From positions 1,798,001 to 1,862,000 of the forward strand of contig NZ_CP068393.1 in assembly GCF_018128945.1 (NCBI RefSeq): a stretch of DNA of 64,000 bases. Direction: 5' to 3'. A model generated the notes under the pieces. That model ran no database searches. It was not told the origin of the DNA and saw nothing but the letters and a program-made list of their open reading frames with translations. This DNA comes from Aristaeella hokkaidonensis (GTDB lineage Bacteria > Bacillota > Clostridia > Christensenellales > Aristaeellaceae). Both the position numbers and the translations under genes were made by a program. Numbering within the stretch: the stretch's first letter is position 1; every line of letters begins with the position of its first letter. Shown one piece after another: positions 1 through 64,000 of the stretch.

Positions 1-1926
1 ATCCGTGTCAATGATTGCCATATTTGGCAGCAGCTCGTAATCCGCCAGCGGATACTTTACGCCGCTCTGTTCATCGGTGATAACCGCGAAGGGAGTCACT
101 TCGCTGCCGGTTCCGGCGGAAGTGGGGATCGCGACAAAGTACGCCTTTTCGCCCATCTTCGGGAAGGTATATACCCGCTTGCGGATATCCATGAAGCGCA
201 TGGCCATGTCCATGAAGTCAACCTCGGGATGCTCATACAGCACCCACATGATCTTTGCCGCGTCCATGGCGCTTCCGCCGCCCAGGGCGATGATCACGTC
301 CGGCTGGAACAGGCGCATCTGCTCGGCGCCGGCTTTGGCGCAGGCCAGGGTCGGATCGGGCGCTACGTCGAAGAAGGTGGCATGGCTGATTCCCATCTCA
401 TCCAGCTTGTCGGTAATCGGCTTGGTGTTGCCGTTGTGGTAAAGGAAACTGTCTGTTACCACGAAGGCCTTTTTCTTTCCCATCACGGTTTTCAGTTCGC
501 TCAGGGCCACCGGCAGGCAGCCTTTCTTGATGTATACCTTTTCAGGAGCGCGGAACCAGAGCATGTTTTCCCTTCTTTCCGTCACGGTTTTGATATTCAG
601 CAGGTGCTTCACACCCACGTTTTCAGACACGGAGTTTCCGCCCCAGCTGCCGCAGCCCAGCGTCAGAGAAGGCATCATCCGGAAATTGTACAGGTCACCG
701 ATGCCGCCCTGGGAGGATGGGGTGTTCACCACAATGCGGCAGGTCTTCATCCGGGCCGCGAAAGCATCCAGCACTTCCTGCTTCTTCTGGGTATTGATAT
801 ACAGGGAAGCGGTGTGGCCGTAACCGCCGTCCGCGATCAGCCTGTCAGCCTTCGCAAACGCGTCTTCCAGATCCTGTGCCCGGTACATTGCCAGCACCGG
901 GGATAGCTTCTCATGGGCGAATTCCTCGGAGATATCCACGGATTCAACCTCACCGATCAGCACCTTCGTGCCTTCCGGAACGGTCACACCCGCAAGCTCG
1001 GCAATCCTGTATGCGCTCTGTCCCACAATCTTTGCGTTCAGGGCGCCGTTGATCAGGATGGTCTTCCGGACCTTGTTCAGCTCTTCTCCCTTCAGGAACC
1101 AGCAGCCCCGGGCAGCGAATTCAGCCTTCACGCTGTCATAGACGCTGTCCACGACGATCACGCTCTGTTCAGAAGCGCAGATCATGCCGTTATCGAAGGT
1201 CTTGGAATGGATGATGCTGTTGACTGCCAGCAGGATATCCGCACTTTCGTCGATCACCGCGGGCACGTTGCCGGCGCCCACGCCCAGGGCTGGCTTGCCG
1301 CTGGAGTAGGCCGCCTTCACCATGCCGGGACCGCCGGTCGCCAGGATAATGTCCGCTTCCTTCATCACGGTGTTGGTCATTTCAAGGCTGGGCACGTCAA
1401 TCCAGGAGATGATGCCTTCCGGTGCGCCGGCTTTGACCGCTGCTTCCAGCACTACCTTCGCGGCAGCGATCGTGGCCTGTTTGGCACGGGGATGGGGGCT
1501 GATGATAATACCGTTGCGGGTCTTCAGACAGATCAGGGATTTGAAAATGGCAGTGGATGTTGGGTTTGTGGTCGGAATCACGGCGGCCACCACACCGATG
1601 GGCTCCGCAATCTTCTTCATACCGCCGGCTTTGTCTTCTTCAATCACACCGCAGGTTTTGGTGTCCCGGTAGGCATTGTAGATATATTCGCTGGCATAGT
1701 GGTTTTTGATCACTTTGTCTTCCACCACACCCATGCCGGTTTCCTCAACAGCCATCCTGGCCAGGGGAATGCGGGCCTGATTGGCGGCGGTTGCCGCTGC
1801 CAGGAAAATCCTGTCCACCTGTTCCTGGGTGTAGGAGGCGTACTGGCGCTGTGCTTCCCGCACCCGGGCTATGGCAGCCTCCAGTGTTTCCGGGCTGTCC
1901 ACCGTTTCATAGGTCTTCTGATCCAT
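1..1926 (-). CDS. adhE: Bifunctional acetaldehyde-CoA/alcohol dehydrogenase AdhE (3' end beyond window)
   Basis: Reduces acetyl-CoA to acetaldehyde and then to ethanol, reoxidising two NADH in fermentation; cytoplasmic and usually assembled as spirosomes. The first 642 codons are visible, against about 870 in the family, and the gene runs off the left edge. Residues 1 to about 440 are the aldehyde dehydrogenase half, with PTTNPTSTA near the cofactor pocket and the catalytic Cys in NGMICASEQ near residue 249. The iron alcohol dehydrogenase half follows, with the nucleotide loop GGGSAMDAAK near residue 547 and AIPTSAGTGSE after it. The ATG at 1926 is preceded by GGAGGAGG. The start lies inside the end of rex (20-base overlap), so the two are probably co-transcribed and translationally coupled, which fits control of adhE by Rex. 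Confidence 0.95.
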   Translation of the reverse strand, partial: MDQKTYETVDSPETLEAAIARVREAQRQYASYTQEQVDRIFLAAATAANQARIPLARMAVEETGMGVVEDKVIKNHYASEYIYNAYRDTKTCGVIEEDKAGGMKKIAEPIGVVAAVIPTTNPTSTAIFKSLICLKTRNGIIISPHPRAKQATIAAAKVVLEAAVKAGAPEGIISWIDVPSLEMTNTVMKEADIILATGGPGMVKAAYSSGKPALGVGAGNVPAVIDESADILLAVNSIIHSKTFDNGMICASEQSVIVVDSVYDSVKAEFAARGCWFLKGEELNKVRKTILINGALNAKIVGQSAYRIAELAGVTVPEGTKVLIGEVESVDISEEFAHEKLSPVLAMYRAQDLEDAFAKADRLIADGGYGHTASLYINTQKKQEVLDAFAARMKTCRIVVNTPSSQGGIGDLYNFRMMPSLTLGCGSWGGNSVSENVGVKHLLNIKTVTERRENMLWFRAPEKVYIKKGCLPVALSELKTVMGKKKAFVVTDSFLYHNGNTKPITDKLDEMGISHATFFDVAPDPTLACAKAGAEQMRLFQPDVIIALGGGSAMDAAKIMWVLYEHPEVDFMDMAMRFMDIRKRVYTFPKMGEKAYFVAIPTSAGTGSEVTPFAVITDEQSGVKYPLADYELLPNMAIIDTD

Positions 1927-2560
1927 GTGAATCCTCCTCCGTTGTTTCATTGGACATGCCTGCTACGATCTTCAGGCAGGCAAGGGATAACGCAATGTTT
2001 TCATGCTTCACCGTCACGGTATCCGGTACCCGGATCGGCACGGAAACAAAACTGAGAATCGCTGTGATGCCGCTGTTCACCATCTGGTCCGCAGCCTCCT
2101 GGGCCGCTCCTGCCGGTACGGTCAGGATCCCGATGTGAACCTCATGTTCCCGGCACCATCCGGTCATCTCTTCCATGGGAAGGATCGGTTTCCGTTCGTG
2201 GCTTGAATCGGTCACGCGGGTATCGAACGCCGCCGCGATCTCCAGCCCGTACTCCCGGAATCCGTCATAGGCCATCAGGGCCCTGCCCAGTTTACCGGCG
2301 CCGACCACCACCGCAGGGATCGTCTGCTTCATGCCCAGCACTGCTTCCAGGTCTTCCCGGAGCCGCTCCGTCGGATAGCCAATCTTCGGCATCCCCGCCG
2401 GACAGATGCTGGCCAGGTCTTTTCGAACCTGAACCTCGCCCAGTCCCAATGCCCGGGCAACAGTCGCGGATGAAACATTCTCCGTCTGTACGGTGCGGAT
2501 AAACTGCAGATACAACGGCAGCCTACCCATCGTCGCTTTGGACAGCGTACTGCTCCTCAT
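1907..2560 (-). CDS. rex: Redox-sensing transcriptional repressor Rex
   Basis: Rex is a homodimeric repressor that reads the NADH/NAD+ ratio and releases fermentation genes when NADH is high. The 217-residue protein has the usual length: an N-terminal winged helix (about 1-80, including ARALGLGEVQVRKDLA) and a Rossmann domain with VVVGAGKLGRAL near residue 85. The region before the start has GGAGGGAAGGG as ribosome binding site and a TATAAT box about 30 bases further up; a clear -35 box was not found. The gene overlaps the start of adhE, a classic Rex target, so the regulator and its target share a transcript and Rex may control itself. No clear Rex operator (TTGTGA-N8-TCACAA) was seen upstream. 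Confidence 0.95.
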   Translation of the reverse strand: MRSSTLSKATMGRLPLYLQFIRTVQTENVSSATVARALGLGEVQVRKDLASICPAGMPKIGYPTERLREDLEAVLGMKQTIPAVVVGAGKLGRALMAYDGFREYGLEIAAAFDTRVTDSSHERKPILPMEEMTGWCREHEVHIGILTVPAGAAQEAADQMVNSGITAILSFVSVPIRVPDTVTVKHENIALSLACLKIVAGMSNETTEEDSHGSEDL

Positions 2561-2640
2561 GGCCCTTCCCTCCTTGCCGCGGGTTATTATAGAAGATCAG
2601 GCGCCTCAGCGGAATTACCAAAACCGTATATGAGTTATAT

Positions 2641-2668
2641 ATATATCGATAACTCTTTATCGATATAT
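2641..2668. repeat. 12-bp perfect inverted repeat with TATCGATA cores
   Basis: ATATATCGATAA and TTATCGATATAT are separated by CTCT, about 80 bases upstream of the rex start. The symmetry and position would suit an operator, but no regulator family can be assigned from the sequence. Confidence 0.5.
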
Positions 2669-2754
2669 CGATATAAAAAGAAAACCCGCTCCCTCCCGAA
2701 GCAGGTCAACCCCTTGAAAACTCAACAATCTATACTCTTTTCAATTAGCCTGAC

Positions 2755-2980
2755 AACACGCAAGGCTGTCATTCCGACCGTGGAGGGCGAACCTCTGAGG
2801 GCAGCCAGTGGCTGAAATTCCTAAGAGGGTTTGTAGCGCCTGGAGAAAGAGCCAGTGGCTCTTTCTCAGCGGAAAACGGGCGGCAGCCCCGAGAGGTCAA
2901 CCGAAAGGAAGTGAGCTCTCCAGTGGAGAGTCACGACCATTGAGGTTGCGGATATCCCTTACTACGTTCGAAGAACGTTT
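2755..2980. other. Structured intergenic element with three CC-AGT-GG capped hairpins
   Basis: Three separate inverted repeats end in the same apex CC-AGT-GG: CAGCC-AGT-GGCTG near 2804, an 11-bp stem GAGAAAGAGCC-AGT-GGCTCTTTCTC near 2845-2869, and CTCTCC-AGT-GGAGAG near 2916. A fourth, ACGTTC-GAA-GAACGT, lies at 2964-2978. No open reading frame of note crosses it. It resembles interspersed, recombining intergenic repeats of Clostridia in style; a structured RNA is also possible. Strand of any transcript is unknown. Confidence 0.45.
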
Positions 2981-2989
2981 ATAATCAAA

Positions 2990-3017
2990 AAAAACCGCAC
3001 CTGCAGGTGCGGTTTTA
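2990..3017. terminator. Palindromic, bidirectional intrinsic terminator
   Basis: AACCGCACC-TGCA-GGTGCGGTT flanked by A8 on the left and TTTT on the right. It works best for minus-strand transcripts leaving the LysR gene (T8 after the stem) and could also stop plus-strand RNA. Confidence 0.85.
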
Positions 3018-3073
3018 TCCACCATTTTTAAGTCTTAAGTCTTCAGTTTTCAGTATTCATTACTGAAAATGCA

Positions 3074-4006
3074 TCATGCATTTTCAGCCATCATGCAGTT
3101 TCTCTTCGAAATTGTCAGTTCCGTTATAAACTGCTTATCCAGCTCTGTCAGGTGATAATTCTTCCTGCGGATCAGCACGTCCCGGTACAGTTTCTGGTTA
3201 TCCACGCAGCGTCTCTGCACCAGGTGGAGGTTCTTCAGCAGCCGCTCCGGAATCGGGGAAACCCACATAAAGGTTTCCGGGTTTTCCGAAAGCAGATCCA
3301 TCTGGCTGCCCCGCTCAAACACATAAATCCTCCGGGGAATATCCGGCAGTTCTTCATTCTTGACCACGGACAGCGGCATGGAGGGTACATAGGGATCCGC
3401 ATGCGCGATCTGGATATATCCGGCCAGGTCTTTCATCCGGATGGTCTCCATTTTTGCCAGCGGGCTGTCCTCATGCATGATCAGACAGTAGGTGAATTCC
3501 ATAATCAGGTCCCCGGTCAGGTCCTTATCTTCCAGCATCTCCCGGAAATACTTTTCATGCTTGGAGGCATACCGGAGGATGCCCAGGTTATACCCTACCT
3601 CCAGGATGTTTCTCACAGCCTTCAGTACATTGGTTTCCTGGTAGAAAACTTCCGCGTCATCCTTGCTCAGTGACCGGGAAAAATGGGCAAAAGCGTCGGA
3701 GATGTAGCTGGCCCGCGGGGCGGAGATGGAAAAGCGCTGGCAGGCCGGCTGTCCGGACTTGTACATGTGTTCCATGTCGTCCACCTGCTCCAGGATCTTC
3801 CTGGCCCGGCCCACAAACTCCTCCCCTTCCGGGGTCAGGATCATACCGTGGGCACTGCGCTGGAAAATGGTAATCCCCAGGTCGGCTTCCAGTTCCTTGA
3901 TTACCCGGCTCAGGTTGGGCTGGGCTACATGAATTTCTTCCGCTGCCTTGTTGATGGAGCCGTTGTCCGCGATGCTCACAGCATACTTCAGGTGCAGAAT
4001 GTTCAC
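3074..4006 (-). CDS. LysR-family transcriptional regulator
   Basis: A 310-residue LysR-type regulator. The N-terminal winged helix-turn-helix (about 1-60) contains GSINKAAEEIHVAQPNLSR, followed by the linker helix and a periplasmic-binding-like effector domain from about residue 90. A longer frame exists upstream, but LysR proteins begin almost directly at the helix-turn-helix, so the GTG at 4006, preceded by GGGAGATGAAAGC, is the likely start. The gene stands alone between terminators, and its target and effector are unknown. The nearest possible target is the exported C_GCAxxG/FMN-binding gene at 4176, which is co-directional rather than divergent. The stop codon lies inside a perfect hairpin. 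Confidence 0.9.
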   Translation of the reverse strand: MNILHLKYAVSIADNGSINKAAEEIHVAQPNLSRVIKELEADLGITIFQRSAHGMILTPEGEEFVGRARKILEQVDDMEHMYKSGQPACQRFSISAPRASYISDAFAHFSRSLSKDDAEVFYQETNVLKAVRNILEVGYNLGILRYASKHEKYFREMLEDKDLTGDLIMEFTYCLIMHEDSPLAKMETIRMKDLAGYIQIAHADPYVPSMPLSVVKNEELPDIPRRIYVFERGSQMDLLSENPETFMWVSPIPERLLKNLHLVQRRCVDNQKLYRDVLIRRKNYHLTELDKQFITELTISKRNCMMAENA

Positions 4007-4116
4007 GCTTTCATCTCCCTCGGTCTCAACGTAAAAGAATGCCCGGAAAACCAGATCGGACATGTCTATTATAACACAACAGGCAATTTCTGCCAGTGCC
4101 GCTGCAGGCTGAGCAA

Positions 4117-4148
4117 AAACCGGAGGCCTGTCTGAAAAGCCTCCGGTC
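4117..4148 (-). terminator. Intrinsic terminator after the C_GCAxxG/FMN-binding gene
   Basis: On the minus strand CCGGAGGC...GCCTCCGG is followed by TTTTT, 28 bases after the stop codon of the gene at 4176. Confidence 0.88.
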
Positions 4149-4175
4149 CTGTTGACTGTAATATGCCGCGGTTTT

Positions 4176-5108
4176 TTATTTCTTGATTTGCGCCAGGGCA
4201 TCGTTCACGGCGGCAATCAGGGCTTCGCTGGTCTTGGTCGCGCCGGAAACTGTATCAATCTCGGTGGAGTTAGCCGCAATGATCGCGTCGGGAATGGCCG
4301 CAAAGGCCGGATCGCTGACGCCGGCAGTTTCGTTGTGGCTCAGCACTTCAATCTTCGCGATCTTGTCCCCGTCCATGGTGACCTTCACCTTCACCTCGCC
4401 GCCGATTTCGCTGATGCCGGTGCCGATATACTCATTGGCTGCCAGCGCCTCCTCTGCGGGAGCGGCTTCCTCTTCCGGTTCAGCCTCTTCGTATCCGTAC
4501 AGGACGTTCAGCAGGGAAATGGCTTTGACTGCCACTTCGGCCGTCACAGACGCGCAGCGGGCTTTGCGTTCCGGATCCGCCATCTTGTATCCGGTCGCCG
4601 CCATATAGGTGCCTACGGAATCAACGCAGTTGATGGAGTGGGCCACGGTAGTGATGGATTCAAATTCAGGCTGGTATTGCGGGAAGCTGTGTTCCCGGTA
4701 CCAGGCAAACAGCTGGTCACGCACAGCAGCCGCGTCCTGGGGTTCGCACACCAGGCCCACAAACATCAGGGCGCCCGCCAGGGAACCGCAGAGCGTTCCC
4801 GCGCCAAAGCCGCCGCCCATCAGGGCGCATGTGCGGCCGGGAACCATCTCATTATAGGGATAGCCGGTCACTTCACTCATGATGTCGATGATGCCGCCAA
4901 AGCATCCTCCGCCGCAGCCTCCGTATTCATAGAACTTTTCATAGCAGCGCTTCAACAGCTCATCCTTGTCCAGCGGCACATATTTCCAGGGCCATACGGG
5001 AGTTTCCTTCCCTTCCGCCACAACAGGCAGCGGCAGGCTGCTGACTGCGACCGCACCCAGTGCGGCTTTTCCGGCGGTACGCAAAAATTCACGGCGGTTC
5101 ATGTCCAT
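4176..5108 (-). CDS. Tat-exported C_GCAxxG_C_C family protein with C-terminal FMN-binding domain
   Basis: A 310-residue predicted extracytoplasmic redox protein. The N-terminus MDMNRREFLRTAGKAALGAV is a twin-arginine (Tat) signal. Residues about 55-200 match the Cys-rich C_GCAxxG_C_C family in style: a CGGGC cluster near residue 66, further Cys at CALMGGGFGAG, TLCGS and NCVDS. After an acidic Ala/Glu-rich linker (about 205-225) comes an FMN_bind domain with GEVKVKVTMDGDKIAKIEV and DTVSGATKTSEA; the Thr of SGAT is where ApbE attaches FMN covalently in this family. Tat export of a folded flavoprotein, perhaps with metal centres, fits extracellular electron transfer; substrate and partners are not visible. 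Start supported by AAGGAG nine bases upstream. Confidence 0.85.
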   Translation of the reverse strand: MDMNRREFLRTAGKAALGAVAVSSLPLPVVAEGKETPVWPWKYVPLDKDELLKRCYEKFYEYGGCGGGCFGGIIDIMSEVTGYPYNEMVPGRTCALMGGGFGAGTLCGSLAGALMFVGLVCEPQDAAAVRDQLFAWYREHSFPQYQPEFESITTVAHSINCVDSVGTYMAATGYKMADPERKARCASVTAEVAVKAISLLNVLYGYEEAEPEEEAAPAEEALAANEYIGTGISEIGGEVKVKVTMDGDKIAKIEVLSHNETAGVSDPAFAAIPDAIIAANSTEIDTVSGATKTSEALIAAVNDALAQIKK

Positions 5109-5225
5109 TTTTTCATTCTCCTTTTCTGTTTTTCAGTCTGTGTGTACATTTCAGACATCTGGTTTCATTTTACGGAAAGCCCTCATTCCTGTCAACAGCG
5201 TCCGGAACAAATTGCATGCCGCCAA

Positions 5226-5258
5226 ATAAAAAAAGCATCCGGTTTCCCGGATGCTTTA
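5226..5258 (-). terminator. Intrinsic terminator after cstA
   Basis: On the minus strand AGCATCCGG-GAAA-CCGGATGCT runs into T7, directly after the cstA stop. Confidence 0.9.
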
Positions 5259-5267
5259 CAGTCGTTC

Positions 5268-6950
5268 TTATGCGTTCTGCGCTTCCTGCGCCTCCTGCGG
5301 AGTCTTTTCAGCCAGCCGCCTGAAGCCGAGGACCGCCACGATCACGCCGAGGACAAACAGGGCTGTTGCAAAGGCGAGCTGCAGGATGTTCCCCGCGGTC
5401 GGATCACCAATCAGCGTAATGATCTTCTGTACCAGGGCCGTCAGCGTCACGCAGAGCATGATGACCATGGGGATCCACAGCATCCATCCCTTGCGGTTGG
5501 TCTTCTTCAGGTAAACGGCGCAGGCAATGAGTGCCAGTGCGCTGAGCAGCTGGTTGGCGCTGCCGAACAGCGGCCAGATGTTCTTGTAGCCCATCTTCGC
5601 CAGGATATAGGCCAGCACCAGCGTAATCACCGTCGCAAAGTATTTGTTGGTTACCACCTTGCGCCAGGGCTTCATGTCCTCATCCTTGATGGAGGCGTCC
5701 AGGAACAGCTCCTGGAAGGACAGCCGGCCGATCCGGGCAACCGAGTCAAGGGAGGTCAAGGCGAAAGCGGAAACCGCCAGATTGATCAGCGTGAAGATAA
5801 TGTTATGGGGCATGCCCAGCTTCTCCAGGAAGTTGGCAACGCCGCCCGCAAACACCTGCGTGGGGGTGGAATAACCAGCCGCCGCGGCTTCTCCCGCCGC
5901 GAAGCTGGCCACTGCGATCAGGGAGATCACAGCCAGCAGGGATTCCATCAGCATGGCGCCGAAAGAAACCGGCAGCATATGCTTTTCATTCTTAATCTGC
6001 TTGGAGGCTGTACCGGAAGAAACCAGGGCATGGAAGCCGGAAACGGCGCCGCAGGCGATGGTCACGAACAGGATCGGGAACAGGTTGCCGGTTCCTGCCA
6101 CCGTGAAACTGGTGAATGCCGGCAGGTTGATGCTGGGATTGGTCGCCATGATACCAACCACCGCGGCCAGGATCATGAACACCAGCAGGTAGCTGTTCAG
6201 GTAGTCCCGGGGCTGCAGCAGGGCCCACACCGGAACCACGGAAGCAATCATGATATAGATGAACACGATGATATGCCAGGTATTGGCCGGAATGAACACC
6301 GGCAGGGCCAGGCCCACCGCGACGCCGACCACCAGCAGGGCGATGGCAATCAGGGTGTTGACCCATTTGTTCATCTTGGAGAACCGGAGCAGGAAGCCCA
6401 GGGCCACCGCTTCGACGATAAACAGCATGCTTGTGGTCGCAACGCTGCCGTTGGCAGTAATCCGGGCGCCGTCGGCGGCAAAGCCGTTGAATGTGCCGGC
6501 AACCACGTCGGCAAAAGCTGCAACCACCAGGATACAGAACAGCCAGCAGAACAGCAGGAAAAGCTTCTTGCCGACCTTGCCGATGTATTCCTCAATGATA
6601 TAGCCGATGGTACGTCCCTTGTTCTTCACAGAGGCGTACATAGCGGAAAAGTCCTGCACAGCGCCGAAGAATACGCCGCCGATCAGGACCCACAGCAGCA
6701 CCGGCACCCAGCCGAAAACCGCCGCCTGCACAGGACCGTTGATGGGGCCAGCGCCGGCAATGGAAGCAAACTGGTGTCCGAAGACCACATGGGTATCGGC
6801 AGGTTCATAGTCAACGCCATCCCGCAGTTCGTAGGCCGGCGTCTTGGTTTTGGGATCAATACCCCACTTTTTCGCCAGCCAGCGGCCGTAAACGAGATAG
6901 CCGGCGCCCAGTACAACGATGGCAATGATCATCATGAGTAAACCGTTCAT
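5268..6950 (-). CDS. cstA: Carbon starvation protein CstA family (pyruvate/peptide permease)
   Basis: A polytopic inner-membrane transporter of the CstA family; characterised members take up pyruvate, and peptides have also been proposed. The protein is about 560 residues, shorter than E. coli CstA (about 700) and close to the compact Firmicutes form. Family signatures: TPAYELRDGVDYEPADTHVV near residue 40 and HQFASIAGAGPINGP just after, then many hydrophobic segments to a short charged C-terminus. ATG at 6950 is preferred; an in-frame TTG at 6956 has GGAGG five bases away and may be the real start. The gene is monocistronic, with a possible promoter upstream and a strong terminator downstream. 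Nearby AdhE fits pyruvate-centred fermentation, but this link is inference. Confidence 0.93.
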   Translation of the reverse strand: MNGLLMMIIAIVVLGAGYLVYGRWLAKKWGIDPKTKTPAYELRDGVDYEPADTHVVFGHQFASIAGAGPINGPVQAAVFGWVPVLLWVLIGGVFFGAVQDFSAMYASVKNKGRTIGYIIEEYIGKVGKKLFLLFCWLFCILVVAAFADVVAGTFNGFAADGARITANGSVATTSMLFIVEAVALGFLLRFSKMNKWVNTLIAIALLVVGVAVGLALPVFIPANTWHIIVFIYIMIASVVPVWALLQPRDYLNSYLLVFMILAAVVGIMATNPSINLPAFTSFTVAGTGNLFPILFVTIACGAVSGFHALVSSGTASKQIKNEKHMLPVSFGAMLMESLLAVISLIAVASFAAGEAAAAGYSTPTQVFAGGVANFLEKLGMPHNIIFTLINLAVSAFALTSLDSVARIGRLSFQELFLDASIKDEDMKPWRKVVTNKYFATVITLVLAYILAKMGYKNIWPLFGSANQLLSALALIACAVYLKKTNRKGWMLWIPMVIMLCVTLTALVQKIITLIGDPTAGNILQLAFATALFVLGVIVAVLGFRRLAEKTPQEAQEAQNA

Positions 6951-7001
6951 AATCAATTCATCCTCCCTCGTATGAATAACTTGTCCGGACTATTTTTCAG
7001 T

Positions 7002-7030
7002 AAGCTATCACTGCATCCCCGGATTGTCAA
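7002..7030 (-). promoter_or_regulatory. Possible sigma-A promoter of cstA
   Basis: On the minus strand a perfect TTGACA (complement of 7025-7030) is followed after 17 bases by TAGCTT, about 55 bases before the cstA start. The -10 is poor, so confidence is moderate. Confidence 0.45.
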
Positions 7031-7047
7031 TTGAAATACAAAAAGAA

Positions 7048-7083
7048 CGCAAAAAAAGAACTCCTGATGCTTCAGGAGCCCTT
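7048..7083 (-). terminator. Intrinsic terminator after the asparaginase gene
   Basis: GGGCTCCTGAAGCATCAGGAGTTC on the minus strand, followed by a T7 tract. Confidence 0.88.
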
Positions 7084-7104
7084 CTGCCTTGTTGCCTTAC
7101 GTCT

Positions 7105-8124
7105 TCAGATTGTGATTTCTCCGCGCAGGCTCTGCTCCATTCTGGAGCGGATTTCCTTCTCCTCCAGCCCGCAGCTGAACAAATAGTACAGCTTGGCAAC
7201 GGCAGCCTCCGTGGTGATGTCATACCCGCTGACCGCGCCTGCGTTCCGCAGTGCCTCCGAGGTCTCGTACGCACCCAGTGCGACGGTGCCGTGCGGGCAC
7301 TGGGAGCAGACGATAATAATAGTTCCGTTTTCACTGGCCTTGCGGATAATCGGCAGCAGCGCGTCCGAGGATCCGGGAATGTTGCCGGCGCCGAAGGTTT
7401 CGATTACGATTCCCTTCAGCCGCTCTGTCATAATCGAATCAAACAGTTCAAACTGAATTCCGGGGAAAACCTTGATAACCCCGATGGGAACGCTCTTCAG
7501 GGTCTGCAGGGAAAATGTCTCTTTGCAGGCCGGAAGCAGTGCGGGGAAATTGTACCGGATCTCAATTCCCACCTCCGCCAGCGGCTGGAAGTTTGGGGAT
7601 TCAAAGGCGATCAGGTCATCCGCGGAATACTTGATGGACCGGTTCCCGCGCAGCAGCTTCCCGCCGAAATACAGGCACACCTCATGCACCCGGTCATCTG
7701 CCGCCACCTGCATGGCGGTAATCAGGTTGTCCCGGGCGTCGTTCCGGATCTCGCACAGCGGAATCTGGGATCCGGTCAGGATCACCGGTTTGCTGTTGTT
7801 CCGCAGGGTAAAAGAGAGGGCCGAAGCCGTATAGGCCATGGTATCTGTTCCGTGGAGGATAACAAATCCGTCAAACCGGTCATAGTTGCCGGCAATCATG
7901 GTGCCGATGGTGTTCCATTCCCTTACGGTAATGTTGGAGGAATCCAGCAGCGGATCCATGTCCACAACTTCCCAGTCCGGCATGCCCTCTGCCTTAAGCT
8001 CCGGAATGGCGTCCAGCAGCTGATGGAACTTCTCCTTCTGCGGGGCATAGCCGTGGCGGGTCTTCATCATGCCGATGGTTCCGCCGGTATAGATAATCAG
8101 TATTCTTTTCCGTTCCTGTTTCAT
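7105..8124 (-). CDS. ansA: Type I L-asparaginase
   Basis: Hydrolyses L-asparagine to aspartate and ammonia; no signal peptide, so the cytoplasmic type I enzyme. The N-terminal catalytic Thr lies in IIYTGGTIGMM, and the second active-site Thr-Asp pair in ILHGTDTMAYTASAL, with ILTGSQIPL after it. The protein is 339 residues from the chosen start, normal for the family. A start 27 bases further up is in frame, but the ATG at 8124 has CGGAGG five bases ahead and begins just before the first beta strand. The gene has its own terminator and is separated from the upstream mscS-like gene by another, so it is a single-gene unit. Confidence 0.93.
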   Translation of the reverse strand: MKQERKRILIIYTGGTIGMMKTRHGYAPQKEKFHQLLDAIPELKAEGMPDWEVVDMDPLLDSSNITVREWNTIGTMIAGNYDRFDGFVILHGTDTMAYTASALSFTLRNNSKPVILTGSQIPLCEIRNDARDNLITAMQVAADDRVHEVCLYFGGKLLRGNRSIKYSADDLIAFESPNFQPLAEVGIEIRYNFPALLPACKETFSLQTLKSVPIGVIKVFPGIQFELFDSIMTERLKGIVIETFGAGNIPGSSDALLPIIRKASENGTIIIVCSQCPHGTVALGAYETSEALRNAGAVSGYDITTEAAVAKLYYLFSCGLEEKEIRSRMEQSLRGEITI

Positions 8125-8197
8125 GCGTTCCTCCGGGCAGTGTTTGTTCATTCAAACCGGACTATTATCCCAGATCCCTGCTCATCTGGCAAGCATC

Positions 8198-8228
8198 AAA
8201 AAAGAGTTCCTGATATTCAGGAACTCCG
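8198..8228 (-). terminator. Intrinsic terminator after the MscS-family gene
   Basis: GAGTTCCTGAATATCAGGAACTC followed by T6 on the minus strand, 13 bases after the stop. Confidence 0.9.
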
Positions 8229-8240
8229 TTTTCAGTTCGG

Positions 8241-9047
8241 TCAGGATTTGACGTGCACGTCCATCTGAGGGAACGGAATGGAGATACCGGCGGCGTCCAG
8301 CGCCCGCTTTCCTTTATCCAGCAGCCGGAAGTTCACCGGCCAGTAATCAGCGGTTTTGACCCAGACCCGGACTGCAAAATCCAGGCTGCTGTCCGCGCAC
8401 TTGGAAAGGACAATCTGCGGAGCCGGATCCTTCAGAACGGCTGTCTCCTGGCCCACCAGGTCGTTCAGCACCCGGTACACCTGATCCATATCGCTGCCAT
8501 AGTCAACAGAGAAAGTCAGATCCAGCCGTCTCGTTCCCTCCCGGGAGAAATTGACAATGGTCGTATTGGTCAGGGCACCGTTGGGCAGGCAGAGCTGTTT
8601 GTTGTCCACGGTAATCAGCTCCGTATAGTAAGCGCCCACGGTTTTGACGGTGCCTTCGCTGTCGCCGATCTTTACGTATTCCCCCGCCCGGATCGGCCGC
8701 AGAATCAGGAGAATCAGTCCGCCGAGCAGGTTTCCTACTGCGCCCTGCAGCGCAAGGCCGATGGCCACGCCTCCGGAAGCCAGCAGCGTCAGAACGGAGG
8801 TCATGGGAATACCTATAATATTCACGGCGGTCAGGACCACAATCGCGGAAAGGGTGATCTTGACCAGGTTCTGCAGGAAACCCCGCAGCGTCGGTTCAAT
8901 CGCGTGGAATTTCTTGTTGTGCTTGAGAATATTGCCGATCCAATGAACCAGCAGGAATCCTATCACAAGCACCGCGATACCGCCGAGAAGCTTCAGTCCA
9001 GCATCCTTGAGCCAATTCATGATACTGTTGCTGCTTTCCGTAACCAT
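8241..9047 (-). CDS. Small-conductance mechanosensitive channel, MscS family
   Basis: A membrane channel that opens under membrane tension and releases solutes during hypo-osmotic shock; homoheptameric in the family. The 268-residue protein has the minimal MscS layout: three N-terminal membrane helices (about 18-36, 60-82, 88-115), the pore-lining helix with VAIGLALQGAVGNLLGG, then the beta domain (IRAGEYVKIGDSEGTV, LCLPNGALTNTTIVNFSR) and the C-terminal alpha-beta vestibule. The length is close to E. coli MscS (286). It is monocistronic with a good promoter upstream and a terminator downstream. Confidence 0.95.
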   Translation of the reverse strand: MVTESSNSIMNWLKDAGLKLLGGIAVLVIGFLLVHWIGNILKHNKKFHAIEPTLRGFLQNLVKITLSAIVVLTAVNIIGIPMTSVLTLLASGGVAIGLALQGAVGNLLGGLILLILRPIRAGEYVKIGDSEGTVKTVGAYYTELITVDNKQLCLPNGALTNTTIVNFSREGTRRLDLTFSVDYGSDMDQVYRVLNDLVGQETAVLKDPAPQIVLSKCADSSLDFAVRVWVKTADYWPVNFRLLDKGKRALDAAGISIPFPQMDVHVKS

Positions 9048-9101
9048 GCTCCTGTTCCTTTCTGCTCTTATGTACTTTTATTCCTGTCCTGAGACGGGTT
9101 C

Positions 9102-9131
9102 ATTATATCATCGGCCCGTTCAGCTCTGCAA
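9102..9131 (-). promoter_or_regulatory. Predicted sigma-A promoter of the mscS-like gene
   Basis: On the minus strand TTGCAG, an 18-base spacer and a perfect TATAAT lie about 55 bases before the start codon. Confidence 0.65.
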
Positions 9132-9135
9132 TTAT

Positions 9136-9702
9136 TCATCCCCGGTTTTTCTTCAGATCCTCATATGCTTCCGAAATCCATCGGTGCGGCATGAGCAGCA
9201 GTTTGTTTTCGAACTGATAACGGATATAAAAGAAGCAGGCCTCTTCCAGGGATTCCTCGGCCATTTTCTTCAGCTCCTCATAATAAGGCGGAACCCCTTC
9301 CTGATCCCAGGAGATCTTGTCCGCGATAAAGACAAGCTGGTCATACGGACCGGCGTTTTGCTTCAGGGTCGTGTGGCATTCAACCGCACTCAGGATATCC
9401 TCATCCCGGATGCCGAACTGTTCCTCCGCAATGATCCTGGATATCCGCTGGTGCAGGAGAAAATGATATTTCTCCTCTGCCGGATCAATCGGCATGCCGC
9501 GTTCCACAGCCGTCTCATACATTTCCAGCGGCGACATCACCGCACTGATGTCATGCAGCAGCGCCGCCGTCCTGGCTTTCTGTATATCCAGCTTATGGAT
9601 CCCCGCCAGCCATGCCGCCGTCTCCGCCACTTCTTCCACATGCTTCAGCGTTTTGACCTTGTTTCGGGTCAAATAGGTGTCTCTGATCAGTTCTTCATTC
9701 AT
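9136..9702 (-). CDS. HD-domain phosphohydrolase, YqeK-like
   Basis: A 188-residue HD-domain protein. The metal-binding set is visible: H20 in LKHVEEV, HD in ALLHDISAV (about residue 49), H in LLHQRI and D in FIADKISWDQEG. The order and the final ADKIS...G block resemble YqeK, which hydrolyses symmetrical diadenosine tetraphosphate to ADP. The usual Lys after HD (HDxxK) is replaced by HDISAV, so the same activity is probable but not certain. It is the last gene of an operon with a Nudix NADH pyrophosphatase and a GNAT acetyltransferase, so two of the three genes would act on nucleotides with pyrophosphate or polyphosphate bridges. Confidence 0.82.
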   Translation of the reverse strand: MNEELIRDTYLTRNKVKTLKHVEEVAETAAWLAGIHKLDIQKARTAALLHDISAVMSPLEMYETAVERGMPIDPAEEKYHFLLHQRISRIIAEEQFGIRDEDILSAVECHTTLKQNAGPYDQLVFIADKISWDQEGVPPYYEELKKMAEESLEEACFFYIRYQFENKLLLMPHRWISEAYEDLKKNRG

Positions 9703-9719
9703 GCTGTCAGGCTTTCCCC

Positions 9720-10202
9720 TTACAGAACGATTTCGTAGTATAGATAATCCCCGGTATATGCGCTTTTCGTCTCATTGGGCTTCCTGTCATATAGAACGAA
9801 GCCAACTGACTCATAATTCCTCGGAGCGATCAGGTTACTGTTGGTACACACAATGATCCGCTTCAGTCCCTCATACGCCCGGATCCTGCGCAAGGCCTCT
9901 TCCAGCTGCAGATGTCCGTATCCCCTGCGCTTGTATTGTTCCCGGATACCGTTATGGCCGATCTCGACGTAATCCGGTCTGTGCCGCGGATCCCACGTCA
10001 CAAACCCGATCGGTTCTCCGTCCAGGCAGGTGACCAGGCTGTATTTGTCGGCAATCTCCGGATTATCATAGAAGAAGTCATCCGTCTCCTTCCAGTTCTC
10101 CTCCCAGATCTGCCGGTTTCTTTTATCGTAGGAATAGGCGTCCGCAAGGATATCATAGAGCGTGCCCCGCGGGAAATCGGTAAATTTCTTAAACTCAATC
10201 AT
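9720..10202 (-). CDS. GNAT-family N-acetyltransferase
   Basis: A 160-residue single-domain acetyltransferase. Motif A of the GNAT fold is seen as GHNGIREQYKRRGYGHLQLEEALRRI near residues 83-108, where the Q/R-x-x-G-x-G/A loop (YKRRGYG) binds the acetyl-CoA pyrophosphate. Motif B follows with RIIVCTNSNLIAPRNYESVGF, the usual substrate-side helix. The acceptor substrate cannot be read from the sequence. Starts five bases after nudC and ends 17 bases before the HD gene, so it is the middle gene of that operon. Confidence 0.85.
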   Translation of the reverse strand: MIEFKKFTDFPRGTLYDILADAYSYDKRNRQIWEENWKETDDFFYDNPEIADKYSLVTCLDGEPIGFVTWDPRHRPDYVEIGHNGIREQYKRRGYGHLQLEEALRRIRAYEGLKRIIVCTNSNLIAPRNYESVGFVLYDRKPNETKSAYTGDYLYYEIVL

Positions 10203-10207
10203 TTGCC

Positions 10208-11029
10208 TTATACCTTTTTCCCTTCTTTAAACATCCTCATCATCTCATTGGTGAGGCTCAGGTTGTTCGGCTGCAGGACGATGTCTTCCCGCCGTACCCA
10301 TTCAGCATATTTCAGTTCATTCGGATCCATCCGGATCACGGACTCCTCGTCCGCGCCACAGTAAAAGCCCACCAGCAGGTCCTGCGCCATTCCCCAGGGC
10401 TGGGACTTGTAATACCGGATGTTATGCACCCTGACGCCGGTTTCTTCCATAACCTCCCGATGCACGGTCTGCTCCAGCGTCTCGCCGATTTCCGTAAAAC
10501 CGGCAACCAGCGCGTTGTGCGCATAGCCTTTCCGGTACCGGGTGATCAGCAGGCTGTCACCTTTGATGACGCCGACAATGACAGCCGGATTGATCCTCGG
10601 ATAAACCACATGCCCGCAAATGCTGCATTGCAGGGCCCGTTCCGCGGAATGGCATCTGTTTTCCCCGCCGCACCGTCCGCACCGGCGGTTCTCGGCATAC
10701 CACCGCCACAGGTGATATGCGGTAAATGCGGCAAAAAGCTCTTTGCCGCTGCCGGCGTCCCGCAGCTCCCGCACTGTCCTGAATTCAAACCCCGGAAGCG
10801 CTGTCCCGGCGGGTGTCAGCGCGCAGAAATACCTGTCCCCATCCACCGAAAACAGATAAACTGTACCGTCTGCCGGAACCTCTTTCCCAGTGGTAAAACG
10901 AATCTTTCCGTCTCCTGTTCTGACAAGTATTCTTCCGTCCACGTCAAAAAGCAGGACGAAATCTTTTTCCTCAGGGATTCCCGGCCTGAATGCGTTGTCC
11001 AGCCTGGATGGTTCAATATCCTGGATCAT
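10208..11029 (-). CDS. nudC: NAD(H)/deNADing Nudix pyrophosphatase NudC
   Basis: Cleaves NADH to NMNH and AMP and, in characterised relatives, removes NAD caps from RNA. The 273-residue protein has the three-part NudC layout: an N-terminal domain (about 1-105), a four-Cys zinc ribbon (CGRCGGE...CSICGHVVYPR, about 110-140), and a Nudix domain. The Nudix box reads GFTEIGETLEQTVHREVMEE followed by TGV, matching Gx5Ex7REUxEExGU. The family motif SQPWPFP appears as SQPWGMAQ, a partial match in the part that separates NADH pyrophosphatases from other Nudix enzymes. First gene of an operon with the GNAT and HD genes, behind a strong predicted promoter. Confidence 0.92.
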   Translation of the reverse strand: MIQDIEPSRLDNAFRPGIPEEKDFVLLFDVDGRILVRTGDGKIRFTTGKEVPADGTVYLFSVDGDRYFCALTPAGTALPGFEFRTVRELRDAGSGKELFAAFTAYHLWRWYAENRRCGRCGGENRCHSAERALQCSICGHVVYPRINPAVIVGVIKGDSLLITRYRKGYAHNALVAGFTEIGETLEQTVHREVMEETGVRVHNIRYYKSQPWGMAQDLLVGFYCGADEESVIRMDPNELKYAEWVRREDIVLQPNNLSLTNEMMRMFKEGKKV

Positions 11030-11067
11030 ATTTCTGATTCTCCATACACAGTCTTATTTTCCAGGTT

Positions 11068-11096
11068 ATCATAGCTGAAAACTGCTTTACGATCAA
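11068..11096 (-). promoter_or_regulatory. Predicted sigma-A promoter of nudC-GNAT-HD operon
   Basis: Minus-strand TTGATC, 17-base spacer, TATGAT, about 40 bases before the nudC ATG. Confidence 0.65.
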
Positions 11097-11157
11097 TAAC
11101 GTGATAACGGAACAGCAGACGACTTTCCGGTTCTTTTTTCGCGTTGAACGGCTGAAA

Positions 11158-11192
11158 TCAAAAAGACTCCTGTTTTCCAGGAGTCCGTTTTA
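11158..11192 (-). terminator. Intrinsic terminator after the flavodoxin-like reductase gene
   Basis: GGACTCCTGGAAAACAGGAGTC followed by TTTTT on the minus strand. Confidence 0.88.
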
Positions 11193-11206
11193 TGAAATGC
11201 AATGCC

Positions 11207-11890
11207 TTATGCGTTTCCGTTCACAATATTGATATACATCTCCTTCGGGATCATCGGGGTTTCCAGCCTGGCGATTGTCTCCGCTGAAAGCTTCAGGCTG
11301 GCGGCATATTCCTCCCCTGCCTTTTCAAAGCTGGCCAGCAGCGGATCCGCCAGCGGTGCGGCTTCCGGGACGTTCAGCATGGGAGTTTCCGGAACACAAA
11401 CCATTTCCAGGTTGCCGAAGCACTGCCTGCACTGCATCTTCAGTCCGTCAAAATTTCCTTCCCAGTCCGGGAATCCGCATCCGCAGAGAACCACCGTATG
11501 TATCCTGGAAAAATCGACCAGGGCTTCATGCCGTACCCTTCCGTTCTCCTCCTGGCGCATATCCATTTTGACCAGCGGGATTGTCCGGTCCAGGAACGCC
11601 TTCAGGTGGGACGGCATGCCGTAGCAATACAGCGGAAAGTTCCAGATGATGATGTCGGCACTCCGGTATTCGTCCAGGAGGGCATTCTGGTCATCCTCAA
11701 TCACGCAGTGACCGTCCAGCTTCTGCCAGCAGCCGAAGCATCCCCTGCAGGGGGCGATCTTTTTGTCAATCACGTTGACGATCTGAACCTCGTGTTCCTG
11801 GTTTTTATTCAGTCCCCGCAGGAAGGCTTCCGCCATCCGGAAGGTATCGCTTTTCTTCTTGGGGCTCCCGTTCAGTACAAGTACTTTCAT
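11207..11890 (-). CDS. NADPH-dependent FMN reductase / flavodoxin-like oxidoreductase
   Basis: A 227-residue flavodoxin-fold protein. The N-terminus MKVLVLNGSPKKKSDTFRMA is the FMN phosphate loop of the family, and PLYCYGMPSHLKAFLDR near residue 95 is the second FMN contact. CRGCFGCWQ near residue 50 adds a CxxCxxC cluster as found in iron-sulfur flavoproteins, so an electron-transfer role with a bound cluster is possible. The electron donor and acceptor are unknown. It lies 53 bases after the SGNH hydrolase gene with no terminator between them, so the two may share a transcript. Start supported by GAGGAG ten bases upstream. Confidence 0.85.
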   Translation of the reverse strand: MKVLVLNGSPKKKSDTFRMAEAFLRGLNKNQEHEVQIVNVIDKKIAPCRGCFGCWQKLDGHCVIEDDQNALLDEYRSADIIIWNFPLYCYGMPSHLKAFLDRTIPLVKMDMRQEENGRVRHEALVDFSRIHTVVLCGCGFPDWEGNFDGLKMQCRQCFGNLEMVCVPETPMLNVPEAAPLADPLLASFEKAGEEYAASLKLSAETIARLETPMIPKEMYINIVNGNA

Positions 11891-11943
11891 AACATACGCT
11901 CCTCTTCTCAGTGTAATGGATCTGTTTAGCTCCCGGATCCAGG

Positions 11944-12900
11944 TCAGAACTTCAGGTTCCTGATCGCTTCCACCAGGTTCCTGCCGTAGACTTCCGCTCC
12001 CAGCGCATTGGGATGGAGATTGTCCAGGAAGTACTCCGGAAGGTGCGGAACCAGTCTGAACCCGTCAACCACTTTCACATTGGAATAACGGCCGGCGATC
12101 GCTTTCACGTTTTCGCAGAAGCGGATCAGCACGGGAATCTGTTCCGGCAAATCCCCGCGCCATAGGGGTGAAATGCAAAGAACCGGGATCCGTTCTCCGT
12201 AAATTCCGATCAGCGTTTCATAGTATTCTTCCACGTCTTTCATGGTTTCACAGCCGAACTGGTTTGTTCCCAGGGCCACAATAATCTTGTCCGGTGTATA
12301 GCCTTCCATCTTCATCAGGGACTTTTTGTCATAGACGTATCCGCCGATTCCCTGGTTGATGATATCGTAGTTCAGGATCCTGTTGGCCACGCTGACGTAC
12401 GTCATCGCGGAGCGAAGCGGTCCGTAGCCCTGGGTAATCGAATCCCCGAGCCACAGCACCTTTTCATTCTTGCGCGCCGGAGTAAAGGATCCGTCAATCT
12501 CGCAGTTGCGGATCAGCACGGTCGCGTCCGCAGGAAGATAAATCACAATATCCTTTTTCCCTTCCGGAAGCTTCCATTCCAGCTTTCCTTCCTTCGGCAG
12601 GTCCTTCACGTAACGGATTTCGGTAATCAGTCTGTCAACCATCAGTTCAAAGGAGTCCGGGGATCCCTCCCAGATAAATTTGTATTCAAAGGAAATCGTC
12701 CGGGCGTCCGTGGTCATCTCCAGCGTCTTGGCGGTAGTGGCCAGGCACCGGTCATACCAGAAATCCAGTCCGATCTTGATGCAGGATTCAAAATATGCCA
12801 CCTGCTCCTTCGAATACTGGAACGCCTGCAGCCAGCCGTCTTCTGTCTCATCAAAAGTATAGGCGCCGAAATAAATGCTTTGCAATTCCTTGTTTGTCAT
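11944..12900 (-). CDS. SGNH/GDSL-family hydrolase with N-terminal beta-sandwich domain
   Basis: Probably a carbohydrate or acyl esterase. Residues about 1-145 form a beta-rich accessory domain without a signal peptide. The SGNH domain follows: block I LWLGDSITQGYG (catalytic Ser), block II GIGG, block III VALGTNQFG, and block V DNLHPNALGAEVYG (catalytic Asp and His). The two-domain layout resembles acetyl xylan esterases and other SGNH carbohydrate esterases, but the substrate cannot be fixed. Lack of a signal sequence suggests it deacylates imported oligosaccharides. It is divergent from a GH3 beta-glucosidase across about 200 bases, and both would act on plant glycans inside the cell. Confidence 0.85.
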   Translation of the reverse strand: MTNKELQSIYFGAYTFDETEDGWLQAFQYSKEQVAYFESCIKIGLDFWYDRCLATTAKTLEMTTDARTISFEYKFIWEGSPDSFELMVDRLITEIRYVKDLPKEGKLEWKLPEGKKDIVIYLPADATVLIRNCEIDGSFTPARKNEKVLWLGDSITQGYGPLRSAMTYVSVANRILNYDIINQGIGGYVYDKKSLMKMEGYTPDKIIVALGTNQFGCETMKDVEEYYETLIGIYGERIPVLCISPLWRGDLPEQIPVLIRFCENVKAIAGRYSNVKVVDGFRLVPHLPEYFLDNLHPNALGAEVYGRNLVEAIRNLKF

Positions 12901-12930
12901 GATCGTTTTCCTCCAGTGTCATTAACTGCG

Positions 12931-12959
12931 AATATACCATGTGTATAGCCGGAAATCAA
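12931..12959 (-). promoter_or_regulatory. Predicted sigma-A promoter of the SGNH hydrolase gene
   Basis: Minus-strand TTGATT, 17-base spacer, TATATT, about 30 bases before the start codon; the ribosome binding site is GGAGG. Confidence 0.65.
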
Positions 12960-13037
12960 CAATATCACAAAAAGCGAGAAGCGACAGCAACAAATGACAG
13001 GCTGCTGGAACAGTTCATCAGAATGATCTTTTATTTA

Positions 13038-13068
13038 TTGACTTGAAGTCAACTCTATGGTTTAAGAT
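13038..13068 (+). promoter_or_regulatory. MerR-type promoter with 19-bp spacer before the GH3 gene
   Basis: TTGACT at 13038-13043 and TAAGAT at 13063-13068 are separated by 19 bases instead of 17. The spacer carries an imperfect dyad (CTTGAAGTCAACTCTATG) resembling the CTTGGAGTCAACTCCAAG operators of MerR-family activators, which twist such over-long promoters into an active form. The start codon follows at 13105. Confidence 0.65.
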
Positions 13069-13104
13069 ATTTAAAACAATTGTCGAAGGAAAAGAGGTCA
13101 GCAT

Positions 13105-15711
13105 ATGGACAGAAATACCCCTTTGTATGATACAGGCCTTTCGAACGAAGCCCGTGCGAAATGGCTCGTTTCCCAAATGTCGGTTGAGGAAAAGTTCAGC
13201 TGGTTCTCCCTGCGGGTCCGGAACGACCGTCTGGGGATCATCGCCTCCACCTGCGGCGGCGAGGGAGCCCACGGCGTTCAGGCCCGGGCCGGTCAGGGAG
13301 AGCTGTATCCGCCGACTCCGACCACTTCCTTTACCCAGCCCATCGGTATGGCCGCAACTTTTGACCGGGAGCTGATCCGCAAAGCCGGTGACGTGACCGG
13401 AAAGGAATCCCGCGCCTTCGGAAATGCTGTCGGCAAGGGCGGTCACGGCCGCCTTGCGCCCACTGTCGATCTGTGCCGTGATCCCCGCTGGGGCCGGAAC
13501 GAAGAAGGATACGGCGAAGACCCGTACCTGACCGGTAAGATGGCCTCCGCATACATCACCGGCATGCAGGACGAGCATAACTATGACGGCACGCCCCTTG
13601 CCCCCGGTGCCCGGGGAGACCGTATCCGGACCGCCGCGGTACTGAAGCACTTTTATGCCAACAATCAGGAATACCGGCGCGCATACGACAGCTTTGACAT
13701 CAGCGACAAGGTCAAGTACGACTATGAACTGGAGCCTTTCCGCTATTGCGCTCAGGAAGGCCATGCGGAAGGCGTTATGACCTCCTATAATGAGATCAAT
13801 CATCTGCCCGCCATGCTCAACCATGAGGTTCAGGACATCCTGAAGGATCAGTGGGGCATTCAGTATGCCATGACGGACGGCGGCGATTTCCTGCAGACCG
13901 TAAACTTCCATCATTATTATGAATCCCATGCGGAAACCCTGGCTGAGGGTGTGAAAGCCGGTGTGGACGCCATGCTGGACAATCAGACCGAGGTCGTTAA
14001 AGCGGCAAAGGAAGCCTATGAGCGCGGCCTGATCAGCGAAGAAGAAATGGATAAATCTATTGTCTGCACGGTTGTAGAGCTGATCCGCCAGGGTGCCTTC
14101 GATCCGGAGGACCCCTATGCCGAACTGGATATGGCTGATGTGGGGACGGATGAGGCGAAACGGATCTCCCTGGAAATGAGCAAGGCCTCCAACGTCCTGC
14201 TGAAAAACGAGAACCATTTCCTGCCCTTCTCAAAAGAGGACGATATTGCTCTGATCGGATTTGTGGGAAACAATTGGTACATGGACTGGTACGCCGGAAA
14301 GCCGCTGTACAGGGTGACGCTGAAGGCCGGCCTGGAAAAGAAGATGCACCGGACAATTCCCTATGAAAGCGGACAAACCCTGTTCCGCTTCAGGGCCGGA
14401 GACAAGTATATCGGCGCCAGCCTTCCGGCGCGGATCCCGTGGGGAACCCCTGATCCCGGCCCGGCAGAATTAATCCTGGTGGATAAAGCGGAAGATGCCG
14501 TCGTCTTCGAACAGCTGAACTGGGGCTGCGGCAGCAATTTCCTCTACGCTCCCGAATTCAGGAAATACGCGACGGTGGGACCGGACGGAAAGATCACCCT
14601 GTCTTCCGATGAACCATTCACCTTTAAACTCATGGAAAACTTCACCATCGGCAAAGCGGACGCTGTCCGCACACCGCAGCCCCGGAATGCAAACTGCGTG
14701 GAGCTCACCGAATACTGGAATGACGAAGCTTGCGACGTGAAGCTCTACTGTTTTGGCAACCGCAACGTCTACCTGGAGGACGGAAAGCTGAAGACGGATC
14801 CTCTGGTCCGTCTCGCACCCGAAAGCAACACCAAGGAAGGCGGCAATATTCTGGAAGCCTGGGCCGGTTCCGAAAAGGAAGCGACAGCGCTCACCGTGGA
14901 GATTGTCTCCGACGGCATCCAGCGCGCAAAGGAACTGGCCAGGAAAGCAAAAAAGGTCATTGTTGCCCTGGGCTGCAACCCTGTCATGAACGCGAAGGAA
15001 GAGATCGACCGGAGCACCATTGAAATGATCCCCCTGCAGCAGAAACTGCTGGAGGCGGTATACGAGGTAAACCCGAACGTCGCGGTTGTCCTGATCACAA
15101 ACTATCCTTACGCCATCAACTGGATGCAGGAGCATGTGCCGGCCATTCTGCTGAACGCAACCGGTTCCCAGGATCTGGGCAACGGCCTGGCCGCTGCAAT
15201 CTTTGGGGAAGCGAACCCGGCCGGACGTCTCCCGATGACCTGGTATAAAAGCGATGCAGACCTGCCGCCGATGGAAGACTATGACCTGATCAATCACCCC
15301 CGTACCTACCGGTACTTTGACAAACCGGTGCTGTATCCCTTCGGCTACGGCCTGAGCTATGCCGCCTTCGGCTACAGCGGTCTGAAGGTTGAGAAACAGA
15401 ACGGCGGCCTGCGGGTCTCCGTGAATGTAACGAACACCGGCGCCGTAACCGGCGATGAGGTGGCCCAGTTGTATATCAGGCGCGTATCGCCCTCGAAAAC
15501 GGTCCACCCGCTGCGCCGGCTTATCGGCTTTGAACGGCTTCACAGCCTCGCACCCGGAGAAAGCGCGGAAGCAGTCTTCGTTGTCAATCCCTGCGACCTG
15601 GAAATCTATATGGAGGATGCCGGGAAAAAGGTTATTGAGCCCGGTCAATATCAGGTATACGCCGGCGGCTCCTGCCTGGATGAACAGGTTGCTGCGGAGA
15701 TCGAATTATAA
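13105..15711 (+). CDS. Glycoside hydrolase family 3 beta-glucosidase
   Basis: Releases terminal beta-linked glucose (or xylose) from oligosaccharides. The 868-residue protein has no signal peptide, so it is cytoplasmic. N-terminal TIM barrel (about 30-320) with GNAVGKGGHGRLAPTVDLCR, then VLKHFYANNQE, and the nucleophile Asp in AMTDGGDF near residue 257, aligned to the usual SDW. The second domain is split by an insert of roughly 180 residues (about 400-585) of beta-rich character. The C-terminal fibronectin-III-like domain (about 755-868) has NVTNTGAVTGDEVAQLY. Some bare GH3 enzymes of this layout act on glycosides. The gene is alone between a MerR-type promoter and its own terminator. Start supported by GAGG ten bases upstream. 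Confidence 0.92.
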   Translation: MDRNTPLYDTGLSNEARAKWLVSQMSVEEKFSWFSLRVRNDRLGIIASTCGGEGAHGVQARAGQGELYPPTPTTSFTQPIGMAATFDRELIRKAGDVTGKESRAFGNAVGKGGHGRLAPTVDLCRDPRWGRNEEGYGEDPYLTGKMASAYITGMQDEHNYDGTPLAPGARGDRIRTAAVLKHFYANNQEYRRAYDSFDISDKVKYDYELEPFRYCAQEGHAEGVMTSYNEINHLPAMLNHEVQDILKDQWGIQYAMTDGGDFLQTVNFHHYYESHAETLAEGVKAGVDAMLDNQTEVVKAAKEAYERGLISEEEMDKSIVCTVVELIRQGAFDPEDPYAELDMADVGTDEAKRISLEMSKASNVLLKNENHFLPFSKEDDIALIGFVGNNWYMDWYAGKPLYRVTLKAGLEKKMHRTIPYESGQTLFRFRAGDKYIGASLPARIPWGTPDPGPAELILVDKAEDAVVFEQLNWGCGSNFLYAPEFRKYATVGPDGKITLSSDEPFTFKLMENFTIGKADAVRTPQPRNANCVELTEYWNDEACDVKLYCFGNRNVYLEDGKLKTDPLVRLAPESNTKEGGNILEAWAGSEKEATALTVEIVSDGIQRAKELARKAKKVIVALGCNPVMNAKEEIDRSTIEMIPLQQKLLEAVYEVNPNVAVVLITNYPYAINWMQEHVPAILLNATGSQDLGNGLAAAIFGEANPAGRLPMTWYKSDADLPPMEDYDLINHPRTYRYFDKPVLYPFGYGLSYAAFGYSGLKVEKQNGGLRVSVNVTNTGAVTGDEVAQLYIRRVSPSKTVHPLRRLIGFERLHSLAPGESAEAVFVVNPCDLEIYMEDAGKKVIEPGQYQVYAGGSCLDEQVAAEIEL

Positions 15712-15733
15712 CGTAAGACAGACGACAGTTTAT

Positions 15734-15768
15734 GGAGGCAGGGATACATTCCCCTGTCTCCTTATTTG
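15734..15768 (+). terminator. Intrinsic terminator after the GH3 gene
   Basis: GGAGGCAGGG and CCCTGTCTCC (one G-T pair) with a short loop, followed by TTATTTGT, 22 bases after the stop codon. Confidence 0.75.
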
Positions 15769-15782
15769 TGATGCTGAAACTT

Positions 15783-15815
15783 AAGAAAAGGGCTCCTGAT
15801 CTCTCAGGAGCCCTT
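15783..15815 (-). terminator. Intrinsic terminator of the polysaccharide operon
   Basis: AAGGGCTCCTG-AGAGAT-CAGGAGCCCTT followed by TTCTT on the minus strand, after the last gene of the operon. Confidence 0.8.
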
Positions 15816-15837
15816 ACGTGCGGGAAACAGGACTTGA
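15783..15837. repeat. Left copy of direct repeat: tRNA-Leu 3' fragment plus terminator (putative att site)
   Basis: This 55-bp segment matches 29367-29420 with four substitutions and one extra base. The exact core (15815-15837, 23 bp) equals the last 19 bases of tRNA-Leu(CAG) and four bases beyond. The rest of the tRNA is absent here. The hairpin half (GGGCTCCTG...CAGGAGCCC) is a minus-strand terminator for the polysaccharide operon; the four substitutions are two compensatory base-pair changes relative to the right copy. Confidence 0.8.
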
Positions 15838-15852
15838 TAGATAACATGGGAG

Positions 15853-17340
15853 TTACATCGTTCCGATCCGTCTGAACACAACCCATATGGTTTTGAATAA
15901 GATATAAATATCCTTTTTGAGAGACCAGTTTTCGATGTATTCCCGGTCCATACGAACCACTGTGTTAAAATCGCGGATATTGCTGCGGCCGCTGACCTGC
16001 CAGAGTCCCGTAATTCCAGGCCGTGTGGACATCCTGGACCGGTGATAGGGCTCGTACCGCTGCCATTCGTCCACCGTAGGCGGACGGGTTCCAACCAGGG
16101 ACATTTCACCTTTCAGGACATTGAAAAACTGAGGAAACTCATCCAGGGACAGGGCGCGGATCCATCCGCCCACCCCCTTCTTCCATTTTCCGTCAGGGCC
16201 TTGTTTGCTTCCGATAATGCGCGGATCATTTTCCATCTTGAACATAAGGTGGCCTTCCTGGCCGTTTTCCTTTGCCACCTGCTTTTTCCGTGCTTCCGCA
16301 TCCATATACATGCTGCGGAACTTATACATCCTGAACTTCTTCCCGTTTTCACCGATCCGGATCTGGGAGAAAAAGATCGGTCCCGGATCAGAGAGCCAGA
16401 TTGCCAATCCTACAGTCGGAATAAGAAGCAGTGTAATCAGGGCACCGATCAGTCCGCCTGCGATATCCATGATTCGCTTCAGCAGCAGATCACGCCCTGT
16501 GACATAACCCAGAGAAGTCGTAATGGTCAGGTGACCGCAGATCCATTCCACGTTCTTATGCCGGGATTCGATGTCATCCAGGGACGTAAGGGCGGTATGA
16601 ATGGTAATACCTATGCGCATGAGGCTGTTGATAAGGTCCACAGGCATATCTGTTCCGGGCGGAACGTCCAGATACACTTCATCCACCCAGTTATTGGTCA
16701 GGTATTGCTCCAGCGTATCAGCTGTAGCCACAACCGGAATCGTGTCCACTTCCGGATACTCCTCCCGCACCTGGTTCAGCGCATGCCTCACCTGTTCTTC
16801 GGAAGAATTGGCTCCCATAATCGCCATACCGGAGAATCGGTAGATTCCGTAATTCGAACGGAGAATTCTCGGGATGACTGTCGGAATTTGGGAGGCTTCC
16901 AACGCAATCAGCATGGAATGCCGGTTATGGATATGGTGTTTTTTCTTCAGAAAACTCTTGTATACCTGACGCATGATATAACAGGACACCAGATACATCG
17001 GCAAGCCATATAGCGTGATCTTCAGCAGGTCTGCTTCAACAGACTGGTCCAGCAGCCGGATAATCAGCAGGACAAGTATCACATTTCCTGTCTGGCTGAG
17101 GAGCCGGATCATCTCATCCCACGGTGAATGATGCAGCACACTGTGATAGGTGTCCATGACAATCATCACAACCGTATTCACCAGGATGATTTCCAGGGCC
17201 ATCCACCAGAAAAAGCGGGAGTTTACACCTTCCTTTTCAACGATCAGGAATGCAGCCAGAAGGCTGACGAAAGCGCAGAGGATGTCCAGAAACATAAAGT
17301 CTATATGCTGGGACCAGCCGCGCACCCTTCGTTTGTACAT
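15853..17340 (-). CDS. Polyprenyl glycosylphosphotransferase (initiating sugar-1-phosphate transferase)
   Basis: Starts repeat-unit synthesis by moving a sugar 1-phosphate from UDP-sugar to undecaprenyl phosphate at the inner face of the membrane. The 495-residue protein has the long WbaP/CpsE-type layout: four or more N-terminal helices (about 10-125), a Rossmann-like middle region (about 145-260), one helix near 285-310, and a C-terminal catalytic domain with MYKFRSMYMDAE, SLDEFPQFFNVLKGEMSLVG, TRPP and RPGITGLWQVSGRSN. The sugar (often Glc, Gal or GalNAc) cannot be told. Last gene of the operon, 25 bases after the GT2 gene, and followed by the terminator and tRNA-Leu fragment at the island's left edge. 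Confidence 0.92.
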   Translation of the reverse strand: MYKRRVRGWSQHIDFMFLDILCAFVSLLAAFLIVEKEGVNSRFFWWMALEIILVNTVVMIVMDTYHSVLHHSPWDEMIRLLSQTGNVILVLLIIRLLDQSVEADLLKITLYGLPMYLVSCYIMRQVYKSFLKKKHHIHNRHSMLIALEASQIPTVIPRILRSNYGIYRFSGMAIMGANSSEEQVRHALNQVREEYPEVDTIPVVATADTLEQYLTNNWVDEVYLDVPPGTDMPVDLINSLMRIGITIHTALTSLDDIESRHKNVEWICGHLTITTSLGYVTGRDLLLKRIMDIAGGLIGALITLLLIPTVGLAIWLSDPGPIFFSQIRIGENGKKFRMYKFRSMYMDAEARKKQVAKENGQEGHLMFKMENDPRIIGSKQGPDGKWKKGVGGWIRALSLDEFPQFFNVLKGEMSLVGTRPPTVDEWQRYEPYHRSRMSTRPGITGLWQVSGRSNIRDFNTVVRMDREYIENWSLKKDIYILFKTIWVVFRRIGTM

Positions 17341-17365
17341 GCTTACACCTGCTTTCCATGATGAT

Positions 17366-18394
17366 TTATACGTCCAGTTTTTTCTCCTGCCTGACCCGGG
17401 CGGCGCACAGCAGCACAGCCGGCATCACCAGATGCATTTTCAGCAGCAGGATGACGGCTCCCGCCTTTCGCGGCAGGCCCTTGACTGACACAAAGGACAG
17501 CATCTCCGATTCACGGAGTCCCTGCTTCATATGCCGCGCTGCGTCCCGCAGGGAGGGCTCCGTCTGGACACGCCATTTTCCGGTACGGATAATCAGCATT
17601 GCCGCGTATTCGTTGAGCTGGCGGCCGATGGTTGGCGTCAGGCCGCTCATATGCTCCCTCATATAGGCGACCAGGTAACCGAAACTTTTTGTGAGGAGGT
17701 TCTCCCGGCTTCTGGCACGGATCGAGTCCTCATTGGTTTTATTGTACATATACAAAGGTTCGTTGCATATGTACACGTACTGGCAGTGCAGAAGGCATTC
17801 ATAGGTCATGGGCACGTCGGTAAAAACGCGGATCCTCTCGTCACGTGTATAATGCCCGACCAGCAGTTCACGCCTGAAAGCCTTATCCCAGGTATGTGCC
17901 TGAATCCTGCCCGGATGAAGCCCGGTCCGCGTATCCATAAGCAGATACGGGAAAATTTCCTTCTCCAGTCGTTCCCGGTTGTAGTATCCTTCCGGTACAT
18001 TGTTCAGCGTATCTTCCATATGATCCGCATATACATTGTGGGCAGCGAAAAGCACCATGTCGGGCAGTTCCGGTGAACCGGATACGGTATCGTGAATGAA
18101 TTGCAGCATGTTTTCGAGAGCCCAGTCATCCCCGTCCAGGATACAGACATAGTCCCCCCGGGCAGCAAGGATGCCCTTATTCCGGGCGGAAATCAACCCG
18201 CCGTTGGGCTTATGGATCACCCGCACGCGGGAATCACAGGCTGCGTAATCATCGCAAATCTGCGGGCACCCATCCGTTGAGCCATCATCCACCAGCAGCA
18301 ATTCAAAATCGGTATAGGTTTGATTCAGGATACTATCCACGCATTTTCTCAGGTATTTTTCCACATTATATACCGGCACAATAACACTGATCAT
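17366..18394 (-). CDS. Glycosyltransferase family 2
   Basis: A GT-A fold transferase that adds one sugar of the repeat unit on the cytoplasmic side. MISVIVPVYNVEKYLRKCVD starts the nucleotide-binding fold, DDGSTDGC and ILDGDDW (the metal-binding DxD) follow near residues 38 and 93. The 342-residue length is usual. A longer frame runs into the neighbouring gene, but the ATG at 18394 starts the domain exactly, overlaps the stop of the flippase gene as ATGA, and has GGGAGA upstream. The overlap points to translational coupling. Donor and acceptor sugars are unknown. Confidence 0.9.
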   Translation of the reverse strand: MISVIVPVYNVEKYLRKCVDSILNQTYTDFELLLVDDGSTDGCPQICDDYAACDSRVRVIHKPNGGLISARNKGILAARGDYVCILDGDDWALENMLQFIHDTVSGSPELPDMVLFAAHNVYADHMEDTLNNVPEGYYNRERLEKEIFPYLLMDTRTGLHPGRIQAHTWDKAFRRELLVGHYTRDERIRVFTDVPMTYECLLHCQYVYICNEPLYMYNKTNEDSIRARSRENLLTKSFGYLVAYMREHMSGLTPTIGRQLNEYAAMLIIRTGKWRVQTEPSLRDAARHMKQGLRESEMLSFVSVKGLPRKAGAVILLLKMHLVMPAVLLCAARVRQEKKLDV

Positions 18395-19971
18395 TCTTCG
18401 GTTCTCCCTTCCCCGACTGGGGTGTCCGCATCCTGTGTCTTCCGGTTTCCCGGCAGGATGTTCCTTTTCAGCTGTGAAAGGCTTTCCCGGAACACGTGGT
18501 TTCGTCCGTAAATGGCAAAGTAGATCAGATTCGGTACCAGGAAACTCACTGCGGCATTCAGGATCAGGGCCGGCCATGTATCCAGCGTAAACAGGCGGCA
18601 GGCAAACCATGATGCTGTGCAGGATGCCAGGGCAGCCGCCGTCAGTCCGCAGAAAAGCCGGATATACCGGCCCAGCTGTTCCCGGGGGAACACTTCCCTG
18701 AACAGGTTGTGGAACAGCCAGGGAATCTGGATAGCAACGATGGAGATAACCGAGGAAAGCAGCACCCCGTACAGCCCCAGCCACCGGACCGTGGCCAGGT
18801 TCAGGCCCAGATTGACCAGCGCCGCCGTCAGGGGCCTCCAGCGGTCCTGCCGCCATATGCCCGCTGCATCCTTGAACATATTGACCAGCTTATTGGCACC
18901 CATGGAGTAGTAATAAACGACGAAGCAAAGCACCAGCCCCATGGGGAGCATATTCTCTTCGCCCATCCAGAGATTCATAAACGGCTGGAATACACACAGC
19001 AGCATGGAGCTGCTCACCCCCAGCACCCAACTGAACAGGAGGCTGATCTTTTCCAGGTCCCGGTAATTCGCTTCCCGGCTCTCCATGACCATCTTGTTGC
19101 CCACTCCGGCCATACAGGCGTTGAGAAGCACCACCAGCATGATCCGCAGTGCGGTAATCACAAAATAGTAATTCTGATAAAGTGCCAGGACGGTCAGGCC
19201 CATAAAAGCGGAGATCACCAGGGTGTCCGCGGAATCAAAAACCGTGGCGGAAAGCTTGGAAGTAAAAAGATCCCGTACCCTGCGCAGAATATCCATTCGC
19301 TTTTCTTTCGGCAGGTTTCCTTCGGGCACGTATCGGGGATACATTCTGGACGCGTACACCGCCGTCAGCACGTTCACGGTAATCTGGCTCAGCAGCTGGA
19401 CGGACAGGTAGAGATAATAATCCCGTATAAAAACCAGGATCAGGATCTTCAGGGTATATTCCGTGATCCGCACCGCCAGGCTGACCTTGCTGATTACATC
19501 CCGCCGCTGGTGCGCCTGGAGCAGGCTGCTTTTGTAAGCGAACAGCCAGTACGTCACCACCGTGTTCCCCAGGTTCATCAGGTACAGGACGTACAGGTTC
19601 ATGCCGGCGGGGACATCCCCCTTGATGAGTCCCGGCAGAACAGGGATCAGGAGCAGCCCCAGCATGGCGATTACCAGTCCGATGATCCGGTAGAGGGTAC
19701 GATACAGGCGCAGCAGGGCGCAGATGGTCCGGGTATCATCTTCGGCAATGGGTTTGTACATGCTGAATACCATTGCGCTGCCCACGCCGAGCTCTGCCAG
19801 GTTCAGGAAGGTCAGGAGCGACTTGAACAGGCCGTTCAGGCCCAGGTATTCTGTTCCCAGGCAATGCAGCATGACAGAGCGAATGACAAACGGAAACAGC
19901 AGGTTGGCCATTTCCAGTGTCCCGTCAAACACAATGTTCCTTGTCGCGTTTCTGGTGCGTTCAAGCTTCAT
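18391..19971 (-). CDS. Wzx-type polysaccharide flippase (MOP superfamily)
   Basis: Moves the undecaprenyl-linked repeat unit across the membrane before polymerisation. The 526-residue protein has about twelve to fourteen hydrophobic helices and the N-terminal pattern of Firmicutes Wzx proteins (RNIVFDGTLEMANLLFPFVI, LGTEYLGLNGLFKSLLTFLN, LAELGVGSAMVFSMYKPIAE). The C-terminal 40 residues are charged and probably cytoplasmic. It overlaps the GT2 gene by four bases and lies 73 bases after the GT4 gene. Together with the Wzy-like and the two Wzz-like genes it shows a Wzx/Wzy-dependent pathway rather than an ABC exporter. Confidence 0.9.
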   Translation of the reverse strand: MKLERTRNATRNIVFDGTLEMANLLFPFVIRSVMLHCLGTEYLGLNGLFKSLLTFLNLAELGVGSAMVFSMYKPIAEDDTRTICALLRLYRTLYRIIGLVIAMLGLLLIPVLPGLIKGDVPAGMNLYVLYLMNLGNTVVTYWLFAYKSSLLQAHQRRDVISKVSLAVRITEYTLKILILVFIRDYYLYLSVQLLSQITVNVLTAVYASRMYPRYVPEGNLPKEKRMDILRRVRDLFTSKLSATVFDSADTLVISAFMGLTVLALYQNYYFVITALRIMLVVLLNACMAGVGNKMVMESREANYRDLEKISLLFSWVLGVSSSMLLCVFQPFMNLWMGEENMLPMGLVLCFVVYYYSMGANKLVNMFKDAAGIWRQDRWRPLTAALVNLGLNLATVRWLGLYGVLLSSVISIVAIQIPWLFHNLFREVFPREQLGRYIRLFCGLTAAALASCTASWFACRLFTLDTWPALILNAAVSFLVPNLIYFAIYGRNHVFRESLSQLKRNILPGNRKTQDADTPVGEGRTEE

Positions 19972-20044
19972 GCCGATTGCTGCAGTCCTTTCAGTTGGAT
20001 TTCAGGGATTTCCGGGCAGGATACCTCCAGCCGTATGCCCGATC

Positions 20045-21196
20045 TCAGCCGTCCAGGAGTCTCCTGTACAGCCTGTCCGTCTGCTCCGCAATCTCCTGCC
20101 AGGTATACTTGGACGAAATCACTTCCCGGGCTTCACTGCGATATGCTTCCGCCTGATCGGGATGGTCGCACAGGTTCTGCAGCGTCTCCCGCAGGGCTTC
20201 CGCGTTCCCGCGGGGAAAAGTGAGGCCGCAGCCGTTCATAACAGCTGTACACTCCCTGATATCGGATGTCACGCAGCAGCAGCCGTAATTCATAGCCTCC
20301 AGCAGGCTGAGCGGCATACCCTCGTGGTCGCTGGGCAGCACATACAGATGCGCATTGCTGTACAGCTCTTCCAGGACAGGCCCCTGCAGGAAACCGGTAA
20401 AGATGATGGACGGGGTATCTCCGGCCATTTCATGCAGCTGCTTCACATAGTCATCTGTATCCGATGATCCGCCGGCGATCACCAGCTTCTTATCCGTATG
20501 GAGCTTCCGGTATGCATCAATGAGGTAGTGAATTCCTTTTCCCGGATCAAGGCGGCCCACAAAAAGGATGTATCCCCGGGAAACCAGTCCGAACTGCTCG
20601 ATAATCTCACGAGCCGGCCGAATCTCTGCCGGTTCGACACCGTTGGGAATCAGCACCGTATCCCGTCCGTATTCCCTGAGGAAATACTCCTGCATGCTGG
20701 TGTTCAGCACGATAATGCTGTGGGCATGACGAACCGCCGCTTTTTCTCCTCGCAGAATATATGCGGAAGCGAACTTCCCCCATTTCTGACGCTTATGGTC
20801 AAGCCCGTGGACAGTCACCACGACCTTTTTGCCCATGAGTCTCGGCAGCCAGCAGAAAACACACGGTCCCTCCGCATGGAAGTGCACCAAATCAAACCGG
20901 CTGAATGCCGCCATGATCGTCGCAAGGACTGAGGAGGATACAGCCGCCAGCCCGCGGCGGTCCACCGTCGGCGTCCAGATCAGCCGGACTCCCCGGTATT
21001 CCCGTGCCAGGTTCCCTTGTCTCCGAAGCTTCCTGGCCTCTTTGCTTGTCCTGTTATAGCAGGTCACCTTATAGCCGGCCTCCGCGAGATGCGGCGCAAG
21101 GTTGCTTACAACAACCTCCACTCCTCCGTCCCTGGAGGGGATGAATTTGTGTCCGATTATTGCGATCCGTTTCGCTTCTTTCTGCACGCTGATCAT
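20045..21196 (-). CDS. Glycosyltransferase family 4 (first of two)
   Basis: A 383-residue GT-B fold transferase using a nucleotide sugar. The N-terminal half has RIAIIGHKFIPSRDGGVEVV, with the GGVE loop of GT4 enzymes, and the C-terminal donor half has FVGRLDPGKGIHYLIDAY (about 205-225) and the EX7E motif in LPSDHEGMPLSLLEAMNYG near residue 295. Acts on the cytoplasmic side in repeat-unit assembly; the sugar is unknown. It starts 35 bases after the second GT4 gene's stop. Confidence 0.9.
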   Translation of the reverse strand: MISVQKEAKRIAIIGHKFIPSRDGGVEVVVSNLAPHLAEAGYKVTCYNRTSKEARKLRRQGNLAREYRGVRLIWTPTVDRRGLAAVSSSVLATIMAAFSRFDLVHFHAEGPCVFCWLPRLMGKKVVVTVHGLDHKRQKWGKFASAYILRGEKAAVRHAHSIIVLNTSMQEYFLREYGRDTVLIPNGVEPAEIRPAREIIEQFGLVSRGYILFVGRLDPGKGIHYLIDAYRKLHTDKKLVIAGGSSDTDDYVKQLHEMAGDTPSIIFTGFLQGPVLEELYSNAHLYVLPSDHEGMPLSLLEAMNYGCCCVTSDIRECTAVMNGCGLTFPRGNAEALRETLQNLCDHPDQAEAYRSEAREVISSKYTWQEIAEQTDRLYRRLLDG

Positions 21197-21231
21197 TCCC
21201 TCCTTTCATAACAGACGGGCAAGCCGGTCCT

Positions 21232-22368
21232 TCAGGCTTCCGGCTGTGCGGTGGAATACGCGCGGGCTTCCATTTCCAGGTAGATCTCCTGAAGTTTCCG
21301 CGCTTCCGTATGTATGTCATACCCTGCCTGGCGGACAGTTTCCTTTCCCTGCAGCCGGTTCGTTTCTGTTTGTCTTATCGCTGCAATCTGCCTGGCCCAT
21401 TCCGCGTCGTCCGTGTCGAGGGAAATCCTTCGCGCTTCCGGAGAGAGCAGGATCTCGTCTGTAACCCGGTCAGAGAACACACACGGCAGTCCGGCTGCCT
21501 GCGCCTCGATGCCGACCACCGGAAGTCCTTCAAACAGCGAAGGAAGTACGAAACAGTCCATTGCCTGGTACCATTCGCTGACATCCGCCATCTGCCCGGG
21601 CATAATCGTCCTGTCCAGGATTCCGAGGCCGCGCGCCTTCTCCTTCATGGCCTGTTCCAGCTCGCCGGTGCCGATCAGGACGAGGCGGGCTTCAGGAATG
21701 TCCCTGGCGGCAGCGGCAAAAATATCCAGCAGCCGGCTATGGTTCTTCTGGACGTTGAATCTGCCCACATGGCCGATCACAAAGCATTTGTCCAGTCCTT
21801 GCTGCCGCCTCTTGCGTTCCCGGACTTCCGGCCGGAACCCGAACCGTTCCACGTCGATTGCGTTATGCAGAATGAAGCCGGATGTGTTCCAGCGTTTTTC
21901 CCCGTAATAATAGATCCCTGCGTCCCTGCCGCAGCTCCAGTAATCCGTTGCCGCGCCGGGAAGCAGCTGCTTGCAGACCATCTTCAGCGGATACTTGTAA
22001 TCACGGATAATCCGCGTATTGTGCGCATGCGCAATCCGGATCCGGATTCCGGCGTCTCTGGCGCTTTGGAGAGCATAATACCCCATCGCCTCATTATGCG
22101 CGTGAACGATACGGATATCGGGATTGTCGCGCAGAAGCTCCGCCATGTACCGCCTGTACCGGGGAAAATGCAGCGGATTCAGCCCGGGACTGACAAACAC
22201 CCTCCCGCCCAGGCGGCGGATCTCCTCGTCATATTCGCCCGGTACCGGTTTGTTGGCCAGGAAATCAAACTGGATCCGGCTCCGGTCTATCTCCCGGTAA
22301 TAGTTCATCAGCATGGTTTCGATTCCCGCACGTCCCATATTGCTGACGGAATGCAGCACACGAAGCAT
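21232..22368 (-). CDS. Glycosyltransferase family 4, EpsF-like (second of two)
   Basis: A 378-residue GT-B transferase close in pattern to EpsF-type exopolysaccharide transferases: MLRVLHSVSNMGRAGIETML at the start, VHAHNEAMGYYALQSARDAG (about 105), IGHVGRFNVQKNHSRLLDIF in the donor half (about 200) and PSLFEGLPVVGIEAQAAGLP with the EX7E motif (about 280). It belongs to the cytoplasmic repeat-unit assembly set; sugar specificity is unknown. Gap of about 50 bases to the CDP-glycerol transferase-like gene upstream. Confidence 0.9.
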   Translation of the reverse strand: MLRVLHSVSNMGRAGIETMLMNYYREIDRSRIQFDFLANKPVPGEYDEEIRRLGGRVFVSPGLNPLHFPRYRRYMAELLRDNPDIRIVHAHNEAMGYYALQSARDAGIRIRIAHAHNTRIIRDYKYPLKMVCKQLLPGAATDYWSCGRDAGIYYYGEKRWNTSGFILHNAIDVERFGFRPEVRERKRRQQGLDKCFVIGHVGRFNVQKNHSRLLDIFAAAARDIPEARLVLIGTGELEQAMKEKARGLGILDRTIMPGQMADVSEWYQAMDCFVLPSLFEGLPVVGIEAQAAGLPCVFSDRVTDEILLSPEARRISLDTDDAEWARQIAAIRQTETNRLQGKETVRQAGYDIHTEARKLQEIYLEMEARAYSTAQPEA

Positions 22369-22419
22369 CTTCTTGGGTTCCTCCCCTGCCGCTGTTTGGG
22401 GCGCGGCGCCCGTTTCCTG

Positions 22420-23604
22420 TCATTTTTCCCCGCTCATACGGCTGAGGATCCGGTACGTCCGCTCACAGTTGTTTTCATCCCGAACCGGGAAAAAGGCCTC
22501 CAGGCGGTTCCGGTATTCTTCCTGCACCCGGAAATCATTCCCGGCACATTCATATAAGGCGTCCATCACTTCTTCCTCTGTCCTGGCAACAGGACCGAAT
22601 CCGTGCTTCTCTGCAGAAAAATAGCCTTCCTGGTAATGATATTTCCGGAAATCTTCCAGATCGAACTGATAATATATCACCGGCTTTTCCATATATCCCA
22701 CGTCAAAGAACACACTGGAATAATCCGTAATCAGCAGGCTGCAGCGCATCAGCAGCGTCTGGACATCATAATCCTTCCAGCTTGCCAGGACAATCCGGTC
22801 CGATGGAGCTTTGAACTTATCCAATTCTTCCTGAAGCTCAATGTGAGGATAGAATATCAGCCTGAGATCCCGCTCCTCCAGGAGGCGGAGCAGGCGGGCA
22901 TTCTCCAGCAGGGACTGGAAATGCCGGTAAAAGGCCGTTCCGTAAAACTGTTCTCCCCGTGGATAGTCCGAACCCCGCCAGGTGGGCATAACAAGGATTT
23001 CATTGGAAGGCTTGTTTCCCCGGAGGAGATTGTCATATCTGCATAATCCCGTGTATTGAATCACGCCTTCCGGGAAACCGTATTCAGATACGAGGTAATC
23101 GTATTCCATCCTGCTGCCGCTGGCAAAAAAGTCAAGCTTCAGCCCGGGATATCTCATCAGTCTCATGTTGTTCTGAATAATCCCGTGCTGCAGGAAAATC
23201 TGTTTCCCCCTTGGCCGGATCCCCATCTGACGAAGATGATAAAAAGCCATCAGGTCGGGCGAGGCAGGCTGGACATGGGTACCAATCAGCATATCTGCAG
23301 CCAGATACATCAGATAGTGTTTCAGCGATCTCCATGCAGCGACCTTGCCAAGCTGCGCAACCTTTCCGTAATCCGGGCTGGCCGGATCAATGACAAAGCA
23401 CACGTTGATCTGCGGCTGCTGTTCCCGCAGATAGCGGAAAAACCAGTATGCGTTATCCCTGGCGTCATACCCGCGTTCCATTACCAGCCAGAGATGGCGG
23501 TATGCATTGCTCGTTTTTCTCAGTACCGCGGCGATGGGCCGGAGCAGCGTCAGCAAAAACACATCCTTCAGATAAGCCGGCAGCCGCTTTAGTATGTGCA
23601 GCAT
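22420..23604 (-). CDS. CDP-glycerol glycerophosphotransferase family protein (TagF/TarF-like)
   Basis: Members transfer glycerol phosphate or ribitol phosphate from a CDP-polyol to a lipid-linked glycan. The 394-residue protein carries the family's NAYWFFRYL near residue 52, IFLQHGIIQNN near 150, PTWRGSDY near 210, and TDYSSVFFDVGYMEKPVIYY near 315, which holds the nucleotide-binding and catalytic features. Residues 1-25 are basic and amphipathic, as in TagF-type membrane-surface enzymes. No gene for CDP-glycerol synthesis is present in the window, so the donor must come from elsewhere. Its place in the operon suggests that the polysaccharide carries a polyol phosphate. Six bases separate it from the Wzy-like gene. 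Confidence 0.88.
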   Translation of the reverse strand: MLHILKRLPAYLKDVFLLTLLRPIAAVLRKTSNAYRHLWLVMERGYDARDNAYWFFRYLREQQPQINVCFVIDPASPDYGKVAQLGKVAAWRSLKHYLMYLAADMLIGTHVQPASPDLMAFYHLRQMGIRPRGKQIFLQHGIIQNNMRLMRYPGLKLDFFASGSRMEYDYLVSEYGFPEGVIQYTGLCRYDNLLRGNKPSNEILVMPTWRGSDYPRGEQFYGTAFYRHFQSLLENARLLRLLEERDLRLIFYPHIELQEELDKFKAPSDRIVLASWKDYDVQTLLMRCSLLITDYSSVFFDVGYMEKPVIYYQFDLEDFRKYHYQEGYFSAEKHGFGPVARTEEEVMDALYECAGNDFRVQEEYRNRLEAFFPVRDENNCERTYRILSRMSGEK

Positions 23605-23610
23605 TTTCCA

Positions 23611-24972
23611 TCATTCTCCCATCTCAATCAGCCGGATCTCATTCATCGCTTCATCCGGTGTCGGCGCTTTCCACCGAACCTGCTTCAGCTTTTCGCGGAT
23701 CCGGTAGCTGTAACTCATGGGAATCAGTTTCAGGCCGATACAGCTCCAGAAATAGAAAGCTGTATTGTCCGTCAGGTACGTTACGGTCATATAGGCCAAT
23801 ATGGCTATATACAGCAATCCGGTTTCCGTATCATGCTGTTTCATCCAGTAAGAGGGATACAGGATATAATTGATCCCCGCCCACAGGGTGAATCCCAGCG
23901 CGCCGAGTTCAATAAAGATCTTCAGGATATCATTGTGCAGCGGAAATGGATGATTGATCAGTCCGTTGCTGTACCAGATATTCACCAGGTCGGTCACGCC
24001 TTCGAAGCCCAATCCCTTCCACAGCGGGGAAAGCTCATAGTAGTCATTTGGCAGCTTCCACAGGACATCGCGGCCCATCATGTCAACCCCCAGCGACTCC
24101 AGAAACGCCACCAGGATACCGTTCCGCGTCAGGTAGAGATACAGGTAGAAAAACAGAAACAGGCTGATCCCCGTCGCCATGATAAACTTTCCCGGTTTCC
24201 GGGCCTTCCGGACCAGCTTTACGAATACACATACAAAAAGCACCGCCGGCAGGACGCTGCGTTTCAATCCCACCAGCATGAAAAATACGGAGAGGATCAC
24301 CCCCAGGCGCCGGATGCGTTTCTCCGGTTTTGAGCCTTTCGGTGCAAACATCATGTAGTAAATGAAGAACTGTCCGAACAGGAAAGTGATATCATGGATT
24401 TCCAGCGCCCGCACAAACCCTTCAGCCTCACCGAACGTGATCAGGCAGGTCACAACGGAAGAAATGCTCTCCACGAAACCGTACTTCGGCATTTCCAGCA
24501 GAATGATGGCCGCGTTTGTGGCGCACATGCTGAAAAACATGTAATTGATCGCCCTGTCTTCAAACAGGTAGCACATGAATACACAGTAAATAATAACAAT
24601 TGTCTGGAACAGGATCTTCTGCCCTGCCCGGCTGATGGATGCTGTCTGGGAAAGATCCGTGATCCATATATACAGGCTGACCAGGGTATAAACGGCAATC
24701 ATGAGCAGGAAGATGGGAAAATACCCTATTGCCTTCCTGATCTTTGCGAAATCTGCGGTCACAAGGAAACACAGGAATGCACATACGATCGTCCCGAGCA
24801 CGATGACTTTCGGCAACGCTCCGTATGCATCATTGAGTGTCTTCCAGTCTCCGAGGCCGGCGAAAACGGTGCAGGCAACAGCGAGAAATGCGATAAATAC
24901 CGGGCATTCCTTTCTTGTTGTTTGCTGCATCCGGCTGTATTCACCATTCAGCAGGGAGTTATTGCGCATCAT
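23611..24972 (-). CDS. O-antigen ligase/polymerase-like membrane protein (Wzy candidate)
   Basis: Probably the polymerase that joins repeat units on the outer face of the membrane. The 453-residue protein has about eleven hydrophobic helices and one large outer loop (about 285-340) with GRDVLWKL and FPLHNDILKIFIELGALGF, the pattern of the Wzy_C/O-antigen ligase family (H-x-D near the end of the loop). Wzy proteins are poorly conserved, so the assignment rests on topology, this loop and the operon. It overlaps the end of the Wzz-GGDEF gene by 14 bases, so polymerase and chain-length regulator are translationally coupled. Confidence 0.82.
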   Translation of the reverse strand: MMRNNSLLNGEYSRMQQTTRKECPVFIAFLAVACTVFAGLGDWKTLNDAYGALPKVIVLGTIVCAFLCFLVTADFAKIRKAIGYFPIFLLMIAVYTLVSLYIWITDLSQTASISRAGQKILFQTIVIIYCVFMCYLFEDRAINYMFFSMCATNAAIILLEMPKYGFVESISSVVTCLITFGEAEGFVRALEIHDITFLFGQFFIYYMMFAPKGSKPEKRIRRLGVILSVFFMLVGLKRSVLPAVLFVCVFVKLVRKARKPGKFIMATGISLFLFFYLYLYLTRNGILVAFLESLGVDMMGRDVLWKLPNDYYELSPLWKGLGFEGVTDLVNIWYSNGLINHPFPLHNDILKIFIELGALGFTLWAGINYILYPSYWMKQHDTETGLLYIAILAYMTVTYLTDNTAFYFWSCIGLKLIPMSYSYRIREKLKQVRWKAPTPDEAMNEIRLIEMGE

Positions 24973-26851
24973 TTTTTTTCCCCGTGCTTACCGGCTTTGT
25001 GCGATTCCGGGTTTTCTCCGGTGCATTTTTACCGGAAACATCCTCTGATTCGGCCTCATTCTGTTCAGAATGCATTCTCTGCAGGGCAAGCCTGAGCAGA
25101 TCTCTGATTTCAAAAATGTGGTCCTCGCTTGAAACAGCTTTGCCGGAGATATAGTGAACAGTATGTCCCTGATTCAGGTTATTGTATTTCTCAACCTGGC
25201 GTCCGATTGCTTTCAGAATCACATCCAGCTTGTCCGGCGGGCATTTCGGGAAGAAGGCGTAGAAGACGCCGCTGCCGTTATGCCCCACAAATCCGTACAG
25301 GTCGCCGTAGCTCTTCAGAATCGCCGCAAAGTCCTTCAGCACTTCATCACCGGCTTCCCGTCCGTATTCATTGGACAGGCTGCTCAGGGAATCCATCTTC
25401 AATGCTACGCAGGCAAAATTCTCATCCAGCAGTTTGTTCGCCCATTCACTGATATACACGTCGCATCTGGCCCGGTTCGGAATTTGAACGGTTTTATCCA
25501 CATACCGGAAATAGTCGATAAAGTCCAGTGCTCTTCCCAGCAGTACAGCTCCGATGCCGCCCACCAGCACAAACAATATGATGGCAAGCACAAGGTACAG
25601 CTTGATGTTCACAGTCGGCTGAACATTGATGCTGCTGATCATCGCCAGATAATTTGCGCTCAGCTGGCGGTTCAGTTCGCGTCCCGTGTTTTCCACGTAC
25701 TGATAGTATTTGTTTGCCAGTTCTGCACAGCGATTGATCTTTTCACGGATTTCTTCGGAACTGAAAGTCTTCCGCCCCTGTGCATGGTCCTCGGCCTCAA
25801 ACACAGACAGCAGGTATTCCTTGTGTTCCTTCTCGATTGTTTTCTGCCGGACATCGATGTTCAGGTCCACATATTCCTGGATCAGGCCGTCATATGTTGT
25901 TTCCTTGTTACTATGCTCATGATTGTATTCAACATCCTTCAGGATGGATTCCGTTCCGTTCTCCGCACTTTGATAATGATAATCCATCATTTCCTTGTTG
26001 CGGATGCTGTAATTGTCAATCAGTTTTTTCAGGGATTTTGACCGTTCCTGCCGGTTTTCGATATACAGCTGCAGATCCTCGCAGTCTTTTGTCAGCCGGC
26101 TCACCAGCAGGTCGCTGTCATTCGTCTCCGCATTGGACAGTATTGCCGCATAGAGGCCGGGAATTTCGTAATTGTACAGCAGGCGGTAGATACGGTACAG
26201 GTCGTTGTATGTATATCCCGTGTCCACCGACCGGAAATACGGATAGTCTTCCCGTTTGCTCAGCAGGTAATCCAGCATTTCCGAAATGGAATCCTCCATC
26301 ACCTGCGTACTTTCCACATAGTCATAGTTCCCTTCCGCCAGCACGGAAACGCCGTTGCCCTGCAGCGGTTCCTCCACATACTTTCCTGCATAGAACTCGT
26401 AATAATTCTTGATGATGGCGTCCAGCATGTTCCAGGCATAATCCTCACCGGTATCATTGTTGCCGATAAAATATACCCGGTACGTATCCGTAACATAGGA
26501 GGGATCCTCACCCTTTTCCACCAGGGCTTCATTCAGCTTCTGCTGTGTTTCCGGAACCACTTCCTCCACATAGCAGTTGGAGCGGACAGAATCAATATTG
26601 GAATGAAATCCCAGGTCTGCCATGGCAGCGTCAATCACCGTCGAAGAATAGATTTCTTCCACATTCAGGGGACTTCCGTCCGGTGTATACCCCTCTTTGG
26701 CAGCGGAGTTGGTATACTGGATCACCGTGGAAGCCACATACCGCTGCTGGGATTTGGCGTAGAAATAGATAAACAGGGAGCCGATCACGGACAGAAGAAA
26801 GATCAGCAGGCTGAATTTCTTCAGATAGCGCAGAATGCTGAATTGTCTCAT
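24959..26851 (-). CDS. Wzz-like chain-length/co-polymerase protein fused to a degenerate GGDEF domain
   Basis: From the ATG at 26851 the protein has 630 residues. Residues about 12-32 and 415-440 are membrane helices flanking a long, partly coiled extracellular region, the layout of polysaccharide co-polymerases; SPLNVEEIYSSTVIDAAMADLG near residue 60 suits the Wzz fold. From about 452 to 590 a cytoplasmic GGDEF-like domain follows: DKTVQIPNRA matches D-x-L-T-x-L-x-N-R, NEYGREAGDEVL matches the helix before the active site, and VGHNGSGVFYAFFP aligns with the GGDEF strand, so GGDEF has become GSGVF. No RxxD inhibitory site is seen, so it should not make cyclic di-GMP. The start overlaps the previous stop as ATGA and has AAGGAG upstream. 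Confidence 0.85.
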   Translation of the reverse strand: MRQFSILRYLKKFSLLIFLLSVIGSLFIYFYAKSQQRYVASTVIQYTNSAAKEGYTPDGSPLNVEEIYSSTVIDAAMADLGFHSNIDSVRSNCYVEEVVPETQQKLNEALVEKGEDPSYVTDTYRVYFIGNNDTGEDYAWNMLDAIIKNYYEFYAGKYVEEPLQGNGVSVLAEGNYDYVESTQVMEDSISEMLDYLLSKREDYPYFRSVDTGYTYNDLYRIYRLLYNYEIPGLYAAILSNAETNDSDLLVSRLTKDCEDLQLYIENRQERSKSLKKLIDNYSIRNKEMMDYHYQSAENGTESILKDVEYNHEHSNKETTYDGLIQEYVDLNIDVRQKTIEKEHKEYLLSVFEAEDHAQGRKTFSSEEIREKINRCAELANKYYQYVENTGRELNRQLSANYLAMISSINVQPTVNIKLYLVLAIILFVLVGGIGAVLLGRALDFIDYFRYVDKTVQIPNRARCDVYISEWANKLLDENFACVALKMDSLSSLSNEYGREAGDEVLKDFAAILKSYGDLYGFVGHNGSGVFYAFFPKCPPDKLDVILKAIGRQVEKYNNLNQGHTVHYISGKAVSSEDHIFEIRDLLRLALQRMHSEQNEAESEDVSGKNAPEKTRNRTKPVSTGKKNDAQ

Positions 26852-28194
26852 ACTTCTTTCTCCTTGTCTGAAAGAATCTTCCACAGCAGCACGCAGGCCA
26901 GTAACGCGATCAGGGCCAGCACGGAATAAAGGAGAGAATGAACGAGGTCAATCTGATCCTTAAAGCCCCTGCTGTCATCGCTGAAACTGATATAGTTGCG
27001 GGCTCTTGCGCTCGTATATGCGCTGTCCGCCGTCTGGATATCAGCGGCAAGTTTATCCAGTGTTTCGTCCATCTCGTGGATCATAGCGTCAGCCTTCGCT
27101 TTTTTCTTCCGGTCAGACAGCCTTGTCTTCAGCTTTTCAGTCAGATAAGTGCTGTATTCAATCTGCTCCAGCCGTTCTGTCGCGCCTGCAAGCTGCGCGT
27201 CGGCGTGAAGGGCCATATTGTCCATCCCGGTTTTGGTCCTGGACATATAATACTGCATCGTCTGATCCTGGGTAGGAATCATGACAACAGCGCTCATTGC
27301 CGCATCGTACATCCGGATTCCATTGTTGTCCTCATCGTACGCGGCCATCAGTTTGCTGTACATCAGCCGATCCATACGTATTTTGTAATCCAGCATGCTG
27401 ATAAGGCCAGCCCGGTCATTCGCTATGCCGTTTTCAATCACATAGGATCGGAGTTTTGCGAGGTCATAGTCATAGAAGTTATTCACCCGCTGTTCCAGCG
27501 CTGAAAAAGTAATTCCGGTATCCGGTTCCTGATAGTTTTTGCTTTCCCGCCTGCGAAGCTGTACATATTTCTCCAGCTGGCTGCACTTCAGGTCCAGCAG
27601 ATCAACCGCGGTCAGATACTCGTCATTGAATTTCAGGTCATCAATCTCAAAAGACAGGATGGAGTGATTGTATCCGTAGTGCTCCACGAAGTACTCGCGA
27701 TACGCTTTGCAAAGAAGTGAAAGCATATCTTCCGCGGTTCTTCCGGCCATAGCCCCGTTGACTGTAAACTCCACAACAAACGAGGTGCTGATATAGTTCA
27801 CGCTGCCGCTGATGCTTTTATCATGCGTTGCCTGGACGTTGATGCATTCGCTCAGTTCTTTCGGAGTGATCTTTCCTTCCAGGCCGGCATATTCAATCAG
27901 CCGTTCCATCACTTCGCCGCCCTGGATCTCGAAGATGTTGAACCGCGTCCTGTTGGGCGTCAGGCCTTTGGAAGCTTCCTCATAATCCAGCGACAGCACA
28001 GTGCTGGCCGTGTGCTTGTTTACAAAATAGTGATAACCGCACAATGCCAGGAAAACAAGCATAAAAACAATGAGAAAGAAACGCCACCTCTTCCGGAATA
28101 CTTTCAAAGCATTTCGCATGCCGTTCCATACTTTGCCGGAAATTCCGGGCGTTCCTGCGGATTCGCCAGTCCGGATTTTGTTCTTCTCTTTCAT
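26848..28194 (-). CDS. Wzz-like polysaccharide co-polymerase (second, without GGDEF)
   Basis: A 448-residue membrane protein with one helix at about 38-58, a large outer region (about 60-415) with predicted coiled coil around 325-400, and a second helix at about 420-440 ending in a short charged tail. The stretch LDYEEASKGLTPNRTRFNIF after the first helix resembles the start of the paired protein (TNSAAKEGYTPDGSPLNVEE), so the two are paralogues. No tyrosine kinase domain or gene accompanies it. It probably controls chain length or export together with the Wzz-GGDEF protein, whose start codon overlaps its stop. Confidence 0.8.
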   Translation of the reverse strand: MKEKNKIRTGESAGTPGISGKVWNGMRNALKVFRKRWRFFLIVFMLVFLALCGYHYFVNKHTASTVLSLDYEEASKGLTPNRTRFNIFEIQGGEVMERLIEYAGLEGKITPKELSECINVQATHDKSISGSVNYISTSFVVEFTVNGAMAGRTAEDMLSLLCKAYREYFVEHYGYNHSILSFEIDDLKFNDEYLTAVDLLDLKCSQLEKYVQLRRRESKNYQEPDTGITFSALEQRVNNFYDYDLAKLRSYVIENGIANDRAGLISMLDYKIRMDRLMYSKLMAAYDEDNNGIRMYDAAMSAVVMIPTQDQTMQYYMSRTKTGMDNMALHADAQLAGATERLEQIEYSTYLTEKLKTRLSDRKKKAKADAMIHEMDETLDKLAADIQTADSAYTSARARNYISFSDDSRGFKDQIDLVHSLLYSVLALIALLACVLLWKILSDKEKEV

Positions 28195-28262
28195 TCCTTC
28201 TCCTTCTTATCTTTCAGGTCATCCTGCAGACGTGCTGTGCGGCGGTTGTACACCGGGAATTC

Positions 28263-29171
28263 CTAATACCGGTCAATATCGATCACAACCAGTTCCGGCA
28301 TGTTATTGATCCGCGGCGGGAACGGTTTGGAATCGCCGAGTCCCGCGCTAACGATCAGTTTCTGTTGGTTCTGCAGCGTGTATTCCCCCGCAGTAAAGCG
28401 CGGGAAGAATCCTTCTTCGTCCGAATACAGGCCTCCGGCAAAAGGCAGGTTCACAATCCCGCCGTGCACGTGTCCCGCGATTCCCAGGTCGAAATCATAT
28501 CCGGCCAGCTGCGGTTCAAAGAGGATCGGAACATGGGTCATCAGAATGCTGTACGCAGATGGATTGATCACGGTTTTATCCATGAATTCCCGTCCGCCGT
28601 ATGCTTCAAATCCGTGAGCGCTGCCTTCCACTCCGATCAGCTGGATCACGTCATTTCCGATCCGGACCTCTTCAGTCGCGTTGCGCAGCAGCTTCAGCCC
28701 CGCGTCTCTGAACTTCCCGGGCAGTTCCTGGTCGTCCCGGTAATAAATGCGTTCGCTCTCATGATTTCCGAGAACCCCGTAACACGGCGCGATCCCGGAT
28801 AATGAGGACACAAGATTCAGCATGGGCCGGTAGTCATCCTGTTCCCGGATCACCATATCGCCCGGGATAAGAATCAGATCTGGTTTCAGGGCTCGGATGT
28901 CAGAAATCAGCGTTTCGTTGTTTTCCCCGTATTCCCGGTTATGAATATCGGAGACAACCGCGATCCGGATGTTGTCACTGACTTTTCCGGATGTCTCCTG
29001 ATAGAATCTGATCAGGTAATGGGTCTGCGTATACTGGCTGTAAAAATACACAGCTGCAGTAATGATCGCCAGGATCAATACCAAAACGATCAGTACACGA
29101 AAGAACTTCCGCAAAAAACGGTTTTTCCGCCTTGCCGTTTTCTTTTTTACAAGTACGGTATCAGTACTCAT
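28263..29171 (-). CDS. Membrane-anchored metallophosphoesterase (YkuE/YaeI-like)
   Basis: A calcineurin-like phosphoesterase with an N-terminal basic stretch and one membrane helix (about 24-46), so the catalytic domain faces outward. All metal-binding blocks are present: VVSDIHNREY, LIPGDMV, VLGNHESER, LMTHVPIL and IAGHVHGG. Relatives act on membrane phospholipids or phosphate esters (YaeI on UDP-diacylglucosamine-like or lipid substrates, YkuE on cell-wall-linked esters); the substrate here is unknown. It is the first gene of the polysaccharide operon, about 40 bases from the predicted transcription start, which suggests a role in carrier-lipid or polymer phosphate turnover. Confidence 0.87.
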   Translation of the reverse strand: MSTDTVLVKKKTARRKNRFLRKFFRVLIVLVLILAIITAAVYFYSQYTQTHYLIRFYQETSGKVSDNIRIAVVSDIHNREYGENNETLISDIRALKPDLILIPGDMVIREQDDYRPMLNLVSSLSGIAPCYGVLGNHESERIYYRDDQELPGKFRDAGLKLLRNATEEVRIGNDVIQLIGVEGSAHGFEAYGGREFMDKTVINPSAYSILMTHVPILFEPQLAGYDFDLGIAGHVHGGIVNLPFAGGLYSDEEGFFPRFTAGEYTLQNQQKLIVSAGLGDSKPFPPRINNMPELVVIDIDRY

Positions 29172-29184
29172 GTAAACGTTTACT
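29171..29184. promoter_or_regulatory. LacI/CcpA-like palindrome before the polysaccharide operon
   Basis: TGTAAACGTTTACT contains the perfect palindrome GTAAACGTTTAC with a central CG, close to the catabolite-responsive element consensus. It touches the ATG of the first gene, downstream of the predicted promoter, where a bound repressor would block elongation. Confidence 0.45.
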
Positions 29185-29218
29185 CCTGAGTTTAGATTTT
29201 TGCATAGTTGTTTTTCCT

Positions 29219-29247
29219 ATTATATCAGCTGAATATATGAAAAACAA
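29219..29247 (-). promoter_or_regulatory. Predicted sigma-A promoter of the polysaccharide operon
   Basis: Minus-strand TTGTTT, 17-base spacer, perfect TATAAT. Transcription would start near 29212, giving a leader of about 40 bases, too short for a riboswitch. Confidence 0.72.
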
Positions 29248-29363
29248 GGTGATTTACGTTACACTTTTGCATTCTGCAATCATGAAATAATATGATTGGA
29301 TCATAAAGTACATACATCATACCGGAGCAATGGCAAAGAAACCGCAGCCGGATGATCGGAAGT

Positions 29364-29398
29364 AAAAAGAAAAGAGCTCTTGATCTCTCAAGAGCTCT
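29364..29398 (-). terminator. Intrinsic terminator of the tRNA operon
   Basis: AGAGCTCTTG-AGAGAT-CAAGAGCTCT followed by TTTCTTTTT on the minus strand, just after tRNA-Leu. Confidence 0.88.
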
Positions 29399-29420
29399 AC
29401 GTGCGGGAAACAGGACTTGA
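29367..29420. repeat. Right copy of direct repeat: intact tRNA-Leu 3' end plus terminator
   Basis: Partner of 15783-15837. It includes the end of the intact tRNA-Leu gene (29402-29420) and the hairpin downstream. The two copies lie in the same orientation 13.6 kb apart, with the whole polysaccharide operon between them. Confidence 0.8.
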
Positions 29421-29485
29421 ACCTGCAAGTACGTACGTACACATGAACCTGAATCATGCGCGTCTGCCAATTCCGCCATTCCCGC
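29402..29485 (-). tRNA. tRNA-Leu(CAG)
   Basis: 84 nt with a long variable arm. Acceptor GCGGGAA pairs with TTCCCGC, the anticodon loop is TTCAGGT (CAG), the T loop TTCAAGT. CCA is not encoded. Last tRNA of the seven-gene cluster; its 3' end is duplicated at 15815. Confidence 0.96.
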
Positions 29486-29493
29486 AAGTATGG

Positions 29494-29575
<82 letters not shown>

Positions 29576-29605
29576 ATATGATGTCCCTCTTGACCCAAAG
29601 GGTGG

Positions 29606-29678
29606 AGCTGGCGATGGGACTCGAACCCGCAACCTGCTGATTACAAATCAGCTGCTCTGCCAATTGAGCTACGCCAGC
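29606..29678 (-). tRNA. tRNA-Thr(TGT)
   Basis: 73 nt. Acceptor GCTGGCG/CGCCAGC, anticodon stem GCTGA/TCAGC with loop TTTGTAA (TGT), T loop TTCGAGT, discriminator T. Confidence 0.96.
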
Positions 29679-29714
29679 ACGAAGCTCGTTCTGCGAGTCC
29701 TACCGTAAAAGTGG

Positions 29715-29788
29715 CGACCCGGAAGGGGCTCGAACCCTCGACCTCCAGCGTGACAGGCTGGCGCTCTAACCAACTGAGCTACCGGGCC
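29715..29788 (-). tRNA. tRNA-Asp(GTC)
   Basis: 74 nt. Acceptor GGCCCGG/CCGGGTC, anticodon stem CCAGC/GCTGG with loop CTGTCAC (GTC), T loop TTCGAGC, discriminator G as usual for Asp. Confidence 0.96.
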
Positions 29789-29797
29789 AAATGGCTG

Positions 29798-29871
29798 TGG
29801 GCCTTCAGGGACTTGAACCCCGGACCAACCGGTTATGAGCCGGCCGCTCTGACCAACTGAGCTAAAGGCCC
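29798..29871 (-). tRNA. tRNA with CAT anticodon, probably Ile2 (lysidine type)
   Basis: 74 nt. Acceptor GGGCCTT/AAGGCCC, anticodon stem GCCGG/CCGGT with loop CTCATAA. A CAT anticodon can be initiator Met, elongator Met or Ile2 (read as AUA after TilS modifies C34). The CCTTTAGCTCAGTTGG start and GGCTCATAACCG core look like Bacillus Ile2; elongator Met is the alternative. The Watson-Crick first pair argues against initiator Met. Confidence 0.85.
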
Positions 29872-29892
29872 ATATCGGAAAGGAAGAAAAAG

Positions 29893-29965
29893 TGACTCCG
29901 CCGGGATTCGAACCCGGGTAGCCGCCGTGAAAGGGCGGTGTCTTAGGCCTCTTGACCACGGAGCC
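29893..29965 (-). tRNA. tRNA-Glu(TTC)
   Basis: 73 nt. Acceptor GGCTCCG/CGGAGTC, anticodon stem CCGCC/GGCGG with loop CTTTCAC (TTC), T loop TTCGAAT. Confidence 0.96.
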
Positions 29966-29984
29966 ACGTACGAGGTGATTTGAG

Positions 29985-30059
29985 TCGGGGTGAAGGGATT
30001 CGAACCCCCGGCCCCATGCTCCCAAAGCACGTGCGCTAGCCAGACTGCGCTACACCCCG
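29985..30059 (-). tRNA. tRNA-Pro(TGG)
   Basis: 75 nt. Acceptor CGGGGTG/CACCCCG, with the C1 typical of bacterial Pro, anticodon stem CGTGC/GCATG with loop TTTGGGA (TGG), T loop TTCGAAT. First tRNA of the cluster. Confidence 0.96.
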
Positions 30060-30099
30060 GTGCATCCTTCCCACGGTCTATCCCGCAGGCGACTGTCAT

Positions 30100-30128
30100 A
30101 ATATACACGATTTTTTGACGGATGTCAA
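30100..30128 (-). promoter_or_regulatory. Predicted sigma-A promoter of the tRNA operon
   Basis: Minus-strand TTGACA, 17-base spacer, TATATT, followed by GC-rich DNA, as expected for stable RNA genes. It lies about 40 bases before tRNA-Pro. Confidence 0.75.
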
Positions 30129-30216
30129 TCACTATTTTTTCCATTACGGAAGAAATTTTTTACGTGCTGAATCAGTCCCTGTCGTGTATGTGTGCCTGCC
30201 CGGATCAGTCCTTGTC

Positions 30217-31086
30217 TTATGCTTCCTTCTTATCCAGCGTGGACATAAACCAGGCAATCGCAAACCCGATGATCAGGCAGGCAATGCTTGCAATCCAGTT
30301 TCCGGTATTTGCGATCTGGAAGCATTCCCTGTTCTGCATCAGCAGTGCCACAGGAGATCCGATCACCAGGCCGAAAATCGCGGAGAAGGTCAGCGCGGCA
30401 TGCTTTTTAAGCAGGAAGTTCATCAGCTTCGCGATGAACACGATGCCCACAAGAAGTCCGATGACATAGGGTGCCAGAATCGCCAGGCTGGACCAGTCCC
30501 CGCCCCGCAGGTCATTCATGGCATTGATAACCGGGTTGTAGTAGCCCAGGAGCATCAGGATCATGGAGCCGGAGATACCCGGAATGACCATGGTGGAGGA
30601 AGCAATTGCGCCCAGCGGGATCATCAGCAGGATGGTTCCGATGGAATGATCCACTGTCCGCGCTTCCGGAGGATTCAGCAGGGGCAGAACCACTACCAGC
30701 GCCAGGAAGACCAGGAACAGGATCACGCCGGGGATCTTGGCGCTCTTCATATTGACCCGCTTGTAAATGGCGGGAAGTCCCCCGAGAATCAGGCCGATGA
30801 ACGCGAAATTGGTGGGCAGGCGGGTGATCGGAATCTCCGCGGACTTCGTTCCCAGCAGGGTGCCGATGAGCGCGGCAAATGCAAACAGGCCGATCAGCAC
30901 GCCGATGATAATCGGCAGAAGATCCTTGAAGTTCTTCTTGAACTGCTTGAAAAGGTTGTTCACCGCATAGATCACGCGGTCATAAATACCCATGGACACC
31001 GCCATGGTTCCGCCGGATACACCGGGGATGATATTGGAAACGCCGATAACGGCTCCGCGCAGAATGTCAAGAATCCACTGCAGCAT
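30217..31086 (-). CDS. DUF368 membrane protein (PopT-like undecaprenyl-phosphate translocase)
   Basis: A 289-residue polytopic membrane protein of the DUF368 family, members of which (PopT) return undecaprenyl phosphate to the inner face of the membrane. Family marks: GAVIGVSNIIPGVSGGTMAV near residue 10 and the pseudo-repeat STMVIPGISGSMILMLLGYY near residue 165, about eight hydrophobic segments, and a short charged C-terminus. The ATG at 31086 is preferred over one 48 bases upstream because it begins the domain directly and has AAGG ahead. It starts 16 bases after the stop of the small-multidrug-export family gene, so the two form an operon. Carrier-lipid recycling would serve cell-wall and polysaccharide synthesis. 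Confidence 0.88.
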   Translation of the reverse strand: MLQWILDILRGAVIGVSNIIPGVSGGTMAVSMGIYDRVIYAVNNLFKQFKKNFKDLLPIIIGVLIGLFAFAALIGTLLGTKSAEIPITRLPTNFAFIGLILGGLPAIYKRVNMKSAKIPGVILFLVFLALVVVLPLLNPPEARTVDHSIGTILLMIPLGAIASSTMVIPGISGSMILMLLGYYNPVINAMNDLRGGDWSSLAILAPYVIGLLVGIVFIAKLMNFLLKKHAALTFSAIFGLVIGSPVALLMQNRECFQIANTGNWIASIACLIIGFAIAWFMSTLDKKEA

Positions 31087-31102
31087 TGAACTAACCTTCC
31101 CT

Positions 31103-31582
31103 TCAGGCAAAAAGTTGTACGCCGTTGATAACAATCAGGCTTCCTACACCCATAATGATGGCAGCCAGCAGGACGCCCAGCAGCACAGCAATGACGCTGG
31201 ATTTGAAATCCATATCCAGGATGCTTGCAGCCAGGGTGCCCGTCCATGCGCCGGTTCCGGGAAGCGGAATGCCGACAAACAGCAGAAGCGCGATGAAAAG
31301 TCCCTTGGTGCCGGCCTTTTCCTTCAGCTTTTCGCCAGCTTTGTGACCCTTTTCCAGGCAGAAAGTAAAGAAGCGCCCGATGTATTTTTTATCCTTGCCC
31401 CATTCCAGCACCTTGCGTGCAAAGAAAAAGATCACCGGCACCGGCAGCATATTGGCCACCATGCATACGATATAAGCAGGCAGGGTGGGAATCCCGTTGG
31501 CCAGTGCGTAAGGTAAAGCGCCCCTGAGCTCGATCAGGGGAACCATGGAAATCAAAAATGAAATAATGTAATGTTTCAGCAT
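31103..31582 (-). CDS. Small multidrug export family membrane protein (COG2426)
   Basis: A 159-residue membrane protein with three to four helices and the family's start ISFLISMVPLIELRGALPYA, the middle VANMLPVPVIFFFARKVLEWG and the end GIPLPGTGAWTGTLAAS. The 'multidrug export' name is historical; the family is related to DedA proteins, several of which move undecaprenyl phosphate or other phospholipids. The paired DUF368 gene supports a carrier-lipid role, which is inference. The ATG at 31582 has GGAGG four bases upstream and is chosen over a longer start. Confidence 0.85.
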   Translation of the reverse strand: MLKHYIISFLISMVPLIELRGALPYALANGIPTLPAYIVCMVANMLPVPVIFFFARKVLEWGKDKKYIGRFFTFCLEKGHKAGEKLKEKAGTKGLFIALLLFVGIPLPGTGAWTGTLAASILDMDFKSSVIAVLLGVLLAAIIMGVGSLIVINGVQLFA

Positions 31583-31667
31583 ATATCCTCCGGCGGGCAT
31601 TATAAATGTCCCGGCAAAAAAACAACGTCGGCATTATAGCATAGCCGCAAAACCGTGTAAAGCCGGG

Positions 31668-31904
31668 TCAGGGCCTGTCATCAAACCATTCGGCGTCTTC
31701 CGGATCCTCATCAAAGGACGCGGCGATGTTTTCCGGATCAAACCGGGGATCAAAGGCCAGGTCCTTCAGCCTTTCCCGGCTGACCACCGTATTGGTTCCC
31801 AGGCAGTCATTGCAGCGGTAGCCGCAATCCGGGCAGATACAGCCCAGATGATCGCTTTCCGCCTGGATCATGTAGGTTCCGCATTGCTTACAGCTGCACC
31901 GCAT
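31668..31904 (-). CDS. Small zinc-ribbon-like protein of unknown function
   Basis: A 78-residue protein with dense Cys pairs in the first half (MRCSCKQCGTYM, then GCICPDCGYRCNDC) that could bind one or two zinc ions, followed by an acidic tail (DPEDAEWFDDRP). No known family is recognised. The ATG at 31904 follows GAAGGAG by nine bases; an in-frame start further up would add a low-complexity hydrophobic stretch and is less likely. It stands alone after the hpf terminator. Confidence 0.65.
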   Translation of the reverse strand: MRCSCKQCGTYMIQAESDHLGCICPDCGYRCNDCLGTNTVVSRERLKDLAFDPRFDPENIAASFDEDPEDAEWFDDRP

Positions 31905-31971
31905 ACGGATCGTCTCCTTCCCGAATTCAAGGGAAATTATAGCAAACCAGCGGATGATATTCAAGAAATGC

Positions 31972-31999
31972 AAAAAAATGGGGCCGCACCCGCGGCCCC
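31972..31999 (-). terminator. Intrinsic terminator downstream of hpf
   Basis: GGGGCCGC and GCGGCCCC with a 4-base loop, followed by ATTTTTTT on the minus strand. It lies 160 bases after the hpf stop. Confidence 0.85.
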
Positions 32000-32159
32000 G
32001 GGGTATATTGTACGGTCCGGATCTCAGGGTCATTTTACGGCCTTGTCGCTCTGATCGCTAATCGCGTTTTGATGTGCATGGCTTCTCTCCGGAAATTCCA
32101 CATGCTGTTTGAGCTTTTTTTGCCGTTCCTGATTGTCCTATCCGGACTTTACAGTCTCA

Positions 32160-32699
32160 TTAAGCTTCCGGCTCCAGCAGACCCAGATCTCCATCCTTTC
32201 TCAGATAGAGGACGTTGGTCCGGTCTGTGTCGATATTTACAAAGGCGAAGAAATTATGTCCCAGCAGTTCCATTTCAATTGCGGCGTCTTCCACGCTCAT
32301 GGGGCGTACCGGGAAGGTCTTCTGCTTAACCACCTTTCTCTCTTTCTCTTCTTCGCCTGAATCCTCTTCAATATACTCCGGCACATCCGGGATTTCTTCT
32401 CTCAGGTTCTTGCCCAGCTTCGTCCGGTGTTTCCGGATCTGCCGTTCCATCTTCGCCAGGGCTTTGTCAATGGCGAGGAACAGGTTGTCGTCCGCGGAGG
32501 ACTCGCTGCGCAGGATGACGTTCTTTCCCATGGGAACGGTGATTTCCACCACCCGGCGGTCGTTCTTCTCCTTTCTCATTCTTACCTGCATCTCTGTCTC
32601 CGGCCAGAGATACTTGCCCATGGTTTCCGTCTTCTTCTCGATCCTCTGAGTGATTGCCGGGCTGACCGACATGTTACGTGCCTGTATTGTAAGTTTCAT
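32160..32699 (-). CDS. hpf: Long-form ribosome hibernation promoting factor
   Basis: Dimerises idle 70S ribosomes into 100S particles in stationary phase. The 179-residue protein has the long-form layout: an N-terminal S30AE domain (1-100, with TIQARNMSVSPAITQRIEKK and KNVILRSESSADDNLFLAID), an acidic linker (about 108-125), and a C-terminal dimerisation domain (VKQKTFPVRPMSVEDAAIEM through NIDTDRTNVLYLRKDGDLGL). No neighbour is functionally linked. The leader of about 200 bases before the gene can fold and may regulate it. Confidence 0.95.
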   Translation of the reverse strand: MKLTIQARNMSVSPAITQRIEKKTETMGKYLWPETEMQVRMRKEKNDRRVVEITVPMGKNVILRSESSADDNLFLAIDKALAKMERQIRKHRTKLGKNLREEIPDVPEYIEEDSGEEEKERKVVKQKTFPVRPMSVEDAAIEMELLGHNFFAFVNIDTDRTNVLYLRKDGDLGLLEPEA

Positions 32700-32909
32700 A
32701 TTTCCGATGGGCTCCTTTCAAATTTGTGATACATGATTCTCACAGAAAGGTTATCCGATCAGATTCCCTCTCTGTGAAAGATCGTGTGCCATCGGCATCA
32801 CACCCTTTCATTTTGTTTCTGTTTTATTATTTCGACACTCCTTGGCGAATTCCTTCTCTCTTTTGTATTTTTTTTGAGAATTTAAGACCATTTATAACAA
32901 AATTTGTAT
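32700..32909 (-). promoter_or_regulatory. Long structured leader of hpf
   Basis: 210 bases separate hpf from the upstream response-regulator gene. On the minus strand there are two hairpins: an 11-bp stem TCACAGAGAGG/CCTTTCTGTGA (32740-32777) and GTGATGCC-GAT-GGCACAC (near 32784-32803). A TATAAA box lies at the far end (near 32890). The ribosome binding site GGAG lies 15 bases before the ATG. A structured leader is likely; its class is not recognised. Confidence 0.45.
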
Positions 32910-33656
32910 TTACATCTGATGATTCCTATATTCTCCGGGCGTGCAGCCGGCGATTTTCTTGAAGCTGCGGGAGAAATGCGCCACGTCTGAGAAGCCTGCC
33001 ATTTCCGCAATTTCATGTATCCGGAGCGCCGGATCCGCCAGCAGTTTTTTGGCTTTGGCAATCCGCATACTTCCCAGCAGGTCAAAGAAGCTCTGATCCG
33101 TTTCACGATTCAGCAGCTTGGACAGATGCCACTGGCTCACATAAACGTGATCCGCCACCTCTCCCAGGGAAAGATGCTGCTCTGTGCAGTGTTCCTTCAT
33201 ATAGGCCAGCGCCGCCTTGACCAGGTGGTTGCCGGCTTCCTTCACGGATTCGTCATCCGGATCCTCTGGCAGCTGCGGCATGGCGTCCAGCCGGGAAACC
33301 ATCAGCTTCACGGCTTCCTGCAGTTCATCCAGGTTGCTGGGCTTGAGCAGGTATCGGCACACGCCCAGCGTAATGGCCTTCCGGGCGTATTCAAAATCCC
33401 GGTAAGCCGTCAGCACGGACATCTGGATGCCCGGAAACTCGCTGCGGATGGCTGCCAGCATTGTCAGTCCGTCCATGTTCGGCATCCGGATATCCGTCAG
33501 CACGATATCCGGCCGGATGCTGCGGATCAGTTCCAGGCCGCTGACGCCGTCATGGGCTGTACCGGCGATTTCACAGCCAAGTTCTGCCCACGGAATCACC
33601 GTGGACAGTCCGCGGATAATCAGTCTTTCATCGTCCACAAGGACTACCCGATACAT
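32910..33656 (-). CDS. AraC-type response regulator (YesN-like)
   Basis: A two-component response regulator of 248 residues. The receiver domain (1-120) has the acidic pair DDE at residues 8-10, the phosphorylated Asp in DIVLTDIRMPNMDGL near residue 54 and Lys in YLLKPSN near 104. The C-terminal AraC/XylS domain (about 145-245) has two helix-turn-helix units, ending in AGFSDVAHFSRSFKKIAGCTPGEYR. It is the last gene of an operon with its kinase and an extracellular binding protein and very likely controls the sugar genes beside it. Confidence 0.93.
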   Translation of the reverse strand: MYRVVLVDDERLIIRGLSTVIPWAELGCEIAGTAHDGVSGLELIRSIRPDIVLTDIRMPNMDGLTMLAAIRSEFPGIQMSVLTAYRDFEYARKAITLGVCRYLLKPSNLDELQEAVKLMVSRLDAMPQLPEDPDDESVKEAGNHLVKAALAYMKEHCTEQHLSLGEVADHVYVSQWHLSKLLNRETDQSFFDLLGSMRIAKAKKLLADPALRIHEIAEMAGFSDVAHFSRSFKKIAGCTPGEYRNHQM

Positions 33657-33665
33657 CTCTTCACC

Positions 33666-34874
33666 TCATTCCCCGAAAGGAGCCAGGCTCATCACCCGGC
33701 GCCAGCATTCTTCCGGCGTCATTGTGCCCTCCGCCACCGCGGGGATGCATTCCAGCAGCCAGACTTCCCGGGCCTTGCTGTTCATTGCGTCCTGCAGCGG
33801 GCTGACCATCTGCCTTCCCGTCTGCATATCCTTTGCGGAATCCAGCAGCCGTCCGGAAAGGGAGGAGCTTCCCAGTTCCCGGATGCTTTCTTCACTGGTC
33901 AGTTCCTTCAGCAGGGCTACCGCCGCGTCCCGCCGCCCGGATTCCCAGGCCCTGCGGGTCAGGTAAAAGCCCATGGATACGCCGCCGAGATAGCAGTCGG
34001 ATACTCCCTCCCCGTTCCGCAGCGGCATGGGCAGCACCCGCAGGGTATCCATCATCCCGTAGGAGAAGGAGGACTCCAGCCAGCTGCCATCCATCTGCAT
34101 GGCTGCCTTCTTGGTCAGGAACAGGTTCGTGGACGCGGTCTCGTAGGTGCTCCACGCGTTATCCGCGAAAGCGCCCGCTTCCGCCAGCTCCCGGATCAGG
34201 CTCATCGCCTCCAGCCAGGAGGCAGGCACTTCTTCAAAAGTCTTCGGTCTTGCCGCCAGGTCTTCCTTGGAGGCGCAGGCCAGCAGGGACATTTCCGCCA
34301 GGTAATGGGGAATGTCCGACAGGGATACAGCAATCGGGATAATATCGTTCTCCCGGAAAATCCGGATGGCTTCCATCAGGGAATCCCAATCCGTCGGCAG
34401 CGGAGCGTGATAAAGCTCAAACAGGTCTGTATGCACATACAGACCTTCCCAGTACCCTCTCACCGGCACGGCATAAACCTTCCCGTCCGGTTCCCGCAGG
34501 ATATCGGCTTCCGGCAGGTTCATATCCGGATAATCCGCGTTGATTTCCTCCAGGGAAACAACCCGGGACAGGATCGGAGCCGAGTCCGCTCCCGCCGCGA
34601 AGAAGAAAAGGATATCCGGTTCATTTCCTGCAGCGAAATCCTTGAGGATCGCAGTCTTCCACGCCTCGTCGATGATGGAGGAATTGTCGATTACCGTATT
34701 GCCGGTCATCGATTCATAATGCTGCAGAATCGCGACGTATTCATCCGCGGAGCCGTCCAACCCCGCAAAACAGCTGATGGTGCGCAGCGTAACGCCGCCC
34801 TCCGCCGTTCCTGTTCCGGCAAGGACTGTCAGCAGCAGCGCCGCCGTAACCGCAATCCATTTCCTGATTCGCAT
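33666..34874 (-). CDS. Extracellular solute-binding protein linked to a two-component system
   Basis: A 402-residue periplasmic-binding-type protein. The signal peptide MRIRKWIAVTAALLLTVLAG has a hydrophobic core but no lipobox Cys, so it appears to be secreted or held by an uncleaved helix. The mature part has the two-lobe sugar-binding pattern (DNSSIIDEAWKTAILKDFAA, VYAVPVRGYWEGLYVHTDLF, LFLTKKAAMQMDGSWLE). It is nine bases from the response regulator and 15 from the kinase genes, with no permease in this operon. It therefore looks like a sugar sensor that presents ligand to the kinase, as XylFII does with LytS; this role is inferred. Confidence 0.82.
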   Translation of the reverse strand: MRIRKWIAVTAALLLTVLAGTGTAEGGVTLRTISCFAGLDGSADEYVAILQHYESMTGNTVIDNSSIIDEAWKTAILKDFAAGNEPDILFFFAAGADSAPILSRVVSLEEINADYPDMNLPEADILREPDGKVYAVPVRGYWEGLYVHTDLFELYHAPLPTDWDSLMEAIRIFRENDIIPIAVSLSDIPHYLAEMSLLACASKEDLAARPKTFEEVPASWLEAMSLIRELAEAGAFADNAWSTYETASTNLFLTKKAAMQMDGSWLESSFSYGMMDTLRVLPMPLRNGEGVSDCYLGGVSMGFYLTRRAWESGRRDAAVALLKELTSEESIRELGSSSLSGRLLDSAKDMQTGRQMVSPLQDAMNSKAREVWLLECIPAVAEGTMTPEECWRRVMSLAPFGE

Positions 34875-34889
34875 ATGCTTTTGCCTCCT

Positions 34890-36611
34890 TTAGGGAATCT
34901 CCCGGGGAATCACGATGCTGACCGTGGTCTGTCCGGGGATGTCCGTATCCACGAGGATCGTCACCGCTTCCCCGTAGATCAGGCGCAGCCTGTTCACGAT
35001 ATTCGCCAGGCCCAGGTGCTTTCCGGTGGGCTGTCCGTGCAGGGCCGCTTCAATCCGCTCCCTGTCCTCTTTGCCCGTCTCCCTGCCTGTATTGATGATT
35101 GCGATATGCATGCAGGCATCGTTCAGGGAGCAGCGGATGGTAATCGTTCCGCCGCCCGCCGGGGCAATGCCGTGCTCCACTGCGTTCTCCAGCAGCGGCT
35201 GGATTGTCAGCAGCGGCAGGATGCCGTCCAGCGCTTTTTCCTCGATTTCCCGGTTCATCGTCAGGTCCGGGCCGAAGCGCTGTTGGATGAAATAGATATA
35301 GGCCTCCGCCACTTCCATCTCTTCCCGCAGGGTTACCAGCCGCCGGTCCTGCCGCGCCATGGTGGCGTTCAGCAGCACGGACAGGGAGGTCACCATGGAG
35401 GAGATACTCTCCGATCCTTCCATCCGGGCCTGCCAGTTGATATCTTCCAGGGCGTTGTTGATGAAATGCGGATTGATCCGGCTCTGCAGGGCCAGGATCT
35501 GCGCGTTTTTCAGTTCAATTTCTTCTTTATAGGTTTTGTCAATCAGTTCCTTCAGCCGCAGGGACATCTTGGAGAAGGACCGTCCCAGGCGGCCCAGCTC
35601 ATCCCCGCCGTTCAGGGGAACCGTCACGCCGGGTTCGCCTTCCTCAATACGCCGGCTGGCTGCGGACAGGAGTGTCAGGGGCTTTACGATGCGCCGACTC
35701 AGGTAGATGCCGATCAGTACCATGATCGGGATCAGCAGCAGGGCCATCACCAGCAGGAGCAGCCGGAAGGTGTAGATCTCGCTGTACTGTTTCCTTCTGT
35801 CCATGGTCAGCTGCAGGTTCAGGCTGTTCTCCCTGTCCGCGGACAGCCGGGTATAATACAGTTTTTCCTTTCCGTCATCTGTCAGTCCCTGTGCCAGGTC
35901 CACCCACTGGTTTTCAGGATCTCCGCAGTCATCCAGCTGGAAGGCCACCTGCGCGTCCCAGTCCGCTCCCAGCTCATTCAGCGGCTGGAACAGCTGTGCT
36001 TCGTTGATTCCCAGGATCAGCATGCCGAAGCGCTCCATCCGGAGGTTCAGCAGGTTGCGCACCAGGTAGATGCGCTCCCCGAACCGAAAGAAGCGGCAGC
36101 GGGTGTCCAGTTGTTCTCCCATGATCTGCACGGTTTCCCGTAGCTTCTCCAGCTCCCCGGATCCGTCCAGCGTTTCGCCCCGGATATACCGGATCATTTC
36201 CGGATTGCTCACCGGAAAACAGGCGGCAAAAGACAGCAGGGGCTCCCGGCTGTACTTTCTTTCCAGGTAGCTCCGGCACAGCCGTGTATATTCGGAATTT
36301 CCGATACTTCCGTCTTTCCATCTCTGCCAGGTATCCGTCAGTTCACCGTCATAGGTGGCGTCCCTGGCCAGGTTCAGCGTCCGTTCAATATTCTGCTCCG
36401 TCATCGTCCACGCCTGTTCGGCGCCGGACGTGACCGCCATCCGGGTCTGGTTCTCCAGCCGTTTCATCATGAAACCGCCCGTAAAAACGCCCAAAAGGAC
36501 CACGGGCGTCAGATAACTGAGCAGCACGATCAGGCCTATCTGAGCACGCAGCGAATGCCGGATGCTTCCAAACAGGCGCTTTTTCGTTTTCCTGCCCGTA
36601 TCCTTTCCCAT
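34890..36611 (-). CDS. Membrane sensor histidine kinase (YesM/LytS type)
   Basis: A 573-residue sensor kinase with membrane helices at about 22-48 and 283-305 enclosing an extracellular sensing region, then a HAMP linker (about 305-360, LTLLSAASRRIEEGEPG). The phosphoacceptor His lies in SRINPHFINNALEDINWQAR near residue 383 (canonical NPHFLYN) and the ATP-binding domain has LTIQPLLENAVEHGI and HLGLANIVNRLRLIYG. The N-terminal 25 residues are basic and cytoplasmic. Third gene after the GH94 and mutase genes, 15 bases before the binding-protein gene. It should phosphorylate the regulator at 32910 in response to an external sugar. Confidence 0.93.
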   Translation of the reverse strand: MGKDTGRKTKKRLFGSIRHSLRAQIGLIVLLSYLTPVVLLGVFTGGFMMKRLENQTRMAVTSGAEQAWTMTEQNIERTLNLARDATYDGELTDTWQRWKDGSIGNSEYTRLCRSYLERKYSREPLLSFAACFPVSNPEMIRYIRGETLDGSGELEKLRETVQIMGEQLDTRCRFFRFGERIYLVRNLLNLRMERFGMLILGINEAQLFQPLNELGADWDAQVAFQLDDCGDPENQWVDLAQGLTDDGKEKLYYTRLSADRENSLNLQLTMDRRKQYSEIYTFRLLLLVMALLLIPIMVLIGIYLSRRIVKPLTLLSAASRRIEEGEPGVTVPLNGGDELGRLGRSFSKMSLRLKELIDKTYKEEIELKNAQILALQSRINPHFINNALEDINWQARMEGSESISSMVTSLSVLLNATMARQDRRLVTLREEMEVAEAYIYFIQQRFGPDLTMNREIEEKALDGILPLLTIQPLLENAVEHGIAPAGGGTITIRCSLNDACMHIAIINTGRETGKEDRERIEAALHGQPTGKHLGLANIVNRLRLIYGEAVTILVDTDIPGQTTVSIVIPREIP

Positions 36612-36644
36612 GGTCCTTTCCTTTCCCCGGTTATCCCGGAGAGT

Positions 36645-38066
36645 TTATTCCTCCCACGGCAGGCCGGTAAAGTCTGCCATCAGTTTTACGGTGCGTTTTG
36701 CTTCTTCTTCAGTTTCCGCTTCGGCAAAAATACGTACCCTGGGTTCCGTACCGGAGAAGCGGACAATTACCCAGCCGCCGTCCAGGTAAACCTTGCAGCC
36801 GTCCAGGTAGCTGACCTTTTCCACCTTCCGGTTGAAAGCGGGCAGCTCTTTGTCCGTCATAATCTTTTTCGCGATCTCTTCCCGTTTTTCCTCGGTCAGT
36901 GCCCAGTCATACTCAGCCGTATGCAGTTCGCCGTACTTGTCATACAGCAGCTGCAGCAGTTCGCTGAGCTTCTTGCCGCTGACGCTGAGCATTTCCACCA
37001 GCAGGCTGGCCGCGTACAGGCCGTCCTTACCGGAGATATGTCCCCGGACTGTCAGACCGCCGGAGGATTCTCCGCCGATCAGGGCGTCATGGGCTTCCAT
37101 GCCCGCGGAAATATGTTTGAATCCGACAGGGACCTCCACACACTCCTGCCCGTGGTCCTCCGCGATCCGGTCCAGCAGGTGGGTGGTGGCGATATTCCGC
37201 ACCGCCGCGCCCTGCCAGCCTTTGTACTCCAGCAGGTAGTAATACAGCAGTGCCAGGATTTCGTTTGCCGTCACGTACCGGCCGTTTTCGTCAATAATGC
37301 CCAGCCGGTCCGCGTCGCCGTCCGTGGCAATACCCACGTCGGCCCTGTGTTCCTTCACGGCATACTGCAGGTCCACCAGCGTGTCCGGGTTCGGCGCCGG
37401 CAGGTGACGTCCGAAGAAGGCGTCATGCCGGTCGTTGATCACGTCCACGTCGCAGCGGCAGGTATACAGGATCGTCTGCAGGCCCGTCAGGCTCACGCCG
37501 AACATCGGATCCAGCACAATCCGCAGCCTCCGTTTCCGGATCGCGTCCACATTCACCTGGCCGAGGATGGAATCCAGGTAGGCGTCCCGCGGATCGATGA
37601 TTTTGATGATGCCCGCGGTCTTGGCTTCTTCAAAGCCCATATCCCGGATCTCATCCTCCCGGAGGCTGTTTGCTTCCTCCTGGATTGCTTCCGTTACGTC
37701 CTGGGCAGCGTCCCGTCCGCCGAAAGTGAACAGCTTGATACCGTTCCAGATCGCCGGGTTGTGGCTGGCCGTCACCATGGCGCCGTAGGGCAGTTTCTTT
37801 TCCTTTACGGTAAACATAATCTGGGGCGTCGGGCAGCTCATATTCACAAAGAACACCTGGATGCCTTCGCCGGCCAGCACTTCGCAGAACCAGATCAGGG
37901 CTTCCCGGCTCAGGAAACGCCGGTCATAGCCCACACAGATTCCTTCTTTGTCCGCGCCTTCCCGCTTCATCCTGCGGGCCAGTGCGGCAGCCACCAGGCG
38001 GATATTCGCCCGGGTGAATTCGTCGCCGATGATTGCTCTCCAGCCGCCGGTACCGAACTTAATCAT
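36645..38066 (-). CDS. Phosphohexomutase (phosphoglucomutase/phosphomannomutase family)
   Basis: Interconverts sugar 1- and 6-phosphates. The 473-residue protein has the four-domain alpha-D-phosphohexomutase layout: FGTGGWRAIIGDEF at the N-terminus, phosphorylated Ser in VTASHNPAIWNGIKLF near residue 101, metal loop IATDGDADRLGIID near 238, sugar loop GGESSGGL near 330, and phosphate-binding RFSGTEPRVRIFAEA near 450. Six bases from the GH94 gene, so it would convert the glucose 1-phosphate released by phosphorolysis to glucose 6-phosphate. Whether it prefers glucose, mannose or another epimer cannot be read. Confidence 0.92.
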   Translation of the reverse strand: MIKFGTGGWRAIIGDEFTRANIRLVAAALARRMKREGADKEGICVGYDRRFLSREALIWFCEVLAGEGIQVFFVNMSCPTPQIMFTVKEKKLPYGAMVTASHNPAIWNGIKLFTFGGRDAAQDVTEAIQEEANSLREDEIRDMGFEEAKTAGIIKIIDPRDAYLDSILGQVNVDAIRKRRLRIVLDPMFGVSLTGLQTILYTCRCDVDVINDRHDAFFGRHLPAPNPDTLVDLQYAVKEHRADVGIATDGDADRLGIIDENGRYVTANEILALLYYYLLEYKGWQGAAVRNIATTHLLDRIAEDHGQECVEVPVGFKHISAGMEAHDALIGGESSGGLTVRGHISGKDGLYAASLLVEMLSVSGKKLSELLQLLYDKYGELHTAEYDWALTEEKREEIAKKIMTDKELPAFNRKVEKVSYLDGCKVYLDGGWVIVRFSGTEPRVRIFAEAETEEEAKRTVKLMADFTGLPWEE

Positions 38067-38072
38067 GCCGGA

Positions 38073-40472
38073 TCACTCTCCTTTCAGCTCCACGTCGATG
38101 AAGTGAATGCCTTCATCGAAGACCGGAATGGTTTCCACAGGCTTGCCGTCCGCCAGGATCCGTCCAATGCCCTTTTCCACATGGGAGGGATTCGTTACCT
38201 TGATCCTGTATTCGGCACCGCGCCACTTCCGGACCGCCTCAAAGCCGTCCCAGTGCGCCGGGATGCAGGGATCCACCGTCAGCCCCTCAAATCCGGGCCG
38301 GATGCCCAGCATGTAGCGGGTCGCCGCGTAATAAGCCCAGCCGGAGGAACCGGTCATGAAGGGATGCCGTGCCCGGCCGTGGGCTGTGTGATCCTTGCCC
38401 ATGATGAACTGGCAGTAGCTGTAGGGCTCCGCCTGCCGGATTTCCATCTTGTCGTTCTGGTTTTCCGGCAGCAGCGCGTCGTAGAACTTCATGGCACGGC
38501 TGCCCCGGCCCAGCATGCACTCCGCCACCCAGGCCCAGGGGTTCGGATGGCTGAAGATAGCGCCGTTTTCCTTGACGCCCGGATAAACCCGGGTCACAAA
38601 GCCGATGCTGTCATCCAGCGTGACGAAGGACGGCGCGTTCAGCATCAGGCCCCAGGGGGTGTACAGCCATTCATCCACCGCGTCCATGCAGCTCAGGCCC
38701 TGTTCCCGGTCCGCGGCGCCGCTGATCACAGCCCAGGTATTGCTTTCCATATGGACCTTGCCTTCCACTGCCGCCTGGGAGCCGATCGGCGCCCCGGCTG
38801 CCGTGAAGCCGCGCAGGAACCATTTTCCGTCCCACAGCTGCTTCCGGCAGGTCTCTTCCATGTGTGCTTTCAGCGCCGTGTATTTTGCTTCATCTTCCTT
38901 GCGTCCCATAGCCCGGGCCGCATCCAGGAAGTGGTTCGTCGCCCACACCAGCAGGAAAGCCACCATTGCGCTTTCGCCGCCGCCCAGGTTCAGGCAGTCG
39001 TTCCAGTCCGCCCGCAGGCCCTTGGTTACGCCGTGGCTGCCCACCTGTTCATAGGAGAAATCCAGTGCCGCCTTCATATGATCCCAGACGGTTCCGCTGC
39101 CTTCATCGGCAAAGGGAATCTCCTGGTCAAAGAAGCTCAGGTCGCCGCTCTCCCGCACGTTTTCCACAATCGCCGGGATCAGCCACAGGGCGTCGTCCGC
39201 GCAGGCGTCCTTCAGCCCGTGCAGCATGCCCTTCTTGTCCGCCTCCGGAATCACCGTGGGAGACTTGAAGCCGTCCGTTTCTTCCTTCTCCAGTACTGCC
39301 GGATCAAACAGGTGCAGGCCGTAGCCCTGCTTCATCTGTCCGTGCAGCAGCTGCCGGATGCGCTTCATGCACATATCCGGTTCCGCGTGGGGAATGCACA
39401 TAGCGTCCTGCGCCGTATCCCGGTATCCCAGGCCGGTGCGTCCGCCCACTTCAATAAAGGAGGAGAACCGGGAGAACAGGACGTTCACTTCGCTCTGGTA
39501 CAGGTTCCAGATGTTCAGGGAGCGGTTCATGTTTTCATGGGGAACAGTCACCTGCAGGCCGCCCAGCTTGGCGTCCCAGAAGCTGCGCAGTTCCGCGAAG
39601 GCTTCATCCGTGCCCGCTTCGTCATAGCGCTTCCTGGCCTTTTCCGCGGCGTCGCCCTTGCCGGTACCCAGGTAGAACAGCACCCGCGCTTCCTCGCCCG
39701 GCTTCAGGGTCAGCTTCTTCTGCAGCGCGCCGCAGGGATTGCCGCCCAGTTCATGGGAGGCCGTCAGCTTTCCGGTGTTCACGCCTGCCGGGTTCCGCTC
39801 CGTGCAGTAGTTGCCGATGAAGGCTTCCCGCACGCCGTCGTAGCCGTCCGGCACAAAGTTGCCGGCGAAGAACTGCCAGGCGTTGGGCTCATAGTGGAGC
39901 TCGCAGAGCACCGCGTCGTTCTCGTAGTGGGAACCGGCGGCATACAGGCTCATCTGGAAGTTCTGGTTGTCCATGTCAATTTCATGGAAGGAGAACTCCA
40001 CATAGCCGTATACGCTGAGGTTCCGCTCCCGGCTGGAATTGTTCCGGATCCGGACGTCGAAAATCTCTACCGGATCTTCCTTCCCGGCTTCCCGGGGAAT
40101 AAACAGGATCTGCTCCGCGCTGATATCCTGGTAATCGCACTTGAAGCGGGAATAGCTCAGGCCGTGCCGCGCTTCATATTTCGCTTCATCCAGCGGGAGA
40201 CCCGTGGGCTGCCAGCTCAGGGACCAGTACTTCCCGCTTTCATCATCACGCAGGTAGACATAGTGTCCCGGCCAGTCCATGGGGACGCCGTTGGGACGGA
40301 ATCGGGTAATCCGGTGATGCTGCGGGCTGTCCAGCCAGCTGTATCCTCCGGCGTTATGGGATATCACGGTACCCATCCGCTGGGTACCCAGATAGTTTGT
40401 CATGGAAACAGGCACGTCGACCCGGTCAATCACGTACTCGCGTGCGGCGTCGTCAAAATATCCGTAACGCAT
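38073..40472 (-). CDS. GH94 family glycoside phosphorylase, specificity unclear (chitobiose/cellobiose phosphorylase-like)
   Basis: Reversibly splits a beta-linked disaccharide with phosphate, giving a sugar 1-phosphate. The 799-residue protein shares the whole GH94 plan with the cellobiose phosphorylase at 44405: MRYGYFDDAAREYVIDR at the start, catalytic Asp in [12 protein letters not shown] near residue 488, and a C-terminal NPSHVEKGIGRILADGK. Its subsite-shaping regions differ: NAGGYSWLDSPQHHRITRF replaces the CBP-type [20 protein letters not shown], and its length suits chitobiose or cellobionic acid phosphorylases as much as cellobiose. No signal peptide. First gene of the operon with the mutase and the sensor trio. 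Ribosome binding site AGGAGG. Confidence 0.88.
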   Translation of the reverse strand: MRYGYFDDAAREYVIDRVDVPVSMTNYLGTQRMGTVISHNAGGYSWLDSPQHHRITRFRPNGVPMDWPGHYVYLRDDESGKYWSLSWQPTGLPLDEAKYEARHGLSYSRFKCDYQDISAEQILFIPREAGKEDPVEIFDVRIRNNSSRERNLSVYGYVEFSFHEIDMDNQNFQMSLYAAGSHYENDAVLCELHYEPNAWQFFAGNFVPDGYDGVREAFIGNYCTERNPAGVNTGKLTASHELGGNPCGALQKKLTLKPGEEARVLFYLGTGKGDAAEKARKRYDEAGTDEAFAELRSFWDAKLGGLQVTVPHENMNRSLNIWNLYQSEVNVLFSRFSSFIEVGGRTGLGYRDTAQDAMCIPHAEPDMCMKRIRQLLHGQMKQGYGLHLFDPAVLEKEETDGFKSPTVIPEADKKGMLHGLKDACADDALWLIPAIVENVRESGDLSFFDQEIPFADEGSGTVWDHMKAALDFSYEQVGSHGVTKGLRADWNDCLNLGGGESAMVAFLLVWATNHFLDAARAMGRKEDEAKYTALKAHMEETCRKQLWDGKWFLRGFTAAGAPIGSQAAVEGKVHMESNTWAVISGAADREQGLSCMDAVDEWLYTPWGLMLNAPSFVTLDDSIGFVTRVYPGVKENGAIFSHPNPWAWVAECMLGRGSRAMKFYDALLPENQNDKMEIRQAEPYSYCQFIMGKDHTAHGRARHPFMTGSSGWAYYAATRYMLGIRPGFEGLTVDPCIPAHWDGFEAVRKWRGAEYRIKVTNPSHVEKGIGRILADGKPVETIPVFDEGIHFIDVELKGE

Positions 40473-40498
40473 ATAGAACCTCCTGCGCTGTATTTTTC

Positions 40499-40527
40499 AT
40501 TATAAGCATACCAAATCAAAAGCTCAA
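40499..40527 (-). promoter_or_regulatory. Predicted promoter of the GH94-mutase-kinase operon
   Basis: Minus-strand TTGAGC, 17-base spacer, perfect TATAAT, about 27 bases before the GH94 start codon. Confidence 0.72.
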
Positions 40528-40685
40528 GAAGAAGGAACAGGTATGGCATTTTTTGTCTCGGATTGGCATTCTGCTGTCAACCCCTGTCAATGGCAGAAAA
40601 TCCTGCGGCTTCCGATTATATATATACATACCGTCGTTCCCTGAATCCGTTATTTTTCAATCCTTTGGCCAACAGCGCAACCGGA

Positions 40686-40738
40686 GTCAAGATTTGACAA
40701 TAGAGGATAATGACAGAAAATTGTCCTTTTTATAGAAT
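40686..40738 (+). promoter_or_regulatory. Predicted promoter and operator-like repeats of the ABC importer operon
   Basis: ATGACA at 40710-40715, 17-base spacer and TAGAAT at 40733-40738 form a good promoter. Just upstream GTCAA-GAT-TTGAC is a perfect dyad, and GACA-GAAAAT-TGTC overlaps the -35 box. Confidence 0.6.
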
Positions 40739-40777
40739 TTAATCACCAGATAAGACAATGAAGGAGGATGAAAGCCC

Positions 40778-41743
40778 ATGACAGCGCTTCAGGCAAAAGA
40801 CAGGCGTCGCCTCGGGCTCCGCAGCTTCGCCGCCACGAAGAAGACCTTCTGGCTTACCACCATGATGCTGCCCGGCGCCGTCTGGCTACTTCTGATCCGC
40901 TACCTGCCCATGTTCGGCATTGTGATTGCCTTTAAGAACTACCGGGCATTCCGTCCCAACACATTCTGGAACAATATCGTCAAGAGTGAATGGGTTGGAC
41001 TGAAGAACTTTGAGTTCCTGAAATCCCCGGATACGGGCATCATGATCCGCAACACCCTGGGTTACAACCTCCTGTGGATCCTTCTCGGCCTGGTCATTTC
41101 AGTAGCCTTCGCGGTCATGATGAGTGAACTGACCACGCGGTTCCTGGCCAAGACGTACCAGACCATGATGTTCTTCCCCTACTTCCTGTCCTGGGTCGTC
41201 GCCAGCTACTTCGTCCTGGCGTTCCTGGATCCCACAAGCGGCATGATCCCCTTCATGCAGAAAGCCGCCGGACAGAAAGTGACAAACTTCTATCACGATA
41301 CCACCTGGTGGCCGTTGATCCTGACCATCTGTAACCTGTGGAAGAACCTGGGATACTCCTCCGTGCTGTACCTGGCCGCCATCACCGGCATCGACACCAC
41401 CCAGTATGAAGCTGCGGCTGTTGACGGTGCCACCAAATGGCAGCAAATCTGGCACGTGACCCTTCCCGGCATCCGCCCCATGATCGTCATCCTGCTGATC
41501 ATGAACGTCGGCAAGATCTTCAACGCGGACTTCGGCCTGTTCTACAACGTCCCCCAGAACTCCGGTTCTCTGTATCCGGTCACGCAGGTTGTGGATACCT
41601 ACGTGTACAGGGCTTACGCCAACACCCATAACCTGGGCATGAGCTCAGCCGCCGGTTTCCTGCAGAGCTTTATCGGCCTGATCTGCATTATCGGTGCCAA
41701 TTCCCTGGTTCGCAAAATTGACCCCGACAGTTCCCTGTTCTGA
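40778..41743 (+). CDS. ABC sugar transporter permease (LplB/YteP type)
   Basis: First of two membrane subunits of a sugar importer. The 321-residue protein has six membrane helices and the cytoplasmic EAA loop YEAAAVDGATKWQQIWHVTL followed by PGI near residue 215, which docks the ATPase. The N-terminal basic segment before the first helix (about 25-45) is usual for this subgroup. No ATPase gene is in the operon; such CUT1 importers share an MsmK-type ATPase encoded elsewhere. Start has GGAGG ten bases upstream. The partner permease begins 20 bases after its stop. Confidence 0.93.
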   Translation: MTALQAKDRRRLGLRSFAATKKTFWLTTMMLPGAVWLLLIRYLPMFGIVIAFKNYRAFRPNTFWNNIVKSEWVGLKNFEFLKSPDTGIMIRNTLGYNLLWILLGLVISVAFAVMMSELTTRFLAKTYQTMMFFPYFLSWVVASYFVLAFLDPTSGMIPFMQKAAGQKVTNFYHDTTWWPLILTICNLWKNLGYSSVLYLAAITGIDTTQYEAAAVDGATKWQQIWHVTLPGIRPMIVILLIMNVGKIFNADFGLFYNVPQNSGSLYPVTQVVDTYVYRAYANTHNLGMSSAAGFLQSFIGLICIIGANSLVRKIDPDSSLF

Positions 41744-41763
41744 TTATTGAGGAGGTTCGCCCG

Positions 41764-42711
41764 ATGACAGCTGTTAGTCAATCTGCTAAGAAGAAGATCA
41801 AGGCAGGCTCCTTCTCCCTGAATCGCTTCGGCACGGGAACCCAGAGCGTCTTCCACCTGGTGCTGGCAGCATTCTCGCTGATGTGCATTATCCCCTTCAT
41901 CTTCGTCATCATCATCGCTTTCTCTTCCGAGGAAAGCATTCGTCAGATCGGTTATTCCTTCGCTCCTCTTTCCTGGAGCACCCAAGCCTTCACCTACACC
42001 TTCCAGCTGGGGAATGCCCTTTGGAGAAGCTACTTTAACTCCTTCCTGATCACTGCGGTCGGTACACTCCTGAGCGTCTCCATTACAGTGCTGTACGCTT
42101 ACCCGCTGTTCCGCAGGGACTACAGGTTTCGTAACTTCTTCAACTTCCTCAGCTTCTTCACGATGATCTTCGGAGGCGGTCTGGTACCCACCTTCGTTAT
42201 CTGCAAGAGCGTTCTGGGGCTCAGCGACAACTACGCCGCCCTGATCGTCCCCATGCTCTTCAGTCCCTTCAATGTCATCATCATGCGGACCTTCCTCCAG
42301 ACCACCGTCCCGACGGAGCTGATTGAAGCCGCCACCATCGATGGCAGCGGAGAATACTCCACTCTCCTGCGGATCGTACTCCCGGTCGTGAAGCCCGGCA
42401 TTGCCACCATCGCCCTGCTGGTCTCCCTGGCCTACTGGAATGAATGGTTCCTGTCCCTGCTGTACCTGAACAAGAACATGGAAATCATGCCCCTGCAGTA
42501 TCTGCTGATGCGGATGCAGCGCAACGCGGACTTCCTGGCCAAGAACTCCTCCATGCTGGGTGCGGATGCTGCCAAAGCCGCGGCACAGCTGCCCTCCCAG
42601 TCCCTGAAGATGGCCCTGGTCGTGTTCATCGTAGTCCCGATTGCCTGCGCTTACCCCTTCTTCCAGCGCTACGTGGTCGCTGGTTTGACCATTGGTTCGG
42701 TAAAAGGTTAA
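41764..42711 (+). CDS. ABC sugar transporter permease (YtcP/AraQ type)
   Basis: Second membrane subunit of the importer. The 315-residue protein has six helices and the EAA loop IEAATIDGSGEYSTLLRIVL near residue 200, then PVVKPGIATIALL. The motif YPLFRRDYRFRNFFNF after the second helix is typical of YtcP proteins. It forms a heterodimer with the preceding gene product and uses a shared ATPase. Ribosome binding site GGAGG is eight bases upstream. Confidence 0.93.
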   Translation: MTAVSQSAKKKIKAGSFSLNRFGTGTQSVFHLVLAAFSLMCIIPFIFVIIIAFSSEESIRQIGYSFAPLSWSTQAFTYTFQLGNALWRSYFNSFLITAVGTLLSVSITVLYAYPLFRRDYRFRNFFNFLSFFTMIFGGGLVPTFVICKSVLGLSDNYAALIVPMLFSPFNVIIMRTFLQTTVPTELIEAATIDGSGEYSTLLRIVLPVVKPGIATIALLVSLAYWNEWFLSLLYLNKNMEIMPLQYLLMRMQRNADFLAKNSSMLGADAAKAAAQLPSQSLKMALVVFIVVPIACAYPFFQRYVVAGLTIGSVKG

Positions 42712-42788
42712 TCGTAATTTAAGGGCACAGCCCTTAAAAATATAGAATATCAGCACCCGGGAAGGTGCTGAAAATAAGGAGGATGACC

Positions 42789-44297
42789 ATGAAAAAGTTC
42801 CTGTCTCTCATTCTGACCCTGGCGCTGATCCTGTCCGTGTGCAGCTTTGCCGCCGCTGACGATCTGCCCACCATCACCATCATGTTCCATGGCAGCAACG
42901 TTTCCGACGACTCCGCCGTGCTCGAAAAAGTCAACGAGTACATCGCTGACAAAGTCGGCGCGAAACTGGAAGTCATCTGGGGCACCTGGGGCGACTTCGA
43001 CGAGAAGGCCGTCAACGCCCTGACCTCCGGCGACAAGGATGTTGACATCGTCTTCACCTGCTCCTGGAGCTCTGACGAATACAACAGCTACGCCAAGAAG
43101 GGCTACTTCCTGAAGCTGGACGACCTGATCGAGCAGTACGGTGCCGATCTGAAGGCCGCCATTCCGGAAAGCCTGATGCAGGCCGCCACCATCGAAGGTG
43201 CTGAAGGCAAGGGCGTTTACGCCGTCAACGGCTTCAAAGACACCGCCACCCAGAACACCTGGGACGTGAACGTCACCCTGCTGACCGAACTGGGCTACAC
43301 CGTGGACGATCTCATGGCCAAGGGATTCTTCGACTGGGACGAAATCTTCGCTAAGGCCAAGGAAGTCAAAGGCGACAGCTTCTATCCCTTCCTCGTGGAG
43401 CCCATGGTTGCCGAGCGTATGGTTACCAACTCCATCATCGTGGCTGGTGACGCCGGTTCCACCAACCTGCTGTCCCTGTACCTGAACCCCGAAGATGTGT
43501 CTGCTGACGGCGTCTACGGCAACAAGCTGGTCAACAAGTTCGGCACTCCCGAATACAAGGCCTTCGCTGAGAAGATGCATGCCTACTACGAAGCCGGCTA
43601 CATCGATCCCGCCCTGTCCGTGGGTGAAACCTCCAACGATTGCCGCACCAACCACCAGAAGGACGCTTCCTACCTGATCGGCACCCAGTCCTACGCCTTC
43701 GGCTATGAATACTCTGCCGACGTGCTGGCCCGCGGCGCTGAAATCAAGTTCGTGCCCTGCACCGATCCTTATGTGGACACCACCGCTTCCCAGGGCGCCA
43801 TGATGGCTATCAACTCCGCTTCCGAGCATCCGGAAGAAGCCTTCAAGTTCCTGGCCCTGCTGAACAGCGACCCGGTTCTCATGACCCTGATGAATTACGG
43901 TGTTGAAGGCATCCACTACACCCTGAACGACGAAGGCCTGGTCGTCTTCAATGACGAAGCCCGCGCCACCTACAGCCCCTGGACCAACGGCGTTGGCAAC
44001 GTCACCATCCTGCCCGACACCGCTTCCGAAGGCAAGGGCTTCCGTAAGTCCTTCCAGGAATACTATGCCGGCGCTAAGGGCATTCCTTCCCTGGGCTTCG
44101 TGTTCGACAACAGCCCCGTTGAAAATGAAATGGCTGCCCTGGGCAACGTTGCTGCTCAGTACGCCCTGGCTCTGGACTGCGGCGCTGTCGATCCCGAGAC
44201 TGAACTGCCCTCCTTCCTGGCCGCTCTGGATGCTGCCGGAATGGAAGCTTACCTGAATGAAGCCAATGCTCAGCTGGAAGCTTACCTCGCCAAGTAA
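42789..44297 (+). CDS. ABC sugar transporter extracellular solute-binding protein
   Basis: Captures the sugar for the importer encoded just upstream. The 502-residue protein begins with MKKFLSLILTLALILSVCSF, a signal peptide; the Cys in LSVC is a poor lipobox (Val at -1) and AAADD offers a signal peptidase I site, so the anchoring is uncertain. The mature part resembles LplA-like binding proteins (TIEGAEGKGVYAVNGFKDT, IGTQSYAFGYEYSADVL, APWTNG-like PWTNGVGN). The ATG at 42789 has AAGGAGG six bases upstream. Codon use is strongly biased to GC-ending codons, which suggests high expression. A terminator closes the operon. Confidence 0.92.
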   Translation: MKKFLSLILTLALILSVCSFAAADDLPTITIMFHGSNVSDDSAVLEKVNEYIADKVGAKLEVIWGTWGDFDEKAVNALTSGDKDVDIVFTCSWSSDEYNSYAKKGYFLKLDDLIEQYGADLKAAIPESLMQAATIEGAEGKGVYAVNGFKDTATQNTWDVNVTLLTELGYTVDDLMAKGFFDWDEIFAKAKEVKGDSFYPFLVEPMVAERMVTNSIIVAGDAGSTNLLSLYLNPEDVSADGVYGNKLVNKFGTPEYKAFAEKMHAYYEAGYIDPALSVGETSNDCRTNHQKDASYLIGTQSYAFGYEYSADVLARGAEIKFVPCTDPYVDTTASQGAMMAINSASEHPEEAFKFLALLNSDPVLMTLMNYGVEGIHYTLNDEGLVVFNDEARATYSPWTNGVGNVTILPDTASEGKGFRKSFQEYYAGAKGIPSLGFVFDNSPVENEMAALGNVAAQYALALDCGAVDPETELPSFLAALDAAGMEAYLNEANAQLEAYLAK

Positions 44298-44316
44298 CCT
44301 CCATACTTTCCTTCGG

Positions 44317-44346
44317 AACCGCCGGATTTCCGGCGGTTCTCTTTTT
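44317..44346 (+). terminator. Intrinsic terminator of the ABC importer operon
   Basis: AACCGCCGG-ATTT-CCGGCGGTT followed by CTCTTTTT, 20 bases after the stop codon. Confidence 0.92.
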
Positions 44347-44351
44347 ATGTG

Positions 44352-44387
44352 AAAATCCCCTGTTCCGGGTCGGAACAGGGGATTCAT
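44352..44387 (-). terminator. Terminator hairpin after the cellobiose phosphorylase gene
   Basis: AATCCCCTGTTCCG and CGGAACAGGGGATT with a short loop, followed by TTCAC on the minus strand; the T tract is weak. Confidence 0.65.
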
Positions 44388-44404
44388 GATATTCAGATGA
44401 GGCG

Positions 44405-46849
44405 TTATCCGAGGATAACTTCCACCGCGTGGGTCTTTCCGTCCGCGAAGGCCGGCAGCACATTGCCGCTGATTTCCTTCCCGTCCACGGTGACCTTCTT
44501 CACACCGCGGCAGACATGAGACGGATTCTTGATCTCAATGTCGTAGATCGCTCCGCGGAAGCGGCGGCTCACCTTGTAGCCGTCCCAGGTGTGAGGCACG
44601 CAGGGATCGATCTTCAGGCCGTCCCAATCAGGCTTGACGCCCAGGATGTAATTGCTGATCACGTAGAAGTTCCAGGCTGCGGTACCGGTCAGCCAGCTGT
44701 TCTTGGCCTGGCCGAAGTTCTTCGCGTCCTTGCCGGCGATCATCTGGCTGTAGACATAGGGCTCCAGCTTGTGCAGGTCGGAGATCTCCTCGCGCCAGGC
44801 GGGAGCAATCCGGCTGTACAGGTCGAAGGCCCGGTCGCCGTGGCCTACCACGGTCTCTGCCGCGATAATCCAGGGATTGTTGTGGCAGAAAATACCGGCG
44901 TTTTCTTTATATCCCGGCGGGTAGGAGCTGACTTCGCCCAGCTCCAGGTGATATTCCTTGTAGGCGGGCTGCAGCAGTACGATGCCGTGCTCTGTCTCCA
45001 GGATGTTGTGGACGCTCTCCAGCGCCTTTTCAGCCATGCCGTTCTCCACGCCGACCCCGGCCATTACGCAGTAGCCCTGGGATTCAATGAAGATCTTGCC
45101 GTCCTCGCATTCCTTGCTGCCGACCTTGTTGCCCATGGCGTCATAGGCGCGGACAAACCATTCGCCGTCCCAGCCGTCCTTTTCGATGGCGGCGGTCATA
45201 GCGTCGATATCCTTCTGATAGGCGTCTGCCTTGTCGTTGTTGCCCTTGCGGCGCTCAATTGCCACCAGTTCCGGTCCGATGGACACGAACATGCCGGCAA
45301 TCAGCACGGATTCAGCCACCCGCTCATCCGGCGCGTTGGGATTGGAGAAGGTCTGGAAGCTCTCGTCCGGCGTATCGGAATAGCAGTTCAGGTTCAGGCA
45401 GTCGTTCCAGTCCGCCCGGCCGATCAGCGGCAGGCCGTGCGGTCCGCGGTTGTTCACCACATGCATGAAGCTGGCTTCCAGGTGCTCCAGCAGCGTGCCG
45501 CAGTCATCCGGATTGCAGTCATAGGGCGTCGCGGCGTCCAGGATGCCGAAGTCGCCGGTTTCCTTGATATAGGCAGCGGTACCGGCAATCAGCCACAGCG
45601 GGTCATCGTTGAAGCCGCCGCCGATGTCGTTGTTGCCCTTCTTGGTCAGGGGCTGATACTGATGGTAGCAGCCGCCGTCACGGAACTGGGTCGCGGCGAT
45701 GTCCAGGATACGCTCCCGGGCACGTTCCGGAATCTGGTGCACAAAGCCCAGCAGGTCCTGGCTGGAATCGCGGAAGCCCATACCGCGGCCGATGCCGCTC
45801 TCAAACATGGAGGTGGACCGGCTCATGTTGAAGGTCACCATGCACTGATAGGGATTCCAGATGTTGACCATCCGGTTCAGCTTCTCCTCGGAGGAGGTCA
45901 GCGTATAGGCGCTCAGCAGGTTGTCCCAGTGGGCCTTCAGCTGGGCAAAGGCCTTGTCAACCTGTTCATCGGAAGACAGGGCGGCCAGCATGGCCTTTGC
46001 GGGCTTCTTGTTGATGACGCCCTTCTTTTCCCATTTTTCTTCGACGGGCAGTTCCACATAGCCCAGCACGAAGTTGAATTTCTTTTCCTCACCCTTTTCC
46101 AGATGCACTTTGATCTGGTGGGCGGCCATGGGCTGCCAGCCGGAGGCAACGGAGTTGCCCATCTTGCCGGTCAGCACGGCCTGGGGATTTTCAAAGCCGT
46201 TGTACATGCCCAGGAAGGTTTCCATATCGGTATCGAAACCGTCAATGGGTGTATTCACCGCGTAGAAGGAATAGTGATTCCGGCGTTCGCGGTACTCGGT
46301 CTTGTGGTAGACAACGCCGTCTTCCACTTCCACTTCACCGGTGGAGAAGTTGCGCTGGAAGTTCAGCATGTCGTCCTGCGCGTTCCACAGGCAGAACTCC
46401 ACGAAGCTGGTCAGGATCACGTCCTTGGCGGCGTCGCTTTCGTTCGTCAGGGTCACCTGGTGCACCTCAGCGTCGTAGCCCATGGGCACGAAGCTCTTCT
46501 GGGAGGCCTTCAGGCCGTTCTTTTTACCGGTGATGATGGTGTAACCCATGCCGTGGCGGCAGGAATACTCATCCAGCTCGGTCTTGACGGGCTTCCATCC
46601 GGGGTTCCAGACGGTGCCGTTATCATTGATATAGAAATACCGGCCGCCGTTGTCGATCGGCATATTGTTGTACCGGTAGCGGGTAATCCGGCGCAGTCTT
46701 GCATCACGATAGAAGCAGTAGCCGCCGGCCGTATTGCTGATGATGCCGAAAAACTTCTCGCAGCCGAGATAGTTAATCCAGGGATACGGAGTCCGCGGCG
46801 TATCAATCACATACTCCCGCGCTTTGTCGTCAAAGTGGCCGTATTTCAT
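44405..46849 (-). CDS. Cellobiose phosphorylase (GH94)
   Basis: Converts cellobiose and phosphate to alpha-glucose 1-phosphate and glucose, saving one ATP over hydrolysis. The 814-residue protein matches characterised CBPs in length and pattern from the start ([29 protein letters not shown]), through [20 protein letters not shown] and [20 protein letters not shown], to the catalytic Asp in [12 protein letters not shown] near residue 480 and [15 protein letters not shown]. The ATG at 46849, with GGAGG ten bases upstream, is chosen over a longer frame. It converges on the ABC importer operon and has its own promoter, with a cre-like site over the -35 box. Confidence 0.95.
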
Positions 46850-46898
46850 GGAGCTTTTTCCTCCTGTATAATTGTCCGTCCGAAAACGGTCATTTTTA

Positions 46899-46928
46899 AG
46901 TATAGCACATTCACTTATCCTGTGTAAA
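46899..46928 (-). promoter_or_regulatory. Predicted promoter of cellobiose phosphorylase
   Basis: Minus-strand TTTACA, 18-base spacer, TATACT, about 50 bases before the start codon. The -35 box lies in the last codons of the ABC-F gene. Confidence 0.6.
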
Positions 46929-48518
46929 CGTTTCCTTTGTTTTCTCGAGGTACTCTTCGTAGTTGCACAGGTAGTCAGCAATCGTGCCATCCGGCTTAAT
47001 CTCAATGATTCTGTCGGCTACAGTGGAGATAAACTGGTGGTCCTGGCTGGTGAAAATCACGTTGCCCGGGAAGTTGATCAGGCCGTTGTTCACCGCGGTG
47101 ATGGATTCCAGGTCCAGGTGGTTGGTGGGCTGGTCCAGCATCAGGAAGTTCGCGCCGGAAAGCATCATACGGCTCAGCATGCAGCGCACTTTCTCACCGC
47201 CGGAGAGGACGTTCACAGGTTTGTACACGTCGTCTCCGCTGAACAGCATTCGGCCCAGGAAGCCGCGCATATAGGTTTCCAGCTGTTCCGGGGAATACTG
47301 GGCAAACCACTGCATCATGGTCAGGTCGCAGCCGTCAAAATACTTGCTGTTGTCCTTCGGGAAATAGCTGGTGGAGATGGTCACGCCCCACTTCACCGTA
47401 CCGCTGTCCGGCTGGATTTCCTCCGCCAGGATGCGGAACAGCGCCGTCTGGGCCTGTTCGTTGCCCACCAGGGCGATCTTCTGGCCCTTGGTCACCAGGA
47501 AGGAAACGTCCTTCAGCAGCTGCACGCCGTCCTGCGTATAGTTCAGGTCCGTCACCTGCAGGATGTCCTTGCCCGCTTCCCGGTCAGGGGTGAAAGCAAC
47601 CCAGGGATAGCGGCGGCTGGAAGCCGGCATCTGTTCGATGGTCAGCTGATCCAGCAGCTTGCGGCGGCTGGTGGCCTGCTTGGCCTTGGACTTGTTGGAG
47701 GAGAACCGCTGGATGAAAGCCTGCAGTTCACGGATCTTATCCTCGCGGCGCTTCTTCTGGTCGTTCATCAGGGCCTGCATGATCTTGCTGGATTCGTACC
47801 AGAAGTCATAGTTGCCCACGTACAGCTTCACCTGGTTATAGTCGATATCCACAATGTGGGTACACACGTTGTTCAGGAACCACCGGTCATGGCTGACCAC
47901 GATCAGGGTGCCGGGGAAATCCATCAGGAAATCTTCCAGCCAGGCCACGGAACGGTTGTCCAGGTTGTTGGTCGGTTCGTCCAGCAGCAGGATGTCCGGA
48001 TTGCCGAACAGCGCCTGCGCCAGCAGCACCTTGAATTTATCGCCTGCCTGCAGCTCGGACATGAGCATCGTATGCTCTTCCGCCGGAATGCCCAGGCCGG
48101 TCAGCAGCGTGGCCGCGTCGCTTTCCGCGTTCCAGCCGTCCATCTCGGCAAATTCGCCTTCCAGCTCAGCCGCCTTTTCGCCGTCCGCTTCGCTGAAATC
48201 GGGCTTGGCATAGAGGGCGTCCTTTTCCTTCATGATGTCATACAGGCGCTGGTTGCCCATGATAACCGTATCCAGTACCGGATAGGCGTCATACATGAAA
48301 TGGTCCTGCTTCAGGGTGCTCATGCGCTCTGTGGGCGGAATGGTCACAGAGCCGGTGGTGGGTTCCAGCTCACCGCTCAGGATCCGCAGGAAAGTGGATT
48401 TTCCCGCGCCGTTCGCACCGATGATGCCGTAGCAGTTGCCCGGGAGGAACTTCAGGTCCGCGCCGGAAAAAAGCTTCTGTCCGCCGAATGTCAGTGATAC
48501 ATTGCTTACTGTAATCAT
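46911..48518 (-). CDS. ABC-F family ATPase (YkpA/YbiT-like) with degenerate second nucleotide site
   Basis: ABC-F proteins bind the ribosomal E site and act in translation rather than transport. The 535-residue protein has two ABC domains and no membrane segment. Domain 1 has a full Walker A ([13 protein letters not shown]) and Walker B ([11 protein letters not shown]), with a signature altered to LQAGDK. The linker (about 245-290) is helical and basic. Domain 2 lacks the Walker A Lys ([13 protein letters not shown]), keeps the signature LSGGEK, and has Gln for the catalytic Glu ([11 protein letters not shown]). The second site should not hydrolyse ATP. Starts after GGAG; downstream lies cellobiose phosphorylase with its own promoter. 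Confidence 0.92.
46923..46936. promoter_or_regulatory. Cre/LacI-like site over the -35 box of cellobiose phosphorylase
   Basis: TGTAAACGTTTCCT is close to the catabolite-responsive element consensus and shares TGTAAACGTTT with the site at 29171. Binding here would block the promoter when better sugars are present. It is also coding sequence (ETFT of the ABC-F protein), so chance cannot be excluded. Confidence 0.4.
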
Positions 48519-48587
48519 ATTCGTTCATTCTCCTATACTCATACTTCTGTCTTTGTTCTCATTTCCGTGCGGCTGAACTATATATCA

Positions 48588-48619
48588 TTCTGAATTCTTA
48601 ATTCTGAATTCTGAATTAA
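48588..48619. repeat. Heptad repeat AATTCTG, copy 1
   Basis: Four units of AATTCTG (one as AATTCTT) plus AATTA, lacking the first base. It lies between the dipeptidase stop and the ABC-F gene and is identical in order to copies 2 and 3. Confidence 0.85.
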
Positions 48620-49984
48620 TCATTCGCCTGCCAGGCGAATTAAGGCGTTCGCGTATATCTTCATGGCCAGCATCAGCCTGTCGATATCCTCGTATTCATC
48701 CGCCTGGTGTGCCAGGTCTTCCTCATCCGGGAACAACGCCCCGAAGGCAACGCCCTGCTTCAGCACCTTGGCGTAGGTTCCGCCGCCGGTGGACATGGGC
48801 TTTCCTTCCAGTCCCGTTTCTTCCTCATAGGCAGCCAGCAGGCTGGTCACCAGTTCACCCTCTGCCGGCACGTGGTGCGGCGGCTTCTGAACCGCTGCAT
48901 TCACGTCAAAACCCTTGAGGCTGGCTGCGGCGGCTTCCTTCAGTTTTTTCTGGTCGGCAGTCACCGGGCAGCGCATGTCCAGCGTGCCGTACCAGCTGCC
49001 GTTTTCCAGCTTCAGGATCCCCATATTGCAGGTCAGTTCTTCGGACACATCGTCCCTACAGGCACATCCGAGGCTCTTTCCGTCATGCTCAGTGCCTACC
49101 GCGTCTGCCAGTACGGCAACCGGGCCTTCAGCGCCCAGCGCTTTCAGCAGCAGGAGCATCATACCGATGGCGTTCCGTTTTCCTTCCGGATAGGCGCTGT
49201 GTCCGGGAATACCGGTGGCGGTAATCCATACGCCCTTTCCGGTTACCTCCGCCGTATAGGGCAGGCCCGTCTTTTCCGCGTATGCGCTGACTTTTTCAGC
49301 AATGTCCGCCCCGCCTTCAACCAGTGCCCTGCATTCACCGGGAATGACGTTGATCCGGTCTCCGGTGGACAGTTCCAGGATTTTCAGGCCGTCTTTCGCT
49401 TCCGGAGCACGCAGTTCCAGGCAGAGCATGCCTTTCTCCGTGTTGATCAGCGGGAAGCTTGCGTCCGGGCTGAATCCCACATCCGGAATCTTTTCATGCG
49501 CGCCGTAGTAGGCCATGTCTTCCCAGCCTTCTTCCTCGTCGCAGCCGAGGATCAGGCGGATGCCCTTCTTCAGCGGAATTCCCGCTTCCCTGATCGCCTT
49601 CATGGCAAACAGCGATGCCAGTGCCGGACCCTTGTCGTCGTTGGTTCCCCGGCCGTACATCCGGCCATTCTCAATCAGGGCCTCAAACGGCGGTTTCGTC
49701 CATCCGTCCCCGACGGGCACCACATCCAGGTGACCCAGCACGGCAATCTTTTCCACGGCGTCGCCCAGCGTCACGTCACAGGCATAGCCGTCAAAATCCC
49801 GTACCTCAAAGCCCATCTCCCGGGCGTCCGCCATGGCGGTGTCCAGCATATTCCGGATTTCCCGTCCGAAAGGCGCGCCGGCTTCCGCTTTTCCCCGTAT
49901 GGAGGGAATCCGTATCCAGCGCTGCAATGTTTCCGTATAAGCGTCCCGATAGCTGTCAATCAGCTCATAAACTCTCTGTTCCAT
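48620..49984 (-). CDS. M20 family dipeptidase (PepV/Sapep type)
   Basis: A cytoplasmic zinc dipeptidase with broad specificity, probably finishing peptide breakdown. The 454-residue protein has the metal ligands of the family: GHLDVVPVGDGW (His near residue 86), GRGTNDDKGP (bridging Asp near 118), GCDEEEGWEDM (general base Glu and ligand), PDASFPL and the final LAHQADEYEDI. A lid domain (about 185-390) contains TGIPGHSAYPEGKRNA. The ATG at 49984, six bases after AAGGAG, is the true start; a longer frame reads through a heptad repeat copy and is an artefact. Confidence 0.92.
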   Translation of the reverse strand: MEQRVYELIDSYRDAYTETLQRWIRIPSIRGKAEAGAPFGREIRNMLDTAMADAREMGFEVRDFDGYACDVTLGDAVEKIAVLGHLDVVPVGDGWTKPPFEALIENGRMYGRGTNDDKGPALASLFAMKAIREAGIPLKKGIRLILGCDEEEGWEDMAYYGAHEKIPDVGFSPDASFPLINTEKGMLCLELRAPEAKDGLKILELSTGDRINVIPGECRALVEGGADIAEKVSAYAEKTGLPYTAEVTGKGVWITATGIPGHSAYPEGKRNAIGMMLLLLKALGAEGPVAVLADAVGTEHDGKSLGCACRDDVSEELTCNMGILKLENGSWYGTLDMRCPVTADQKKLKEAAAASLKGFDVNAAVQKPPHHVPAEGELVTSLLAAYEEETGLEGKPMSTGGGTYAKVLKQGVAFGALFPDEEDLAHQADEYEDIDRLMLAMKIYANALIRLAGE

Positions 49985-50036
49985 GGTTACTCCTTGTTTT
50001 TTACGCAGCCTCTGACATATACAGAGGTTAACCTTT

Positions 50037-50069
50037 AATTCTGAATTCTTAATTCTGAATTCTGAATTA
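50037..50069. repeat. Heptad repeat AATTCTG, copy 2
   Basis: 33 bp: AATTCTG, AATTCTT, AATTCTG, AATTCTG, AATTA. Between the small unknown gene and the dipeptidase. Confidence 0.88.
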
Positions 50070-50087
50070 GTTTCCCCTCCTACCTCG

Positions 50088-50381
50088 TTAGAAGGCGTTT
50101 CTCGGATCCTGGCTCTTCTTCTTTGGAGCGTCCGGATCGATATATTCAATCTCCAGCTTTTCAAAAGGCACCGACTCAAAAAAAGCGTCCGGCAGGAAAC
50201 GGGTCATTCCGAATTCATCCCATTCCCGCTCGTTTTTATCCAGCCAGATCGGTTCCGGAAGATCCAGCTCGTGGCAGGCTTCCAGCAGTGCCCTGTGGGC
50301 GTCCGCCCGGGTACAGGGAACCGTAGTCTGCCGGTCAGTCCTGTGATGCCGGATCGTCTTTACCCAGAGTGCGGTAGCCAT
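50088..50381 (-). CDS. Small protein of unknown function
   Basis: A 97-residue cytoplasmic protein beginning MATALWVKTIRHHRTDRQTT. It has a mixed alpha-beta look, with a helical middle (TRADAHRALLEACHELDLPE) and an acidic, Pro-rich end (YIDPDAPKKKSQDPRNAF). No known domain is recognised. The ATG at 50381 follows GGGAGG by nine bases. It sits between two heptad repeat copies and between uvrC and the dipeptidase gene, in the same direction. Codon use resembles its neighbours, so a real gene is likely. Confidence 0.72.
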   Translation of the reverse strand: MATALWVKTIRHHRTDRQTTVPCTRADAHRALLEACHELDLPEPIWLDKNEREWDEFGMTRFLPDAFFESVPFEKLEIEYIDPDAPKKKSQDPRNAF

Positions 50382-50479
50382 GCGGAGATCCTCCCAGTAA
50401 TCAATGAATAATGCATATTGCAAAGCTGTTTTTCATCTTGAATCTGTATTCATTCAGGCTTTGGTTGATTGTTTGTTAT

Positions 50480-50512
50480 AATTCTGAATTCTTAATTCTG
50501 AATTCTGAATTA
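50480..50512. repeat. Heptad repeat AATTCTG, copy 3
   Basis: 33 bp, identical to copy 2. Between the uvrC stop and the small unknown gene. Confidence 0.88.
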
Positions 50513-50554
50513 CAATAAATTATTATCTCATGGATTCATATCGTATGGCAACCT

Positions 50555-52405
50555 TTATTTTTCCGCCCAGGCTCTCACCGCTTCTGCCGCAGCACGATTC
50601 ATACCGGGTACGCCGGCCAGTGTCTCAAGATCCGCCGCCTTAATGGCTTTCAGGCTGCCAAAGGCCTTCAGCAGGGCCTTCCGCCGTGCCGGACCCACGC
50701 CGGGAATATCCTCCAGCTGTGAATGAATGGAGGCTTTTCCGCGCAGCGCCCGGTGATGGATAATACCGAACCGGTGCGCCTCGTTCCGGACGCGCTGTAC
50801 CAGCTGCAGTTCCGGGGTACGGTGATCCAGCAGGATCGGTTCCTCCGCGTCTGGCAGCCAGATTTCCTCCAGTCTCTCCGCCAGGCCGAACATGGCCGGC
50901 GGCTCAATGCCCAGGTCCAGGATCGCCTGCCTGGCAAACCGCAGCTGCTGCGGTCCGCCGTCGATGAGGATCAGGTCCGGCAGGTCTGTAAACTTGCCCT
51001 GTTCCGTTCCTTCCTCTGCCTCCCGGGCCGCGTGGGCATACCGGCGGCTCAGCGTCTCATACAGGGACGCAAAATCATTGGCTCCTTCCACGGTCTTGAT
51101 CCGGAAGTGCCTGTATTCCTTTTTCGCCGGTTCACCGTCAATGAATACCACCATGGCCGCCACGCTCTGCACGCCCTGGGTATTCGATATATCGTAGCCT
51201 TCAATCCGCCGGGGATACCGGTCCATTCCCAGGATTTTGCCCAGGTTCTTCGCTGCCTCCACCGTCCGTTCCTCGTGGATGGTCCGGCGGGCATTCCGCT
51301 TCATCAGGGCGTCCCGGGCATTCTTTTCCGCCAGCAGCACCAGTTCATGCTTTTCTCCCCGCTGCGGCGTGGCAACGGTAACCGCGGATCCTTTCTTTTC
51401 CCGCAGCCAGAGCTCCAGCTGCTCCGCCGCCCCTTCCGGCAGCGTCTGGCACAGCACGTTCCGGGGAATCAGGCCTGCCTGCTCATAATACTGGGTCAGG
51501 AAGGACGCGATCACTTCTCCCGGTTCCTCCCCGCCTTCCCTTGGCAGTGCAAAATGATCGCCGCCCACCATCCGGCCTCCCCGGACGTACAGGATCTGGA
51601 TCATCGCGTCCAGTCCGTCCTGGGCCAGGGCGATCAGGTCCTGTTCGCTCCGGTCTGTCCGCAGGGCGATCTGGCGTTCCATCAGCCCCTGCACGTCCCG
51701 GATTTTATCCCGGATTGCCGCTGCCTTTTCAAACCGCAGTGCGGCGGCAGCTTCCTCCATATCCTTCCTCAGTTTTTTCAGCACGCCGTCATAGTCCCCG
51801 CCCAGGAAACTCAGCACACCCTCCATCATCTCCCGATAGGCTTCCTCCGTGCACTTTCCGGCACAGGGGGCAAGGCAGCGGCCGATGTCGTAGTTCATGC
51901 AGGGACGTTTGGGGCTCTTCGGCGGCAGGACCTGCTTGCAGGAACGGATGGGAAACACATCCCGCACCGCTTCGATCACCTGGCGCACAGCGTTGGCGCC
52001 GATGTACGGTCCGAAATACTTGGCTCCGTCCTTTTCCATTTTCCGGCACAGTTCCAGCCGCGGGAAGGGCTGGCGCATGTCCACCTTCAGATAGGGATAA
52101 TGCTTGTCATCCTTCAGCAGGATGTTGTAATACGGTTTGTGCCGTTTGATCAGGTTGCATTCCAGGATCAGCGCTTCCAGGTTCGTCTCGCACAGCAATA
52201 TATCAAAATCGTCTATGTGGGCGATCATCGCCGCCACCTTGGGCGTATGCGCCGTATCCCGGAAATAGCTCCTCACCCGGTTTTTCAGGTTAACGGCCTT
52301 GCCGACGTAAATAATCTCACCCGAGGCGTCCTTCATCAGATAGCAGCCTGGGGAATCCGGCAGCATCCGGATCTTTTCCTCCAGTTTTTCTCCCCAGTTG
52401 ATCAC
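50555..52405 (-). CDS. uvrC: UvrABC excinuclease subunit C
   Basis: Makes both incisions in nucleotide excision repair after UvrB loads at damage. The 616-residue protein has the full domain order: GIY-YIG nuclease (about 12-95, PGCYLMKDASGEIIYVGKAV), Cys-rich region (about 150-180, NYDIGRCLAPCAGKC), UvrB-binding UVR helix (about 205-240), RNase H-like second nuclease (about 385-535, IEGYDISNTQGVQSVAAMVV and LILIDGGPQQL) and C-terminal helix-hairpin-helix pair (IPGVGPARRKALLKAFGSLK). The start is GTG at 52405 with AAGGGG upstream. Confidence 0.95.
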   Translation of the reverse strand: MINWGEKLEEKIRMLPDSPGCYLMKDASGEIIYVGKAVNLKNRVRSYFRDTAHTPKVAAMIAHIDDFDILLCETNLEALILECNLIKRHKPYYNILLKDDKHYPYLKVDMRQPFPRLELCRKMEKDGAKYFGPYIGANAVRQVIEAVRDVFPIRSCKQVLPPKSPKRPCMNYDIGRCLAPCAGKCTEEAYREMMEGVLSFLGGDYDGVLKKLRKDMEEAAAALRFEKAAAIRDKIRDVQGLMERQIALRTDRSEQDLIALAQDGLDAMIQILYVRGGRMVGGDHFALPREGGEEPGEVIASFLTQYYEQAGLIPRNVLCQTLPEGAAEQLELWLREKKGSAVTVATPQRGEKHELVLLAEKNARDALMKRNARRTIHEERTVEAAKNLGKILGMDRYPRRIEGYDISNTQGVQSVAAMVVFIDGEPAKKEYRHFRIKTVEGANDFASLYETLSRRYAHAAREAEEGTEQGKFTDLPDLILIDGGPQQLRFARQAILDLGIEPPAMFGLAERLEEIWLPDAEEPILLDHRTPELQLVQRVRNEAHRFGIIHHRALRGKASIHSQLEDIPGVGPARRKALLKAFGSLKAIKAADLETLAGVPGMNRAAAEAVRAWAEK

Positions 52406-52427
52406 TGTCTTTTCCCCTTCCCCGAAT

Positions 52428-52453
52428 GAAAAGAAGCGGGATCTCCGCTTCTG
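52428..52453 (-). terminator. Intrinsic terminator after the anchored unknown gene
   Basis: AGAAGCGG-AGAT-CCCGCTTCT followed by TTTCATTC on the minus strand, between this gene and uvrC. Confidence 0.8.
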
Positions 52454-52460
52454 CTCTTGG

Positions 52461-52940
52461 TTATTCCAGATTGCCTACGATCTCCTGCAGTTCAGACAGT
52501 GCTGTCTGGAGAGCGGTTGCGTTTTCTCCCGTGGCCATTCCTGTTGAAAGCACTCCCAGGAAACGGTCTACTTCGTTCAGCAGGCTCTGCAGTTTTGCGT
52601 CTTCCACAAATGGATGTCCGTTCTCAGTGTTGCTCAGGTTGTTGATTACCCGCATGGCATGGACGTTGCACCGTACGCGTGCAAGGATCTGTGCGGAATC
52701 CGCGCCGGCTGTCCGGCTCAGTGAGGCTGTATCCGCATAAGCTTCCTTGCATTCCTTCTGCATCTGGGAAATATAAAGCTTATGGGTGTTGTTCTTACCC
52801 TGCAGCATGGGAATGCTGAGCACCAGCAGTGCCACCACCGCCGCCAGCAGCAGCAGGATAATGATGTTTCTGATTCGGTTCCTGTTCATTTGTGAGAGAG
52901 ACATATTGCCGTCTCCCACCTGGGAATAACGTCTGTACAC
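52461..52940 (-). CDS. Membrane-anchored protein of unknown function
   Basis: A 159-residue protein with one N-terminal membrane helix (about 25-45, IIILLLLAAVVALLVLSIPM) preceded by a basic stretch, and an outer helical domain of about 110 residues rich in Ala, Leu and Asn. No known family is recognised. Two starts are possible: GTG at 52940, which has AAAGGAGGG seven bases upstream, and an internal ATG 36 bases later with GGGAG upstream. It stands alone between uvrC and the ribosomal cluster, with its own terminator. Confidence 0.65.
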   Translation of the reverse strand: MYRRYSQVGDGNMSLSQMNRNRIRNIIILLLLAAVVALLVLSIPMLQGKNNTHKLYISQMQKECKEAYADTASLSRTAGADSAQILARVRCNVHAMRVINNLSNTENGHPFVEDAKLQSLLNEVDRFLGVLSTGMATGENATALQTALSELQEIVGNLE

Positions 52941-53059
52941 GGCTTTCCCTCCTTTACCCACCTATTCTATCACAAGGGCATATTTCCGTAAAGGGACAGC
53001 CACCCGCGTCCCCACCTGGGGCGTCAGGAAACGGTTTTCCGGTTCCGGACCGCGGGCAA

Positions 53060-53099
53060 AAAGAAAAACCCGCACCCGGTTTGCACCGGTGCGGGTTTC
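53060..53099 (-). terminator. Intrinsic terminator at the end of the ribosomal protein cluster
   Basis: AAACCCGCACC and GGGTGCGGGTTT with a GC-rich loop, followed by TTCTTTTT on the minus strand, directly after rpmJ. Confidence 0.9.
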
Positions 53100-53105
53100 G
53101 GTTGC

Positions 53106-53464
<359 letters not shown>

Positions 53465-53466
53465 AC

Positions 53467-53769
53467 TCAGTCCCCCTCTCGCAGCGAGCGTTTATCGGCA
53501 AAACCGTTGTCTTCCAGCGCTCTTCTCAGATCGCTGTTCTGCAGCGCTCCGCCTTCCGGCCGCAAAGCCTTCAGGTTCAGCAGCACCGGTTTTGCGCGCA
53601 GATGTTTCGTCTTTTTCTTCTTCGGGTTTTCCAGCTTGTGGTGGCTGCCGTCGGCGATCATGACGATGCCTTCGGACACATTCTCCAGGATCAGGAAGCA
53701 AAGTCCCTTATCCCTTCCCTGTGTGCTTTCCACCACTCTGCCAGGCTCAAAGCTGAAAGATTCTTTCAT
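53467..53769 (-). CDS. KOW-domain RNA-binding protein (L14e/YmxH-position type)
   Basis: A 100-residue protein with an N-terminal KOW/SH3-like barrel ([20 protein letters not shown]) and a basic stretch ([20 protein letters not shown]), resembling archaeal L14e. Genes of this kind occur between map and infA in many Clostridia. The role is unproven; binding to ribosomal RNA or translation control is inferred from the fold and operon. Two bases separate it from each neighbour. Confidence 0.85.
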
Positions 53770-53771
53770 CC

Positions 53772-55180
<1,409 letters not shown>

Positions 55181-55231
55181 TCATTCTAATGAATAAATTC
55201 ATTATTCATTCGGTTTCAGCAAGCCTTCGGC

Positions 55232-56515
55232 TTACATGAATCCGTCCATGTCCATGTCGATGCCGCGGACACTCATTTCACCCTGGATGGTGCGGACGGT
55301 CTCAAGGGACACGCTCACAGCGATCAGGATGGAGCTGGCAGCGAACGGAATGCTGTTCGCGCTCACACCAGCCAGTGTGATCAGCAGCGTAGGCACAGCG
55401 GCCAGGATGGCCAGGAAGAATGCTGCGAACAGGTTCAGACGGCTGACAATGTTCTGCAGGTACTGCCGGATGTTCTTGCCCCGCTGTCCGGGAATCACGG
55501 CGCCCTGCTGCTGCAGCTGTTCAGCCTGCTGCTTGGGATCAAAGCTGATGGAAGAATAGAAGAAAGTAAAAGCGATGATCAGCAGACCGGAAACGATCAT
55601 GTATCCGATCTTGCCCTGATTCATGTTTGCTTCCCACCACTGTGTGAACCAACCCTGCTTATTGGGGTCGATCAGCTGAGCGATCGTTCCCGGGAAAGCC
55701 AGGAAGGAATAAGCGAAGATCAGGGGCAGCACGCCGACAGAGACCACTTTCAGGCTCATGTGGGTGTTCTGTCCGCCGTATACGCGGCGGCCCTTCACCT
55801 GCTTGGCGATCTGCAGGGGAATCCTGCGCTCGCCCAGTTCCACAAAGGTCACAACAACGGTCATCAGGATGCAGGTGACCACGACGATGATGAGGGTCAG
55901 CCAGCCGGAAGTGGTGGCATTTCCGCTCGCCATGGTGAATCCGCTGACAATACCGTTGAACAGGTTGGAGATGATACCGGCGAAGATCAGCAGGCTGATG
56001 CCGTTGCCGATTCCCTTCTCGGTAATCCGCTCACCAATCCACATAGCCAGGGCGGTACCACCGGCCATGCTCACACCGACCAGGACGTAGTTGATCCAGC
56101 CAGCCTTGATGAAGCCCAGGCCGCGGACAAGTCCGATAGCCTGCAGGGCAGCCAGGCCGATGGTTACGTACCGGGTAATCCGGTTGATCTTCTGACGGCC
56201 GTCCTCTTCCTTGCTCAGGCGTTCCAGAGCAGGAATAGCGATGGTCAGCAGCTGCATAATAATGCTGGCGTTGATGTAGGGAGTAATACCCATGGCCATC
56301 AGCGTCATTTTCTCGAAAGCATTACCGGTCATCATGTTGACCAGTCCCAGCAGATTCGTGTTAGACATGCCGGCGGAGTTAAAAACCTTCACAGCATCCA
56401 CACCAGGTGCCGGGATAACACCGACGAGACGGTAAACCAGCAGCATCAGGAACGTGTAGATGATCTTCTTGCGAAGCTCACCAATCTTCCACATCTTACG
56501 AATGCTTTCGATCAT
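55232..56515 (-). CDS. secY: Protein translocase subunit SecY
   Basis: The pore-forming subunit of the Sec translocon. The 427-residue protein has ten membrane helices; the plug region follows PAPGVDAVKVFNSAGM, and the cytoplasmic loops with KQVKGRRVYGGQNTHMSLKV and KQQAEQLQQQGAVIPGQRGK contact the ribosome and SecA. One base separates it from rplO. The gap to adk contains an AT-rich hairpin (AATGAATAA/TTATTCATT, 55187-55209). Confidence 0.97.
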   Translation of the reverse strand: MIESIRKMWKIGELRKKIIYTFLMLLVYRLVGVIPAPGVDAVKVFNSAGMSNTNLLGLVNMMTGNAFEKMTLMAMGITPYINASIIMQLLTIAIPALERLSKEEDGRQKINRITRYVTIGLAALQAIGLVRGLGFIKAGWINYVLVGVSMAGGTALAMWIGERITEKGIGNGISLLIFAGIISNLFNGIVSGFTMASGNATTSGWLTLIIVVVTCILMTVVVTFVELGERRIPLQIAKQVKGRRVYGGQNTHMSLKVVSVGVLPLIFAYSFLAFPGTIAQLIDPNKQGWFTQWWEANMNQGKIGYMIVSGLLIIAFTFFYSSISFDPKQQAEQLQQQGAVIPGQRGKNIRQYLQNIVSRLNLFAAFFLAILAAVPTLLITLAGVSANSIPFAASSILIAVSVSLETVRTIQGEMSVRGIDMDMDGFM

Positions 56516-56516
56516 T

Positions 56517-56957
56517 TTAAATCACCTCGGCCTTTCCGCCGACGGCTTCGATCTTTTCCTTGGCGGTAGCGGAGAACTTGGCCGCTTTCACGGTCAGCTT
56601 CTTCGTCAGTTCGCCTACGCCGAGAATCTTCACACCGGCCAGTTCCTTGCGGATGATCTTCTTCTCGAGCAGAGCGGCGGCATCCACCACAGCACCGTCT
56701 TCAAAGACTTCCAGGCGTTCAACATTCACGGTAGCGTAATCGGTGCCGAATACGTTGGTAAATCCACGCTTAGGCACACGGCGGTACAGAGGCATCTGGC
56801 CGCCTTCAAATCCGGGCCGCTTGCCGCCGCCGCTGCGGGCTTTGGCACCCTTGTGACCTTTACCGGAGGTCTTGCCCAGGCCGGATCCGGCGCCGCGGCC
56901 CAGCCGCTTCTGAGCGGAAGTGGACCCTTCGGCGGGACGCAGTTCATGCAGTTTCAT
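56517..56957 (-). CDS. rplO: 50S ribosomal protein L15 (uL15)
   Basis: 146 residues. The N-terminal extension is Gly/Lys/Arg-rich ([20 protein letters not shown]), and [10 protein letters not shown] is the conserved rRNA contact. It sits next to secY in the usual spc order. Confidence 0.97.
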
Positions 56958-56973
56958 AGGGGTTCAACCTCCT

Positions 56974-57156
56974 TTATTCGTCAACTTCCTCAACCTTCAC
57001 CATGTGCTTCACGGCGAAGATCTGGCCCCGGATAGCGGGGTTATCAGGCTGGGTCACGGTCTGGCCGACTTTACGCAGGCCCAGAGCGGCGACGGTCGCC
57101 TTATGCTTGGGCAGGCTGGCGATCGGAGACTTCACCAGGGTAATCTTCAGTTTCAT
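56974..57156 (-). CDS. rpmD: 50S ribosomal protein L30 (uL30)
   Basis: 60 residues from the ATG at 57156 ([20 protein letters not shown]), the short bacterial form; a longer frame upstream overlaps rpsE and is rejected. [20 protein letters not shown] is the family core. Spacing to rplO is 16 bases. Confidence 0.96.
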
Positions 57157-57169
57157 CTCTTCTGCCTCC

Positions 57170-57667
57170 TTATCCCAGGATCTCTTCCACGGTCTTGCCG
57201 CGCATCTTGGCAACCTGCTCGGCGCTGCGCACCTGCTTCAGGGCTTCGATGGTAGCTTTAACCATGTTGATCGGGTTGTTGGTTCCGAAACTCTTGGTCC
57301 GGATATCCTTGATGCCGGCCATTTCCAGCACGGCACGGGCAGCGCCGCCCGCGATCACACCGGTACCTTCGGGAGCGGGGATCAGCACGGACTTCGCGGT
57401 GGAATAATATCCGGTCATTTCATGGGGAATCGTGGTGCCGTCCAGCGGCACGTTCACCAGGTGCTTTTTAGCGTCTTCATTGGCCTTGCGGATAGCTTCC
57501 GGAATTTCGGCAGCCTTACCCATGCCGGCACCGACGCGGCCATTCTCGTCGCCAACGACTACCAGAGCGCTGAACCGCATGTTGCGGCCGCCCTTAACAG
57601 TCTTGCTGACGCGGTTGACGGCTACCAGGCGCTCTTTGAATTCGCTGACCTGTTCTGTGCGTTGCAT
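57170..57667 (-). CDS. rpsE: 30S ribosomal protein S5 (uS5)
   Basis: 165 residues. The N-terminal dsRNA-binding-like domain has [20 protein letters not shown] and [20 protein letters not shown], and the C-terminal domain [19 protein letters not shown]. Involved in decoding accuracy and mRNA unwinding at the entry channel. Confidence 0.97.
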
Positions 57668-57684
57668 TTGCGTCGTCCTCCTTA

Positions 57685-58053
57685 TCAGAATTCAAGTCCG
57701 GCTTCCCGTGCGCCGTCAGCCACAGCGGCGACGCGCCCGGTGTACATGTACCCTCCGCGGTCAAAGACCACGGTCTTGATGCCGGCTTCGACGGCGCGCT
57801 CCGCGATGAGCTTGCCCACGAGTTTGGCGGCACCCTTCTTGTCCACTTCGTCCAGCTGGCCCTTCAGGGCGGGATCCATGGTGCTGGCGCTCACCAGGGT
57901 AATGCCCTTGGTGTCGTCAATGATCTGAGCCTGAATGTGCTTGTTGGAGCGATATACGGAAAGACGCGGGGCTTCGGGGGTGCCGCTGATCTTTTTCCGT
58001 ACCCGTGCGTGACGGATCACGCGAATTTCATTACGGTCACGTTTCTTAAACAT
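57685..58053 (-). CDS. rplR: 50S ribosomal protein L18 (uL18)
   Basis: 122 residues. [20 protein letters not shown] and [20 protein letters not shown] are the family signatures. Binds 5S rRNA in the central protuberance together with L5. Confidence 0.97.
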
Positions 58054-58071
58054 CTGCAGTCACTCCCTCTC

Positions 58072-58611
58072 TTACTTACCGGTCTTGCCTTCCTTACGAC
58101 GGATGTGCTCATTCTGGTACTTAATGCCCTTGCCCAGATAGGGTTCAGGCTTCCGAATGGCGCGGATGTCCGCCGCGAGGTTGCCAACCTGCTGTTTGTT
58201 GCTTCCCTTAACCACGATGGTGGTCTGGTTGGGAGTTTCGAAGGTGATTCCTTCGGGAGCTTCAAGAACCACGGGGTGGCTGAAGCCGATGTTGATGGTC
58301 AGGGTCTTGCCTTCCGCGGCAGCGCGGTAACCGGTACCAACCATCTCCAGGGTCTTGGCGAAACCTTCGGTCACGCCGACGACCATATTGTTTACCAGTG
58401 CCCGGTACAGACCATGCATGGCCTTGTGGGGCTTGGAATCAGTGGGGCGTTCCAGGGTCAGGACATTGCCTTCCTGTTTGATGGTGATGTCGGGATTAAC
58501 CTGCTGGCTCAGGGTGCCCTTGGGGCCCTTCACTGTCACCAGGTTGTTCTCGTCCACCGTCACCGTCACGCCCGCGGGTACTGTGATCGGAAGTTTTCCG
58601 ATTCGAGACAT
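58072..58611 (-). CDS. rplF: 50S ribosomal protein L6 (uL6)
   Basis: 179 residues in two related halves. MSRIGKLPITVPAGVTVTVD at the start and PEPYLGKGIKYQNEHIRRKE at the end are conserved. Sits near the factor-binding site. The 90-base gap to rpsH upstream is the longest within the ribosomal block. Confidence 0.97.
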   Translation of the reverse strand: MSRIGKLPITVPAGVTVTVDENNLVTVKGPKGTLSQQVNPDITIKQEGNVLTLERPTDSKPHKAMHGLYRALVNNMVVGVTEGFAKTLEMVGTGYRAAAEGKTLTINIGFSHPVVLEAPEGITFETPNQTTIVVKGSNKQQVGNLAADIRAIRKPEPYLGKGIKYQNEHIRRKEGKTGK

Positions 58612-58701
58612 TTTGTCATTCCTCCTCTGCGGTCAGTAACACGAATGTTTTTTGCCTTTCGGCAAATTTCTACCCGTTACGACTTTATGCGTGAACGGTG
58701 A

Positions 58702-59103
58702 TTACCAGATGTACGCCAGCACTTCGCCGCCGATGGCAGCCTTCCGTGCTTCCTTGTCGGTCATCAGTCCCTTGCTGGTGCTGATGATGGCGATGCCCAG
58801 GCCGCCGAGAACCTTCGGCAGCTCTTCGCTGCGGGCATAAACCCGCAGACCGGGCTTGGAGATGCGCTTCAGACCCGCGATAACAGGGGTCTGCTTGCCG
58901 TTCAGATATTTCAGGGTGATTTTGATCTCGCCCTGGAGTCCGTCATCAATAAAGTCAACCGCCTTGACGTATCCCTCGTTCAGAAGGATCTTCGCGATCG
59001 CCTTCTTGGTATTGCTGGCGGGCATGGTCACGGCGTCGTGCCGGGCCACCTGTCCGTTGCGGATGCGGGTGAGCATATCGGCGATGGGATCGTTAATAAC
59101 CAT
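58702..59103 (-). CDS. rpsH: 30S ribosomal protein S8 (uS8)
   Basis: 133 residues. [20 protein letters not shown] and the C-terminal [20 protein letters not shown] are family marks. S8 binds 16S rRNA helix 21 and in E. coli represses the spc operon; no S8-like site was searched for here. Confidence 0.97.
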
Positions 59104-59123
59104 TTCCTGTCTCCTCCTTTCGC

Positions 59124-59309
59124 TTACCAGCTGGCCTTGCGGACACCCGGAATCTGTCCCTTATAGGCCAGTTCCCGGAAGCAGATGCGGCATACGCCAT
59201 ACTTGCGCAGCACGCTGTGGGGTCTGCCACAGATGCGGCAACGGGTGTAGGCGCGGGTTGAGAATTTGGCCGGCCTCTGCTGCTTGAGTTTCATGCTCAG
59301 TTTTGCCAT
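59124..59309 (-). CDS. rpsN: 30S ribosomal protein S14, zinc-binding type (uS14)
   Basis: 61 residues, the short type Z form, with CRICGRPHS and CRICFRELA giving the four zinc ligands. Many Firmicutes also carry a Cys-free paralogue for zinc shortage elsewhere; none is in this window. Confidence 0.97.
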
Positions 59310-59328
59310 TATTCTGTCCTCCTCCTCA

Positions 59329-59868
59329 TTACGCCTCGAAGGGCATGCCCAGAAGCCTCAGCAGCTCCTTGCACTCTTCGTCCGTCTTCGCGGTCGTTAC
59401 GAACACGATTTCCATACCGCGGATCTTCTCCACCTTATCGTATTCGATTTCGGGGAACAGCAGCTGTTCACGGATGCCCAGGCTGTAGTTGCCGCGGCCG
59501 TCGAAAGCCTTGGCGCTCACGCCGCGGAAGTCGCGGACGCGGGGCAGGGCAACGCTGACCAGCTTATCCATGAACTCTTCCATCCGGGCACCGCGCAGGG
59601 TGACCTTGGCGCCAACGTTCATGCCCTCACGGACTTTGAAGTTAGCGATGGACTTCTTGGCCTTGGTGACCAGGGGCTTCTGACCGGCGATAGCGGTCAG
59701 TTCGTTAACAGCCATTTCCATGGCCTTCGCATTATCCTTGCAATCGCCCAGACCCATGTTGATGACGATCTTGGCGAGCTTCGGAACCTGCATGGCGTTC
59801 TTGTAGCCGAACTTTTCCTCCAGGGCAGGAATCGCCTCGGCCAGATATTTTTCCTTGATTCTGGTTGC
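59329..59868 (-). CDS. rplE: 50S ribosomal protein L5 (uL5)
   Basis: 179 residues from the ATG at 59868 ([20 protein letters not shown]), which has GAGGAAG upstream; a frame 14 codons longer is less likely. [20 protein letters not shown] and GLDIVF-like [15 protein letters not shown] are family marks. Binds 5S rRNA. Confidence 0.96.
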
Positions 59869-59888
59869 CATTTGGCTCTTCCTCCTTA

Positions 59889-60224
59889 TCAGTCGATTTC
59901 GGCGCCGCACTTCTTGCAGACGCGGATCAGTTTGCGGTGGCTCTTGCCGTTTTCATCAGTGACCTTTTCGGCCTTGTTGTTTACACGGGTGGGCTTGCCG
60001 CACTTGGGGCAAACCAGCATAACGTTGCTGGCGTCAATGGGCATTTCCTTGTGGATGATGCCGCCGGGGGTCATGGCGTTGCGGGCCTTCTGATGCTTGG
60101 TGACAACATTCACGCCTTCAACCGTCACACGGTTCAGCTTCGGGAAAGCAGCGGAGATCTTACCCTTCTTGCCCTTGTCCTTGCCGCTGATAACGATCAC
60201 GGTATCTTTACTCTTTACATGCAT
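59889..60224 (-). CDS. rplX: 50S ribosomal protein L24 (uL24), with zinc-ribbon tail
   Basis: 111 residues. An N-terminal KOW motif ([20 protein letters not shown]) is followed by a C-terminal four-Cys ribbon (CPKCGKP...CKKCGAE), so the C+ form. One of the first proteins to bind 23S rRNA in assembly. Confidence 0.96.
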
Positions 60225-60239
60225 TACCGTTCTGCCTCC

Positions 60240-60608
60240 TTACAGTACTTCGGGAGCCAGAGAGACGATCTTCATGAAATCCTTCTCACGCAGCTCGCGA
60301 GCCACGGGCCCAAAGATACGGGTTCCGCGGGGCATATTCTGGTCGTTGATGATGACGGCGGCGTTGTCGTCAAACTTGATGTAGCTGCCGTCAGGACGGC
60401 GCTTGTTCTTGCGCATACGGACGATAACGGCCTTGACGACCTCGCCCTTCTTCACGGTGCCGCCGGGGGTTGCAGTCTTGACGCTGGCCACGATGACATC
60501 ACCGATGCTGCCGTCACGCCGGAAAGAACCGCCCAGAACACGGATGCACATGATTTCCTTGGCGCCGGAATTATCGGCTACCTTAAGCCGGGTTTGCGGC
60601 TGAATCAT
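60240..60608 (-). CDS. rplN: 50S ribosomal protein L14 (uL14)
   Basis: 122 residues. [20 protein letters not shown] and [20 protein letters not shown] are strongly conserved. Lies at the subunit interface (bridge B8). Confidence 0.97.
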
Positions 60609-60626
60609 AGCGGTTTCCTCCTTAAA

Positions 60627-60884
60627 TTACTTAGCTTTCTCGATGATCTCAACGAGACGCCAACGCTTGTCCTTGCTCAGCGGACGGGTTTCCATCACTT
60701 TGATGGTATCTCCGATGCCGCATTCATTATTTTCATCATGAACCTTCAGCTTGCTGGTCTTGTTCATGATTTTTCCGTACAGGGGATGACGGACGCGGGT
60801 CTTGATCTGGATGACACAGGTCTTGTCCATCTTGTCGCTGACCACAACGCCGATCCTTGTTTTACGAAGTCCTCTTTCTTCCAT
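60627..60884 (-). CDS. rpsQ: 30S ribosomal protein S17 (uS17)
   Basis: 85 residues, OB fold. [20 protein letters not shown] and [20 protein letters not shown] are the family core. Binds the 5' domain of 16S rRNA early in assembly. Confidence 0.97.
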
Positions 60885-60904
60885 TGTTCCAGCTGCCTCC
60901 TTTC

Positions 60905-61096
60905 TCAGGCTTCATCCTTCTGCCGAAGGATCGTCTTACACCGTGCGATATCGCGCTTCAGTTGGCTGATCTGCATGGTGTTCTGCAGCTGGCCCGTCGC
61001 GAGCTGGAAGCGAAGGCCAAACAGTTCGCTCTTCAGTTCCTTAACCTTCTGCTCGAGCTGTTCCTTGCTCATGGCATTCAATTCATTCGCCTTCAT
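60905..61096 (-). CDS. rpmC: 50S ribosomal protein L29 (uL29)
   Basis: 63 residues, a two-helix hairpin: [20 protein letters not shown] and [20 protein letters not shown]. Near the exit tunnel. Overlaps rplP by four bases. Confidence 0.97.
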
Positions 61097-61560
61097 GCTT
61101 CTTCACCACCCGCTTCTTTGGCTGTCACTTCTGCGGCTGCCTTAGCGGCTTCGGTTGCCTTGGTGATCAGCTTGGTCTTCAGAGGCAGCTTGTGGCTGGC
61201 CAGACGGAGCGCTTCACGGGCGACTTCTTCGGAGACGCCGGCGATTTCAAACAGCACTCTGCCGGGCTTAACCACGGCTACCCAGTACTCAGGAGCGCCT
61301 TTACCGGAACCCATGCGGGTCTCGGCGGGCTTGGCCGTTACCGGTTTGTCGGGGAAAATCTTGATCCATACCTGACCGCCACGCTTGGTGTAACGGGTCA
61401 GGGCGATACGGGCCGCCTCGATCTGCTGGCTGGTAACCCAGTGCGGTTCGGTGGCTTGCAGTCCGAATTCGCCGTAAGCCAGGGTGTTGCCCCGCTGGGC
61501 TTTACCCTTCATGCGGCCGCGGAACTGCTTGCGGTGTTTAACTCTCTTGGGCATTAACAT
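61093..61560 (-). CDS. rplP: 50S ribosomal protein L16 (uL16)
   Basis: 155 residues, somewhat longer than the usual 137-145 because of an Ala/Glu/Lys-rich C-terminal tail. [40 protein letters not shown] and [18 protein letters not shown] are family marks. Contacts A-site tRNA. Two in-frame ATGs (61560 and 61554) are both plausible. Confidence 0.96.
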
Positions 61561-61563
61561 GGC

Positions 61564-62232
61564 TTACTTTCCCTCCTTCCCGGCAGGGGCTTTCTTGGCC
61601 CGGGGCAGGATCTGGCCCTTGTAGATCCAGACCTTAACGCCCAGACGGCCGTAAGTGGTCTTAGCTTCGGAGAAGCCGTAGTCGATGTTCGCGCGCAGGG
61701 TCTGCAGCGGAATAGATCCGTCATGATAGTGCTCGCTGCGGGCGATATCGGCGCCGCCCAGACGTCCGCTGACAGCAGTCTTGATACCCTTGACTCCCGG
61801 GATCTTCATGCTGCGGCCCATGGCCTGCTTCAGAGCACGGCGGAAGCTGATGCGCTTCTCGAGCTGCTGGGCGATGTTCTCAGCAACCAGCTGAGCATCG
61901 GCGTCGGGCTGCTTGATCTCCATCACGTTGATGTGGCAGGGACGGCCCAGGAACTCGGTGATGTTCTTCTTGAGCTCTTCGATGCCGGCGCCGCCGCGGC
62001 CGATAATCATGCCGGGCTTGGCAGTGAAGATGTTCACTGTCATGGTCTGCGCCGTACGTTCGATATCAATGTGGCTGATACCGGTGGAGTAGTACTTTTC
62101 TTTCAGCATCTTGCGAAGCTTGAAATCTTCCACCAGATTGTTGGCAAAATCCTTCTTCCCGGCGTACCAGCGGGTGCTCCAGTCATAGATGACTCCGACC
62201 CGTGCACCGTGGGGATTTACTTTCTGACCCAT
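61564..62232 (-). CDS. rpsC: 30S ribosomal protein S3 (uS3)
   Basis: 222 residues. N-terminal KH domain with [20 protein letters not shown] and C-terminal domain with [20 protein letters not shown]. Lines the mRNA entry channel. Three bases from rplP. Confidence 0.97.
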
Positions 62233-62250
62233 GTCTTTTCCTCCTTCGCC

Positions 62251-62634
62251 TTACTTCTGGTCCAGCACCACGCTGATGTGGCTGGTGCGCTTGAGCATCG
62301 GTGACGCGCTGCCGCGGCTGCGGGCAACGTAGCGCTTCAGCGTAGGACCGGGATTGGCATACACTTCGGCGACGTAGAGGTTGTCACGGTTCAGTTCCTG
62401 GTTGTTCACCGCGTTGGCGATGGCGCTGTTCAGAACCTTCAGGACCACGGGGCTCGCGGCCTTGGGGGTGAACTGCAGGATCGCTGCGGCTTCATCCACG
62501 CTCTTCCCGCGGATCAGATCGATCACGATCTTCACCTTCCGAGGAGAGATGCGAATGTACTTGGCATGAGCCTGGGGACGCTTGTCGGCGTTCGCCTTAC
62601 GGGCCGCTGCCTTTTCTTTCGAACGGGTAGCCAT
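62251..62634 (-). CDS. rplV: 50S ribosomal protein L22 (uL22)
   Basis: 127 residues. [20 protein letters not shown] and [18 protein letters not shown] are family marks; the extended hairpin between them lines the exit tunnel, where macrolide-resistance changes occur. An extra Lys/Arg/Ala-rich N-terminus of about 20 residues precedes the core. Confidence 0.96.
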
Positions 62635-62656
62635 TTCGTTTTTCCTCCTCTTTCAA

Positions 62657-62935
62657 TTACTTCCGCGCGCTGTTCTTGTCCCCGGCGTGGCCGCGGAAGG
62701 TGCGGGTGGGGGCGAACTCGCCCAGCTTATGACCGACCATGTCCTCTGTTACATAAACCGGAACATGCTTCCGGCCGTCATGCACAGCAACGGTATGGCC
62801 CACAAAGTCCGGGAAGATCGTGCTGGAACGGCTCCAGGTCTTCACGACCGCTTTTTTGCCGCTCGCATTCATCTCGGTGATGCGCTTCATCAGCGCGGGC
62901 TCTACATAAGGGCCCTTCTTTACGGAACGACTCAT
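62657..62935 (-). CDS. rpsS: 30S ribosomal protein S19 (uS19)
   Basis: 92 residues. [20 protein letters not shown] and [20 protein letters not shown] are conserved. Sits in the 30S head near the A-site finger. Confidence 0.97.
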
Positions 62936-62953
62936 ATCTTTCAGGTGCCTCCT

Positions 62954-63787
62954 TTACTTCGAGCTTGCGCGCTTGACGATCATCTTGTTGGAATACTTCT
63001 TGTGCTTCCTGGTCTTCAGACCCAGAGCGGGCTTACCCCAGGGAGTAACAGGAGCCGGCATACCAACGGGGCTCTTGCCCTCGCCGCCGCCGTGCGGGTG
63101 ATCGCAGGGGTTCATAACCACACCGCGGACGGTGGGCCGGATACCCATGTGGCGAACGCGGCCGGCTTTACCCAGGCGTACGTTCTCGTGATCGGTGTTA
63201 CCCACGGTACCGATGGTGGCCTTGGCGTTCAGCGGAAGCTTCCGCATTTCGCCGCTGGGCAGGCGGACCTGAGCGTAACCATTTTCCTTAGCCATCAGCT
63301 GGGCGCTCATGCCGGCACTGCGTACCAGCTGGCCGCCGCGGCCGGGCTTCAGCTCCAGGTTGTGGATCAGGGTACCAACGGGGATGTTGCTGATCGGCAG
63401 GGCGTTACCGGGCTTGATGTCCGCGCTGTCGCTGCTGATCACGGTGTCCCCGACCTTCAGGCCCAGAGGAGCCAGGATGTAGCGCTTCTCGCCGTCCACA
63501 TAGTTCAGCAGGGCGATGAAGGCGCTGCGGTTCGGGTCGTACTCGATCGCGCTGACCTTGGCGGGGATATCCACCTTGTCGCGCTTGAAGTCGATGATGC
63601 GGTATTTCCGCTTGTTGCCGCCGCCCTGATGACGGACGGTGATCTTGCCCTGCTTGTTCCGGCCGCTGTTCTTCTTCAGAACCTCGGTCAGGCTCTTCTC
63701 GGGCGCTTTCTTGGTGACCTCTTCAAAGGTCAGAACCGACATATGCCGCCGGGCGGGCGAAGTCGGCTTGTAAACTCGGATAGCCAT
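62954..63787 (-). CDS. rplB: 50S ribosomal protein L2 (uL2)
   Basis: 277 residues, full length. [28 protein letters not shown]-like [20 protein letters not shown] and [20 protein letters not shown], with the essential His, are visible. Needed for subunit joining and the peptidyl transferase centre. Confidence 0.98.
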
Positions 63788-63808
63788 TTCTTTCGTTCCT
63801 CCCTTGCG

Positions 63809-64000
63809 TTACTGTGCCATGCCTTCGAAGAACTTGATGGGCTTGGAGTCCTTCTTCAGAATCACATAGGCCTTTTTGGTTTCGGGGGTCATGCCCTGGG
63901 TGCGGCCCTGGCGCTTCATCTTACCGATGGTGCGCAGGGTGTTGACCTTGGCAACTTTCACGCCGTCTTCCGCGAACACGGTTTCAATGGCGTTCTTGAT
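63809..64000 (-). CDS. rplW: 50S ribosomal protein L23 (uL23), 5' part beyond window
   Basis: The last 63 codons and TAA are visible, ending ...[31 protein letters not shown] and [20 protein letters not shown] match the L23 C-terminal half. L23 lies at the tunnel exit and docks trigger factor and SRP. rplW next to rplB is the normal S10 order. Confidence 0.94.

Follow-up and report, generated by a model that had tools for sequence, protein, structure and literature searches.

Islands that tyrosine integrases insert at tRNA genes are bounded on one side by an intact tRNA and on the other by a directly repeated copy of the tRNA 3′ end, with foreign cargo in between; temperate phages whose attP lies in the 3′ end of a tRNA are also known. 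The stretch of DNA analysed here (the window, 64,000 nucleotides of the Aristaeella hokkaidonensis genome) contains an interval that shares with such islands the intact tRNA, the 3′-end repeat, the foreign cargo, and an occupancy that varies between species. It differs from them in that it contains no integrase, its repeat extends through an intrinsic terminator, and its base composition shows no GC anomaly.

One report (PMC10872708) describes an additive flexible genomic island of variable size and content at the tRNA-Lys of Ca. Methylopumilus, in which the terminal 20 nt of the tRNA recur as marker repeats; the introduction of that paper ties glycocalyx genes to replacement islands instead. 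By comparison with that account, the locus in the window is a single cassette in other bacteria, at another tRNA, with a surface-polysaccharide operon as its cargo. It is the related genome G008, with four copies of the tRNA 3′-end fragment on three contigs and two integrases in a row, that resembles an additive island array. Tycheposons, which the same source describes as marked by a tyrosine recombinase, likewise have cargo DNA adjoining a tRNA, but the window has no such recombinase beside its tRNA. A search of titles and abstract openings found no paper on this tRNA-Leu site. The island in the window looks like a further example of a well-known genomic-island type.

Repeats and genes of the interval

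The initial annotation had placed direct repeats of the tRNA-Leu(CAG) 3′ end on either side of a ten-gene polysaccharide operon. The features of the locus, with window coordinates and strand, are:

13105..15711, plus: GH3 glycosidase, distal-side flank (GH3 at the corresponding place in G023 and G002)
15783..15837, minus: left repeat, displaced final 19 nt of tRNA-Leu with intrinsic terminator; distal att copy
15853..17340, minus: exopolysaccharide polyprenyl glycosylphosphotransferase, last gene (PF02397; TIGR03025 above cut-off)
17366..18400, minus: glycosyltransferase family 2 (PF00535)
18391..19971, minus: possible Wzx-type flippase, 526 aa (NF041503, E = 0.0067, weak, below cut-off)
20045..21196, minus: glycosyltransferase, group 1 (Pfam)
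21232..22368, minus: glycosyltransferase, group 1 (Pfam)
22420..23604, minus: TagF-like glycerophosphotransferase (PF04464)
23611..24972, minus: Wzy-type polymerase / O-antigen ligase family (PF04932, 31.9 bits, cut-off 31.7)
24959..26884, minus: protein judged Wzz-like by eye, with a fused degenerate GGDEF domain (PF00990; motif)
26848..28194, minus: membrane-anchored protein, judged Wzz-like by eye, without a family match
28263..29171, minus: metallophosphoesterase, first gene (PF00149)
29219..29247, minus: candidate operon promoter, TTGTTT-17-TATAAT (loose pattern)
29367..29420, minus: right repeat, final 19 nt of tRNA-Leu with intrinsic terminator; att copy at the intact tRNA
29401..29485, minus: intact tRNA-Leu(CAG), 3′ end the attachment site (ARAGORN; integrases adjoin the corresponding tRNA in G008, G018, G019 and G021)
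29401..30059, minus: seven-tRNA cluster, tRNA-side flank (ARAGORN)

The repeat coordinates proved correct. The longest exact direct-repeat word is 23 bp (15815-15837 and 29398-29420) and is composed of the final 19 nt of tRNA-Leu(CAG), which ARAGORN places last of the seven tRNAs in its cluster, plus four further positions; the likeness runs on through the terminator, over about 55 bp at 90-91% identity. A search of the 3.39-Mb single-contig genome returned the second copy at E = 3.7e-13 and no third comparable copy, the five other matches being weak (E 0.015 to 7.5) and of partial coverage; thus, the genome does not harbor the many unrelated fragment copies that the initial annotation had named as contrary evidence. 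Direct repeats of 20 nt appeared in none of 30 Markov-1 simulated windows, and a chance repeat is ruled out by these simulations together with the genome search. The real window also holds two further, unrelated families of 20-mer direct repeats. Two candidates were dropped as fragments: a four-mismatch match at window position 57692, which lacks the terminator, and contig C18 of G004, which stops at the core.

The two repeat copies fold into hairpins, one with 12 pairs (−23.0 kcal/mol) and one with 11 (−21.3 kcal/mol), whose stems are distinguished by two compensated pairs. The compensatory changes had been read as selection acting on both terminators. The changes themselves are present, but they do not require a preceding duplication at this locus, because under an integration model one terminator is borne by the element and the other is chromosomal. 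The terminator in the left repeat lies on the operon strand, 15 bp past the final stop codon, and from its position and fold it most likely ends the operon transcript.

The interval is filled by ten minus-strand genes (15853-29171). The initial count of ten genes holds. The flippase (18391-19971) is a candidate from one weak match and has no match in Pfam or the PDB. For the PF00535 gene the shorter start was picked; the start in the open reading frame list, 18856, runs into the upstream gene. The candidate promoter boxes recur in the operon-bearing locus L093 (TTGTTT-17-TATAAT) and, slightly altered, in L094 (TTGTCT-17-TATAAT), with only three of the 17 upstream regions compared sharing the pattern; a stricter promoter scan did not report 29219..29247. 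Two of the ten proteins have no Pfam match, and no phage structural, packaging, or replication genes were recognized in the interval (Pfam for all ten proteins, NCBIfam for eight). GC content is 0.49-0.58 in the operon and 0.48-0.62 in its surroundings.

The absence of an integrase from the interval, as initially annotated, was confirmed: the three PF00589 matches in the genome (E ≤ 1e-5) all lie at least 0.8 Mb away. Nor did a blastx comparison of the gaps flanking the operon with four integrases reveal an integrase remnant (best E 0.45). Integrase loss is common in decayed islands; the missing gene lowers the claim that the island is functional.

Integrases and cargoes at tRNA-Leu(CAG) in relatives

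Inspection of 15 genomes for integrases revealed four of the same genus (G008, G018, G019, and G021) in which a full tyrosine integrase lies directly 3′ of tRNA-Leu(CAG) and faces it, and two with partial integrases, located beside the tRNA in G017 and beside a fragment in G009. In G008, a 9.6-kb integrase element separates the tRNA from a displaced 3′ end with its terminator. From its second fragment onward, G008 matches G021 from the intact tRNA end onward, at 100% over 115 bp counted from the start of the core and in further blocks at about 90-92%. On this comparison the two genomes form a before/after pair, with G021 as the apparent before-state of the G008 element.

Fragments of the tRNA 3′ end that lack the tRNA body number 11 and occur in at least 8 of 25 genus genomes, a lower bound because weak matches in other genus genomes were only partly followed. 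Identity to the tRNA starts at TTCAAG in nine fragments and at TCAAG in two (G000 and G023); the base before the core is T in the other nine and A in the window. A viral contig from IMG/VR (L165) carries the 19-mer without the tRNA body, followed by its own terminator and, about 115 bp on, by an integrase that faces them and is 44% identical to that of G018. This contig thus unites 19-mer, terminator, and integrase in the manner of a temperate phage, whereas the ten genes in the window include no recognized phage gene. Taken from the genome comparisons, tRNA-Leu(CAG) is evidently an integrase target in this lineage.

Different cargo between the same repeats in relatives had been put forward as a sign of an island, and such cargo was found at the tRNA-Leu site of G001 (3.8 kb, HNH-type proteins) and G002 (2.4 kb, a CotH-like gene). 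The RpoB of G001 is 99.8% identical to that of the window genome, and its cargo and the G008 integrase element share 84% identity over their final 145 bp; G001 appears, from these sequences, to be a precedent for integrase-less cargo at the site. Homology of the window to G001, G002, and G008 ends at 15837-15842 and restarts at 29367-29370. Occupancy varies accordingly among relatives: G000 and G023 hold the operon (in G023 at the corresponding place, with 97-100% identity per kb), and G001, G002, and G008 hold other cargo. An operon present in every relative, which would have argued for the contrary view, is not what we observed, since homologues of its last gene at ≥75% identity occur in only 6 of 41 genomes. 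The anticipated junction of GH3 to the tRNA through a single repeat copy was seen in no genome, and no strictly empty single-copy site was found in the genus; G013 was rejected as an empty site, as only the first 60 bp past its tRNA match the fragment side, of G004. The tRNA 3′ fragment is not confined to this operon; it identifies a hotspot that takes several cargoes.

Horizontal transfer of the operon was assessed against RpoB in ten distant genomes. In seven (operon contigs of 41-308 kb), mean operon identity is 72-77% as compared with 61-69% for RpoB; in the remaining three, operon identity does not exceed that of RpoB. G009, of the same genus, has an RpoB identity of 91% and an operon identity of 73%, the latter resembling the operon values of the distant genomes. 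These values indicate that the operon moves between lineages and that the cargo was horizontally acquired. G015 has the operon about 3 kb away from a gene that, in the window genome, has its match separated from the operon by about 275 kb. G033 was set aside as sole proof of transfer because its operon pieces, on 5.5- and 6.6-kb contigs, are possibly misbinned; hence the comparison of ten genomes, most with longer operon contigs. The 19-mer, allowing three mismatches, occurs at none of 30 named operon loci, many of which have short flanks, and a search of viral contigs with one operon protein as query found no relative of the operon.

At the start of the L093 contig stand the 9 terminal nucleotides of the tRNA and a similar hairpin, after which comes the same operon. 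It could not be assigned to a known relative, having no identical match among 41 genomes. In its genome record, a tRNA-Thr-Tyr-Gly-Thr cluster precedes a frame resembling EF-Tu by eye; this order is of Bacteroidales type, and the operon contig is therefore probably misbinned. In L103 the operon lies near another tRNA-Leu(CAG), but this candidate was rejected; the two intervening genes encode a dehydrogenase and an ArgZ-like protein, with no integrase.

Origin of the insert

The integrases at this tRNA, the before/after pair, the viral contig, the homology breaks, and the transfer of the operon lead us to regard the interval as a genomic island that lacks an integrase and occupies a tRNA-Leu(CAG) integration hotspot, with a probability of about 0.78; the initial proposal of an island without an integrase is supported by the integrases and the different cargoes that occupy the site in relatives. 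Counting against it are the failure to find an integrase remnant beside the operon or a strictly empty site in the genus, the unbroken base composition, the lack of the 19-mer at the other operon loci and of operon relatives on viral contigs (one protein searched), the A before the core, and the three distant genomes in which the operon is no more similar than RpoB. In this genus the elements encode a tyrosine integrase and have as attP a 19-nt copy of the tRNA-Leu 3′ end with its own terminator. Recombination at the chromosomal tRNA end provides the tRNA with the 3′ end and terminator of the element, and the old 3′ end and old terminator are pushed to the far end of the insert. Comparison shows this swap for the relatives, and we infer it for the window. 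The insert now consists only of the horizontally acquired exopolysaccharide operon, the integrase having presumably been lost, in which case the island is probably immobile save for homologous recombination through its flanks. The operon may have come in together with an integrase element, or it may have displaced earlier cargo between att copies that were already there.

In the latter case, the att copies predate the operon: an integrase element duplicated them, and the operon later took the place of its cargo by homologous or illegitimate recombination. We consider this a real possibility, at somewhat under even odds; it departs from the preferred explanation solely in the route by which the operon entered. 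It is favored by the presence of both att copies around other cargo in G001 and G002, and by an operon that stops 15 bp from the core with no recognizable element sequence. The copies at the corresponding flank have decayed, with three changes in 19 positions in G002 and two in G008, which makes an old duplication plausible, and the identity of the window to its two nearest relatives fluctuates between 87 and 100% from kb to kb, such that exchange of segments is possible. The left copy in the window, however, is perfect over 23 bp as compared with the three changes in G002, which fits a younger, separate integration, and L093 may represent another placement at the tRNA.

Continued mobility of the island, with excision and insertion in trans by an integrase encoded elsewhere, is improbable. 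The two att-like copies do retain an intact core, and a related integrase (39-42% identical) is encoded at 3.096 Mb; this gene, however, lies about 1.5 kb from tRNA-Leu(CAA), whose 3′ end has 5 mismatches to the CAG core over 19 positions. Moreover, the closely similar operon of G023 occupies the same place, and neither genome contains a second close copy of the last gene. A further reading, in which the operon acquired the left copy by capturing a duplicated terminator and no integrase took part, is very improbable. Although well positioned to end the operon, the left copy contains 19 nt of tRNA sequence that termination would not require, and in relatives this fragment flanks both an integrase element and other cargo, so that duplication of a terminator alone is rejected; the fragment beside the integrase on the viral contig and the G008/G021 pair likewise disfavor capture.

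An integration hotspot and the cell surface

In the integrase-less island proposed here, the terminator would be passed along with the tRNA end, such that the tRNA stays terminated and the cargo gains a ready terminator. A broader, speculative, and on balance unlikely extension is that the tRNA 3′ end and its terminator form a portable boundary module of the genus, serving as attP and swapping the tRNA terminator in each round, and that displaced modules terminate resident cargo while polysaccharide operons without recombinases are installed or exchanged between copies through homologous recombination or trans-acting integrases.

The locus reveals a tRNA-Leu hotspot in little-studied Clostridia whose relatives come mainly from ruminant guts. 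Integrase elements occur there in turn with HNH-type cargo, a CotH-like gene, and an entire surface-polysaccharide operon. Surface polysaccharides influence phage binding and adhesion, and a slot that phage-like integrases have made and that holds such an operon is thus a plausible route to an altered cell surface.

The tRNA-Leu(CAG) repeats and the operon between them

The window lies at 1,798,001-1,862,000 of a single 3.39-Mb contig (genome G000). The 3′ end of tRNA-Leu(CAG) and its terminator (29367-29420) recur at 15783-15837, with 23 bp exact and ~90% identity over the whole; a search of the G000 genome reported no third comparable copy. Because the tRNA and the operon share an orientation, the coding-strand order is the same in both copies: tRNA end, hairpin, T-run. 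Ten exopolysaccharide genes occupy the interval between the copies.

Features of the tRNA-Leu(CAG) site and the island operon
29401-29485, minus strand: tRNA-Leu(CAG), last of seven tRNA genes
Island operon, minus strand: metallophosphoesterase
Island operon, minus strand: two Wzz-like-looking proteins, one fused to a degenerate GGDEF domain
Island operon, minus strand: Wzy-type protein
Island operon, minus strand: TagF-like enzyme
Island operon, minus strand: three glycosyltransferases
Island operon, minus strand: flippase candidate, weak
Island operon, minus strand: initiating glycosylphosphotransferase

The fusion protein (24959-26884, minus strand) combines a membrane protein judged Wzz-like by eye with a GGDEF domain in which NGSGV-type residues stand in place of the signature. 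This signature is degenerate in all 33 homologue rows covering the domain (some rows are the same contig twice), and the protein could possibly be a c-di-GMP receptor built into chain-length control.

PF00589 matches in G000 number three (1.02, 2.96 and 3.10 Mb), and 0.8 Mb separates the island from the closest of them. At 3.093-3.099 Mb (L140), an integrase 39-42% identical to those found at tRNA-Leu(CAG) genes lies ~1.5 kb from tRNA-Leu(CAA), a neighbourhood that may be a second island site. A separate AT-rich repeat of 31-32 bp, with heptads ATTCTGA/ATTCTTA, is dispersed over 36 places in the genome (48587, 50038 and 50481 in the window); the plus strand carries all 15 copies from 1.16 to 2.62 Mb and the minus strand 18 of the 21 elsewhere, as if oriented with replication.

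Integration at tRNA-Leu(CAG) in related genomes

The site was searched for in 40 relatives and G000, 25 of these 41 genomes belonging to the genus. The core, a 19-mer comprising the last 19 nt of the tRNA, was sought in 36 loci, 20 of which were re-read with the window, including the sequence preceding the core. Eleven fragments, or cores without a tRNA body, were found in G000, G001, G002, G008 (four places), G009, G010, G017 and G023. At least 8 of the 25 genus genomes thus carry one, a lower bound because not all weak matches elsewhere were retrieved; G004 was left out of this judgement, as its contig ends there. Contigs of G004, G009 and G022 end at, or a few bases from, the tRNA end, the pattern that a repeat would give by forking the assembly. 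A PF00589 search of 15 genomes located an integrase immediately beyond the 3′ end of the tRNA, and facing it, in G008, G018, G019 and G021, and partial integrases at the tRNA in G017 and at the fragment in G009. There is strong evidence that this site is an integrase hotspot.

The pair G008 and G021 provides a before-and-after view. The order 3′ of the G008 tRNA is integrase, ArdC-like frame (by eye), SIR2/STALD protein, others, a fragment 9.6 kb from the tRNA with a differing terminator, and a second integrase. The fragment and its downstream sequence match the intact tRNA end and downstream sequence of G021 at 100% over 115 bp from the core start, and at 90-92% in longer blocks beyond (G018 is similar). 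This match implies that the first element inserted between the tRNA and the second element and took over the tRNA end, displacing the older end and terminator by 9.6 kb. A displaced tRNA end and terminator at the far side of the insert is also the arrangement of the window. In this G008 locus (L047, 6100-19000), which thus has two successive integrase genes at tRNA-Leu, the first element's SIR2/STALD protein is defence-like, and a DUF5906 protein follows the second integrase.

Other occupants were found at the island site itself. In G001 (99.8% RpoB identity to G000), the repeats enclose 3.8 kb encoding an HNH_3/NUMOD4 protein (Pfam), a second such protein by resemblance, and others. Since the final 145 bp ahead of the fragment match the end of the G008 element at 84%, this insert is most likely an element minus its integrase. 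G001 also has other genes in place of the glycosidase gene GH3 that flanks the island distal to the tRNA, so turnover extends beyond the repeat-bounded interval. In G002, a CotH-like gene lies between the tRNA and a decayed core copy that adjoins the same GH3 gene. The window's homology with G001, G002 and G008 stops at 15837-15842 and restarts at 29367-29370. The interval is, on strong evidence, a variable, repeat-bounded island.

Among IMG/VR contigs, the 20-mer TCAAGTCCTGTTTCCCGCAC is present in 15 stretches, three times inside tRNA genes (ARAGORN) and several more times after tRNA-like sequence. In L165, it lacks a tRNA body and is followed by its own hairpin and T-run; facing it, ~115 bp on, is an integrase with 44% identity to the G018 enzyme. 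Such a layout should be that of the attP of such elements, and the contig may be free phage or part of an integrated array. L169 carries the 19-mer and a terminator, with an integrase (42%) ~7 kb distant; L173 shares the att sequence of L169, and within the piece examined no integrase matched.

The initial annotation suggested that selection keeps both of the window's terminators. In line with this, the stem is kept in a set of eleven tRNA-end terminators, the window's two plus nine drawn from six genomes, picked as alignable members of one family (others at this tRNA diverge more). They share an 11-bp stem in which 121 of 121 cells pair; at five of the 11 pairs, one or more sequences have both partners changed, and none of 500 shuffles reaches the observed covariation score. 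The number of pair types is not above shuffles, 367 of 500 reaching the observed value. The window's two terminator copies probably differ in origin.

Arrival and spread of the polysaccharide operon

The operon was, on strong evidence, horizontally acquired, and there is no GC break at it. The island's integrase has presumably been lost, and the operon may have entered by means of it. Homologous exchange is a plausible alternative route, because identity to the two closest genomes, G001 and G023, swings between 87 and 100% along the window (1-64000), alternating from kilobase to kilobase; this pattern of sequence identity suggests frequent homologous exchange.

Relatives of the GGDEF protein occur in 30 further loci from named records, whose titles point mostly to Clostridia MAGs of ruminant-gut origin. 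The 19-mer, with up to 3 mismatches, was found in 0 of these 30, whose flanks are often short. At its start, L093 (LUZC01000088.1) has the tRNA's final 9 nt and a similar hairpin, and its first gene begins at base 264; this Clostridial-type polysaccharide contig sits within a Bacteroidales-named genome record and is probably misbinned. In G015, the operon is ~3 kb from a gene whose G000 match sits ~275 kb from the operon. In five further loci, operon homology runs out at the last stop codon or at most ~30 bp before it, and the post-stop sequences inspected appear by eye to be unrelated.

RpoB identity and mean operon identity, both against G000, were compared for ten distant operon-carrying genomes with RpoB at 61.4-70.4%. 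In seven (L098, L100, L102, L103, L104, L105 and L119; contigs of 41-308 kb), the operon is at 72-77% versus 61-69% for RpoB; the two are about equal (70) in L108, and the operon falls below RpoB in L111 and L118 (60 and 64 versus 67 and 69). Within the genus, the values for operon and RpoB are 73% and 91% in G009 and 82% and 92% in G015. G033, from another family, has eight operon proteins at 65-80%, with RpoB at 69%; the proteins are encoded on two short contigs, L076 and L101, of which L101 is taken as contig C30 of G033 on the basis of identical length. Taken together, these comparisons argue strongly that the operon has been transferred between lineages.
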